DNA from: Acanthopleura granulata
Lineage: Eukaryota; Mollusca; Polyplacophora; Chitonida; Chitonidae
DNA length: 64,000 bases
NCBI GenBank assembly: GCA_016165875.1
Contig: JABBOT010000002.1
Coordinates: 32,539,642 to 32,603,641, forward strand
Direction of reading: 5' to 3'
The position numbers were made by a program, and so were the translations under genes. Every line of letters starts with the position of its first letter. The stretch's first letter is position 1. Shown here piece by piece: positions 1 to 64,000 of the stretch. Under the pieces are notes generated by a model that was not told the DNA's origin, made no database searches, and was given only the letters and a program-made list of their open reading frames with translations.

Positions 1-63
1 GTTATGCTATAAATAGCTAAAACTGCATTGTATCCAATACTTTTGCGTGTCACTGTATCACAG

Positions 64-870
64 TATGTGTCATGGGTATTGGCCGACACTGTGTACCATG
101 AGTATCGGCCTACATGACGTGTGCGTACTTGGCAGTATTTGCCAGCAGTATCGACGTATAAGACAGTGTGTACCAGGGGTATAGGCGTATATGACGATGT
201 GTACCAGGAGCATAGGCGCATAAGACACTGTGTGCCTTGAGTAATGGCGTACATGACAGCGTGTGAATGAGTATCAGGATACATGACGTGTGTGCTATGA
301 ACACGTGTGTACTTGACAGGATTTGCCAGCAATATCGGCGTACTAAACATTGTGAATATCGTCGTAAAAGATAGTATGAACTAAGGGTATAGACGTATAA
401 GACAGTGTGTACCAGGAGTATAGGCGTATAAAACAGTGTGTACCAAGAGTATAGGTGTATACGACAGTGTGTACCAGGAGTATAGGCCTATAAGACACTT
501 TGTGCCATGAGTATTAGCGTACATGATAGGCGTGTGAAGGAGTATCGGTGAATGAATGTGTGCTACGAGCAATGTGTACTTGGTAGTATTTGCCAGAAGT
601 AGGCCTGTTGACGTATAAGACATTGTGTATAAGAAATATAGGCGTATAAGACTGTGTGTACCAGGAGTATAGGCGTAAAACACAATGTGTACCAGGAATA
701 TAGGCACATAAGACATTACGTACCAGGAATATAGGCGTATAAGACAGTGTGTACCAGGAGTATAGGCGTTTAATATTGTTAGTACCTGGATTATAGACGT
801 ATAAGACAGTGTGTGCCATGGGTATAGGTGTTTAAGACAGTGTGTATCAAGAATATCACCATGCACACAT
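64..870. repeat. 31-bp satellite array, about 25 degenerate copies
   Basis: The stretch is a tandem array built on a unit like 'gtgtaccaggagtatagg' followed by 'cgtataagacagt'. Successive 'taccagg' anchors sit 31 bp apart, for example 721 to 752, and 'ccagg' at 661 to 692. A variant block containing 'acttgg/acagtatttgccag' recurs near 127, 311 and 578, which hints at a higher-order arrangement. Because three units make 93 bp, all frames repeat and the array produces long spurious open frames on the - strand. There is no sign of a gene. The left edge of the window may cut the array. Confidence 0.93.
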
Positions 871-2154
871 TGATATACAAATGTCTTCATTCAGTCTGCA
901 ATATAGGCCTATCCGACGTAATGTATTATACCCTCAACCCCACCTTCAAGTCAAACTCAAAAATAATATTTTGACACCCTTTTTTATTGTTCTTGAGAGC
1001 TTCAAATTTCATCAGACGTTCTTCTATTTCCACAACTTCTCTTTCAACAACAGAATGGCAGTTGACGTTAAATTGATTAAGAAAATACTGACATGGCAGT
1101 GTGGAAGCTACAGTAATTTTGCGCAAAACAAATTTCACACACCGACAGCTATCTCACTGGATAGGGGGAAAGAGGTGTACACTTATAAGATATGAGCTAT
1201 TTTAATCTCCGCGTCTATGTCGTGTATCCTCTACTGTCAATGAAGGGAAGTTGATTAAAGCGCCATTGCTCAGTCGCCTGACTCAGAGGTTTAATGCACG
1301 TATCAGTTTATCACATCCCAATCACCACTTCCGGGAACTTTCCGGCAAGCTACACGTCTATATACAACGCAAGCTTTTTCACTCGCCTTTTTCTGCCGGG
1401 ATATAACAGCTGGCGTGTCAGTCTAATTGTTTTAACTGACGTTTGCCAGCAAAGCAATCGTGGGAGGAAGGCTTGCCCGTTACCCCAGAAATTTGCTTGA
1501 CATAGATGTATCCTGTGAGCTGGTGAATGGATGCAACTGTAACATCCGTGCTTGAAGGACTCCGCAGATTACGCCTGTCGTAACCTGACGCCACGAACAT
1601 AAACATCTGTAGTAATCACTTGAATAGGGCGTGGAATAACAGTTTTAATAACTCTCTCAACAGCATATAGGATTTCAAAGACGTGTTCAGTACACACAAC
1701 GCGCTAACAACCGCTATTTTCAGAGATTAATAGCGATCTGCTCAGTTATGGCAATTACGATGTGCATAGGGAATAATGTGTGATCTGCACGCACAGCCAA
1801 GGGATGGTGGCTTCATCTTGACTACCAAGAACCGATAATGAGATGCATGGCTAGACGGTAGTAGTCATTTGTACGAAGGGAATGTGTATATTACAAGATA
1901 AATACTTCACACATGTAAACAGATTTTGTTTAGTGTATGTGGCGATGTACATAACATTACTGATACTTGCTTATATGAGCGAACATTTGAACATGGTGGG
2001 GCGCTTATTTCTATCAGACAAAGAAGGGCTGACCAGTTAAAAGTCCCATTTTGCCTCCAATGCAGCATGTGTAAATCTGAATCCATCCCCATCTCCCATT
2101 CGTTCAACTGCTGAGATGAAGGTGAGCTTGCCGTCCGACAACACCATGCATTTT
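871..2154. other. No gene recognised
   Basis: Unique-looking AT-rich sequence. Open frames are short and overlap on both strands without signal peptides, good splice sites or recognisable domains. I see nothing to annotate. Confidence 0.5.
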
Positions 2155-2780
2155 GTGGGCTGATCGAACGTCATTGACGTCCTTGAGATTGGTTGGTTGA
2201 ATGGAGGTGCATGCACCATTAATGTCCTTGCGTTTAGTTGTTTGAATGGAGGTACTTGCTCCATCAATGCCCTCGATTTGGTTGAATGCTCCATTAGTGT
2301 CCTTGAGTAGTTAGTTGAATGGAGGTACATGTGCCATCAATATCCTTGAGTTTGGTTGATTGAATGGAGGTACATGCGCCGTTAACGTCACGGTATGAGT
2401 TTGGCTGATTGAATGGAGGTACATACGCCATTGACGCCATTGACTTGGTTGAATGGAGGCAAATGTGCAATTATCGTCATTGAGCTTGGTTGGCTGAATG
2501 GAGGTACATGCGCCACATTAACGCCATGTTTGTTCGATGAAGGTTACATCGTCATCAGCTCCACAAGTTTTGGTTTCCTGTATAAAGGTGATGAATTAAG
2601 ACGCCATAAAATCATAACGTTTGACTTACTGGAATAGAGAACGCGCCAGCAACGTCTTAAGGAGAATGATTGCCAGATGAAGGTAAATGCATCACCATCG
2701 TGGAAGATTGTGAATACGTCATGAACACCACAGAGCCCTGATCGGTTGAATGAAGGTGAATATGTGCATTAGTGACATAG
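2155..2780. repeat. 45-bp minisatellite, degenerate
   Basis: The unit contains 'ttggttgaatggaggtacat' followed by 'gcgccattaacgtcnttgag'. The 'atggagg' anchors fall at 2201, 2246, 2319, 2364, 2413, 2453 and 2498, which gives intervals of 45, 73 (with a decayed copy between), 45, 49, 40 and 45 bp. Copies decay towards 2780, where 'gttgaatgaaggtgaa' is a last recognisable piece. The apparent repeats in overlapping open frames are a consequence of the array. Confidence 0.88.
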
Positions 2781-3300
2781 GTTTTGGCTTATAGGGAACC
2801 TTTCCCACCAAACTTGAAATCCGGGCCTAAGCTGTTTTGCCCATTGTTCATTCCGGTTGTTTGCTGTCTTTAGCACAAACCGTAACGTATTACTTACTCA
2901 TACAATGCAAATGAACTAGAAAAACTAGAAATGATGACTCGGGCCATTTTGTTCTGTTGAACTTCTTTCAGTGGTCAACGCACAAGATCACTCAATCACT
3001 TGCAAACATCATGTGATTAAGAAACATGTAACGATTCAATACGCTGTCGTTGTCAAACTGCTGGGAATCGCCATGTTTCGACAAGTTCATTCGCCTTTCG
3101 AATCAAACACCAACTTGATTACGAGTTGCCCTAGAATTTTCAAGATTCTCCATGAAATCTCACTACTTTGGGAGTCTGGGTGACAATAAGGTGTCGACGC
3201 CGCTCACGTTGCCATTTTGCCGACTAACAGTCCACTTGTCTTCCACCAATATATATTGTGCACACCTGTAAGTCGCATATGGAAAAGTTTGTCAGTAACT
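2781..3300. other. No gene recognised
   Basis: Nothing recognised apart from a short open frame of about 70 codons at 2971-3183 with no domain-like features. Confidence 0.45.
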
Positions 3301-3412
3301 TACCAAATGTCGGTGGTTTACCCAGGGCACTGCGGTTTCCCTCACCGATACAACTAACCGTCTTATGAGTGAAAAATTCTTGGGTATGGCGTTAAACGAC
3401 AAGAAAAGAAAT
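3301..3412 (+). mobile_element. SINE 3' fragment, second tail subtype
   Basis: A 3' piece of a tRNA-derived SINE. It shows the body motif 'atgtcggtggtttaccc' and a 'gggcac...cggtttcc' box, followed by 'gagtgaaaaattcttggg' and the 'ggcgttaaac' tail before an A-rich end. It differs from the commoner copies in this window, which end in 'ggcgtaaaac', so I treat it as a related but distinct subtype. The head is missing. Confidence 0.7.
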
Positions 3413-3715
3413 AAGTGAAGATTTGTTCGTTTAATAAACATGTAGTCACATTTGCGTTATTCTGGCTTGGTCACTACCTGTATGTTGAAGCCACACACGA
3501 TATGTATAGATCTGTGTTAGGCCACTGCACAACTCGTAACTCCTTTCCGCCTCTAACTAACCGATCCAAAACAATTATACTGTTTGGTCGTCGTATATGT
3601 GTCTTTGTGACTTTCATAATCATAAGACTCAATTTAAAGCCAGAAAGCGATGTGAGCAATCGACTCTAGGTTAATGTAACCTTCGCTCAAATGTGAAACG
3701 CAAGTGGAAGTCAAA

Positions 3716-3985
3716 GAAGGAACCGAGTGGCTAACGAGCACACGTAGTACAGTGAGTCAGAAGCCTCTCGCCAATAAGGTTGCTGTGAATGCAAGCCCGA
3801 TTCAGTGTGGCTTTCCCCTCGCACGCAAGAAGGTCTGAAAGCAACCTGCGGATGATCGTGGGCTTCATCCGGGCTCTTTCCGGTTTCTTCCCATCATAAA
3901 GCTGGCCGCCGTCATATAAGCAAAATTCTCTTGAGCACGGTGTATGACACGAAAAAAAATAAATATATAAACGAAAGAGAAAAGT
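3716..3985 (+). mobile_element. tRNA-derived SINE, nearly full length, diverged
   Basis: Order of parts: tRNA-like head with an A-box-like 'gagtggctaacgagc', then 'agaagcctctcgccaat', then the box 'aacctgcggatgatcgtggg', then 'cggtttcttcccatcat', then 'gctggccgccgtcatataag' and the tail 'ttcttgagcacggtgtatg' with an A-rich end. Order and spacing match the copy at 63748. This one is older, with many substitutions. It lies tail to tail with the reverse copy at 4048-4258. Confidence 0.85.
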
Positions 3986-4047
3986 CACGTAGAGGCCCCT
4001 TCACATGTACAATGGATCCTGGGGCTCCGTGAATTGGCTTCGATGCT

Positions 4048-4258
4048 GTATTTATTTATTTAATTGATTGGTCTTTTACGCAGTACTCAAGAATATTTTA
4101 CTAGGCGAGCCGGCCAGCATTAAGGTGGGACAAAACCGGGCAGAGCGCGGGAGAAACCCATGACCATCCTCAGGTTGCTGGCACACCTTCCCACGTGCAG
4201 CCAGAGAAGAAGCCAGTAATGACCTGGACTTGAACTCACAGCGAAAGCATTGGTCCGA
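4048..4258 (-). mobile_element. tRNA-derived SINE, reverse orientation
   Basis: Read on the - strand this is the same SINE: A-rich end 'atttatttatttaattgatt' on the + strand, then the complement of the 'gtaaaa'/'cttgag' tail, of the 'gcggatggtcgtgggttt' box (seen as 'aaacccatgaccatcctcag') and of the 'ctgtgagttcaag' B-box region. The head beyond about 4258 is lost or too diverged to follow. Confidence 0.85.
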
Positions 4259-5144
4259 TGCTGTAATACTGGTCTTGTCCTAGTGGCGCCAGTGTATGTT
4301 TCTGGTTTTCTCATTCCTCCGGGAAGGTCAGGGAAATTTCGGTCAAGGCTCCGGTATCCCTCTATGTTAACCTTCCAGGCTCGGTTACTTTCTGATATAT
4401 TGGTAGTGCAACCTGTCGCTTGTTATTTCACCTCGCCCAGTCTGACAAATCTGGGATGAACAGGATGCCGATTGGCAAGGCTCTGGACTTTGTTTACGTA
4501 GATGGGGTTCTATATATAGTCATGGATAGCAAAACACAGTGATGCCCTGGGCGGCACTGCTGTGGACAGAGGGAAAGTTTATATGGTGGGTCTGCCAGAC
4601 CATGTATATACGCTTAGCAATTCCTCATATAGCTGTCCAGAGTTCGGGAGTGCGTGTTCGAACATATACATGCATGCATGTCATACGTTGAGGACGTGAT
4701 TCCGTATACACAACTGACACGGTGAAAGCGGCTACTATGGATAACGTGGCTAAAGAAATGTCAGTCAGTGCACGAACTGAGGAAGTACATGGTAACAACC
4801 GTTAAAAAAAATAAATCGCTTTTTCATCAGCAATTAATGTCATCACCCAATTAATTGCATGAGATCATCAGCCACCCCCAACCCAGGCCGCCCACTCCTC
4901 GCCTATATCTTCTCCGAAAATGTGTGACAAAACTATTAACGTAGAGGAAATACGAATAATACTCAAACCAATCAAGTCACTTGGAAATCACTTTAAAGAA
5001 CACATGACAGGTGACATGGCAGGTGAATTTGATAAAGCTGTTGGAAATTAATGGAATACATTTCTTTCTTGTCTATGTACTTAACATGTGAACGTTTCAT
5101 TCTAGCGTTACGAATCTGATTTACTGATCAACAATATCGATGCA
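4259..5144. other. No gene recognised
   Basis: No domain, signal peptide or convincing splice-bounded exon seen. Confidence 0.45.
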
Positions 5145-5230
5145 TAACAACCTGTGGATGATCGTGGATTTCAACCCGGTCTCCGTACGTTTTCCTCTGG
5201 CCACAGCCACCAGAGAAAGGTGAAATGATC
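5145..5230 (+). mobile_element. SINE core fragment
   Basis: 'aacctgtggatgatcgtgg' followed by a diverged 'ccggtctccg...ttttcctc' box matches the central part of the SINE copies in this window. Neither head nor tail is recognisable, so it is a short relic. Confidence 0.5.
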
Positions 5231-6338
5231 TTCAGTACAGCGCAAACACCCATCAATAAATAAACAGCGATGGATGACGATGGGGCTAAAGCCTTTCCAT
5301 ACTTTCTCAAGAGATTGCGGTTTGGCCCGCCACGCGACTAGAGCCCGATTGATTGCCGGTTGCATATTTGCGGTTTCTCCGGGCGCACGGGCTATTTGGC
5401 CAGGTGAGTCGTGGTTTGATTTGACACAAGGCGCACGCTGACCCGACCAGCCGCAGGCCTTATCCAGCTCGGTCCCGCTACCCCCTGTACGGCCTAGCGC
5501 CCGGGGCCTCGCAGCATTCAAATGCACAGCCGTGTTCTGCACGAAGGCCATCGACCTTTCAGGAGAAGAAAATACAGACAGCCAGGCTACATAAGAAGCA
5601 GTAAAACGCACACTACTCACTCTAGATTTCTTTTGAAAATGAGACGGAAGGCAATCGGCACAGCGTGGTAGAGATTTGAAGTTTTCTCCCGACTCCTGCT
5701 GTTGTATAAGCGTCAACCACATTATCTCCGGGACGAGGTGAGATATGCTGACACCTGTTGGGCGCGAGAGCAGAACGAGGTTGCCTGTGTAATTGTAAAT
5801 TTGGACCACTGGTTTGTAGACGTACATTTCTAGCCACAACTTCTACCCTACTTTGTTTACACTCCTCAAAACCCTCACGCTGAGTAAAGGCTCAATTCTA
5901 CACGCATGCAAAAAGAAAAAAGAAAAAAAAAATGAGCGGAAGTGAAAAAGTCTGCTGTAAGCTAAACATAAATCAGGCAAAAGTGTAACGTGGTAAATTA
6001 AGTCAGCACATTTCCCACGCTAAACAAACTGATGATAAATGGTATACTTTTGAAAACAATGCAGATGATGGCCCCGCGAACTTGCCGCTCGCGGTCGACA
6101 CTTGTGATATTTTGTCCACAAGTGCGAAGGGTGAATAAGAGATCAGTTCGAACTCGCAACCACCGGCCAAAGGGGGCGTGGCTTGGCCCTCGTGGGAGCG
6201 TGGTCCTTCCATTAGGTACTGTCATTGGTTCAACCTACGTGACTGATCTCGATGACTGGCATGTTAATCTTAAATTGCTATGCCCAGTCATTCTATTAGA
6301 CAAGGCGGGTCGACAGTGGCGTCACTCAGCTCTAGGCC
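5231..6338. other. GC-richer stretch upstream of gene A; no gene proven
   Basis: Between about 5320 and 5560 the sequence is noticeably richer in G+C and CpG than its surroundings. It sustains a 222-codon open frame on the - strand (5839-5171). That frame lacks an evident signal peptide, domain or splice context and runs into the SINE fragment at 5145-5230, so I do not call it a gene. The segment from about 6000 to 6338 immediately precedes the TATA box of gene A and may hold its upstream regulatory sequence. Confidence 0.4.
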
Positions 6339-6345
6339 TATAAAA
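6339..6345 (+). promoter_or_regulatory. TATA box of gene A
   Basis: 'TATAAAA' lies 266 bp upstream of the gene A start codon. It would place transcription start around 6370 and give a 5' leader of roughly 235 nt. A short upstream ATG at 6589-6591 opens a small out-of-frame uORF that stops within the real start ('atcatga'). TATA placement is inference; no transcript data are available. Confidence 0.55.
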
Positions 6346-6604
6346 TGCGAGGTCTCCGGCCTCGGTGAAGCGCTCTACCGGCTTACTATAGCTACACACG
6401 CTTCGACATTCGTAGTAAAACGTGTTTGCAATCCTGTGTGTACGGTGTCTGCTGACAAACCTCGGGCTGATTACGGCTGCGTCAGCTGTGCATGTACAGG
6501 GGCTGGGGTGTGAGACTACACATCTCCCCGAGGACCCTAATACCGGTACAAGAAAGAGACACTGTTGCATTTCCTGTCTTACCTTGGCCTATGTCGCCTT
6601 CATC

Positions 6605-6665
6605 ATGAAAACGCGATCTTGGGTTCTTTTGGCGGTGTTTGGCACCTACCTGGTCGGAACTACAG
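6605..6665 (+). CDS. Gene A, coding exon 1: signal peptide
   Basis: Encodes the first 20 residues plus one base of the next codon of a predicted 147-residue secreted protein. The start ATG has A at -3 ('atcATGaaa'). Residues 1-20 form a classic signal peptide: Met-Lys-Thr-Arg, a hydrophobic core 'WVLLAVFGTYLV', then Gly-Thr-Thr. The exon ends at a consensus donor ('ACAG|GTAACG', intron from 6666) in phase 1. Intron 1 runs 6666-9096 (2431 bp). Phase 1 fits the acceptor at 9096/9097 exactly, and splicing keeps the downstream frame open to a stop. A TATA box lies upstream at 6339. Gene B at 27174-27276 has the same arrangement of signal exon and phase-1 donor. Function unknown; export from the cell is the only role the sequence supports. 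Confidence 0.78.
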
Positions 6666-9096
6666 GTAACGTACTGGTTTTATCAATATATACATATACG
6701 TGTTGTTTTTGTTTTTTTTATTTTCAAACATTAACACATTCCATTGACTAGGAAATGTCTTAGGAACTGATATCATTGTTACAGGGTTTCCGATATTGAA
6801 ATACATGTATTTGACCTAGTGTCCTGCATGATATTTCTCAGGACAGGATTTATTATGATATACGCTCTTTCTTATATCTAATGGATTTCACAGGGCAATG
6901 ATCTGTTCTATAACTTGACCTAGCCCCTGGTTGCGCTGTGGAAATGTCTTTCATGTCAATGCATGTGGGGAAATTTAACCACAGAGCATATGTAGGTCAG
7001 TGGTATACAGTCAACAAAACCATAACTATACATCGTCCACGCGTACAAAATCAGCCTTCTCCAGTTTCCAGTTGAAAGTATGTCATAGTAAAATTACTGG
7101 GTTAGAAGTGTAAGAGGTCTAACCGAAGCCAAGCGTACTACCAGCACTCAGCTTAATGTACAACCGCCTAATCGTCAGAATTTTCAGCAAGCGACCACGT
7201 CATTCTAGAAACATAACCTTTTGAACTACTTTCTTGTCATTTCGCATTATATTAACGTTCTTTTTGTATATGAATTTGTCCATACCAGTATTTGCACATC
7301 TCTTGCGCGATAAATTTTACAGCTGACAGAGTGTTAATGTGACCATCGAAATAAGTCGAAGAGAAAGTTAGGTAGGCTTACTTAAGTTGATTGTGGGCAG
7401 CTACATACCATCACCTTGTGCTGTGCGGTGAGCAGTTTCTCCTAGCTTGCGGTATGGTACGTGCGATCTAAATTAGCGCTATACATGGAGAATAATAACA
7501 ATACAAGAAATAATAAATCGACACAGTACAAGAGAAATCAGAGCCAAACATATATAACTAGAGAGTTGCTGTCAACGTTAGCGTAAGCTTGTTTGTAGCT
7601 CTCTTTGGAAAACGTCCAACGGATCGACGGAAGCTCTTTCTCTTTTCTTGAGTGGGTGATTTTTCAACAGTGACCTCTTTTGATGACATGTTCACCGGCC
7701 TTGAAGAAAGTGCAGCCCAACGAGCAGGGCTTCAAACTGCCTAAGTGTTATCTGATTTGTTGCTTGCTCGACAGGCCTCTTGTTCGGCCCCATTAACCAT
7801 AGGATGGCCCTTTTTTATGCCTTCCTCATTTCAGTCATATGTTCTTTGTAGGTTTAGACGCAGCGTTGACTTTACATACCGTGTGGAAGCAGTTTGAATT
7901 AAAGTTAATACATGTAAAGTAGTGAACTCAGATATAACCGTCATTACAGAGAGTAGCAGTCATGGATATACCACAGTTAAGGCGATATCAGCAAATGTCT
8001 CCTTCAGAACAGCAGTGTAACACCACGCGCCATTGTAATGATCGATGTATGTATATCATTGGATGATAGTGCTTTTTGCGAGTAAAGCACTTGAAACGTC
8101 TCGAAACGTAGGCAACATCGAAAGCTTTCAATCTGTCAAATGCTCAACTCCAGATGTTAAACTTAACAGGACTGTTAAGATCAGCTCAACTTGTGTATAA
8201 ACCGGAGACGAGAATTTTGACAGAGAATAGATTCTTTCTGCCGACGAACATTTTTGGTTTTGTTCGGTACGAGTTGAGGTGGGGGTTGGTGCGGTGGGAG
8301 GGGTAAGTCTCGTACCTACCTTTATTAAAGAAATACAGAAAAAAAGTTTCATCTAATTATAGAAAGTTATTGTGCTAAATCAACGACTGAGAAAATTATT
8401 CTGTTCCCAGTCATGTATTAAGAGGTTGACTGCAGCTCCTATGGTTCGAAACGCTACACCAATGGCCGGTGATTGTAACCAGGAAAGGCTTGTGGCGCCA
8501 ACTTTGCTCACGAAAGGAATATCACGAAAAATATCCTATGATTGGTCATCTTTGTCTGGAACTATAACAGCGTGTTTACCTATTCAGAAACGCCTCGAGG
8601 GCTTGATAAAAGTAAGAATGGTTAAAATAATAACACAAAACAAAATGTCTGTTTGTTGTTCTTATGTGTGAAACAAGCAATAGCTGCTCATGAAAACTTG
8701 CCCGCTACAGTTGTTTGACTTGCTATACTTAAATAGCTATATGATGGGCATATCATGTATCGGTTGTGATGCTAGGTGATCGTGCTGGAGATGATCCAGC
8801 CGATGTAGTTACACACAAGAATTCTACGACACATCATTCGTTTTCAGGGAATCATTGGTCTTATGTCAGGTTACAGTAACGGCCTTGTGTCACGATATGC
8901 CATGCAGAAATAACCACGTAATGGGGCTCCGTGTTACAGAACAACCAATTGTTCTGTATGGCGATGATAACTTTCAGGAACTTGGAGTGTGTTTTTTTTC
9001 TCAGTTTTTGGGCGTGTACCTCGAAATGTACTTTAAGGCAATTCAACTCAACGCAACATTGTGCTATTTCACTGTTTATTCTTATTTCCGTTTCAG
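6666..9096 (+). other. Intron 1 of gene A
   Basis: Bounded by 'GTAACG' at 6666 and by 'ctgtttattcttatttccg' then 'tttcag' at 9096, a strong pyrimidine tract and acceptor. No other gene is evident inside. A 99-codon open frame at 8372-8671 has no domain-like features and I regard it as chance. Confidence 0.7.
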
Positions 9097-9479
9097 TGGA
9101 GGGCGTTCGTCCATTTTATCGACCCGAAAGTGCTATATACAGACGGCCTGGTCAGCGGTTCAAACCCACGAATAGTAAATGTTGTAAAATCGGAGAAAAG
9201 ACTGCTAAAAGGCGCAAGCCATGCAATATTGGACTTCACTATTTACCCGTGCGGTACAACTCTGTACATAGAACATCTAAACCCAGTGGATCTGGGGGGA
9301 AAACCTACAGCAAAGCTTTAGCTACAAAAATTGGCAAATGCTCCATTCGTTATTCCAAACACTTTGAAAAATGCTGCAACTACAGAGCGCAGTTCATTAA
9401 GGAACTTCGCTTGTGTAAGCGACGACCTGGCCGGGAACGAAAAAATTGCAGGGCTATGGTGCGGCGAAGGTATCCATAA
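9097..9479 (+). CDS. Gene A, coding exon 2: basic cysteine-rich mature protein
   Basis: Encodes residues 21-147 and the TAA stop (9477-9479). The mature part has no Asp, only six Glu and about 36 Lys/Arg. It starts with an Arg/Pro-rich leader (YRRPGQRF), then a cysteine framework CC-x12-C-x38-C-x10-CC-x12-C-x10-C (eight Cys), and ends in Arg-Arg-Arg-Tyr-Pro. The first CC is followed by x2-Gly, and 'HFEKCC' carries the last CC. Gene B shares the first six cysteines with almost identical spacing. The pattern recalls anaphylatoxin-like domains (CC-x2-G...C...C...F-x2-CC), but the middle loop is far longer, so homology is only a hypothesis. A Gly/Ser-rich piece (SGSGG) lies in that loop. I saw no AATAAA up to about 10450, so the 3' end is unplaced. 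Possible roles include extracellular-matrix, signalling or host-defence protein; none is shown. Confidence 0.78.
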
Positions 9480-11540
9480 CATAGGCCTATGTGACAGATA
9501 TATGCGTACAAAGAGATCACAGTGAACGAGCAGTGCACCCTTGGCATGTCCCAAGAGTGATACGATTACGAAATCGGATGGTGACCATGAAAACCGTTGA
9601 ACAAGGTGATTTCCTTAGGTGAATTATACAAAGAACAAAATCCCTGAGGACAACATATTCCTAACTCTATCTTTCCAGAGAAATGCATGAGAAAAGTTCT
9701 TGAAACAGTGAAATGGTCACGTTAGTTGAATTTACTGACAGTTGAATTCCATTTCTGACATCAGAACAGTGCTACAAGGACTGGTCAGTAGAACCGTCAT
9801 CAAGATGGTTACTGTTTTCCAAGTTCTCCGCTCCCTTCCCTTACACATCTGTCCGGTGTACGAATTATAGGCCTATGGTGTGTCGTATTGGCCAAATTGT
9901 GCACAGTAAGCAGTCCTCGATTCTTACAGTCTGAACTGTGACTGGGAATTGGGAAGTCAAATGATATCGTCATTCGAAGCGGGTCTTCAAGATCACGTGT
10001 TATAAAGCAGTTCTGTGATTCACGGGCCCGGTGCCTTCTTAATATGCCAAAAAGCTCTGCTTGTGTATTTGTGAACCTGGTTATATGGTGACTGTTTCAA
10101 CACATATAATCATGTACATGTACATAGTTGATAACAAGATCTGAAGCAGTCTTTGTGTTTATCTTATTCTGTGTTTGCGTCAGATTACACATAGGGTGCT
10201 GCAGTGTTCTTCTTCATCGTCGCCCAACCACTGAGAAAAGTCAACACTGATGTAATCTAATTTTTCTGTCTTACTTAATCCTGTTTTTACTATTTCCTTT
10301 CTCTCTAAAATGCATAAAAGGAACTTGAATAATCGTTTATAGTAAAGTAAGTTATACATTTGTTTTACTCCCTGGTTAAAATGTTTGTATGGAAAGACTT
10401 TTGTTAACTATTGATAGTTACCTGTCTTGTCTTGTTATAGAATTATTAATAATATTTTATATTGGTTTTATTTAAGATCTGCACCACATTGGATGTTGAT
10501 TCATAACTGATCTTCTCGTTTATTTCATTTTTCTTGTATATCTGTCTCCATGTTGTCTTTCACTTTGCATCTTTGAAGAAAACTGTTAATTTCCTTCCTC
10601 ATTTGTTTTACTCGACAAGCACCCACTCATGTATCTGGTGATTGTTGTCTGGAAATCTTCGAATGCAGTAGCTGTAGTATTGTAGTTCAGTAAATTATGT
10701 TGACTTTTGCTTGCTACAACGAGAGTTAAGTCTGCACCTTATTATGCTCCGCAACATTAGTTAACCCTTACGCTGTGAGCTGTTGGTGTTGCCATTTTCA
10801 TTCCTTAGCGATTTGTTAAAGAGTATCACGTGTAAATGCTATTGCATATGCCTGATTTGAAAAGTCAACATTATTCAAATTGTACATATTTTAAAGTGTT
10901 AAAAGATGTCTTTCTCAGTATTGTGTGTGGTGTTTTTAGGAGACTGTTGTAGGAAACACTTTCTGGTTGGTCCAAGTTTCAACCGTTGTTTGGTTAGTCT
11001 TTTCCCGTGAACAAAGACTTTAGTTGCTCATGTAATTCACAAACTTCCCACTGCCAGGTTTTATTGGATTGGATGTTACTCTCCTATGTACCGTGTTTAA
11101 ACATTGATTCACACAGGTTATCGGAGCATAGACCATTCGAAGCCGCATTAGAAGAAAGTGTATCCCCCGACCCCCGACCCCCGAGTCAGTGCTGTGAATT
11201 TCTTCCATCTTTATTGAGATAACTGAAACCCTTCATAATAGTTTCTTTAAGGATGATATGAAGAACGGTTACATGTGTAATTGCTAAACGCTAAGCCAGT
11301 GCGTGATTATTAAAGCATTAAACAGCGCTAAGCAGTGTTTGCCTGTTTAGTGTTAAACAGTGTCGTTATTAATGTTCACCAGTGTCGAGCTGTTAGGTGT
11401 AATGCGGTGCCTGGATGTCAGATCAAATACTGGTTGAACTGGATATGCCATTTAGATGTGTAATTATGTGCATATATTTTAATCTCTATAGGGTCCAAAA
11501 TTTAGCGCTCAAATGACGTTACACACTTGGACTTTGTGGA
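9480..11540. other. 3' flank of gene A; no other gene recognised
   Basis: Probably contains the gene A 3' UTR, but no canonical polyadenylation signal is visible in the first kilobase (nearest are variants such as 'cataaa' near 10313). The region from 10250 to 10950 is T-rich. No coding features recognised. Confidence 0.45.
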
Positions 11541-11810
11541 ATGGGCACCAGAATGCATGTTGCATTCATTGGAATACTTTTGGCGCTGGGTATGCTTCCT
11601 TCCTGCGTAGTCATACAACTAATCAGATGCTCAGTGTTAGTGTATAATATGGCAGGCTTAATGACATGCGTCACTTGTAGAGGATTCCTCCCAAACTTCA
11701 TTGAGCTGAGCTGCAACCCGGCCCTTCCTCTTAGACCTCGTACGTTTTACCTCTTCGCCCGTTACTCTGTTACCAGGACGACTGGGTATAAACGGACAGT
11801 AGTAACATAA
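11541..11810 (+). CDS. Candidate small secreted protein (weak)
   Basis: Open frame of 89 codons. From the second in-frame Met (11553) it begins with a plausible signal peptide, 'MHVAFIGILLALGMLPSC', followed by a short cysteine-containing tail ending at TAA. Both ATGs have a purine at -3, and a TATA-like 'tatatttta' lies near 11470. A possible donor, 'CTGG|GTATGC', falls inside the hydrophobic stretch in phase 1, so this could instead be a signal exon. I found no matching acceptor exon and no resemblance to genes A and B in cysteine spacing. This may be chance. Confidence 0.18.
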   Translation: MGTRMHVAFIGILLALGMLPSCVVIQLIRCSVLVYNMAGLMTCVTCRGFLPNFIELSCNPALPLRPRTFYLFARYSVTRTTGYKRTVVT

Positions 11811-12560
11811 CCGTGTACTTTGGACGCGTTCCAGCGATAAACTTACCGAGCGTATGGCTGCATTCTGTCGACTTTCTTTGACGTTAAGTCTATTTCGGCC
11901 AGCGCTGACCTTGGGGGTGAGGTGTGGAGTAACTGATGTTGGCCTGAGAAGATACCGTGATCCGCAGGAATTCATAATGTAAGAGAGGCGGTATCAAGAT
12001 TGTGTACACAAGGGTGCGGGTACTACGTACCACACAGCTGATGCTGGAGGCGCTGCATAGCATGAATCGTGGTACACATTCCACAGGCGGTCCGCGTTCC
12101 TCGACAAGACTTCTTGAGCAATGCTGACATTGCTCCAGGCCTGCGCTCCGTCAATGGGACTAATTTGTAGACGTGTTTATTTTGACCTCTGAGATGTTTC
12201 ATTGCTCCCGTACAATGACAGCAGCAATACTTTTTGATATGTTTCATGAAAACATTTCCGACAAAATACATAAAAGGCTTCACATGAGTGTACACTGAAT
12301 GGAGGTGCCGTCTTCTTCAGTACTTATAACTTACTTTCAATTTTAAGGGCTTTTCAGCTTTTAAGACGCTGTTTACAAAGGTAATGGCCAAAATATTATA
12401 TCTACCAGTTATAAGTTACAATCATTCATTCAGTCACTTGTTTATGAAAATTGTTTTTTTTTTTTTCATGTAAATACATTAAAAATAAATTTCTTCATCA
12501 GGAGCAGTATCAGACCAATTAAGCAACTAATATGAAGATAAATTTATTACTTTCATCGAT
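11811..12560. other. No gene recognised
   Basis: Overlapping short open frames on both strands, a T11-T14-type tract near 12453-12466, and nothing recognisable as a gene. Confidence 0.45.
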
Positions 12561-12840
12561 GAACCGCCTCGGTGGCCTGGTGGTTAGAGCGTCCACGTCG
12601 AGGTAGGGACATCCTGGATCAGTCTCTGGTCGGGTTCTACCAAACACTTTAAAAATGGTACTTGTTGCTACCTCGTTTGCCTTGACACTGAGAGGTTAGA
12701 GCAAGGAAACAAGACGGGTCGGTCCGTCTTCGGCATAATGCTCCGAGGCGGCACCACTTGGCGATATGGATACGCAGCATGGTACTCCGCGCCGTTATAT
12801 AACTGAAAAATTGTTGAGTACGGCGTAAAACCCAAGCATA
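12561..12840 (+). mobile_element. tRNA-derived SINE, second family
   Basis: The head 'ccgcctcggtggcctggtgg' followed by 'ttagagcgtcc' is tRNA-like (A box 'tggcctggtgg'), and 'ggtcgggttctacc' near 12628 is the B-box position. The body (12650-12790) is unrelated by eye to the SINEs at 3716 or 63748. The end, 'ttgttgagtacggcgtaaaa', matches their tail. The family therefore appears to pair a different head and body with a shared 3' tail, as expected if one LINE partner mobilises both. Confidence 0.8.
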
Positions 12841-13264
12841 CGTACTTTCATCGATATCGTCGAAATAACCACCGAATTGTTCGAGTGTATGTTTGAGGTT
12901 GATATATAGTAAACCGGACCAGTGACAGCCGGAGGACTGCTAAAGTTGATGTGGTTGTAAAATTCTTCTAGTATCATCCAAGTCGCACATCATCCAACTA
13001 GGCAGGAGATCAGTACCACCACGGTTTAGTATAACGCTTACACGATGGAACCAGTGGCTTGTCCACTTATTTCACGGAATTAATATTTGAAAAAACTCTA
13101 TGGCTGAGCAAGTCGTATGGTGCACTTGAACTAAAACTTTTGTTGAGAGCTCTTATCGCACTCAGCTGCTGGAGAAGACAACGTCATGATGACGAGCATA
13201 ATAATAATGGACATTTGCCATGCAGTTACTCTTGTCAAGATGTGTATATGTCCATTTGTATATT

Positions 13265-13480
13265 CTACAACTTTAGCCTCCGTCAAGGAGGCATTTTGAT
13301 CCCGAGCCTCTCACCAATGCGGTCGCTGTGAGTTTAAGTCCAGTTCATGTTGGCTTCCTCTCCGGTCCGCCAGCAATCTGCGGATGGTCGTGGGTTTCCC
13401 CCGGGCTTTGCTCGGTTTCCTCCCACCATAATGCTGGTACGGCGTAGAGCACCAGTCTAATAAATAAATAAATTTCCTAC
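13265..13480 (+). mobile_element. tRNA-derived SINE, head truncated
   Basis: Starts within the head ('gagcctctcaccaatgcggt' with 'cgctgtgagtttaagtcc' as B-box region), continues with 'ctgcggatggtcgtgggttt', 'ccgggctttgctcggtttcc' and 'taatgctgg', then has a shortened tail 'tacggcgtagagcacc' and (aata)n. The segment that normally reads 'ccgtcgtataagtgaaatattcttg' is deleted. Confidence 0.88.
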
Positions 13481-14271
13481 AGCTTACTCCAGTGATTGAT
13501 TGCTTGGTTGACTGTTCGATTGACTTGCCAGCAAAGCCTATGGTTCTTTGCTGTCTTTGGCAATGACGGGCATGTGCACTTAGCAGCAACAAATAAATTT
13601 AAAAAGAAGAGTTATCTCAAATGTGCGCCATAAACTACCATATGTGGGTTGTTTTCTGTAAGGGCTTTGCTCTACGTGGTGATGGGTTGGCAGGGATTGA
13701 TAGGCTCGCTGCTAAAATCAAGATTGATCAGATAGAGGCGACCCTAACTGGCTCCTCACGTAGTGTAATCTCCTGTTTATCTAGCTATTCCATCCGGAAC
13801 ATGGCATGAAGCTCTTCCGCCTCTTGTCATCCAGTTACCATGGAATATCCGGCTTTCTTTGCTTTCAATCACTGAATCCAGCATAATTGCTTCTCTAAAC
13901 GGACACACTTCTCGTGAAATATAAAGCAAATCTCTTAGACTCGGAACACGAGTGCTGAAAGGTCAAGTGAATACGTGTGTAATGAAGGCTGGTTTTCTTC
14001 AGTGGCGATGATGTAGGGAAGGTAAGAGGCACGTTTGACCCTCTTCCTACACCCCCGCACTCCCCCCGACCCCACTGCGTCTTCCTTTGCCTTTTGTGTG
14101 ACGTCCTGCGGATCGACCCTCGACGAATGGAGCCGCGTGCTCGAATGCCACTCTCACTGGGTCGGTTGACGCTTTATCAAAAGGATTGCACGGTTCCTGG
14201 TGCAGATCGACACTTTTATTCGGACTTTGATTCGTCTTCTTTCCGCTGCATACAAACCTGATCACCATGTT
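13481..14271. other. No gene recognised
   Basis: Nothing recognised beyond short chance open frames. Confidence 0.45.
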
Positions 14272-14335
14272 ACAAGTCCCAAGATTCTTGAATACGGCGT
14301 TTAACTCTAATAAAATAAACACAAAAATGTTTGAA
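14272..14335 (+). mobile_element. SINE tail fragment
   Basis: 'caagattcttgaatacggcg' followed by 'tttaactctaataaaataaa' is the 3' tail of the SINE family with the head and body missing. Confidence 0.55.
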
Positions 14336-14469
14336 GTATCTACCCACACTCAATCTGCCCCTTTCTTTCCCAGTCCTCCGATGCTTTCCTTCACATGCAC
14401 CCAGTCTAACGATGACATCCAAATGCTAGCAGATACCACTCTGCACTCAGTCTACCCTATATTTACCCT

Positions 14470-14960
14470 ACATTTTTTCTGACGCCTATTTTCTCACACT
14501 CTTTCTGTCGCACTCTCTTTCTCGCATATTCTTTCTAGCGCTTCTTCTCTCTTCTCTGGCGCCACTTTTTTGTCGTACACCTTCTGGTACCTGTTTTCTG
14601 TCGCACTCTTTCTGATGCCTCTCTGGCACTCTTTCTGGTGTCTCTGCTTCCCTCACATTCTTTCTGAACCCTCTTCTCTCGTGATCTTTCTGGTGCCTCT
14701 CCTTCCCTTGCATTCTTTCTGGACCCTCTTGATTCGTCACATTTCTGGTACCACAAAGAATGCCTGACATCATATCTGACACCAGCAACTGAAGAGAGGC
14801 TTTCCTCACATTCTTTTTTTTTGCGATTTTTCTGGTCCCTCTCCTTTCCTCACATTCTTTCTCCCTTTCTGTGTCTCTTTCCTGTGCCTCGCTTCGTTTA
14901 CTCTTTTCGGCGTCTTACTTCTCTCACATTCTTTCTGACGTCCGCCTCCCACAATTGCGA
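14470..14960. repeat. 55-bp pyrimidine-rich degenerate tandem repeat
   Basis: The + strand is almost pure C/T. 'attctttctg' at 14657 recurs at 14712, and 'ctttctggtg' at 14631 recurs at 14686, both 55 bp apart; earlier and later copies are less regular. On the - strand this reads as frames very rich in Arg, Glu and Lys (14809-14486 and 15000-14806). I take these as by-products of the biased composition, not as a protein. Confidence 0.8.
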
Positions 14961-15309
14961 CATACCCCAAAAGTTGACCATTTGGTAAGGCTCTCCACAT
15001 TCAGCTTTGTTTGATTAAAATCAGCCAGGCAATGTAAAGATATTGAACTGACGAAACGGAAAACAGACATACTCGAAAAGCAGATTTAGTGCTTAAACCG
15101 AATTGAACTTAATTTCGGCTCTTTTGTTCTGGAGACGTCTCCGAGACATGGTTATTGTCTACTACATTGTAAAACTGCTGACGATCAAGCTGACGGATAT
15201 AGCCCCAAGGTTAATTAACTCTTCAGGCCTTTGCCGTCAGGTTTCAAGACACATTTGGTGAAAACTGGCCCGTTATGTCAGGTGATATTGTGTGGGCATG
15301 GTTACTAAC

Positions 15310-16142
15310 AGTTGTCATCATGGAACTTTCGCTTTTCGAGTGGCGCGTAAGCACCGCGGGACCTACAATGTGTTTCGCGCTCTAAAATGTTGACCTTCTG
15401 ATGGAGGACTTTTATCGGTAAATATCTTCAAAAATAAGCCTCACAACCATCCAGAAGTTCATCCAGAAAAGTTTATCCAGAAAATCACTAGCGTCTGTAC
15501 GGACCTATACCAAAAGATCCCACGGACGAACTCGTGTTTTTCCCGTTTTCACTTTCTCTACCATATTTCCCAAAGGTAACAGCACAGACCATCACGTGAC
15601 TCAAGCTACCTGGCGCACACATGTAGGCCAACATGTAAGAGACGTCACACTATCGTGGACATTTTTTCCCTGATAGTCAGGGCGGATTGAAGAGATTTTC
15701 CTGAGATAAAATTGTTTCAAAGGCAAAAGACTGCGCGAGTTGATAACAAATCATAAAATGATCGCCTGGATATCAGGCAAATGACAAACATGACAAACGA
15801 CATGGCTAAGGTTACGACCTTGAGATCAGCTGGAACTCTCGCGCAAACACGAGGCCCATTTTGGACGTTGTTGCTGTCATCCGCGTGAAATATGATAAAA
15901 AGACGAAAATGAAGAAAAAAAAAAAAGATTAAGGTCCGTCAGTGGGATTTTTGGATATTGTCCGTATACACGCTAGTGGTTTTCTGGGCAACTATCAGAT
16001 GGATGTGTGGCGTATTTTGAAGATATTTAGAATTAGAAAATAGAATTAGAAAATGGATATTTCAGAAAAAGAAACTCATGGTGAGTCTCGCTGTGCTTAC
16101 GCGCCACTCGAAGAAGCGACCGATACATTGTTGCAACTAGGT
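15310..16142. mobile_element. Fold-back (long inverted repeat) DNA element
   Basis: Two arms of about 200 bp are inverted copies of each other. The left arm, about 15310-15530, begins with 'cgcttttcgagtggcgcg' then 'taagcac'. The right arm, about 15932-16142, carries the complement 'gtgcttacgcgccactcgaa'. Inner parts also pair: 'taaatatcttcaaaa' (15420) with 'ttttgaagatattta' (about 16014-16028), and 'actagcgtctgtacgg' (15488) with 'ccgtatacacgctagt' (15962). The loop of about 400 bp has no transposase. No clear target-site duplication is visible. It looks like a non-autonomous DNA transposon of MITE or fold-back type. A 49-codon open frame at 16053-16202 is largely arm sequence and is not a gene. 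Confidence 0.85.
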
Positions 16143-17409
16143 TACAGGTCGACATCAGAAAATATAAACATCATACCTGTGTGTTGTGGGAAGAACAAAT
16201 GATTATACGTACGGGTAAGTCAGCGTTTAGGTTTCAAAGGAAACTGTAATCTTTGTGCGCCAATATCGTGGTATAAGGGTTGCAAGTTAGAGTAAAAACT
16301 GCCGAGTACAAGAAGGAGGAATGTATTTTCCCTCTTTTCGTCCTAGGCTATGGATACATCTCAGTGATGGATTTATCTGGTGTTATAAACGCTGTTTCGA
16401 CATTATCAATGGGAATGAACGGTTAATGTGGACAGATTGTTAAAATAACTCCACCAAACGAGCTTACAGAGGGAGCAATGGTTCGTCCAAACAATACCGG
16501 CTTCCGGGGATCTGTCACGTATCAAATGCACTACTTCCAACACTGATATACTTCCAGGGCAAGGAAGTTGAGGGCGTTTGTATATCTCATGTGCTATGTA
16601 GGTTTCTGGAATTGTATCCAACTCAATTACCATAATCACAGGCTGTAGTAGAGTGTCAGTGGCTGTGTGGAGTGGCTATGTAACTTATACTGGAGCTGAC
16701 GCAAATTCCTCCTGTAAGCAGTTCCCCTATCTTTGCTGCCACCAGGCGGCTTCCGGTCACACATGCTAGCTACAGCTCAAGATGGGTAGGTGTTTGTAAA
16801 CAGCAATGTTTTAGAACAACTCCCTGCGACATTTGGTGGATGCCTTTCCTTGTACTCGTCCATAGCCTTGTGGTTTATTCAGTGTTTACGATAAGCTATA
16901 TCAACAAAAACCGTTCATTCTAAAAACGCCCCAAGCAAAAGGAATACAGTTATGCTTACTGTGATCTGTTCTAGTCATCAGAGAGTGTAAATTTCATTTA
17001 AACCTAAATGTCTTCATCTGACTTTATGAAAATGCTAGCGTTACTTCGTCTTTTAGCTCGGTAAGAGATGGCTGAGGTACCAATATGACACATCACAGTA
17101 GATCTAATCGCCCAAACCAAACAAACAATCAACAGCCATTGATGTGAAATACTTAAACAGAGAACAAACTACTACATGTACCAGGTAAGAGACTGATGTA
17201 TTGAATGGAGCCGTGTATTATAATTGTAAAGTCACTTCCAAATTAAAGTAAAGCAGGGATAATATAAAAATTGCGAGGGAATTAGTCCTTCATGGGTTTT
17301 GATGTTCTCGTATTAAATATTAAACTTACAAGTACATATAGAACATTGAGTTTGGACAGAAATGGTTTTAAAACTATCTGCATGAGAATTATAGCTCTCA
17401 TACCTGTTA
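16143..17409. other. No gene recognised
   Basis: AT-rich sequence with scattered donor-like sites (for example GTAAGT at 16215 and CAG|GTAAGA near 17185) but no open exon leading into them. Confidence 0.45.
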
Positions 17410-18300
17410 GAAGGTTTTGGGATGGAGGCACTAATTATCATGACAGCCACGGAAATTTATACACAAATGGTCACCCTCACCTATGTTTGTCACCTTTGTA
17501 TGTATGTATTCACCCCAAAATGGAAATGGACACATCTGAGTCGCGACACATGGTCGTCCGCGTAGCTGTGTATCAGATGAAAATTAAAACTATATATGGA
17601 AACTGGTTGGAGTTGTAGCAATGACACGAAATCATATCCATTTATAAAGTATTTGCAAGATACTGGCGTTCTGGCAAAATTCAACAAGGCTGAATCGCAA
17701 TACATCATCACCAAGAACTAAAACTGAATGTAAACAAAAATTAAAATTCTGCATGGAAAACGAGTTGTATTACTACAGACTGAGTATATATAGTAAATGA
17801 TGATCTGGTTACCATAACAACCACAGAAATGGACAATAATGAGTTGCGACACAAAATCACATCTGCATCCATGCATCCACCAAAAATTAAAACTGCACAT
17901 GGAAAACAATTGGAGTTGTAGGCCGGACATGAAATCATATCTATTTGTACAGTATATGTAGTGATAATTGCAATCTGGTTACCATGGCGACCGTGAAAAT
18001 GACCAAATGTGAGTCGCGACGCCTCATTTATATCTAAGTTTCCACCAACTATCAAAACAACTGCAGTTGTAGCCTGGACACGAAGTCACATGTACTTATA
18101 CAGTATATATAGGAAATGGTGATCTGGTTACTGAGACATGTTACTAAGGCCGTGGAAATGAACAAATGTGAGTGGCGACACATCATCACATCTGCGTTTG
18201 TGTATCCACCCAAGATTAAAACCGTACGTGGAAAAGAGTTGGAGATATAGCCCAGACACGAATACGGACAGACGGACAGACAGATTGACAGACGGACAAA
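17410..18300. repeat. About 170-bp degenerate repeat units ending in a (GACA/GACG)n run
   Basis: Blocks of the form 'atctggttaccat' - 'gaaatg' - 'gagtcgcgacac' - 'aaaattaaaactgcacatgg' - 'ttggagttgtag' - 'gacacgaaatcatat' recur. 'ctggttacca' at 17806 and 17976 lies 170 bp apart, and the next copy begins near 18125 (149 bp). An older copy starts near 17430. The array ends in 'gacggacagacagattgaca' at 18264-18300. The similar - strand open frames between 17490 and 18327 are by-products of this repeat. Confidence 0.78.
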
Positions 18301-21199
18301 ATCGCTATACCAATGTACGCCCGCCATCAGTGATTAGCGATCTTTTACCAGCACGCGTCATTACAATATGCGTGTAATACTCGAAGGCACTGCACGGTTA
18401 ACCCTCTTGAACCCTTTAAGAGCGCCCCAGTTTCAGGCCCAAAATGAAATGACAGTTCGTGATTTTTGAATTGTTTTTATAGAGGAAAAAACAGGTTGGG
18501 AAACGACCTTTTCGATGTTCTTCATAAATATAATTAACTTATACAGACAACTTGCTTCATGTATTGATGTACATGTATGTAATAATATTATTATCACCCT
18601 TTTCCCCTATCATCAGAGGCTTTAAGTCTGTCGCCACTTAAATCGCTTAATCACCATCGCTATTTAACAAGAAATAGTGAAATCATTATGTAATTGATGT
18701 ATTTGCGTCCCCCCCATCGCTTTAACCTTGTCTGAGCCGATGGTGGGATCTCATGTTGCAGCTGCAGGGCGGCTGTGGCCGACTTGCACGAATTGGATTA
18801 ACAATTTGATATAACCATAATATTGTTTCTTTAACCACTTACTAAATGACATCCAACAATTAGAGTCAAAGTCCGCGTCTATCCACCACTTAGCACGCAA
18901 ACAGAACCACCCTTTCCCGGTTTCGTCTGATTGTATGGGCGGACAGGTCGAGTTTAGGCCGTTCTTGTGAGTGGTGGGTTTCAATACCGAACAGCTTGGT
19001 GCTAACTGCACGTACTGAATCTATAGATATTTGTGACCGACGACTTGTGAATTAATGAATAAAATGTCTTGTGTACGTAAAGTTGTATAGGCTTCATTTG
19101 TGACTTTGTCCGGGAAGCACACCTCAGGGAATACACTCGAGCAGTACATGTACGTGGATATCAACGAGCTCAGGCACGAAGGTCACCCTAACCTTGACAT
19201 TACGCTTTCGCATCACATCAAATGACCTCGTTCAGATGTAAACGTGAAGGACGTAAACCATGAAGGCCATGGGTATTTTAAGCCTCATTACAAATCTTAA
19301 AAGAGAGCATCTCCTCAAAGCGTACCAGTTCATGTCAACTTCTAGGACCTGGACGTTTTCTTCAAAAGCCAAATACACGTCTGGTTCTCCCAATCGTTTT
19401 CTCAAAGGCGGGTTGCGGGTTGTGTACCGTGACATGATCTGACACACCTCTGTCTGAATTCCTCCGGGTAATCACAAGCTTTTACACTGATATAGCTATA
19501 ATTCTCGTTCTGCAATCGTGTAAACTGAAAAAATTGTCCAACACAGTTACTCTGGCCAATGGATCATGAAGTATTCATGATTAATTTAAAAAAAAAACCA
19601 ACAACAAATATTTATTGTAAAACTCCAGTGGGACTGGAAGAATTACACGATTGGATTAAGGTCTCGCTTCTTCAAATATAGCGGTAAATTTTAATCCTAT
19701 CAAGGGTAAATATTATTGTAAACCTACAAAGCCGGATGCCATGATATTCACGCAAATATGGACTTCGTGCAACGAGTTCATGACCTTTTCCAATTTGCCT
19801 GATGCCAATATTCAGGCACTCTATCTGTAACATCTCTAAATAGCGAGAGCTGGATTCAAACAGGCGACTGCACTGGTCGAAGCGCGAGTCATCAAGGCCT
19901 TAAGCGTCAGAGCCCGCAGGGTTTCTTTTTGGTCACCAGTTTGATGAATGAAGGAAACCAGTTTGCCCGAAGTAAAGTAACAAGCCTTTGGCATACCACT
20001 GGGGAACTTTGCCACGTCTGATACTCGTCATATTGACGGAAGACCAGCGGCCTCTAGCGAGCTTCATGTAAGTTCACGGAAAGAACCACTTCCTGTCACC
20101 AAAACCACGAGAACAATGGAAGCAAGAGAAACTTGGAAATCCAAGCTTGGAGAATAGGGTTGAAATCTTGGAACGTAACCCAGTCAGCTACGCCGCATGG
20201 ATTTCCAGTGGACTTCCACGATCACTAATAACGGCCTCGAAGTGAACCGCTAGAGTTACTATTAACCGTTACTATTGAACGACAGAGTGAAGAGAACAAT
20301 TTAACACGAGTTGTGTAAACGCTAGGACTTTCTATCAGTTTATTAATCATGGATTAAGTTCAGTTTGGGAACATACAGGAACACATACTGACCGGTTTCA
20401 CAAGCAATTGCGTTATCATCGACATGCAACTTCCGGTTCTCCCTCGACTATATGCCCGACTATAAAGACTATCATGTGGACTTTTATCAAGTATCTAACA
20501 ATGGTCATGTTTTCGGCAATAAACCAGCTGACTTTTTCCACGATTGTGCGACCTGGAATCCAACATGCTCCCAACTGCCCTATTAACACTTCTGCCACAT
20601 CGTGCATACATGTACCCAAATCCGATGACTCTTAAATCCTGTCCATTTCCTTCCGTCGCATGGAAAACCGCGTATGACACAAATTAGCACAAATACAACT
20701 GACACAACATACATCCACCCGAAATGTTGCTGTATTCGGCTGCTTTCGCCCGCATAATGATGACGAAATCAGTAGAAATAATCGTAAATGTGCATACTTA
20801 CATTCTATGACAATATCGCCGTCCTGCGGGATGTTCTAGTCCATTAGAAGGTAGTAAGAGTTGTTAGTTGTAAACAGCCAAAGATTGGCAATGTCGTCAA
20901 CACCAACAAGTCAGTTACATTAGTTATTTAGCTTTTAGTCACTTAATTATTATTATGTAGTGTCTTCAGTAACAGAGATTAACAATGTTTAACCCTTGAG
21001 GTTCAATTTGTAGATCACAATTCCTTTGTAAACACATTGCTTTAGTAGCCATGTTAGCCTAGATTTAGTGGTCTTAGTAGCTACGGTTACCTTATAGGCT
21101 AACGGAACTTTGTGCAATTTGCCCCAAGGTTGGTTTGACAAACACTATAGTAGAATCAATCGCACGGAACTACCATGACGGGTGACGTAAATATTTCTC
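18301..21199. other. No gene recognised
   Basis: Nearly 3 kb with only short, overlapping open frames (longest 86 codons at 19011-18751 on the - strand). No domain, signal peptide or repeat seen. Confidence 0.45.
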
Positions 21200-21350
21200 G
21201 CTATCATAGTTATGGGCACATCGACCACACTGACAGCATACCGTATTCCCATCTCATGGTACTTGTGTGATACAATTACGGAACATTTCTTTGTCGTAGT
21301 TACAGATACATAATTGTCATGGTAGTTACAGGCACATAACTGCCATGGTG
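21200..21350. repeat. Short 26-27-bp tandem repeat
   Basis: 'gtagttacagatacataatt' followed by 'gtcatg' is repeated as 'gtagttacaggcacataact' followed by 'gccatg'. A weaker copy precedes ('catagttatgggcacat'). Two to four copies in all. Confidence 0.55.
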
Positions 21351-21443
21351 ATGTACAAACATCGTTACGTTACTGGCGCTTTGTGAAATCGCGCCTAAGA
21401 TACAATGGCGTAGAGATGTTGTCTATTGATGATTACTTCCATC

Positions 21444-21449
21444 TTTATT
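21444..21449 (-). terminator. Candidate polyadenylation signal of gene B
   Basis: 'TTTATT' on the + strand is AATAAA on the - strand. It lies about 280 bp downstream of the gene B stop codon, a normal 3' UTR length. The hexamer is common in AT-rich DNA, so placement is tentative. Confidence 0.45.
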
Positions 21450-21726
21450 TCTTAATTTTAAGACCTTTCCCCAAATACTAGCTATATCCTTCCTCTTAAC
21501 TGAAACTAGCTTGATTTTATACAGATATGCCATATCTCTTGTTCTGGATAAGAGCTGCTCTACCCCAAAATATGTTTTTGCCTTTTAATCGACAAATGCA
21601 CACACCATTTTTCATTCTCATTGACACCTGCAAGCGCAAAAGTAAATATGTATTGTGGAAAATTAAAACATATAAGCCCAGAAGAGAAAAGATGTGCTGT
21701 ACAAGATTGTGAGTCACGAGAGAACC

Positions 21727-22043
21727 TTAGTAACCTCTATTGGAGACCTTGTATTCATGGTACATATGCCATCGGTGCATTTCCCGCCGCTCCACTGTAG
21801 CCGCATAACAACATTTATTAAATTCATTTGCCCTGCCAGCCAAACATTTCTGGAACGTGTACATAAGCTCCTTGCCGTATCTTGGAGCATAATATCTACC
21901 ATACAAGTTTGTTTTCCTCGTGTGCCCCTTCCTTCTGTTTCTTGATTTTAGGGCTGATTTGTAGAATTGCGCATGGCAATGGAAGCCTTTGTCCCCCGCT
22001 AATCTTCCCAGCATGCAACAGGACAAATGAGATCGAGGAACTT
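21727..22043 (-). CDS. Gene B, coding exon 2: basic cysteine-rich mature protein
   Basis: Encodes the last 105 residues of a predicted 139-residue secreted protein, with TAA at 21729-21727. On the - strand the acceptor is textbook ('tttatttttatctttttcag', then AAGTTCC). Its phase completes a Glu codon with the G left by exon 1. The cysteine framework CC-x12-C-x43-C-x10-CC (six Cys) matches the first six of gene A. The Gly three residues after the first CC ('CCMLG') and the Phe-x2 before the last CC ('EFNKCC') are also shared. The middle loop is rich in Lys, Arg and Tyr; the tail after the last CC is rich in Arg, His and Tyr and has no Cys, unlike gene A. No N-glycosylation sequon was seen. 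Conservation of frame, phase and spacing makes it very unlikely to be chance. Function unknown; an anaphylatoxin-like fold is a hypothesis. Confidence 0.8.
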
Positions 22044-22514
22044 CTGAAAAAGATAAAAATAAATGTACCACTGAGCGATTCACTTGCATTCATTTACATC
22101 CCTTAATTAGGTCATTCAGTATATAGTGCTGCATTTCTCAAGAACTGTTTCGAATAGATCTAATCTCGCAGAATTTCGCTTTTGACATCAGAATTGATGT
22201 CTGTTACTCCTCAAATGCTAGGGATTTTTCCTATCAACTAAAAATCCTAATTAGATATCAAAACGACCCAAATTTTTTTTTATGATTATTGCAAAGCTGC
22301 TGGCTCATCGACCATACACGCCATGCAGACCGGACTATCGCAGGCTTCTTCTCTTTTGGCGGCCACCTTGGTCAGGCTTTCCACATTTTTTAAGGTCAGG
22401 AACACTCAAGGCCTAAATCATATATGGGTGGAGTTCTTTTGTTTGAAGGCCATAAACTTATTTTACAAATCCGTCAACCCAACAAATCATCATAAGTCGA
22501 AACATTATAAGAAA

Positions 22515-23000
22515 CAGCTTAACCTGTCCAGCAGCACGAGGGTTTCAACGGCCGGACCAGGCCAGCAGGACGGCCGGTTCAGCATCCTCACCTGTCCATT
22601 AGATCGGTCTATCTGCATGATCAGTCCAGCAGAACGACCTCGTCCTTCTGCACGATATGACCAGTAGAACGGTCGGTCCATCTGCACGATGAAGTCCAGA
22701 AGAACGACCGGTCCAACAGCCTGATCTGCCCAGCAGCACGACCGTTCACGACCAATCCAGCAGAACAGCCAGTTAAGCTGAGCCTGACCAGTCCAACAGA
22801 ATGACCGGTTCCTTTGCACGATTAGTCCAGCAGAAGTAACCTGATAGGTGCCCAGCCGCATAAGCGGTCCAGGTGCACGACCAGTAGAGCAGTACGACCG
22901 CTTCTGAAGCCTTCGCAGCCCATTTGCACGACCTGTCAGCTGCATGAACTGCCCAGTTGCACGACCCGTTCATCTGCACGACCGGTCCAATACCTTGGCC
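22515..23000. repeat. 35-bp minisatellite inside the gene B intron
   Basis: The unit is built on 'ccagcagaacgaccggtcc' plus 'atctgcacgatnagt'. Anchors 'ccag' at 22626, 22661, 22696 and 22730 are 35, 35 and 34 bp apart; copies on either side are more irregular. The array is GC-rich for this region and holds a 146-codon open frame on the - strand that simply reflects the repeat. Confidence 0.88.
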
Positions 23001-23439
23001 ATTTCGACAATCTGATTGGTCTAGACAGAAACAGCGACGTGGTCCACATATACAAACTGTTTCACGAAGACACAAGACAATGAGTTATAACATACAAACC
23101 TTTGAAGTAATCGAGAACATCTCGTGGACTGTCTCGGCTGTTCGGTCCTTGGCCACTGCCAACGCTTTCTGCCAAATCCTCGTCATCGGAGTCGGCTTGA
23201 TTCAACATGAAGTAAGCGGCTCGCCTCCCATATGTCACCCTTCTCCTTCCAATGTGCATTAAATAATCTAACAACAAAACGTAAAACAAAATGACCCGCT
23301 ACAGTAATCCGGTTCCTTTTATAACATACAAGTACCAATCAACTGTCGTTCTTGTAAACAGCGGCAACATTTTCTTTCATATTACGTCGGAGGTTAACCT
23401 GTTTTCAAACACTTTTACATATGATGCGGTTACCCTATT

Positions 23440-23700
23440 ACAAAGATAGTGGTGGTTGACCTTATTATGGCCGAAACGCTTACCACATTACACAGACTGA
23501 AGTGATTACCCCATTACACAGACTGAGGTGATTACCCCATTACACACACCGAGGTGATTACCCTATTACAGAGACCGAGGTGATTACCCCATTATATATG
23601 ACCGAGAGACCGAGGCGGTTACCATATTACACAGTCCGAGGCGGTTATCATATTACACAGACCAGAGAAGTTAGCCAATTAGACACACAGAGGCGGTCAC
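23440..23700. repeat. 26-bp minisatellite inside the gene B intron
   Basis: The unit is 'gaggtgattaccccattaca' plus 'cagacc'. 'gattacc' anchors at 23504, 23530, 23556 and 23582 are 26 bp apart. Later copies read 'gaggcggttaccatattaca' and drift to about 23700. Confidence 0.92.
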
Positions 23701-26700
23701 TTTAATACATTGGCCGTGTCAGTATGTATGGGTCTCAGTCAACGTCAACAGCTCTTCAATTTATGCCACACGGCGTAAATGAACAACACAGTGAAATGTA
23801 AATCATTCAGATGATTTAAATGGATCGTTCATTAATTGATCAATAAAATGTTGGTGTGTCTTACTCGTAATGCGCTGCGAGCTGCCCCAATTTGCTTTTA
23901 TTTTCTACAATTTTAGATGGTAAGCAGTTGATGTATGAATGTCCACTGTAAGTTTACACTGCATCGCTCACATATCAACCTACGTTCATTCAGGCCGACG
24001 TGTTTCCGCTAGCAATATGTCAGCGTGACCCATAATTTTGTTGTAAACAATTAACATGTGGGTTGTGTTTGCTTTGTAGCGGGCTTGAAGGCAAAACGTG
24101 ACGAGGGAAGAGGAGTAACAGAAATCTAGTTTCTCCCAGATCATGTTCATTTTCTGCGCTCTTGGTTTGTACTGTTCCCCATTTTAAACATGTTCTCGCC
24201 TTGATAAGGCCGCAATACTGCCTAAATGCCACTAAATCATGCTCATTCACTAAGAGAGTCCTCCACCCATCTTCACGCTGTCTTTCACTTTCTTCCGTTA
24301 TGAGAAGCATTACATAAAAAAGTTCTAACTTTGTCAGAAAATCAAGTTTATAATGTTCCGGCTTTTTACGAGTTTTATTCCACTGCGTTTGCCATGATTT
24401 ACTGGTGATAAGAAAGCATGACATGATACAAACATGGGAATTTATGCCGTTGATAAATATCAAATCTCTTTCGGTTTATATCAAATCTATGATCTCTTCT
24501 TTTAACACTAGCACACTGAAATGAGAATTAATAAAACATATGTTAGATATTCCGGAAAATTAATAAATCCGTGAAACTTTAAGGTCACTTAATTCCCCCC
24601 CAAGCTCCACTACCATCCACCCACCTTTCCCGGTCAGATTCATCAATGTTGAGAAGTTAGCAGTTCATTCGTTCACCTATATTCAAACATCAAGTAAATT
24701 TTTATTTTCATTTCCTCCCGAGAAACGCAGTGGTGTATATTTAACACACCACGCATTCATTTGTAACGTCGTTCAGTTTTATGTCTTCCCTGATAACCTG
24801 TAATTAGTGTAATTTTGCATTGTTGAATCAACAAACAGCCTTCATGTAGCTTGCACACTACGCAAGTCCTTGCGAAACTTGCCTGCAGATGATTACCTAA
24901 GTTCGGCATGTCTTTGGAGAGTGCTGTGGCGTGCTGCTATCACGTTCCTGAAGTCGCGCGCTATGATTCCACTGTCTCGCGCGCTCCATCACGTGTTTAC
25001 ATTGCCGACTGCCAATCACGCTGTCTGACAGATGTCAGCACACAGGTGTTTCCATGAACCACAATCAGTTTCAACACAAGTGGTCGATAGCCTTAAACGA
25101 AACCAGATCTTATTGCGGTTAGCACTCATCCATGTGCCACTCAACTTCTAGGACCAATTTCTAGAGGAATTATGAGCTTTCGTGTTTATGTTTTGTTTAA
25201 CAATTCGTCTTTCTTTACCCAGCGGCTGGATCCGAGGACTGCGGTTAAGTCCCTTATGCGTGGTTTTAAAACATCACACTTTTTTCACCTGCTTGCCTGG
25301 GCTCACAAAACTGGTTTGTCATTTACCGTTATAGCAATAAAAGGTCTTTTGTTTTAATAAGAGAAATATACTAACGCCAAGATGGACATGGTCTATTCGG
25401 TGATTCCATGAATGATATGTGATGTTGGTCGAAGAGCTTGCAGTCGTCAGCTGCTCTTTGTGTATTACTCTTTGGCTTTCTCCCGTACGTACAAATATTC
25501 TGAAAATGAAACTGGAAATGGGCTATTTCCCGGGTATATAAAAAGCAAATTAAAACAATTCACAGCTACCAAAACCTGACAAAGTTTTGAACAAATACAC
25601 TTTATATTAGCAGATTTCATGTTTCTACAGTAATAACCTACCTAACTTTAAAACTAATGGCTCATAGCTCTTAGTATTTCATTTTATATTCATTTGAGAA
25701 CAACACTGAAAGTGTTCCGAAACGGTGTTTAATATATTTACTATTGTATCAAATTTGTCTTTGAAACTGTTTACCCTTGATAAAACGCGCGTATTTTTCT
25801 ATATCGTATGCCTCCTGGGTGTTCCGGACACAAAGCTTGGACGTAAAGCACCAGATCTAGATTTGTGATGAGTCTACATATATCACTACTGTCGATGTCC
25901 AGCACAGTTCACGTGTGAAGCATGTGTATGCGTGAGAAGTTTCCTGCAAAGGCTATATAATTCTCGTTTGAGTTGCGTAAAGAGAGCATGTGCAAGACAA
26001 CGGCCACCGGAACGGTACAGTCTTTTCCTCATTAAACCAGGTGGACTCTTCTGACATCGGAGAAACCTGCCGCGCACACTTTATCGATTAAAATAATATT
26101 ACTTTTTCTGATTAATAAACTTGAATCGGGTTATTGCAGACATTCCCGAATATCATCACCCTTTATTTAACAGTGGACGAAATATATTGTTGAATGGCTC
26201 AACGTAGCGACGAATGCATAGAACACAGGACCTGGGGATCACGTCTTAAGCGGGATATTTAAGCTGTGGACAAAGTTGATGACACGACAACGGAGTGAAG
26301 GTAATGGGATGTATATGTCGCCTCGACGCTAGCCAGCTGACAAGGGCTATTTTGAGAATTCGCCAATTAGGGTTTTCGAATTGTCGACGGAGACGACATT
26401 CGACCGTTCACAGCCGGAGGAGGTTCATTGTTTGAATGTCAAATGTTAAAATCGAGCTTCCTCTCAGTTTACGGCCACATTTTCCCAGCCGCTGTCTGAC
26501 AGATTTGACAAACAGAAGGGACTGTTGAAGGAGCCCTCCTGAAGCGAGTTGAGACAGTTTTCTCAAGAACTGTCACAATCTCTCGCGAAGCGGCTCTTCT
26601 CTCTTAACATACGTATTATATAAACGTGGAGAGTTAACAATTTAGGCACAAGCTACGAGGTTACGCCAACGACTTGGTGTCACTATTTTCGAAAGAAGAG

Positions 26701-27173
26701 AAATGACAGGAGAAGATTGGGGTCAGGCTTACTCTCCGTCTAAATGTCTGACAACTTGGTGCGAATTGCGGAGAACAAACACCATACCACTTGAGTCTTT
26801 TCATCTGCCACCGGAGTGAGGAATCTGTTAACGACAGATTCTTACATGTACATATATATGTTCAGCCAAAAATTGGAAAAATAATTCTAGAATTAACCTG
26901 TTTTAACTAAATGTGTTAAACTAATCGCTAAATATAAACATTGCAATGAGAACGAACTTTTCGAAGAATCTTCTAGAATCAAAGAAATTGCGTACTAACA
27001 ACAACCTGCTTCGCAATCCAGCGATGTTCCACAGAGAGAGAAAACATACGGGAGAAGTATGCTGGCGTTATCGGGTTATCAGCTGATCTTCACCGACTAC
27101 AGCATGCCTGAAGATCAAGTAACTTAAGAGTAGAAACTCTGTCCCAATGCAAGGAAGCCCTCTGTTTGCCTAC

Positions 27174-27276
27174 CTGTAAATCTGTCTCTTCCGTGGCGAC
27201 TGGCCGGTCGCGAGCCCAGGACCGCAGCGATGTCCGTCAGGCAGATCACCACACATATAAACAACACCGATTTCAT
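27174..27276 (-). CDS. Gene B, coding exon 1: signal peptide and basic N-terminus
   Basis: Encodes residues 1-34 plus one base of a predicted 139-residue secreted protein. The ATG (27276-27274) has A at -3 ('aagATGaaa'). Residues 1-21 are a strong signal peptide, with core 'SVLFICVVICLTDIAAVL', followed by a basic stretch starting 'GSRPASRHGRDRF'. The exon ends at a consensus donor 'ACAG|GTAGGC' in phase 1, as in gene A. The only well-formed phase-1 continuation I found that also carries the family cysteine pattern is 22043-21727. A closer alternative acceptor at 26682 would add just 13 residues before a stop and is less likely. Upstream on the - strand, 'ttaatttttattttccag' (acceptor at 27340) suggests a 5' UTR intron. 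No clear TATA box is assigned. Confidence 0.75.
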
Positions 27277-30200
27277 CTTTACTCCGTAACACAGCCTCGA
27301 TGTAAGCAAACTGGGGTCTGCAAGGAGTGTACTTATCGGCTGGAAAATAAAAATTAACCCGATTTTTTCCCCAGAAATCTCAAAAATGCAGAATTTCGGA
27401 AAGATTTATGAGACGGAAAGCCAAGTGTGGTCCAGGTCGCCTGGTCGGAGCTGGCGTGGAGAGTGAGAATACGGGGACTTTTCGAGACGAACTCCACCTG
27501 CATCAGCTGAACCTGTGGTGTAGCTTGGCTTAGGGCTGCGTAATCTATGTCACAATCACGCCATTTCTCAAGTACATCACACGTAGAACACTAAGAGGAA
27601 CTCTTGTGTCAGGGACATATCCTTTATCTAAAATATCGCTGGCGGATATAACAGCCAACCTGGCATCATATATAGATAGTCGTCATATGGAGATGTTTGG
27701 TTTTTGTTCGGGGCGGACAACTCTGCCAAAGGTCTGTATTTTGTTATTGCAATTTCTTCAGCCTGCCTCGGGTAGGGAATCAGCTGACGAGCCGGACGCA
27801 ATCCGTGTATAAGCGGCGAGCCACCAACCAATGGGATTCCGGTTCTAAGGGGTGGGGGGGGGGGAGTTTGCCCATGTGGTCGTGTAGCAAGTGCACGGTC
27901 TGATTCCGTGCGTGCACAGTCAGTGTATGTTTACAGTAACAGACCTTGAGCTTGTCTTATTGCCTTCGGCGCTGTTACTGCAAGAAGCAACAGAAAGGAA
28001 GTACAGGCTACATAGGAATGTGTACCGGTACGATCTGAGAGCTGAATGAGCTGAGTTTGCGCAAGTGCTGCCTTGTTGTCATGCGCCTTGATGAACGAGC
28101 CTTACCTTGGCCGTCCTATTCTCTCTCCATTAGTTCCTTTTTCTGACACTCCTGGAATCTCTCACTCCATGCTGTTCACATTCAACTTGGCGACCAGCTG
28201 GGGAGTGCTAGTTCTCTGACACTTCACCGCTCGTCTTTAAGTATAGTCAACTGTTTACCACTGTAACTCTGACAACGAATGTGCCATACTCTTTGCTCTG
28301 GTCACTGGTTGGACAAGAGAAATCTGAGACAGGATAGGCCTATATTTTCTCTGCATCACTAGTCGGCATAGCTGGAATCCGCTTCCCCTGAAACCCACTC
28401 TTATCTAAGATTTATTGGCATTGCGACTGGTACTCGTCGAAATATAAGCAGTACACATGAGCTACTGGCCTAAACTCCTGCATGGTGATCTGCATTAAGC
28501 CATTTGGCACTCACGCAAGTTATCTTGAAAACCTTGATTACTTTTTGCCCTGACAGACCAAAACACAAATGACTAAAACTGTAAGTAACCACCATCGATG
28601 AACACTTCATCTGGAAACAAGATGTTTGACAAAGTATAATACAACCAGATATTCGAAATCAGATCTGGGTGTCTGTGACCTTACTTATGGCATTACAGTT
28701 CCTTTATATAAAAGATTTTATAGACATGAATAAATTGCTCGAACTTCTGTTTACTCCATAAGAGCAAGGCAGATATGCCCAGTGTGTTTTCCAGACGCTG
28801 TGACGCGTTTGATAAGTACACCCCACGGGCAAGAAACTAGAGCATCATTTCCAACTGAAGCGTCGTCCGTCCATAAACGAGCTGCACGATCACAACATCT
28901 AAATAAATTCGCAAGGCGTTGTCGACAGAACACACGCAACTTTCAAGCTATCTATCACATTTTTCGTATACTTTTTTCTTTTGACTCGTCGAATGATGTG
29001 GTTACTCGAAATCGAGGCATATATTATAATGTACAATGTCATAAGGTTATGTGGGTCATTTCGCATATATATTCCCTGGAGTTAAGCTAAGATTACACCG
29101 CCTATTGCAAGTATAGTATCTCTCACCGAGAGGCGGACGTGTCTTATACATGAATGGCGTCTGATACAACAAGAACTTGGAACTCTGTCCCAAAACAGTT
29201 TGTGACTGTATGGAATAAGGGTCATGTATGAATGAAGGGTCCATGACTTGACATTTATGTACCGGTTTTGTTTTATGACTTAAATCTTAGTATATGGTCA
29301 TGAGCATGACAGTTGCTTTGTTGTTTATTCAGTGGCAAGTGTTATGCTTATCATTATGGAATGAGGATTCACAAGACATGCACATACCATTCAAAAAGTG
29401 TGCGTTGAGCGTTAGTCGAGCACAGGTGTCATTGTTTTAGGTTTTGTTGTTGGAGATGTGACCTATATAGACAAATTGTCCAAATTTGTTTCCGGGATAA
29501 TGCCTCGGTAGATGCAAAGCTGTTCCGTCGCCTGTGATCTCGCCCGTTCACAACCAGAACAACCATACTGTCCAACGCTGACGCCGTGTGAAAGAGCTCG
29601 TTGCAACGCCGTGTTGAGCCTGTCTTTAAAAGTCCAGGGGCACATTTTACAAACAGGATGTAAGTTATGTCAAACGCAACTGTCATGACGACACACATTG
29701 CAGAAATATGTCGCCGTGGTAGTTACGTTGGACATAGCGTTGCCACTCTCTTCATGAAACAGGTCCTTGAGTGAATCGTCGCTGACCTTCTCGCAGCGTT
29801 AGTTGGTCCAGTGCTGCCTTTCGCCACATTAAAAGAACAGACCACATTACTTAAACGACCAGCTTATGCTGATTCCAAATGCGGCCTTTATTTATTCTTG
29901 GCATTTTTGTACAGTGATTAAAATGCAAATGAAGATTGAGGTGCTACAGTGGGCTTTTTGGATCATAATGAACAGGCGGACATGTGCATGCATCTGTGTA
30001 GCGGATTTTGAATTGTCTGCCCATGGAATCTCACATTGGTAGTTCTTTAAGACTGTTGTCCAATTTAAACGACACTTTGAACGCTGTTTCTTGACGCATT
30101 TGTTCAGTTGAAGCGGTCCAAAGGGACAGTTGTCGCAGGACTTTTCTTGAAAAAAAAACTTGTTTGAAAGAAAACGTTGTTAGTGGCAAAAATAACATTA

Positions 30201-33200
30201 TAATTTACATCTCTAGAATATTATTTTCATATTATGGACATTAGAAAGATTTGCATCCGTGTATGTTCTTCGCTCACCCGGTAAACACAAATGCTGGAGT
30301 AATCTATTCTATTGACATTTATTAGATGTAGAAGCCACTTGGTCACATATTTTACTTTTGCTTAACTCAACTCTGTGTAAAAGTGTTTTAATTTAAAATT
30401 GCACTCGCTTTATATGTACTGAAAACGTTCCGATTAAATATACACAATTCACGGCATCTCATAATTTAGAATCGCAATAAGCTTTACTATAACCGTGTGT
30501 CCCTTTTATATTATTACGGTGGCAGAATCATCGCCCGGCCAACGTTGGGATGCCCTATCGTAGGATAACTTTTAAATAGGCTCTTGTCGGATGTCAGCCT
30601 ATTATTCCCACTGAACGCTGGGATACCGTCCTATTACTAACGAGATAACTACTCCTATAAATGCTGCAGACATGTAAGACGAAGACGACAAAGTATGTGC
30701 AAAAAGCTTTTGTTTTCACATTATAGCAGTTATTACGGTCATGCCGTGACTCAAAGGCATGTACTATAGAGATGGGGCCATCTACCTGAGTGTATGTGTC
30801 CCTTAACAGTTTGGCCCAGCAAGAAAGTCACCTGCCACTTAATAGTAAATGGCACATTTTCACACCTGAGGGAGCCCAATTTAGACTATTTGCTATTTAC
30901 TTCCACTCTAAGGGCTTTATCTACCATGAACGATTCAGTTTATCGGTTTATCGCCTCAGTGTGACACATCTAGGTGGACACGGGCGATGACCAGAACAGA
31001 ATTTAGAAAAGCAATCCAGCTACCGAATTGTTCAGTTGAATCCGACCTGAAACGGAATCGTACCATCTAATGACTGGCTTGTCCAAGCATATCGTGTCAG
31101 CCGTCAGCCTAATTCAGTTGAATCGGGTGTAGCCGTGCAGGTACTCTGCCAGACCCCGGGGCCATATCATCGTGTCTAAATCCTATTTGGGAAGCACACC
31201 GTGGTTCCCCCACCTTCCCCCTTCCCCCTTCCCCACGCGCTGAAGGTCATCCCAATCCATTCTCCTGCTTGGAGTTGTCGAGAATCCCCTGGTTCCCGTG
31301 TTCTTGGGGCCTTGTTGGTAGAAGCGGTCGACGGTACTAGTTTGATTATGTTTCCTTACGTGAAGGCTGCAGGAGAAAGCTTGTTTTCCAACAAAAATAT
31401 ATCCCCCCACCTCCCTTGTTGGAACGTTTGCGGTTAATTTCGGGCACGTTGGTTTCCTTGACCTATAAAACCTGCCACTACCGTTTAAATGCGACAAAAA
31501 CACTTATGTGTGCCGATAAACAACGTTCAAATAAACGGTATACAATGTAGGACATGAGTACATGACTGTAGTGCATTGTTAATCACTATTTTAATCAATA
31601 TTACAAACATATCTGTCCGATGTCATTGGAAACTCTTGACTACCTCGAAGTAAATGTTTTCCGCTAAAATGGTATGTATTTTTTAAGAGATTCTGATACT
31701 GAGTATATTAATGAAAGTGGTCTTTTGGGATTTGACTTTGAATATTGTTTTACTGGTTGAATGCCTTACCCCAGCTTGCATTCATGCTTACTTCGTAACA
31801 GTGTGTCAGAGTTACAACGTAAAGTACACGGTTTCTCCAGTGGCCACGACAAACACGCATGGCTTACTTACCGACTTTTAACTGGCGGGAAAAAGTGACA
31901 CTTAAAATTAATGGCCCCGGGGCCTCATACAGAGGACGACATACGCACTTAATAACTCATCACAAGACAACAGGAGACGTAAAAAAGACTCGCGAGTATA
32001 ATTTATCGCATATGTAATTGGTTTCGGGTAAAAACACTACTACAACCTCTTGTTCTGTCGAAGTCACGTGTGCTCTGACTTCCTTATAGTAAACAAGATA
32101 ACGGTTTTCATCACAAAGGCTACACAATGATTGACAGCGGTCAAAAGGTCAATCTGACGACATTATTGTTGAGTTCTTTTTTCTTTGTTTTGTTTTTTCT
32201 TTTTTTATCAGGTTTACGTAAACAGGTAACATGTCCAATAATAGACAGCCTTTAAACGTACGGCCTCCCAAGGTTTAGAAATATTTATAAATGTATACAT
32301 AAATATGCGTATGGTGGTATAAGAAACTTTACAATTTCGTCGATATCGAAAGGGAAAAAGCAGAAAAATATCACACTTATTGTTTACTTTGTAAACAATG
32401 GTATAATGGACCTCTGTTCAGATGTTCTGTCCAAAAATAAACACATATATAATCATTTCCATTGATGTGCAGGTTATATTATACTGATAGATCACAAGCA
32501 CAAAATAGGTTAGGTTATGTATCACACATACGTAAAATGCGCTAGGTTATATGGCCCATACAGAGGTGAAATACGTTAGGCTACGCAAACCACTTACTTA
32601 TCAAACATTTTCCTCAGAGGCATCAAAGAGACGACAGGCTTTGCCTGACAGAATTCCCCTCATTGCTACCTCGGTTATGTTTCTTTGCCCAATGTTGGGC
32701 CTGTTCGGTCAAGAAGAGTTATGTATCTATGTACACTCAGTAAACATTGGATACTTCAACCCCAAGAGGGCCAAAAATAACCTCAGGCCATCCTTCAAAG
32801 ACATCACAATTTAAGACTGTAGAAATGGGTTAAGTGAGCTGGCGTGTCCTGCCCATTTTCGGCGCATATATAACCTGGACAAGTCACCTCTAATTATAGA
32901 CAGTTGCTTTGTACGTCTGTGGAGAGTTACAATTTATGTCTCGGTCAATTGGTTGAAATCAAATAGAATTTGTTCATGAGAGGCATTATTAGGGCATGAC
33001 GGTGGCCTCACCCAGGCTCTGATGTTAAAGACTGTTCGCTGACCACACTGAAGAGGTGATCTAGTCCTAGGGAGTAGGGAATGTGCACTAGGTAACCTGG
33101 AACACCGGCACCTCTTGTAGCGACCAATTTAATTAGGTATCTAGAGGCGTTTAAGAGCAATCCATCAGCTGTGTTTGGTTGGGGGCAAGATACGGACGAG

Positions 33201-33739
33201 GAGGTGTAAGCTAAAGATAACGGAACCATTGGTTAACTCTTCGTGGCAGACAATCAGTACTTCGATTTTTCTCTATATTTGGAATTGCCGGTGTGTTAAC
33301 CAGACGTCTTTGGCGACCAGTTTCAATGTCTTGGCATATATATGAGGATGGAATATAGAAATAGAACTGGCATTAGAATCGTAGCACCTAATACAACCAT
33401 TGCTATGTGGAATCAGGGCAGAAAATGGAGATCACGCTTAACCCCGAATAACGGACGATGAAAATCAAATCTCCTGCCAAGCCCACCTCCAGCATACAAC
33501 AAGCGTACCTTCGAGATTCTGTGGTCCATACAAAATCATGTCACTTTCATAACGTTATTGGCTAAATATGTGGATGCTTAGGACTTCGTGATGGTTCAGT
33601 TTTACAACATCTATATGTACCCCGCAACTTTTGGTAATGTTTCCGTGTGTCATAAACTTCACAGCCTTTCCACATGACAGTCTTTCTGAGAGACGGAGAC
33701 TTTTCCATGTAGAATAGTCATACAATGTGACACAGTGTT
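27277..33739. other. Upstream flank of gene B and a long stretch with no gene recognised
   Basis: The first few hundred bases probably hold the gene B 5' UTR and promoter (a possible UTR-intron acceptor at 27340; 'tatata' on either strand near 27668). A G11 tract sits at 27854-27864. A cysteine-containing - strand frame at 28939-28751 is treated as a finding. Beyond that I see only chance open frames and T-rich tracts (for example 32177-32210). Confidence 0.45.
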
Positions 33740-33812
33740 GCCATATGTGTCATATAATGTGTCATATGTGTCATATAATGTGTCATATGTGTCATATAAT
33801 GTGTCACAGTGT
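33740..33812. repeat. 21-bp tandem repeat, about 3.5 copies
   Basis: 'tcatataatgtgtcatatgtg' begins at 33750, 33771 and 33792, exactly 21 bp apart and nearly identical, so the array is recent. It abuts the 40-bp array on its right. Confidence 0.93.
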
Positions 33813-33839
33813 CGCCACATGATTCAGACCGTTACATAG

Positions 33840-34192
33840 ACTCATCCGTGAATGAGTCGCTTCAAAGACGAACCCATTTAACTCCTCATAAATGGGTCTC
33901 TTCAAACATAAACTCCCCGTTAATGATTGAGTTGAAACATAGAACAACCCAACTCATCATGAATGGCACACTTCAAGAACAGACCCATCCATCTTCACCT
34001 GAATGAGTCGCTTCAAGCAAAGGCCAATCCGACTTCCCCTGAATGAGTCGCTGCAAGTATACAAAACTCCTACTTTCCGTGAATGAGTGGCTTCAAACAT
34101 AAATCATGCAACTCCTCATCAATGAATCTCTTAAAGCATAGACCCCTCCAACTCGTCATGAATGAGTGGCTTCAATCATAGACCCACTAGTG
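33840..34192. repeat. 40-bp minisatellite, about 9 copies
   Basis: The unit contains 'gaatgagtcgcttcaaacat' followed by 'agacccatccaactcctcat'. 'aatga' or 'aatgg' anchors fall at 33851, 33891, 33922, 33962, 34002, 34042, 34082, 34121 and 34161. Spacing is 40 bp except for one 31-bp and one 39-bp interval. Confidence 0.93.
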
Positions 34193-37100
34193 TTTGTTAA
34201 TACAAATGCTTTTTTTTCTGTTGGAAATCATGTTGTGCATTTCTTTAGATAAAGAGGATGTACATGTATCTAGTATTAAACAAAGTTTGATTTTTTCCCT
34301 GACATATCTGCTTGCCTCATCCCCATGAACCCAGTAACCCTTGTTAAAGATTTCTGTACACAATGGGCTCTATACTGGTGGCTGAGATGTACAGCGGGTG
34401 CAGGCGCTGGCGCACGCGCATGTCTTGTGCACTAAAACACAGTCGTGCCACAAGGTGATCATAGACTTATGGAGGAAAAGAAAAAAATGACCCACTCGCA
34501 GAACTAAACATTAAAGATTTCATTAATGTTCTACGGAGTAACGTAAATTATGAAACACCTATCTCAGTGCATTTACCGAATGAGTGGCATATATATAGGT
34601 GTTGATTTCATCCGGAAGCCGGCTTCGCCTCCCGTGAATTCCCATCATGCTCAGGGTCACGCCTGGCAGGTGGTCACTTACAGGTGAGCAACTCAGCAGC
34701 AAGATAACAGTTTTTGCTACAGCTCACTTACAGCATATTGAGATAGTTTGTCGAGAATCACATCCTGCCACGGGAGCCACCTTATCTCAGTCTGATATCA
34801 ACGATACGTTTTAGATTTCCTCGGAGTGCTATGGTGGCAACTCACTGACAGATTCTAGTCTTTTTTAACCAATTTCAAAGAGTTTGATTGGAGGAGGAGG
34901 TTGTCGACGCCAGCATGGTTCACACATCTTGGAGGAGCATATTGCTTAATCTCTGCACGATAACAGATGGAATATATACATAGACATGGCAGGCAGAAAA
35001 ATGGCCGTTCTGAGTGAATTGAGCATGTCAGAAAAAGACAAGTCTAGATGAGTCTTTTGACACAGGAAATAAACAAATACTATGGCTTAATGACATTACA
35101 CAAGAGTTTTATCCAAAAAATGATAAACATAACTGTACCCACTTATACCGTTTTATCCATTTTTTTTCTGACAGGGCAGAACGAATTACTTGTATAAGTG
35201 CATACCCGAAAGGCTGCATTTACCTTCAGGATTTACTCTTTACATTCCTGTCAATAAATTAACATGATCGGATATGCGCAAATGCAATCGTGGACAGATA
35301 GAAAATGTTACCACCATTATAATGTAATTAAATGCGCTTCAGGTGTTGGTTAAGCTATATTATCTGTTTTAATATCCATTTTCTAACACTCCAGCACTTT
35401 CTAACACTAATAAACTTCTACCCAATCTACTGCACTACCTTGGGCATGATATTCACGTGTCACCGTGTATCCGAGTCCTTAGATTTTCCTATCTGAAAGG
35501 AACACAAATATGGTTTGTAATCGTACTTCCAAACAAAATTATGCATTGTTTACAATTTTATCTGTCTCATTTGCATAATAAGAAATCCCTAGTCCTCATA
35601 AAAAGTTAACAGCGTACAGTTGGCCAGTGCCGTTTGTGATTCATACAAATTAACACGATTATATGCTTGACAATAACCCAATATACATTATTGTATATAA
35701 AACGTAGACGACCGTGAGACTCAACTGGAGTGGTATCGCGGCATAAATATGAACATGTTTCATTGTTGAGAATATGCATGACATTTTCAAGTGCAGCTAA
35801 AATATAGAGCTTACAGAAATTGCCAAGCAAATTATAGACACAACAGAAAGCACATACATTATTTTTTTGTCTAGACCGAAACATTGCAAAGCTTTATTGT
35901 GCAGCCAAATTTAGGTGCAATTTGCAAATTCCACAAGAGGTTCAACTTCTGTATGAACCATTCGATTATTGTGTGTAAACAATGTACTGTTAATCATGTA
36001 CTGTTAACAGTGAATCACATCGTGTCGATGTGGAATGCGACCTGCTAGCGACAGGACTCCAGTGTGGACCCAGTCATTAGTCCGGGTTCCCCAAGTCTGG
36101 GGATATGCATATGGCGAAAATCTGTCTGTGCCCTCACATTTATGTAAAGAAACAGTATCGACTCCCTGACATTCGGAAGAGGGCCATTTCGGACCTTAAG
36201 ACACATGGATGAAATATCAAGTATTTACGCACAGGGATAAATCTTTTTCTAGCATATGAAGGAAATTGGTTTGACCTTTGCCAGTAACATATGACCACCA
36301 TTATACTATAGATGTAAACAATACGAGTTGCTAGACCGCGTGTCTCCATCGTTACCAGGCATGGTATTGTCTTCTGCAGTCTTCCCGAGCGCCAGACAAA
36401 TCTAAACAACTCGGGTGACATGATGCGCCCTTGTCATACGCTAGGTCAAATATCCACGCTCATGCCACATTCTCCGTAATTCCACTCTATCTAACTGCTT
36501 ACATATGTAAATATTTCAGCCATTCTAGTTCTTTAGTAAAATCATTCAGGGACATAAAGTTCTATTCTGGAGGACTTGAACACAAAATGAAGCGTCACAT
36601 TTCCATTTTCCGCCCACCAGCACGACTTCTATCTGCGTGGGCGTAGAATAAATGATAGCAGCTTCAGACGCAAGCTGAATTAATCAAAAATATATGCGAA
36701 TTAAGCTGGTAACGGCATTAGGCTGCACTTGGGTGATCTAAAACTTCATTTATTTTATGACTCATTTTTAGCTTGTTTCTCTTATTAAAACCACTTCAAG
36801 ACTCTTCAATAATTAAAGGACTCCACCTAAACATTAATATCTCGGCTAAAACCTACACTGCCTTTTTGAAGTTAATACCCTGATCACGACTCTGCAGGCT
36901 GAGTCAAAAACAGACTCAAAACATATACAATATCTCATTTGTCATTCATTTGTCATACATGGATAACATCTGTCCATTTTTATGTGTTACATATCTGTGT
37001 TGATTATTAAACCAACCGCATAATTTATTTTGATGAATATAGCCTTCGTTAATCAGTTAGTAACTAATGTTTAGAACATAACAGAACAGCAAATGTCTTA

Positions 37101-37389
37101 TGTTTCTCGGCTTTAAAACATTTGACAACAGGAAACTTTCGACAACAGGATCAAATAACATACTGTATAAACCTCTTAATGACTTCTGCTCGCGATCTAC
37201 CTCTTAGACGCCACATATCGTCTTGTATAGCATTTGTATATACGGTAGCTCATAACAGTAACAGTGAGATCTGACCTGTGCTATCTTCACCCCCTGATAC
37301 CGTCATGCACTGAGGTTTCCAGAAGGAATGTGTCGATGTGCATACTAACAACATATGCTAGATTCCAGCTCCCCCCTGCTTATCTGTGA
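34193..37389. other. No gene recognised
   Basis: No repeat, domain or spliced exon recognised in about 3.2 kb. Confidence 0.45.
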
Positions 37390-37582
37390 AGTCTGAAGTC
37401 ACGCTGGAATCCAGCTCTCGTTTGTTAGTCTGTACAGTTTGAAGTCACGCTATAATCCAGTTCTCGCTTGTTAGTCTGAACAGATTGAAGTCACTCAAGA
37501 ATTCATTTCTCGTATGTTAATCTGTACAGTTTGAAGTGACGCTGGAATACAGCACTCGCTTCTTAGTCTGTACAGCTTGTAT
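37390..37582. repeat. 46-bp tandem repeat, four copies
   Basis: 'gaagtcacgctggaatccag' plus 'ctctcgtttgttagtctgtacagttt' begins at 37395, 37441, 37487 and 37533, exactly 46 bp apart, with moderate divergence. Confidence 0.93.
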
Positions 37583-40500
37583 TAGTCAGGTATACCTATA
37601 TCAGGTGAAGGCCGCGCAGAGGTTTAGTTCTGGCCCTCCAGATTTCTCGGCCCATATACCTGTACATCAATGCCTATAAGTTAAGTGAAACACTATTCAA
37701 ATAAAATAAATCTTTAAATGCACCTCACAGGAGCAGTATACTATATGGATATATCGTTGACAAAGATTTGGCTTAGACAGAATAGGTTAACTATACGAGT
37801 AAAAAAAAAAGATCAATTTTACTAAATAACTTGGAAGTCAAATCTTCTGCCTATCAGGTGGGTAAACATGCTGTAACATACATTCTGGCATATTTCTAAA
37901 CCAGATTATATTTCTCTGCCTATTTGGATTACATATTTTGAAAGGGAATAATTGTTTTGTGAATCTTATGTCTGTAATACGCAAATTGATGTCAGATAAT
38001 TTAAATACCTAATTTCCACGAATGTCATCATGTAATAAGCTATTGACAAGACAAAGCTTTTGTACAATTAATTCAGACGAAACTAAGCTATCTATCAAAT
38101 TCTCCTCAAAATTCAACCGTACATATCGGAAAGACAAGCCCATTATTTGTTATATCAATTTATGCATAAATTACTGTATTAACTGCTTTACTACCTCAGA
38201 ATTGCTAAATGGGAAACGGTGAAGTTTCCGAAATAACTTACGTGTAGGTTCCGCAGAGTCAAAGTTATCTCCCTTCTCCCCATTCAACAGACTACGTACA
38301 GTGTAACAGTAATTATGTATGCATCAAGCAGAATAATATTGGTTTAACCTTCGCTGACTAGGGTAACTTTTACCGATATGTAATTGCCAAAACAAATTCC
38401 GATGGTGCTTATGTCCTTTCCAAATATTAGGAGTTAATTACTAGTGCAACAGAACTTAATTTAAACAACTTAACAGTATATCCTATTATCTTTTCCATTT
38501 ACATCTCTGTCGGTATATTGTGACAAATTAAAATGGTATGAGCAAGATGCATCCACGAGGAATTTCTCCGCAACTCACAGAAATTCCCGAGGGTTCTGTA
38601 GTGGAACACGTGCCTGTGTTAAACATTTGTGTGTTTGTTACAAGCAAGCCACGGATAGCTTTATGTTCGCAGCCACAAAGTCAACAATTTTAAATAATAA
38701 CACCTGCGGTATGCAGAAAACAGCGTTGGAGAGAACGGCAGCTCTCTAGGTGGTAACTACAGCCGATAAGACTTGGGACTTAAACAAACCCAGCCTGGGT
38801 TCTTTGGTTGTTTCTACTCTGCTCCACCCTGCCCAGTTAAAGGGAATACAACACGTGAACTCCCCACTTGTAATTGACGTAATACGAGCTCTTCCGATTA
38901 TAACGAAGGGGAGATTGAATGTGTAATGTGGATTTTTTTAAAATATGAATATAAACATATGAAATTTATATATATGTAAAAACTGACTTAGATTTCGACT
39001 CCATGGTATTTTGTATTGCTTCATATTTATTGTTTGGTGTGTTTGTCCTGCAAGTTTGGTGTTGACAGTGCTTTTGGTCTGGAAAGTTGGTCATGTGAAT
39101 ATCTATCAAACCACTCCATTGCCCATGTCCGAAGAATGGAGACTTGACGAAATCGTTCTTAAATTCAGTTCTTTATGGTCCAGTTACAGGTATAATGAGA
39201 GCAAAAACATTAAACAGAACAAGATAAACGAACAGAGTTATGTGGTTATACTCGACAGAAAATGCGCTCAACATTCGCATATCACTCGTAGACAATGGAT
39301 GGGAGTTCGATGATCGCAGGCCCCATAATCAACTGTTTCCGTAACCATAAATCAACCGATAACTTAAACAGCATGAAAAGAAATCATTAAATGTAGTTAC
39401 TATATTCCAAAACATGGTTAAAGAAATTCCGTTTATTGGAGAGGAGGATTAATTGCTAAATCCTAAAACTCATCTTTACACTGCCGAAGTGACAGTCTGT
39501 TCTGTTACAAAGAGATCGATATTAAGATTTGTAATAATGGGACTAATTTGCACCCTATATATTGAACTTGCAATTGGCGTTCCTCTGGCGAGCATCACTT
39601 ATAGTGTTGCCCTGTTGGTGATCCGGAATATGATTAAACCCATGACAAAGGCGATTCCAGGGCGGGAAACAGGCACGATACCTGCCAGGCTCGCCACAGG
39701 GTGCACCAGCTATCTCTGCCAAGTAGCTAATTACTCTGAATATCTTTGCCTGTTTCGTCTTCAACGTATGTGTCAGGAGAGAGCAAAAGGTGAATCATAA
39801 CGAGTTATCGGCCCTAGGTGTTGTCTGCCAACATCTGTCCAGTGTCATGCCAGTTATCTCCGGCAGAGTGGATTCCTCGGCTTACCACTTCGTGCAGCTG
39901 TAAAACAGGCTGCCGCGGGCCCCAACAGCCACGAACTAGGGAGAAGCTCCTAACTGCTTACGTGTCTGCACAAGACTGATTACAGACAGAAAGTTAGCAA
40001 GGTCAACTTGAAAATCTATAAGGTCACTGGATAGAATTCAAGACATGTAGTACCGATCCATGGAACCTCATGAAGGTATTGTTTGAATTCCCCATGAAAA
40101 CAAAACAAACACCCTTACAAATAAGTAAATAAATATTAGTGTTCGAAACAAAATGTGTCATTCGCATTTCTTGCATTTTCAAGGTACAGGACACTGGAAC
40201 AACATGGATACATCTTTTGTCTTGTAGGTAAAATAGCCATCCCGGAAACAGATTATAGACATCCACTACTGCTGACACTGTTAAAACTTGACTCCACTTT
40301 ATGCTTATTTAGATAGGGACGGACTGAGCTTTCAGCCCCCCCCCCCAAAAAATTAACTTTATAATACACACATTCACTCTCAAAGAAAACACAAACTGAA
40401 ATCCTGTGAGATAACACCAATACGACTGTACGTCAGTACGACTGGTGGTGACAAAGTTTGTTCTTCATAGGAAGCAGGCGGTACATAAAAATGTTACTGG

Positions 40501-43500
40501 TGTTACACGAATGCCGTTTTCCTTGGAGACGAGGGTCCCGTGATGGCCACTGATATTAAATAGGGAGATGCCCGAAGTATGATAAATGTGGATCTGCCAA
40601 AATACAATATCAGAGGTGATCTATGGTATTTCAGGCATGTAACCCAACGGAGTCGCTTCTGGGGGTTGAAAAGTCATTTGAGCAATGCTGTGTGATATTT
40701 TAGGACGTAATGAAGATTTACTTGGAGATAATACGGGCAAAATTAGCAAGTCCGGATGTCGGTGAGCTATAACTGTGCCCGTCTGGTGATACAGTTTCTT
40801 TTGGAACTTTGTCAAGGAGTGCTAGTCTTGTCCTTTAATTTCTACCTAGCTGTATAAACATAACTTCCACAGGGGTAGTTTTTAGTCAAATTGATGAAAT
40901 ATCAAACATTTCCGATTAAGAACGCAGTTATTGGAAAATAAGCACAGGTGGGATGCTTCTACAAATGCCCTAAATAGACCCTTGGGCACAGACCTGTTTA
41001 TTATGAGTTTTCCAAATGAATGGGCGCTCTATTATTCAAACCACTCTTTTACCTGTAATGTGATTTGAACAACTAGGCTACAACTAAAGTCAGTGAAGAA
41101 TGAAACTATACAGAATGTTTTCTCGTACATGTATCAGTATATTACTCTCCAAAATAAAGTTTAATTATTTGTGAAAAGAACGTCATCGACTCATATTGCA
41201 AACAAATAACAGAAAAGCCGCAAGTTGGATATGTGACGGTAGCCAATTATTAATGTATGGACATATCATTTCGAACATAAGAGTTTCGGCGACACGTATC
41301 AGCTTTAAGTTAGAAAGTTTGCTCCGTTCACAGAACTGATCGATCTTCGAATGGGTGGAACACACGGCGTTAAACAACATCGAAATAAATAAAGTAAACA
41401 AATAGAAGTAAACCCCTTAGTGAAACAAAAGAAGTTGATACAAGGGAGTGTGGTATGGATACGGTGAGGCATACACAGCAATTCTGGGAGGAAATAACTG
41501 GTTTGTGTTACAGACCTTTTTTCGCTTGCGTTTCATTATTGTGGCCTGACAGCCTGTTTTGTGTCTGTTTAAACCAGTGCCAGATATTGAGGTGTTCAGA
41601 ATCACTAAACGGGCCTCACGCTGGTTTGATTAGGAGGGCAGCCGTTGTAGGCAGGCCTCGCTGTCGCAAAAAGCTGGGCAAAAATAGACACCATCTGGCC
41701 GTTCTAAACTAGTCATTTTGCTATAGTATTTCTGAAATACCAATAAATCTGCCACCTGTTTTGACAGACTGACTTGCGCTCACCATGCGCCCTCCGCATT
41801 TAGCTTATATATGGTGTCAGTACAGAAGCTATTTTCATACAGGCGCACAAATATATGTTTACTATTCTCCCTTGTCCTCTACGTCTAGATAGATTGTCCA
41901 TTTGCGCTGCTATTGCATTGATTTAGATAAAAGCTGCTTCTCAACCCACTATTGATCTCATATATTAACATACAGGTACATTCGTTACAACGTAGGGTGT
42001 AGCCACAGAGCCGTAAAAGTAACATTAAAGGAAAAGACACTAAAACAAATATACATAAAGGCGTTGATAAAGAATCCCACCAAAGGTTTTAAAAAGCAAT
42101 CCTTTCTATTTGTGTGATGTTTCATACAAGCAGTTTTAAGTAAGCAAAATTGCGCACGATGAGAAAATCGAAAGCTCAGCCATTTTATCAGCTTTAATCA
42201 ATCAGGCGTATGATTTATGTATTACACGAGAGCATAAAACCTGTTCTCTCTGACAGGGCGTGTCCAATAATCTCTTAAGTATTCCGGACTAAGAGAACTA
42301 TCAAGAACGTCTATAAAAACCCTCTTTCGAAATGACTCTATTTGTATAATTTATTGTCTTTTTTATAAACAAAAGATAATTGAAAATGAAAATTCGTGAG
42401 AAAGCGGAGATGGAAGGAAACACAGTATTTCACAGTATTATGCCAAAGAAACTTTTAGGTGATATATTTCTACGATTTGTGAGCGACAACAAGTGCGAAC
42501 TGTCTTAAGAAAACAACCACAAAACTACGGCAGTTGAATCATGCATTACAAAACCAGGAATGCAGCCATTCTCTTGAAATTCAATGCCAGATTGTGACGC
42601 TATTGGGGTAATGTTTGATGGACAAAACGCAACTTTTGAAGATCTCAGAGGAAAAATATACATAAAACGTTACACGAATTTAATCAGAATTCAAGGGACC
42701 GACATTCTGTAACTAGAAAGAAAGTACTCTCGGTCAGCGGAATCACCGCTACAAGCATCCAAACATTATTAATTCCCCCACAAGTAATCGGTAAAAATAT
42801 CCACAGGGAGTACTTACTACTATATGCATAGAGTCACAAATTCACGACATTCATATTTTTTTGATTTACGACTGTGTATAATTAGACCTGGGTTCATTTG
42901 TTAAGGTTTCATTTTATACTCTTTCTTTTCGTGAATTCTGCGGCACAATTAACCATTTGACACCTCACAAGGATAATCCCCCAAACCGTCACATTGCCTT
43001 TGAAAAACTTGCACGACTGCTTTTGACTTCGACCTTGATATTATATACTTTGTCTCTCATGATTCTTGATTTCGACAAATTCCAATAGCTATTGAAGGCT
43101 TATACAAGATCACCTTATTACGGACATGCTTTTCTGTATGGCGTGAGGTGATGTTAGACAGGCTGACGACCGCCGACTGAAGGCACACCTGTGATGTCAA
43201 GAAGGTGGTCAGACATGAACAAGGTGAGGGGCCACAGACTGGCATATTTACACAGCTCTATCAAAGTCAAGTGTATGTCTCTATGTTTACCGACATTATC
43301 CGGGCGCACAGACATCCATAGTGGATTGCAACGCAAAATGGCGGCCAGCCTGGTGGCAGTAGTATATCGCGTTGCCTTGGTGAACTTCAGACACACTGTT
43401 TTGCATTGCGCACACAGGAAAAGGAATAATAAATCATCTTTGCTGTAAAAACAACTAAGAAAGAATGGCTCACTGTTACGATTCGGGGATAATGTTAAGA

Positions 43501-43989
43501 GGCTCGCACGTCAGTTATGGGGAAGTAAAGCCCCAAAACCCCCGGAATTTTCCCACCTGGAAGATGTCCACGACCACAGGTGGCTGGGACATCAGAGTGT
43601 TGCATTCCATCTTCAATATGAGGTTTGAGGGCTGGTTGATGATTTACAGTGCCATAAATACAGGAGATACTTGAAGACAAGCTAATGGGCAGATACGGTA
43701 TCCAAGAGCAAATTCCTAGCATGTCTGGTGAAATTCATTGGAAATTCTCAGTTAAAAAGCGTGGCATCTGCATATTCGTTACGCACTATTACTACTTGAG
43801 TAGGTAGAAAATGTGTCAAGATGGAAATAATGGTAGGGTTTAAGGAAAGCTTTAAGAGTGCCTCTCCATCTGTCTGCAATAAAAGAAAACACCATTCCTG
43901 AATATTTTGAAACATTAAAAAACAACTGATCCAAATGTATACATTGAAATTCTACATTATAATTTGATACTTGATGATTAACTTAAGCC
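37583..43989. other. No gene recognised
   Basis: Over 6 kb with chance open frames only. A 115-codon frame at 39453-39800 (+), with an overlapping 69-codon frame on the other strand, has hydrophobic segments but no splice or domain support. A C11 tract lies at 40336-40346. A short SINE-like tail ('cggcgttaaacaac' plus an A-rich end) lies at about 41365-41395. Confidence 0.45.
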
Positions 43990-43997
43990 AAACGTTG

Positions 43998-44165
43998 AAT
44001 ACGCACCTCCGGTCGTACGGTAGGGTGTGCCAGCATCCTGCGGATGGTCATGAGTTTCCTCCGGGCTGTGTCCGGTTTCCTCCTACCATAATGCTGGCTG
44101 TCGTGGTATAAGTGAAATATTCTTGGGTATGGCGTAAAATACCAATGAAATAAATAAACAAATAA
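43998..44165 (+). mobile_element. tRNA-derived SINE, 5' truncated
   Basis: Contains 'catcctgcggatggtcatga', 'cggtttcctcctaccataat', 'gctggctgtcgtggtataag' and 'gtgaaatattcttgggtatg' and ends in 'ggcgtaaaataccaatgaaa' and (taaa)n. The tRNA-like head is absent. Confidence 0.88.
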
Positions 44166-46185
44166 TTAAATGAATGAATACGCATCTATCTCTATAAAAT
44201 GAAGATTTTTGTTCTTAACAAAACCTCCCAAACACGCGGAACATATCGACAATATGGCCGTCAAAACAACATAATCCTATATCCCTATGTAATGAAGGCG
44301 GGTTGGACCCGAACAATAGGGACGAAGTGTAGTGTACTGCCGTTCAAATGCTTTATTGATGATCACACACCAAAAATGTTTGGTGTGGTGAGAACACACA
44401 GCAGGAGAGGAAATATCCTGTAATGACAATCACAAAATTGTAAGACTTTGACCATTATTGTAAACACAATATCTTAACAACGGTGGTGACTGTACATATC
44501 CAAGTACTACAATCATCAGTTGCACATATGCAATTAACATTACTAGGTTCCGAGGTGAGTATGTATCACAATATAACGCGACAAGTACATGTTAAATATT
44601 TTGGCCATGGATATACAAAGCAGCACATAACATCAAATATATACTACTTAAATGCAATATATAAGACATTACCCTTACAATGTAACTTTATGTTCATTCA
44701 AACTTCGAAATGTGAGTCAAGCTGGTAACCAATTCATTAAACACATGTAAGTTAATGACATTAGTGTTTAAACGTAAACATTATGACCAATTGCATTTTT
44801 AATGCAATACTGCAACAACAGCTTTTCGAATTGTAACGACAAGTACTAATTTTGCGAGAAATAAAAAACACAATATGCATGAGCCTCCTTAATGTACCAC
44901 ACTGCCACCTTATAATGTGACTACAATGGTCATTTACCAGAATTACAAATGTTCACAAAATTACCTCAAGGTGCCGGGTCACAATGGTGCTCATCCTGTC
45001 ACGACACGTACCAAGACCTTGGCCACCTACAAAACAGTAGATCAAATGACAAATTGAAAATAAACACTTGAAATTTGAAACATTTGAAAGTGAACACATT
45101 TCCTACAGTGTAATAAATATTTTTACAGTGTACAATCAAAATTGCATGAAATCACTTACTGTGTATTTCACATCAAAAACACACCAACTTTACCACATCA
45201 TAGCATATAATGCTAGTATACTAGCGCATTATTACAGAAATGTAATCATAAAATGCGGTGACATAAAAGTAATGCAACAAGTTGCACCTAGTAATGCTAA
45301 ATCCGTAAAAGTTTTATGTACAGTTCATCGCTTACTCGATCAACTAAATTCATCACCTGGCACACTTCCGGTTAACATTCTAACATTTGCTGTTTATCTT
45401 ACACAGCGAACAACACAACGCACAAACTACGTTTTCAATGGTTGTGTGTTGATATTTCGTGGCCTAGTCACGTGCTCAGAATTTACCTCGGAATGTCTAC
45501 AAAGATACTTCTTTTACTTGTTCAAACGCACATGCACACGATTCCACCATTGCAAAGGTTACTTTGTACCGCATTAGTTGCAATTGTTACATAGATTCAA
45601 CGAGCAAAAATGAGATTAAATTTACCACACGGCGAGGACGATTAAAAAAAAGGCGTCTGGTTGTACACAGCTTCCGGTACAAAGAAGGGATATAACTTTT
45701 AGAGGTACATAATCATTGCATAATGTACAGTGACTATTAACGCCTGTCACGCCTATATATGACCCGAAGATTGACAACAGACTTTCACATGACTTCAATG
45801 ATATCAGGAGTACCCGAGTCGGAAGAGAGTCATGGCAACTTTTGTTTTCCAGCTTATTGTTCGTTGTAGCCTGCTTGTCTTCCACCATTATCAATTCCAC
45901 CGAATATTTGTGGGTGATTTGTGACAGTGTTCGCCATCCACTTTTCAAATGTCGGTGGTGCATTCTGGTTTGAATTCTTGAGTATACCATAAACAACAAT
46001 GAAATAAAAAATTCAAGATTTCAGGTTCGAATTCCAAGCCTAACGCCTAATTACTATTCAATGGATAAAACGGCAATATAAATAACTATGAAACAGAATC
46101 TTACGTAACTTATATGCCCCTTTCACATTCCATCACCCCACTTGTTCAGTGGTTGACATTATAAACTGTAGTCTGTTCGGTTGGA
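44166..46185. other. No gene recognised
   Basis: The longest frame (169 codons, 45068-45577, +) has an AT-rich codon make-up, no signal peptide and no recognisable domain; it is probably chance. A diverged SINE-tail-like segment ('aaatgtcggtggtgcattct', then 'gaattcttgagta') lies at about 45945-45992. Confidence 0.4.
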
Positions 46186-46360
46186 CTGAAGTCACTTGGC
46201 TAAAGTCTTTTTGGTGGGAGTGAGGTCACCTTCCGGAAGTCGTAGCTGGGAGATTGGTGACTTTTCTGAGGTCTTCACTTCGGAATGAGGACACTTTGCT
46301 GAAGTCTTTCCGGTGGGAATGAAGTCATTTTGATGAATTATTTAGGCATTAGTGAGGTCA
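46186..46360. repeat. 33-34-bp degenerate tandem repeat
   Basis: 'gaagtcacttngctaaagtc' plus 'tttttggtgggaat' recurs with 'ga(a/g)gtca' or 'gaggaca' anchors at 46188, 46222, about 46253, 46287, 46321 and 46353, so spacing is 31-34 bp. Confidence 0.82.
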
Positions 46361-47024
46361 TTATAGCGTCTCGAAATATAGTATAATGCTTTATGAGATA
46401 GGAGTTGACAAATTGTTTTGACGTTAATGAGAGACGAGCAGTTTTGTGCCTGTATCTTTAGTTCAAACTTCTGACCTTACTAATTTATAACGAATATGTG
46501 TAAGCCACAGTATCCATGTGTGTTGATTATTATCTGTTTCCACGTCACTGTCTACAGGCTATTAAATAATCATCACATATTACATCACATTACCTATGCT
46601 TCACATATTATGATGCCGATGAAGAAATACGTATCTGTACAACATTCACACAGAGTTACGAGACTGGCAAAAGTGTTACACACATACTCAGTGAGAATAA
46701 GCATCAAACAATAATAGCGACACTCATATCCAGAATTTTTGAAAACGAAATATCTGCCTAACAAGAAATGTGTCAAATGAATCCCAGCCTAACTGGAAAA
46801 TGGAATAATCTGTATTACCTCACCCCCACTCTTCCCGAGGCCTTATAGTTGCATGGTGCATTGTAGTAAGCGCTCGACACCTCTCGTATTGACCCATATA
46901 GTTGATCTTTCGTGAATTTCGCGGGGGATCACTTGCCTGCCACCAATGAAATGAGATACAAATTCAGCTTGCTCTGCAGGTGAAATCTCTGCATTACTCA
47001 TGTGGGGAATTAAGTTCGTAACTT

Positions 47025-47115
47025 ACTTGCCAAACGCCTGTGGTTTAGTCCGGACACTTGCATATTCTCCAACAATGAATATGACCGCCGTCGTATACTT
47101 TAAATATTTTGGAGC
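47025..47115 (+). mobile_element. SINE 3' fragment
   Basis: 'gcctgtggtttagtccggac' followed by 'atgaccgccgtcgtatactt' and 'taaatatttt' resembles the body and tail of the subtype at 3301. It is strongly diverged. Confidence 0.5.
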
Positions 47116-48464
47116 TCCAATAAATCTAATCAAATTAATCAGTTGATCAAATATCTGAGAATTAAATTTTATTTTTCAAGATGTGTAATGAACTTTTTTC
47201 AGGTCGAGAATAGACTGTCAGTGATGTGTAAGCGCGGGCTTGTTTGTACAACAGCTGATACAGTCTACTTCGCATGCAATTCGAGACAATTCGTGCACCA
47301 CCCCTTTAATACAGGGTTAAGCACATCCACAAACGGCCGAGATTCTGTAAATGACCTGCATAGAATGCTGAGATGTGCATGATGTCTGGTGGGTGACTGT
47401 ATATCGAAATATCCGCGAATTGTCTAGTGAGTAGGCCTACCCTCGGAAGCCAGGGACGAGGTACAGAAATCGTCGGTAGTAGGTAACATATATCTGCACG
47501 GCGGAACTTTTCCGGTGGACGTTGTGTCACAGTTATAGAGCTTGCAGGTGGTGTTTACTGATTGTGGATCGTCTTTCTACTCAGCCAGTCCTGGAGAAGC
47601 CCACATTCCATCTTGCCGGGGTCACGTGGTTCCGCAGGTGTTTCTCTCGGCATTCCTGGAGATCGCGCTCAGCTGGACAGTTTGATAGTGCCATTCCTTG
47701 TAATAAAGCCAGATTCCAACGCTTGTTTAGCACTGACGAATAGGCTTTTGAAACTCTTCCACCCCGTTTGTATTTCTCACAAGTTGCATTCCTCAAGTCA
47801 TTTCTTTTCACCATCGTACCGTATATCGACCTGTCCTAAATACTGCAGTACGTTGAAGTAAATGAGCCAGTGTAATAGGGTTTTGTGACATAATTACAAG
47901 GTTACTATATCATCGCGAGGGAATGTCTGGAATGGAAAACATTTACGCGGTGAGAGGAAATTCCAGTGGGATGTCATCAACTTCACTCTAACTTTTTCGG
48001 CTTAACACTGTTTACAGTTACATTAACAGTGCACACGGCTTCCGTAAATATCTGATCATTTCATATTTTCTTTCTATACTGGTTAAACACAAGGTTCTGT
48101 CCCCTTGGGTAAATACTCCGAGTATAGGACTAGCATGATTACATTGAAACGTTGTGGAACATGTGAACATGACATGCCTGCTACGGTACTGTACTGCCAT
48201 ACAAGGCGCTTAAAACTTTGCAAATGTTTAGAGCCCTGCAAACTACTAAACTTGGCCATGAAATATTTTGGTTTTCATGAGAGGTCTGCAAAATCCACGC
48301 CCACAGTTAATCGTTAACCCCTAACGGTAACTACTGATATACTTTCCATCTTTTTCAGATCAGTCTATTTTGGGTAAAGTCTTCAGTAATCAGCAGACAG
48401 ATTTGCACAACCTAAGTGGGACGTGAGTTAATTGTTTCTTTGCTAAGTCGTTCGTACAAAATAA
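47116..48464. other. No gene recognised
   Basis: An open segment after a good acceptor ('aacttttttcag', 47202) runs to a TGA at 47380-47382 with four cysteines. I found no upstream exon or family resemblance, so I do not call it a gene. Confidence 0.35.
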
Positions 48465-48590
48465 CAATTATCTCGTGCTCTCGACATCTTTATTATGTCG
48501 TGTGCACGAGATCTTCACTAAGTCGTGCTCACGAGATAATTGTGTGTTTCTATTGGTCAATTATCTCGAGAGCACGACTTGGTGAAGACA
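48465..48590. repeat. Two adjacent hairpins made of related inverted repeats
   Basis: Hairpin 1: 48470-48487 pairs with 48495-48512 (16 of 18 positions, 7-nt loop). Hairpin 2: 48513-48542 pairs with 48558-48587 (28 of 30 positions, 15-nt loop). All four arms contain versions of 'tctcgtgagcacgac', so the segment is four copies of one short module in alternating orientation. It may be a tiny MITE or a relic of one. Confidence 0.85.
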
Positions 48591-48606
48591 CACGGGGAAA
48601 TTTAAA

Positions 48607-48608
<2 letters not shown>

Positions 48609-48641
<33 letters not shown>
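48609..48641. repeat. (GT)16 microsatellite
   Basis: Uninterrupted GT dinucleotide run immediately right of the double hairpin. Confidence 0.98.
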
Positions 48642-48642
<1 letters not shown>

Positions 48643-48782
48643 ATTATCAATATTTTTCTTTTGCAATATGTCACTTTAACGGCTCCGTAATTTCGGGTAT
48701 CTGAACCTGAAATATTTTTCCACACACTGCATGTACTCACAAGGTGCATGAAAATGTTAAGTGGTAAATGTTTCCTACTTAA

Positions 48783-48895
48783 ATATCGATGTATTTCACG
48801 CCGTACTCAACAAAATTTCAGTATTTCGACCGCGGCCGGCAGCGCGACGTCTGGAAACTGGGCAGACCTCGGAGTAACCCACGACCATTCGCAGT
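48783..48895 (-). mobile_element. SINE 3' half, reverse orientation
   Basis: On the - strand it reads 'ctgcgaatggtcgtgggtta', a 'ctgcccagtttcc' box, then 'gaaattttgttgagtacggc' and 'gtgaaat'. It is therefore a body-to-tail piece of the common SINE. Confidence 0.75.
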
Positions 48896-51800
48896 TTGCA
48901 CATCTCCTATGTATGGTTGGAGAGGAAGGCAGCTAAAGAAAAAAATTATTGCCAGGAATAAGTATTGTTTATATGTCCTCAGTTTTGCCTACAGTATTAT
49001 TCAAAACAATATTTCCAATGAAGAAATATTGTTTCAAAACTTTTATCTCAATCTGTTATAAGAAAGATGGTTTTGAAGGTAAGAAACACATTTCTACTCT
49101 TAAAATACAGTTGTTGGCACATGTCCACAGGCCTTATAACACTCCTGTCCTTAAACACTCCTGTCCAACACGCAACTATTCATAAAAAAAACTTCCTGTC
49201 TCCATGGATTAGATAACATACGTCACCCAAACATAATATACAGAAATGTCGTGTGCCGAAATCTGACGTTTACTGATTGTGCCGACAATGGCAATTGGTG
49301 CGGAAATAGCCTAAAAACGGTAATTGCCACCATTTGGTGGAAGTCAATCAACCAGACAGGACAGTAAACCAGAAGCTGATTGTGTGTTATTCCTGTAACT
49401 TTAACTGATAAACTGGAGTCTTCCATTGAATATTTTTCTTTCGTTGTGGCTTTATATCCATACTTTACGTAACTGCTGCTACCCCACAGACATCAGTATA
49501 AATAAGTGAGAAATGTGGAGATTGGTGCACATATGCCCACTATCTAAGCCGCGATACGCTGTAATCCTAGTTTTATCCCATCTCCTACTCCCTCTCTCTT
49601 TTATGGCTGACTCACAGATTTGTGACCTTAATAGTTTTCAAATATTTTCCCACATACCGATGTTAGAAAAAACACCTAACAAAAACTAGAACTATAGTTG
49701 CTGTTTATTATAAAGTATCCCCTGATGAGAACATGTTTTAATACACCGGCAAAATGAATAAACTTTGTCAGACAACCCTGTTAGCCAGCCTGTCTTCACT
49801 CATTGTGCGTTTGTCTGTGTGTCAACACTTGGTAATATTTCACAACAAGATTGTGATCTGTAAATTCCATTGGATATTAAGAAAGGAATTTTAGAAATTT
49901 AGATGATTTATTGCAGTGTTGCCGTTATGCCGGCATACACACATAATATAAGCGAGTTCGGCAGGGTTGAAAACCGGGATTGCCACTCGCCGTCGTGCAG
50001 ACGAAGTCTTATCTCTCGCGCTTTTCTTATGGAAATAATGCATAATAAATGTGTCATAGATGAGTCTAAAGACATTTGACACTTGCAGCTGACAGGCACC
50101 TGGCAGGACAAGAATTGACACTTAAAGGCCCATCCATCTCTTGTCGTCTTTCACTTGTCAAGCTTAAAAATGGACTGCTGTTAGCTAGTGTTACGGGAAC
50201 TACTGTGTTGAGACCTCTATCTTGATATACGAGAAAATATAGTGGTTTATACCGCTGCGCATTCCTCCGTGAATACTCAAGTCAACTGTGCTCGTCATTT
50301 AGTGAATTACAGAAAAGTGGGGTGAACCCTTGTCATCTGTGCAATCATTGTACTTTAACACAATTAACGGAATAACCAAGTACAAAAAAATGGCAAAATT
50401 GATATGGACAGTCTTATATATATAACGTGACTGGCTGGAAGCTATTGCTATAAGAGTCGCGAACAAGGGAGCTCATACAATACATGTACATATATTTTAT
50501 ATAGAAAAGAGGAACGTTTCCGACAATATGATGGAATTGTTGGCCTTCGAGGTCTGAGAAAAACTGTGAATGCTCTTGTACTTCAGACACTCAGCACAGA
50601 GTTCAAGAGGCATTCCTTAAAAAAAAACCGAAAAGAACATTTTACATGTAGCAAGCTTATGAGGTTGAGTTTAACGTGTCTGGAGAAAACCAACACCAAA
50701 TGCACTGATCAATATTTTGCCTTTGGAATTAAGGTTGCTCTAGGCATTTCGTCATATCAATATGGCATCTTCTTTCAGTCGGCCAGGCCCCATGCTGTAA
50801 TATAGAAGTATAGTGAGTGTTTAGGGAACGCTGACATGAGAAGACTTGGCCATGCTATACCCATCCAAGAAGTATAAAATGCACATCTTGAAAATGCATT
50901 TATGGTGTGAAGACAGGCTTTCATTGATCTACTTAGTAGTGGAATTACCATCGCTATCTTTTTAAAACAAAATTCGGATAAAACAATTATGGCTCCTGCA
51001 TCACAGGTTTAAACTGAGATAAGTTCATACTACTGATATCTCAACTATATCGTGAAACAGACAGGGCAAAAATGTACCTGAAAATATCTTCACTGATTTT
51101 TCAAGATTTTTTCACCAAAATAAGTGCAGTCAAATGTTTTGGGTTTGATGGACCATAATGATAATTTGTGTCGCCAGTGACGTCACATACAGATTTTTCT
51201 CTGTCCCTAAAGCAGAACGTTAATGTCATATTAGCTCTTTCATACACAGGCACACATTACAGGAATACCGTTCAAAAGAACTTTATTCAGGGACTCATTC
51301 CTCAAAGCGAGTTCGTACTTAAGCAAAACTTTTAAAACGTAAACAAAAATTAAGCATATTTCAAATTTTAAAATAAAGGCATGAATGGTGCATGTATATC
51401 ATGCCGAAGCAAAAGTGGCACAAGTGACACAAGTGACACAAATTTCAAAATCAGTAAGTATGAAATAAACTGTAAAACTGAATTTAACAGGTTTCAAGCC
51501 ATATTTTTCTTTGTGGAATCGATCCCTGTGCTGAACATTAATGTGTACAGAAGGCTTTGTGACGTCACTAAGGACTCACAATATGAATACGCTCAATAGA
51601 ACCCACCATGCAATCTAAATATGTGTCTGCATTTAATTTGGTGAAAAACAAATCTTACAAAATCAATGAAGCGATTTTCAGATTCAGTTCTAAATGCTCT
51701 CTTTCTTACTCAACATAACTTCATTTTTGAGGTTTCTGTTCGTTTAAACCCTCATTTCATATGAACACACGTCAGTATGAAAGCGCGTTCTAGACTTCGG

Positions 51801-52035
51801 TTGGCCTGTCATGCACTAGCTAGTGTACTCAGACAAGGTATGAGAACCTTGGCAGAGCTAAAATCATTGGGATGTTCATCAGAATTTTCAGGGGTTTCTT
51901 ATCTCAGTCATTTGAAGCTTCTGCGTGAGATTCTCTATAGAGTATTCGGCCATGTAAGGTAGGTCGGGTATTTGGACAGATGAAAAACACTTCATGTTCA
52001 GCCTATATAGCAAATTCGAGGAGAAGGCCCTCCGC

Positions 52036-52066
<31 letters not shown>

Positions 52067-55000
52067 ACATTTTTGCATGAGGTGGAGCTTCCAGGAAAAC
52101 GTCTACGGGATGGAGAAAACATTTCACTACCGAAAAAGGTCGCTTGCCGAAATAGTGGACTTCTGGCAACATTGGAACAAAGTTTCCAAGTCGGCCGGTG
52201 TAAGTCTAAAATATCAAGAGAATTCAGTATCACTTCAAAAATCAAGGAGTAATCCAAGTAAAACCTAAAAATGTACAGGTTATAAATTCATTTACACGGA
52301 ATATTTTCACATTGTAGAGACAGAAACCCTACATGAAATCTGAAACCTACGAAAAAAACAAAAATCAGTAAAACCTGCAGGCACCTGGAAACATACAAGT
52401 ACAAAAAGTGTAACGTAATGGGAAATCTGTGAAAGAAAGATGTGCTCTTCTCCCACTCAATCTGGAAGAAACGTGCAGTTTAACCTACGGGTGGAAATTC
52501 TAGGGTATAAGCAGCGTACTGATCTTAAACCCAAAACGGCTTCACGAAAACAGGCCTTGTCTGAATGACACAGTCTCCTGTCAAGCGTAACAGAAGATAT
52601 CAGGTGCAATGTTTACACCTATTAACTCGAGGTGTTGTTCGTGCCGTGTGAAGTCAGCCCTGAGGTAAACTTTCATAAAACTACCATTTGTCGGTTAGAA
52701 CATTGATACTGCAATAAATACTAATCATCTGAAAAGACAGTCGAATTTACAGACCAGCGAATACGATAATTAAATCATGAGCTGAAGAATCGGGGTGCCT
52801 GTCCAGTGTTGTATAACACACACATGAAGCCCTGACTCTCTCGAGACACTAATTTATCGTGGACATAAATTACACTGACACCCTTCACATACCCTTAAAA
52901 TAGTTTCTGCCTGGTTGAGTATTTTGACACGCTTGTACCTCGGTTGAGGGAGGGCAAACAAAAATGTCATGTATTAAGTTTGAAGAGTAGATTAAATTTC
53001 CTTTAAATGCGGGACTGTGTGCATGCTGTTGCGGATGTGTACTTGACTATTGAAAAAACACACGATTAATACGCAATTATACTGACAGTATTTCTTTGTG
53101 AGGTTAAATAATGTATTTTGTGACAGGTATAGTTTGCCAGGTGCATATAGGTTTTCCATAGACCTGCCTTCTATCACTCTTGGTGTAACCTGGCCTACGC
53201 CGGAAGTCGGGAAAATGTTGCAACACCCAAATAAATACATCCGTGGTATTCGCCAATAATTTGGATGGGCCCTCGCTGTAAGAAGTATCTAAATGTGTCC
53301 AAAAAATCTACAGAGAATGAAATCAAATAGCAAGAGATGACAACATAAATGGGACACTACCGTTAAGATTCAATACTATGAAGTATTAGCTTGTTTTGCG
53401 TTTCCCTCTGTCTACATTTTATGTCTGATCCCCGAAGCCAGATAAATTAATGTTTCTTTATGAGGTTTCATTTAATTTTTTGTATACTTTAATCTCATGT
53501 GCAGCTTTTAATAGGTCTCTTCAACTTGTGTCTTGCAAATATTCGGTTTCGAAAATCTTCCGGCGTCTTCAAATTTCACTGCGGCGATCCACACAGTCAT
53601 AACTGGAAAATTGGTTTGCCATTACTGACTTGGATCATCCATTTTCGTTGGCGGTTTGTATATGACATGATGTGACGTCTTAGAAATAGAAGCATACTAT
53701 ATAATAAAAACTTCCCACAAGTATTGTTGGGTTCCCTTAGCTATGCTCATTACCAGAATGATCTGTAACCGTGTCCATAATTAACGAATTAATAGGGACT
53801 GAACGTGCACATTATACGACAGCTATTGGGTACGAATTTGGGTGTAAGAGAACAGATTCCTGAAGAGTTGATGCAACTTTATACCCCATTCCGAAGTGAC
53901 GTCAGTCTGTCACTCTCTTTAAGCCAATGAGTAATGTAGGAGGTATCGTTTTATTGGAGTGGCAGATTGAAATTCGCCAGCCACCGCGGCAGAATTATGA
54001 TGGGCTGGTTACGTGCTGGGAAAGTAAAAAGTGCAGCAATCCTTTCCCAAGACAGAAAAAACGCGGAAATGGCTTTAGGTTTCATTCCAGTTCCAAGCAC
54101 ATTTGTCGCCGAAAAACAACTATTTATTGAAACTCTTTAGAAATTAAAAATTTCAAATTGCAATATTTGGTTGTGAATGGCTGTTAATTCGATGCTTTTT
54201 ACTAATCTCATTAAGGTACCTTTGAGGAAAATCAACATGCCGCACATGGAAACTCACTGCTGCAGCTTGAAAGAGTTCTGAACAGTTACACCCCATTCCA
54301 TCAACCGTTCAACCCTGACACCCATGACGGATAACTCGCTCTTGATGAACTTTCAAATCCGCTTTTTGATTCTGATCGCTTGATTATCTTACTTTATTTG
54401 AAATCTATGAAGTGAGCGTCTGTTATTGGGTTTTCAGTTCATATACATATGCACCACTGAAGGGTTTTTCGCGGACGACTTTTGTACTAGTCACATTCAC
54501 TATCAGTTCTTCACATCGGAACTTGTCTTCCATTCCCTTCCCTCTTGGCTCACTCCAGACACCTGCCAATCAACTTATACTCGCGTGCTGTGAGCCTCAT
54601 TAAGGCAACATCACTTATAATTTGTTTCGCGGGATTAGCGTGTCAATTTTGACACCTGTGTTGGCGGATGATACCGTAGGATCGGGGGCGATTGTTTGCT
54701 GGTGGCTTAGGGTTTGTCCTCTTATGTTTCGCCCTACGCGCGTAGCGGGTTATAAGGCTGCGTGTCGACATGATGCCAGGAATAAGGTGTATGTCATAAA
54801 GCCAGTGGTATTTCCTCCACGCGAACACCCCTCGCCACGGATTAGACAGGAGGTAGTCGACGTGCTTTTGGTTGACTGTGTCATTTCTTCAGCTTGTCCC
54901 GAAATATCTGCACTGCCCTTATCTGGAATCGGATTACTTGTACAAACGTCACCATCTCTTCTTCGTTGAATCTATCCAAACGCGGTTGTTCAGTGGCAAT

Positions 55001-55190
55001 TTATTTAAAATGAGCAAACACTGGTAGGTGAACACGTATAGGTGTATTTTATGCGTCATCCACTGTACCCAGTGTGGATGAACCATGTATTTGGCGAGTA
55101 CAGGTTCTGTTATTAAAGTCCTTAACAGTAGTAAAACAAATGCAAAAAAAGCAAAACGGCCCAATACTATTACTTTATATCTGTTTTTCA
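48896..55190. other. No gene recognised
   Basis: Over 6 kb of AT-rich sequence. A C11-A19 run lies at 52035-52064. No domain, signal peptide or convincing exon seen; frames of 60-115 codons occur at chance level. Confidence 0.45.
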
Positions 55191-55194
55191 CTAA

Positions 55195-55375
55195 TGCGGT
55201 GGCTGTGAGTTCAAGTTCAGCTCTTGCCGGCTTCCTCTCCGACCCTACGTGGTAAGGTACGCCAGCAACCTGCGGATGAGCGTGGGTTTTACCTGGGCTC
55301 TACGCGGTTTTCTCCCATCATAATGCTGGCCGTCGTCGTATAAGTGAAAATAATGAAATAATGAAGTAAATAAAT
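55195..55375 (+). mobile_element. tRNA-derived SINE, head truncated
   Basis: Begins in the head ('actaatgcggtggctgtgag', 'ttcaagttcagctc'), then 'aacctgcggatgagcgtggg', 'ataatgctggccgtcgtcgt' and 'ataagtgaaa', and stops short of the usual 'ttcttgagtacgg' before an A-rich end. Confidence 0.88.
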
Positions 55376-55634
55376 ATCTGCTGTCGTTGTTATGTTTTAG
55401 GTGAGTTTTCACCTACATGATTTCATTAAAGATAACCTTTCGTCCGCAATATATTCTCTCAACACAGCGTGGCCCCGTGCTAACATTCTTGAACCGCCAA
55501 TTAAAAGCACCCAACAGATGTGGCCTAAGCACCAAAGAATGTCGTCATAAATCCCTGTGAATACAGATTCTCTACAGAAATCGTAGATCTTCATTTATGT
55601 TCACCTTCGTGCAAACATTTCGCACAGATTTACG

Positions 55635-56077
55635 TGTATAAGCCGATCAGAGAGGAAATAACAGAAGGCAGATTCAAGGGTACACTTGCATTGTGGAAAA
55701 CATCTCTCAAAAAGTACACAAAAAAGGGCAACCGATCAGGTCGAATGCTCTTCAGGAAATTCCTGCCACATTATCACCAGGGACACATCACCAGGGCACA
55801 TCATCAGGGACACATCACCATGCCTCCTAATTCATCGTAATAACTTGAAGTCATGGGTAAGCATGAACAAAACTTATTTACAGACTGAATTATGTCTGTG
55901 TCGTGACAAAAATACCGTGGAAAAAAGTTCCGAACATGTATGGTTGTGGCGCGCTTTCAAAGAATACTGTGGGGAGGTCACCAACCAAGGGAGGTCACTG
56001 AAGAATCCGGTCCAGCGAATCCATTCTAACTCGGCTATTGCCCTGGAAACTGTTACACTGTATACACTCAGCTCACA
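55635..56077 (-). repeat. LTR of the Gypsy element (3' LTR in element orientation)
   Basis: A direct repeat of 60935-61357: both start 'TGT..aagccgatc' or 'TGTgagccgatc' and end 'g(c/a)tcaca', so they have TG...CA termini. This copy is slightly longer because it has an extra 'caccagggcacatcat'-like internal unit (55780-55820). Just outside the right edge, 'ctcttgccc' is the complement of a short polypurine tract 'gggcaagag'. Confidence 0.9.
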
Positions 56078-56309
56078 CTCTTGCCCACATTTGGGTGCTC
56101 TAATCTCAGACACGTGAACAACCACGTGGTTTAAAGATCGATTCCTCTTGGGAGATGGAAAGGATTAGAATACTTCCCAGCCATTGTAGGTCGTAGTCTC
56201 AGCTCTACTTCCGACTCGCCGCCTGAATCGATATCCGTCCAAGTCATTTGTTTACGGTTTGCGCTTTCGGTGTTCAGTGTTTTTTATTCTGTCTCTGAAG
56301 GTTGATTAT

Positions 56310-57450
56310 TTTCACACCCAGAAAGAGCCTCGGTACATACCCAAAGTCCAGCCCGATTCACAGTCCGCCTAACACCAAAACCGTCCGCCGGTTCAATAAC
56401 GCAGACAGCCTCCCCTATTCTCTTAATGGGTTTGTAGATACCTGGTTTCCAAGCACCCTGTATCTTATTTCTTCTCCTGATGTCATAATTTATAAGATAC
56501 TTCTCTTCTTCGTCCCAGGGTTCAGTGGATCACCGTGCAATTTGCGGACATAAGCTTTCTTGCGGGTTTCTGCCGAAAGTTCCAATCATTTCGATGCCTC
56601 TGTCAGCCTTTACTGATGAAGGGCTACCCAGTTATCCGGTTCCACTTGCAAATCTTGGTCATTGTCTCCGGTGAGTATGTCCACTAGGCAACATGGATCT
56701 CTTCCAAACATGAGATAAAGAGAGGGAAAGACAGTACTTGGGTGGCAAGAGACATTGTAAGCGTATACCAGATCTTTGATGTGATCGGGCCAGTGGCGCT
56801 TCTGAGATGTTGGTAAAGTGCGTAGAAGATTCCGAAGGGTGCGATTATACCTTTCACACTGGTCATTCCGCTGTGGGTGATACTGCGATGTTCGAGACTT
56901 CCGGATACGGTACATCTTGCAGAGTACTTCTAGGAACGACGACTCAAAATTTCGCCCATCATCGCTGTGTATTCGCAATGGGACCCCAAATCGTGTGAAC
57001 CATTTAGGTACAAGGGCCTTGCCAACTGCAGCTGTTGATTTCGAGTTGGTACTGCCACGATGAACTTTGTAAAGACGTCTGTAATAACAACAACGTCCTC
57101 CAGGTACATGTAGACTTCTTCAGTCTGGTGAAAATAATTGCTATATCTTCCACCCGACGAGTGGCAGTCAACCTTCCGATGGGCCTCCTCACAGTCTGGT
57201 GTGGCATTTTCATTAGTGTGCATCTTCTACACTGCTCAATCCAAGAAACTACATATCTATGTAGATGGGGCCAGTAAAAACGCGAACAAATGAGGTTCTC
57301 GGTTGTGTCGGGACCCTGATATCCATTTCTGTCATGTAAATCTTCCAATGCCACCTTTTCAAGGCAGCTAGGCAAGACCAACTGATTCGTAATTCCACCT
57401 TCGGGCAGGTGGACTCGGTGTAAATACTCCCCTTTTCATACTCAGTCTGC
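56310..57450 (-). pseudogene. Integrase remnant of the Gypsy element
   Basis: In - strand order: a zinc-binding HHCC segment (57381-57200), in which the second His position reads 'GYQG' where His is usual, with 'CRRC' intact; the first catalytic Asp in 'TDVFTKF'; the second Asp in 'IHSDDGRNF' (56978); and the Glu in 'QCERYNRTL' (about 56860). A C-terminal portion with 'YKPIKRIGEAV' follows to about 56310. The D, D and E residues are all visible but in frames separated by frameshifts, so the enzyme cannot be made as one chain. In life it would insert the DNA copy into the genome. Confidence 0.9.
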
Positions 57451-57486
57451 TCCATTGTCCAAGAAGCTGGCCTGGAACTGATAATT

Positions 57487-57891
57487 TTAGGCGTTCCTCA
57501 CGTGTGGGTTTTCGTTGACTTGTACTGCAGTACCTGTCCAACATCCGGGTCTTTCTGCTGAAGCTCCAAAATTGGACTGGCGTGCAACAAAGGAAACCCA
57601 ACGTTGTTCCACAGCTGGTAGCTTCGACTTAGACTGGATGTTGGTTAATGGATTGTTGTCAGTGTATACAACAAACTTGGAACCGAGTAGATTGTCTCTA
57701 AACATTTCGGTCACAACCCATTTAAGAGCTAAGAGCTCCAACTTTTTGCTGCTGTAGTCATCCATATTTCTTTCGGACTTTCGCAACTCTCTACTGGCAA
57801 ACGCAATCGGTTTAATTTTTCCATCCTGTTCCTGACACAGGACTGCGAACCTACCTTCACTGGAAGCATCCGTTTCCACAACAAACGGCAA
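57487..57891 (-). pseudogene. RNase H domain remnant of the Gypsy element
   Basis: One open frame of 134 codons with the expected landmarks: catalytic Asp in 'FVVETDASSEG', the segment 'PIAFASREL', Glu in 'KKLELLALKW', and Asp in 'VYTDNNPL'. It continues into the linker 'PAVEQRWVSFV'. It would degrade the RNA strand of the RNA-DNA hybrid. This is the best preserved domain. The frame is broken from reverse transcriptase upstream and from integrase downstream. Confidence 0.92.
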
Positions 57892-58019
57892 CTAAAGTTG
57901 GCATATCCCAGGACGGAGGCTGATGTCAACTTAGTTATCAACAGCTGGAAACTATTCTCGCACTGACTCCATATATATTCGACGCCTGTGATTTTACTTC
58001 TTTTACGTTTCTGTGAAAG

Positions 58020-58860
58020 TTAGCCCACAGCAACACTTTGAAGTGGAGCTTCAATGGCGGCAAACGACTTAACAACAGGCCGAGAATAGCTCATGAAACA
58101 AAGGAAAGCTCTGAGTTCTTGTAGAGTTGTAGGTCTCTGCCATCCTGCAACGGAGTTGATCTTTTCTGAGTCGATCTCGACACCACCAGCAGATATCTGA
58201 TGAACCAGGTAGATGACACGCTTTCGAAAGAAGAAACATTTGCGCAACTCCAGTTTCGAACGGTACTTTTGTAGCTTCTGGAACACAACTTGAAATCTGT
58301 CCAGATCTAAAGTAACAGAGGATGTCCTCAAGGTACACCAAAATGATTGTCAGTATGTCGTCCCTCAGCCGTTGGTAGGTACCGCGACATTATATAGCCC
58401 AAACGGCATTCGTGCAAACTCGCTCAGTCCTAACGGGTAGTAAATGCTGTCTTTGGACTGTCATCTTCGTCAGTCTCTATCTGATGGTATGCCGATTGTA
58501 AATCTAAGGTTAAAATGAACTTTGCTCCTGGGAGTACATCAAACCACCCGTCTATCCGTGGCAGTGAATGGGCGTCAATCCTCGTTCTCGAGTCTGTAAG
58601 TACAACAAATCCGCATATCTCCCCACTTTTTCCTCACCAACGCGACTGAACTGGCAAACACTCTTTTGCTTGGTCTTATGACACCTGTACGCAACATCTA
58701 AATGAGCTTTCACCTCCTGGTACTTACTGGGGGGATTCTTCTGAAAGGTTGCTCTTCGGAGTTATATCGATAAGAGGGGTAATATGCCTTACAGCATCAA
58801 TCTTACCTACATCATCACTGCCTGCTGCGAAAACAGATTAAAAACAGATTTACTTTTGAA
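58020..58860 (-). pseudogene. Reverse transcriptase remnant of the Gypsy element
   Basis: Fragments of the fingers-palm-thumb domain lie in several frames. The active-site motif that normally reads Y-L-D-D is 'YLED' here (58335-58324). The thumb and connection follow in 'KCFFFRKRVIYLVHQIS' and 'PTTLQELRAFLCFMSYSR'. Upstream pieces with 'SDAHSLPRIDGW'-type sequence are split by frameshifts and stops near 58450-58650. The Asp-to-Glu change in the catalytic pair alone would be expected to cripple the enzyme. Confidence 0.9.
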
Positions 58861-59099
58861 ACAGTTAAACCGCTCTCTGGTACTTAGCCGCGGTCTCTGG
58901 GAAATAATATGGATCCAACCCTTCAGGTAGCTGAGGTCCCTACTCTAGATATTAGTTACAAAATAACAACAAGTTATTTTGGCATACTTGCACGCTGACG
59001 CGACTTGATTCAACCTCAACAGGTACTAGCTTGGCAATACGAGTTCCAGGCTTCAGCCAAACATCTACCTTGCTACTTGGCGACGGCAACAATAAATCG

Positions 59100-59615
59100 T
59101 CATAAAGTTGAGTCCACAAGCGTTCTCTTAAGATTGTTTGGGGCTACCGTCACAGATTCCACGACAGCACAAAGACCACAGGCTCTCCTCAACACTACAA
59201 TGTCGCACTCCGTTTCGGCCAGTTTTCTAGTAGGCTCATTCTCACACATTTTGACCATCCTATGGGCAACAGTACCAACGGTAGAGAAAAGGTCTTTGTA
59301 GCTCTCACTATGCTGCAAAACACTGGTGCCGATTATGACAGGAACTTCCTTCTTCCAAGGATTGGGGCCCATGTCTCGTGACACAAGAATTCCTCTCCTT
59401 GGTACCAACACTCCACACATTTGAACATCTAGCTCTAAACACCCAATATAGAGGACATAAGTGCCACTGGCCGCTGTCAACTTCAGCAACCCCCGTATCC
59501 CTAGCCTCCCATACTTGTATTTGCGATGGCTCTGGTAAAAGGCTCCTGTAATTACTGTTACCATAGAACCAGTGTCAATTAATGCTTTGGCTTGAACACC
59601 GCCCAATTTAACCAA
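59100..59615 (-). pseudogene. Aspartic protease remnant of the Gypsy element
   Basis: A 171-codon open frame starting with the retropepsin active-site block 'ALIDTGSMVTVIT'. The flap region follows and then 'VPVIIGTSVLQ', the second conserved block of Gypsy proteases. It would cut the Gag-Pol polyprotein. Here it is cut off from gag by stops around 59620-59750 and from reverse transcriptase by stops near 58990-59100. Confidence 0.88.
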
Positions 59616-59659
59616 ATTGATAGGTGACGAACCAACAGTGTTACTTGTAAAGTTTCATG

Positions 59660-60480
59660 AGCGCCCCTGTATGTACCGTCTTGACACTCTTTCAGACAAG
59701 GCCTTCCCCTTTAAATCTTCGTTCTTCTTGCTCTTCTTAAAGGCCAAACATTCAGATTTATATTTTCCACATTTCATATTTAATGGAAGACTTTTCTTGC
59801 TTCTTGGTCTGCAATTTTTCTATTACGATGCTCTGAAACTCATTCAGTTTTTGCTCTTTAGTGGCCAAAACATGCAACATGGCCTTCAGCTGAGAAACTA
59901 ACTCCATAAGGACATAGTCTACCTTTGTGGTCGAAGGAGTACATGTACTGTCTAGTTCTGCTTCCTTATTATTTTCAAGTTGCTTGACAGAAACCGTTTG
60001 GCTTTTCTGCTTTCCTTCGCCCATCTCACCGGAGTGCTCTAGAAACATCTCCCTAATGTCAAGGAATGAAGCATCGGGAGAAACCTTCAGATACTTTTTC
60101 ACTTCTAGTCAAGTCTAGCATCAGCACGATTCTGTGCGAATTGGTCCCGTAACATTTCATCACGGGAAACTACCTTCCCTGGAGAAACACGTGAAACCTT
60201 GTCGATCACCGTGATCAGAGCATGTGAAAATTCACAGAGCCTGTAGCCTGGCTTTGGTTTCCGCTTATAGAACACTTTCAATTAACTGCATGGGGCTTGC
60301 TCTTTCCCCGAATACCTCTGTGAGGGCAACGAAGATATCATCAGGCTTCATGTCTCCACATTTCATTTCGGCTTCAGCTGGACCATCCAATTTGGATAAC
60401 AGGAACTCAACATCTTCTTTTCCAGACAGCTGTGCTGACGAAGATATAGCCTGCGAGGAATCTTCTATCAATTTCTCCAC
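59660..60480 (-). pseudogene. Gag remnant of the Gypsy element
   Basis: Two main open pieces (60480-60265 and 60102-59758) with a broken piece between them. That middle piece contains 'MLRDQFAQNRADARLD' followed at once by a stop. The later block 'PDASFLDIREMFLEHSG' is typical of Gypsy Gag proteins. A charged, coiled-coil-like segment with 'QLKAMLHVLATKEQKLNEF' leads to a degenerate zinc-knuckle-like 'KCGKYKSEC' near 59760 that lacks the full CCHC set. It is the former capsid/nucleocapsid protein. Confidence 0.82.
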
Positions 60481-60913
60481 TGACCCCCTCCCTCCCTTTC
60501 ACCGCTATAGTGTCGCTTTCGCCTCTTTCTAGGTACGACTACAGTTGTAGGAGCCACTGGTTCACATTTCACACTTTTACTTCTACATTCACTTTTCTGG
60601 ATACAAACCCCAGCAAGCTCCTTTCTAAGAACCTCCAGCTCATCACTTCAATCTGGTTCAGTTTGTTTACTTTTAAATTATCTCCCCGACATGATGATAC
60701 TTTTTGTTACGAATTTACAACAAACATATAGTAACTTGCAATTCATGCAATACATGAGCAATTACACCTGGTTACCACGTAAGAAAAGTAAATACATGTA
60801 TCTGAAATGTAAATCTGTCACCTGGGATCCGAACGGGTTGCCGTTCAACATTCCCAAAGGCGTTTTCTCTGTGCAGTCAGGCCTGTCCTGTTCCATGCAT
60901 CTTCTCCAAAAAA

Positions 60914-60934
60914 TCCCACTTCTGACACAAAAGA
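60914..60934 (-). other. Primer-binding-site region of the Gypsy element
   Basis: Directly next to the inner edge of the 5' LTR, the - strand reads 'tcttttgtgtcagaagtggg'. This is the expected place for the tRNA primer site. I cannot name the tRNA by eye. Confidence 0.6.
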
Positions 60935-61357
60935 TGTGAGCCGATCGGAGAAGACATAACAGAAGGCAGACTCAAGGGTACACTTGTATTGTGGAAAACA
61001 TCTCTCACCAAGAACACAAAAGAAAAGGGCAACCGATCAGGTCGAATGCTCTTTATGCAGGTAATTCCTGCCACAGTGTCACCGGGACACATCATCAGGG
61101 ACACATCACCATGCCTCCTAATCCATCATAACAACTTGCGGCATGAACAAAACTTATTTACAGGCTGAATTAAGCCAGTACCTTGACAAAAATACAGTGG
61201 AAAAAGGTTCCCAACATGTATGATTGAGGAGCGCTTTCAGAGGTGACTGTGGTGAGGTCACCAACCAAGGGAGGTCACTGAAGAATCAGGTTCAGCGAAT
61301 CCATCCTTACTCGGTTATTCCGCTTGAAACTTGTACCCTGTCTACACCCAGATCACA
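60935..61357 (-). repeat. LTR of the Gypsy element (5' LTR in element orientation)
   Basis: Matches 55635-56077 over its whole length, with scattered substitutions and small gaps. Shared blocks include 'aaggcaga(t/c)tcaagggtac', 'gaggtcaccaaccaagggag' and 'ggtcactgaagaatc'. It would supply the promoter for the element's transcript. Confidence 0.9.
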
Positions 61358-63747
61358 CGTGTTTCCCAGCGTTATTTCGCAAACGGTGGCCGAAAACAGC
61401 GCCTACAAATCACCCCTTTTATATTTTAAAAATGTAATTCTTTCAGTTGGTTGAATAAAAATTTAAATTAAAAGCTAGCAGGAGAACACTTTAACAACTA
61501 TTTATTCAACCATTCCTTATCTAAAGCAGACGACAAACCTTAGTGCTCTATTTACGTATATAAGATTCCCGTGTATTCACAGCAAGTTAAATTGGGACAT
61601 TTGGAGAACTGAACAATTCTTAAGAAACTGTGTGTTTATTAAACGAATGTGTGATTCACGAAAGTTTTGAATCATATTATGGATGACTGTTGTATAAATC
61701 TTTGCATTTTGAAAGCCAACATTTTGCGTAAATATGCCCCTCGTAACGCTTAATTGTAGTGTATGAAAGGTTTTAGTTCAAGAAATTTTCTTAAGTGAAG
61801 GCATGGACACCTCTAAGAAAAAACAAAGACTCGTAATCAGGTTCTACAAATTTTATTCACAGTGTTGCTGACAAAATAGCTACATCACATGGCGCTGAAT
61901 CAAAAAAGCTAAGTAGAGTCGTACTACTCAATGTTCAAATAGAGCATTGGTCAATTTTCTACGATGTAAGATAGGTACGCGTTCTTCTACGCTATTGATT
62001 ATATGCATATAGGAATATATGCACGCTGAAACCTCAGAGTTGAGAAATGTGATGGCTTTTTTCAGCACATATTAACCACACCGCAGTTCTGTCGGCACGA
62101 TAATTGCTGGGATGATTTGATAAAAGCCACATGTACTTTAGCAGAAAAGACAGTCTGGTACAGGCATCGCACTGAGCCATGTCAATCTCCATACGTCTTT
62201 CTGTTGTTCACTGTTGGCTCAGTACTGAACACCTTGTGTGATCTATACCATATGAAGATTTCTTTTTATCGTGACAGCAATGCAACAAAAAACGTAGACG
62301 GGCGGCCACAAAAAAGCAACAAGGAAATTTGTGTTTCTCTCGCTACAACGATCTTGAACATAGAGCACATATGTGACGTAGGCGAAAACAACCAGCGAGT
62401 CTAACATGAGTACAGCCAGAAAGGGGGGAAAACAGCGATGACTGCGGTGATCTCAGATTGATTCATGGACACAATTCCATTGTGTATCAACAATCTGGTG
62501 ATGCTATCAAAATAAAATATTGCCTGACACCTTTCAGGATAAAAATAATCACAAAGGGAAACCTGACAAGGATTACAGTGGAATTATTGATCATGTCCAT
62601 AATTGTAAGTTGTTTCTATAGCTTCAATGCTTACAAGATTAACTGTTGCTATGCCATTCGCAAAACCTCACCGACAGTCTACAATTCTTGAAACCACACC
62701 CACGTTTTTGCAGGCTATTACAAATAACAGTTTTGTTCTCTGAAAATTCAACCCAAACCAAACTCACATGTATTGAAGTTTTATGTATAGAATAATATTA
62801 TCTATACGGATAAACAATGCCTAATTTAGTTCAATCGGATCAAAATCTAGTCTTCAATCTTCTTAGAACAGCAACATTATTTCCTAACCGGGTCACATAT
62901 ACTTTCCTTTCCTCTTCATATTACACTACTGAAGTCTCTCAAATCCCCACTTGCCCTTACCACAAATATGCCCGTGCTTAACTGAGTTTCACTTTGTCAT
63001 TTATCACTTATTTCTCTATTCTAAACAATATCAAGTTACATGCCAAAATGTACAAGTTGGGATTTCATCACGCTGCCTCTGGGACAAATTCCCACTTATA
63101 TTAGAAAACAGAGACAGGTACCTTAAACTTATATATAACATTTACATTACCATTTTAACCATATTAATGAAATACTTTCAATAAATAGCTATCTATCTAG
63201 ATGTAACATAGTATTTGAGGTGAGAAATATTCGACTAGATACAGACATACATGTGTATGGAAATTCTTGAACGTTTTTTTCAGTTCACCATGCTTTAACT
63301 TCTGGGTTTCTTTTCAACATGGGAGCTACACATACTGACATACACAAGTGGCCCTTTGCCTTGGTTTAGCGGTATAGTACGGTACGATGAAAACCACCGG
63401 ATATAAATCCTGTCGAAGTTCATCAATATATACAACAAGGTAACTGTATACAGATCTTGATCACAGAAGGTGGGGGTGCTACATTATTTAACTTATATAG
63501 TTACAATATATGAGACATTCTACATCCCATGGAGGGGTGGTGAGTGTTAGACCTGATTCGCGCAGAGCCTGAAAGTATTGTTCGCCTTCACAAGGGCAAT
63601 CCAAGCCTGGTCTGCATCAGAGTGCATTATGACAATTACATTTATAATGTACTGACGTAAGTAAGATCTGTGACCTTACAGGGCCGCCTGGTATTATGTT
63701 ATAAGCTGCCTGGTAGCCCATTACAAAGGTTCTTACGTCATATTTGG
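61358..63747. other. No gene recognised
   Basis: AT-rich flank of the retrotransposon. A 95-codon frame at 62117-62404 has no recognisable features. Confidence 0.45.
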
Positions 63748-64000
63748 GCCTCCGTGGCTCAGTTGGTAAGCGCACTAGCGCAGTTTAATGACCCCAAGAC
63801 CTCACACTAATGCGGTCGCTGTGGGTTCAAGTTCAGCTCATGCTGGCTCCCTGTCCGGCCGTACATGGGTCTGCCAGCAACCTGCGGATGGTCGTGGGTT
63901 TCCCCTTGGACCTGTTCGGTTTCCTCCCTCCATAACTTAAAGCCCATCGTACAAGTGAAATATTCTTGAATACGGCGTAAACACCAATCAAATAAATACA
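63748..64000 (+). mobile_element. tRNA-derived SINE, best-preserved copy
   Basis: Starts 'gcctccgtggctcagttggt' (A box 'tggctcagttgg' at 63755). The B-box region 'gggttcaagttc' is at 63823-63834. The body has 'aacctgcggatggtcgtggg', 'ttcggtttcctccctccata', 'cgtacaagtgaaatattctt' and the tail 'gaatacggcgtaaacaccaa' plus (taaa)n. The A and B boxes would let RNA polymerase III transcribe it. A stretch that usually reads 'ataatgctggccgccgt' is altered here. The end of the window may cut the A-rich tail. Confidence 0.92.

What the first reader, a model, noticed from the sequence alone, without database searches (positions are those of the whole stretch)
6339..27276. Two convergent paralogous genes for a secreted, highly basic CC-x12-C-xn-C-x10-CC protein
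Gene A (+, 6605-6665 and 9097-9479) and gene B (-, 27276-27174 and 22043-21727) were assembled independently from splice signals and proved to match. Each has a signal-peptide exon ending in phase 1, one remaining coding exon with an acceptor in the right phase, and the same six-cysteine spacing (12, 38 or 43, 10 between groups). Both also share a Gly three residues after the first CC and a Phe three residues before the last CC. The proteins are very basic (gene A has no Asp in its mature part). Sequence identity outside the cysteines is low, so they are old or fast-evolving duplicates. I do not recognise a named family. This is the best candidate in the window for an undescribed system, such as a lineage-specific family of secreted effectors, matrix proteins or signals.
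Basis: partly seen in the sequence, partly recalled or inferred. Interest (0 to 1): 0.88.

Follow-up and report, generated by a model that had tools for sequence, protein, structure and literature searches.

The report
Unnamed ancient family of secreted proteins
Two neighbouring chiton genes encode secreted, cysteine-rich proteins; one belongs to a well-conserved protein family shared by molluscs, worms, spiders and horseshoe crabs that appears to have no name or known function, and the other looks like its fast-changed neighbouring copy.

Summary
The genes are real and related, but gene B was mis-assembled and is not lineage-specific. Gene B has three coding exons: a middle exon (23267-23100, minus, 168 nt, phase 1-1) was missed, giving a 195-aa protein 87% identical (169 of 195) to Liolophura sinensis LOC135481988. 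A profile search listed 61 homologues, none with a Pfam domain; the 21 named species are annelids, nemerteans, molluscs, chelicerates and a centipede. Architecture: signal peptide; FxDYL motif; acidic linker, in 13 of 38 with an acidic GSG like a glycosaminoglycan attachment site; basic six-cysteine core (CC-x2-G-x9-C ... C-x7-F-x2-CC). Gene A keeps the cysteine/Gly/Phe frame, expected by chance about 1e-6 times per window, but lacks FxDYL and the linker exon. Its similarity beyond that frame is slight (70 of 2000 shuffles reach it). I read A as a diverged neighbouring paralogue. The frame resembles the anaphylatoxin (ANATO) domain, but Pfam ANATO does not match and fold searches were inconclusive. 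Function is inferred only: a secreted ligand or small proteoglycan whose acidic linker shields a basic, heparin-binding-like core.

The parts
6605..6665 (+). Gene A exon 1: start codon and signal peptide, ends in phase 1
   Evidence: sequence and translation; hydrophobic N-terminus by eye, no signal-peptide predictor available
9097..9479 (+). Gene A exon 2: mature N-terminus VRPFYR..., basic core with the CC-x12-C-x38-C-x10-CC frame, stop codon
   Evidence: single locus at significant E in the genome; family-profile score 7.7 bits, 5 of 2961 Cys-fixed shuffles reach it
27174..27276 (-). Gene B exon 1: start codon, signal peptide, mature N-terminus SRP...RFT, ends in phase 1
   Evidence: 32 of 34 residues identical to P0001
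23100..23267 (-).
   Evidence: tblastn with P0001, splice signals, 42 of 56 residues identical to P0001
21727..22043 (-). Gene B exon 3: six-cysteine basic core (CC-x12-C-x43-C-x10-CC) and stop codon
   Evidence: 95 of 105 residues identical to P0001; 119.5 bits to the family core profile
6339..6345 (+). TATAAAA, possible TATA box of gene A
   Evidence: read from the sequence; not tested
6492..6608 (+). Upstream ORF whose stop (TGA at 6606) overlaps the gene A start codon
21444..21449 (-). AATAAA, possible poly(A) signal of gene B

Best explanation
Gene B is the chiton orthologue of an unnamed, ancient family of secreted proteins found across protostomes, and gene A is a diverged paralogue lying about 12 kb from it. 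SHOWN: the three-exon structure of B (by match to a relative's protein and splice signals), the homologues, the invariant cysteine/Gly/Phe frame, an acidic linker followed by a basic core, and predicted helices. INFERRED: the protein is secreted; the six cysteines form three disulfides holding a small helical core; the acidic linker, which in some members carries an acidic GSG like a glycosaminoglycan attachment site, neutralises or masks the basic core (directly or through an attached chain) during storage or diffusion; and the exposed basic core, freed by proteolysis or by in-frame skipping of the linker exon, binds a receptor or matrix glycosaminoglycans. Gene A, with no acidic linker, would be a form that is always exposed. 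About 0.97 that B is a real family gene, 0.85 that A is its paralogue, 0.3 for the linker-shielded ligand/proteoglycan mechanism.
For: 61 homologues at E <= 1.1e-5. Of 52 with a complete core (the pattern used requires CC-x2-G), 52 have x12, 47 have x10 and 39 have x43. Invariant in 47 aligned rows: both CC pairs, both single Cys, Gly three after the first CC, Phe three before the last CC, one Arg and two further Gly. Linker net negative in 34 of 37 members and core plus tail net positive in 37 of 37. Acidic GSG in 13 of 38 linkers (gene B and its orthologue P0001 among them), shuffle mean 0.36, maximum 4 over 2000 rounds. AF2 of P0001: helices 99-108, 115-124, 146-160, 162-194; ten-residue means 89-95 over 101-120 and 151-195. 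Gene A: frame expected 1.2e-6 times per window, neighbour of B, [RK]P at the mature N-terminus as in 17 homologues that show it together with FxDYL, 0 of 300 Cys-fixed shuffles reach its mean score. The review PMC8418075 (passages) gives Ser-Gly with nearby acidic residues as the usual xylosylation context and reports prohormones that carry chondroitin sulfate.
Against: No expression, glycan, receptor or disulfide data. The GSG site is absent in 25 of 38 linkers, among them all 4 named annelids, Tubulanus, Strigamia and the Limulus and Tachypleus rows, and spiders make up much of the 13; relatedness is not corrected for in that test. The middle loop of the AF2 model (121-150) has means of only 49-66. 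No fold match supports a ligand fold. With Cys, Gly and Phe all held fixed, 70 of 2000 shuffles of A score as well, so A's kinship rests on the frame, its place and its N-terminus. Gene A's exon structure differs from B's. No A orthologue was found (9 candidates, none at E <= 1).
Confidence: 0.5

Rival explanations
1. A divergent anaphylatoxin (ANATO) domain family: the core is an ANATO fold with a longer middle loop and one extra helical turn, used as a stand-alone secreted complement-like mediator or fibulin-like matrix module.
For: Same order of features: CC, Gly +3, C after x12, C, Phe -3, CC, then a long C-terminal helix; helices in the AF2 model. The ANATO signature itself is recalled, not from a call.
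Against: No ANATO hit in Pfam for A, two-exon B or any of 47 members; no PDB sequence match of the profile. Middle loop 39-68 in members and 38 in A, and mostly x10 instead of the recalled x6-7 before the last CC. Fold searches were inconclusive.
Confidence: 0.3
2. Gene A is unrelated to B: a separate secreted basic Cys-rich protein (for example an antimicrobial or sperm protein) that shares the frame by convergence.
For: Best overall identity only 24-26%; residual similarity with the frame fixed is marginal (70 of 2000); exon boundaries differ; two extra cysteines.
Against: Frame expected 1.2e-6 per window and 0.011 per genome, yet A lies next to the only other copy found; RP at the mature N-terminus.
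Confidence: 0.13
3. Structural extracellular-matrix or biomineralisation protein of the chiton (shell plate, sclerite or radula) rather than a signal.
For: Secreted, basic and Cys-rich; chitons have many mineralised tissues (established knowledge).
Against: Gene B's core is conserved in unshelled annelids, nemerteans, spiders and a centipede, so mineralisation is unlikely to be the ancestral role; it remains possible for gene A.
Confidence: 0.15
4. Gene A is a decaying, untranscribed copy.
For: No orthologue found in the protein database; high divergence; an upstream ORF overlaps its start codon.
Against: Intact 127-residue exon-2 frame, good splice signals and all six frame cysteines kept.
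Confidence: 0.12

Closest known systems
Liolophura sinensis LOC135481988 (P0001) and the 60 other unannotated homologues
   Same: Gene B: same three-part architecture, same spacing, 169 of 195 residues identical to P0001; orthologue of P0001 and member of this family.
   Different: Gene A lacks the FxDYL motif and linker exon and has two extra cysteines.
ANATO / anaphylatoxin-like domain (Pfam PF01821; complement C3/C4/C5, fibulins)
   Same: CC-x2-G-x9-C ... C ... F-x2-CC order of conserved residues (ANATO side recalled), helical core predicted.
   Different: Longer middle loop and longer C-to-CC spacing; no profile or sequence match; stand-alone protein with an acidic linker.
Small secreted proteoglycans and glycosaminoglycan-bearing prohormones (PMC8418075, passages)
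   Same: Acidic cluster next to GSG in the linker of 13 of 38 members.
   Different: No glycan shown; the site is missing in 25 of 38; no shared protein domain found.

Membership tests
Unnamed protostome family (alignment A5) | CC-x2-G-x9-C, then C-x7-F-x2-CC core | tested here: met
   A and B both match.
Unnamed protostome family (alignment A5) | Profile match: gene B | tested here: met
   225 bits for B with the full profile; 119.5 bits with the core profile. The profile contains the orthologue P0001 but no window sequence.
Unnamed protostome family (alignment A5) | Profile match: gene A | tested here: inconclusive
   13.0 bits, second of 2217 window ORF pieces, E 0.014, 7 of 2000 Cys-fixed shuffles reach it; 5 of 2961 Cys-fixed shuffles reach 7.7 bits; 70 of 2000 reach its mean pairwise score with Cys, Gly and Phe fixed.
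Unnamed protostome family (alignment A5) | FxDYL motif and linker between signal peptide and core: gene B | tested here: met
   RFTDYL and SDDEDLAESVGSGQG, encoded by exons 1 and 2.
Unnamed protostome family (alignment A5) | FxDYL motif and linker (common, not universal: 37 of 61 homologues show motif plus core; many others are truncated ORFs): gene A | tested here: not met
   No such exon found in its intron; only the [RK]P N-terminus is shared. A is therefore called a diverged paralogue, not a standard member.
ANATO (PF01821) | Pfam profile match | tested here: not met
   No ANATO hit (A, two-exon B; P0001-P0004; 47 members). HMMER filters drop weak matches; no profile-profile test was possible.
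ANATO (PF01821) | Cysteine spacing of the recalled signature (short middle loop, x6-7 before the last CC) | tested here: not met
   Middle loop 38-68 and mostly x10. First half (CC-x2-G-x9-C) and F-x2-CC are met.
ANATO (PF01821) | Fold and C1-C4, C2-C5, C3-C6 disulfides | tested here: inconclusive
   Helical model; fold searches gave no confident match of any kind; coordinates not available for a disulfide check.
Proteoglycan core protein | Ser-Gly with nearby acidic residues | tested here: met
   Gene B linker and 12 other linkers, 13 of 38.
Proteoglycan core protein | Glycosaminoglycan chain attached | not testable with these tools
   Needs glycoproteomics.

The most novel reading that the evidence does not exclude
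A protostome-wide family of secreted ligands, undescribed as far as these searches show, in which a glycosaminoglycan-bearing acidic linker encoded by its own skippable exon masks a basic ANATO-like disulfide core. Chitons have duplicated the gene and produced a linker-free, permanently active form (gene A). If so, ANATO-like signalling cores exist outside complement and fibulins as free-standing signals.
Probability: 0.2. Interest if true: 0.82.

Novelty: new variant of a known kind. Interest (0 to 1): 0.6.

Why it matters
A secreted protein whose core is this conserved over four animal phyla, yet had no Pfam, NCBIfam or PDB-sequence relative in these searches, is a likely unrecognised extracellular signal or matrix component. 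Its short, well-defined core, three-exon structure and presence in tractable animals (spiders, Limulus, Capitella, Lineus) make function directly testable. For gene models it also shows how a symmetric exon can be missed without breaking the frame.

Tried and rejected
Rejected: 'lineage-specific effector' for B; 'shared two-exon architecture'; 'many copies in the genome'; a viral source (27 pattern matches in viral contigs, none confirmed by tblastn; 43 viral fold rows, none at E <= 0.001); DNA primase, PAZ and similar Pfam rows. The match of 15 of 47 members to DNA_primase_S has best E 0.003 over all members; for gene B it was 14.1 bits against a cut-off of 26.8, and it makes no sense for a secreted protein.

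Full report
What was claimed and what is there. Gene A (6605-6665 and 9097-9479, plus) is as described: 61 nt and 383 nt exons, phase 1, CAG|GTAACG donor and a pyrimidine-rich TTTCAG acceptor, open to a stop at 9477-9479. Gene B's first and last exons are as described. The only two matches in the six frames of the window to CC-x12-C-x20-60-C-x10-CC, also with Gly +3 and Phe -3, are A and B; 60 Markov windows gave 0 of either, and one match to a pattern with relaxed spacing. An analytic estimate from dinucleotide frequencies gives the Gly/Phe version 1.2e-6 times per window and 0.011 times in 606.5 Mb.

Where the window lies. The genome held as G000 has 606,523,666 bases in 87 contigs. Passages of PMC7850002 give 606.9 Mb and 87 scaffolds for the chiton Acanthopleura granulata, so the window is very probably from that species (inference). 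PMC12441733 (passages) explains that the assembly published as L. japonica is L. sinensis.

Gene B corrected. A profile of A and two-exon B found the L. sinensis protein LOC135481988 (P0001, 195 aa) at E 7.9e-60. The window's own bases give a counterpart of its whole length in three exons: 27276-27174, 23267-23100 and 22043-21727. Identity to P0001 is 32 of 34, 42 of 56 and 95 of 105 residues by exon. Seven of the 10 homologues whose core starts within 45 residues of their first Met have letters unlike the family up to DVP... and match from there (P0002, P0012, P0017, P0018, P0021, P0022, P0033). This is what genomic ORFs give when an intron ends at that point, the place of B's last intron. 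The Tachypleus model P0055 goes from YFE directly to STKKDKEV, while Limulus P0048 has EDYL...GTKKDKEV between. That is consistent with the first intron lying before DYL in horseshoe crabs as in the chiton, with a skipped or missed linker exon. These are inferences from protein models, not from mapped genes.

The family. A search with five family sequences returned 61 proteins, all at E <= 1.1e-5, from 5725 candidates. None carries a precomputed Pfam domain, and the names given by sources read uncharacterised, hypothetical or unnamed, or are bare sequence labels. Twenty-four rows name an organism, 21 species: L. sinensis and Gigantopelta aegis; Tubulanus and Lineus; Paralvinella, Ridgeia, Owenia and Capitella; spiders, Limulus, Tachypleus, Centruroides and the mite Dinothrombium; and the centipede Strigamia (placements recalled except the two looked up). 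No insect, nematode or deuterostome is named.

Anatomy. Of 61 homologues, 52 have a complete core by a pattern that requires CC-x2-G. Spacing is x12 in 52 of 52, x43 in 39 and 39-68 in the other 13, and x10 in 47. In 47 aligned members (14 fragmentary, garbled or near-duplicate rows left out) the invariant residues are the six cysteines, Gly three after the first CC, Phe three before the last CC, two further Gly in LAGDKG and one Arg. Many members start, after the signal peptide, with [RK]P and a Y..F[DE]DYL motif (17 of 61 show both by the pattern). The linker is net negative in 34 of 37 and core plus tail net positive in 37 of 37. Thirteen of 38 linkers, gene B's and its orthologue's included, hold GSG with at least three acidic neighbours; shuffled linkers give 0.36 on average and at most 4. 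The 13 come from chitons, Lineus, spiders, a scorpion and unnamed rows like them, so they are not independent counts; the 4 named annelids, Tubulanus, Strigamia and the Limulus and Tachypleus rows lack the site. Gigantopelta P0061 has a GSG after SDDEDL but was not counted, having no FxDYL. PMC8418075 (passages) describes Ser-Gly with nearby acidic residues as the usual glycosaminoglycan attachment context and lists prohormones that carry chondroitin sulfate.

Gene A. It scores second among 2217 window ORF pieces with the family core profile (13.0 bits, E 0.014; best single stretch E 0.057), and 7 of 2000 Cys-fixed shuffles reach it. With the full profile 5 of 2961 reach it. Its mean pairwise score to 53 cores (52 homologues plus gene B) beats 300 of 300 Cys-fixed shuffles. 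With Cys, Gly and Phe all fixed, 70 of 2000 shuffles reach its mean score to the 52 homologue cores. A direct BLASTP of A against two-exon B gives only E 0.013. So the kinship is carried mainly by the frame, the neighbouring position and the VRPFYR N-terminus, which resembles VKPFYR in the Strigamia member. It has no DYL/linker exon that I could find and its intron lies before, not after, the RP motif. Genome searches with gene A, P0001 and a Limulus member returned only these two genes at significant E; other queries did not complete.

Mechanism. Most likely a secreted ligand or small proteoglycan: a disulfide-held helical basic core masked by an acidic, sometimes glycosaminoglycan-bearing linker on a separately spliced exon. 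Secretion, disulfides, masking, glycan and receptor are all inferred. Gene A would be a linker-free, more basic derivative, perhaps with a new role.

Verdict. The function is open.

Noticed in passing
56613-57891, minus strand: Pieces of a retroelement of Ty3 type (RNase H, zinc-binding integrase and weak integrase-core matches) in different frames; further open frames up to 60108 had no Pfam match.
   Followed up: partly
6492-6608: A 38-codon upstream ORF ends in a TGA that overlaps the gene A start codon (ATGA), and a second short one starts at 6591; possible translational control or an unrecognised 5' UTR intron.
   Followed up: no
142-846, 2172-2515, 23480-23693, 37357-37579: Minisatellite arrays with units of about 31, 45, 26 and 46 bases.
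   Followed up: no
P0055 (Tachypleus tridentatus LOC143233794): A family model that jumps from YFE to STKKDKEV without the linker, which suggests that the linker exon is skipped in frame or missed there.
   Followed up: partly
P0061 (Gigantopelta aegis LOC121379888): Gastropod member with a strongly diverged middle core (39-residue loop, no RNxNRAHN stretch) but an SDDEDL...GSG linker like that of the chitons; the family may be decaying or changing in gastropods.
   Followed up: no
P0027, P0029, P0030 and similar rows: Several unnamed ORFs carry the core (their first Met lies inside it) followed by long charged tails, hinting at variable C-terminal extensions in some lineages.
   Followed up: no
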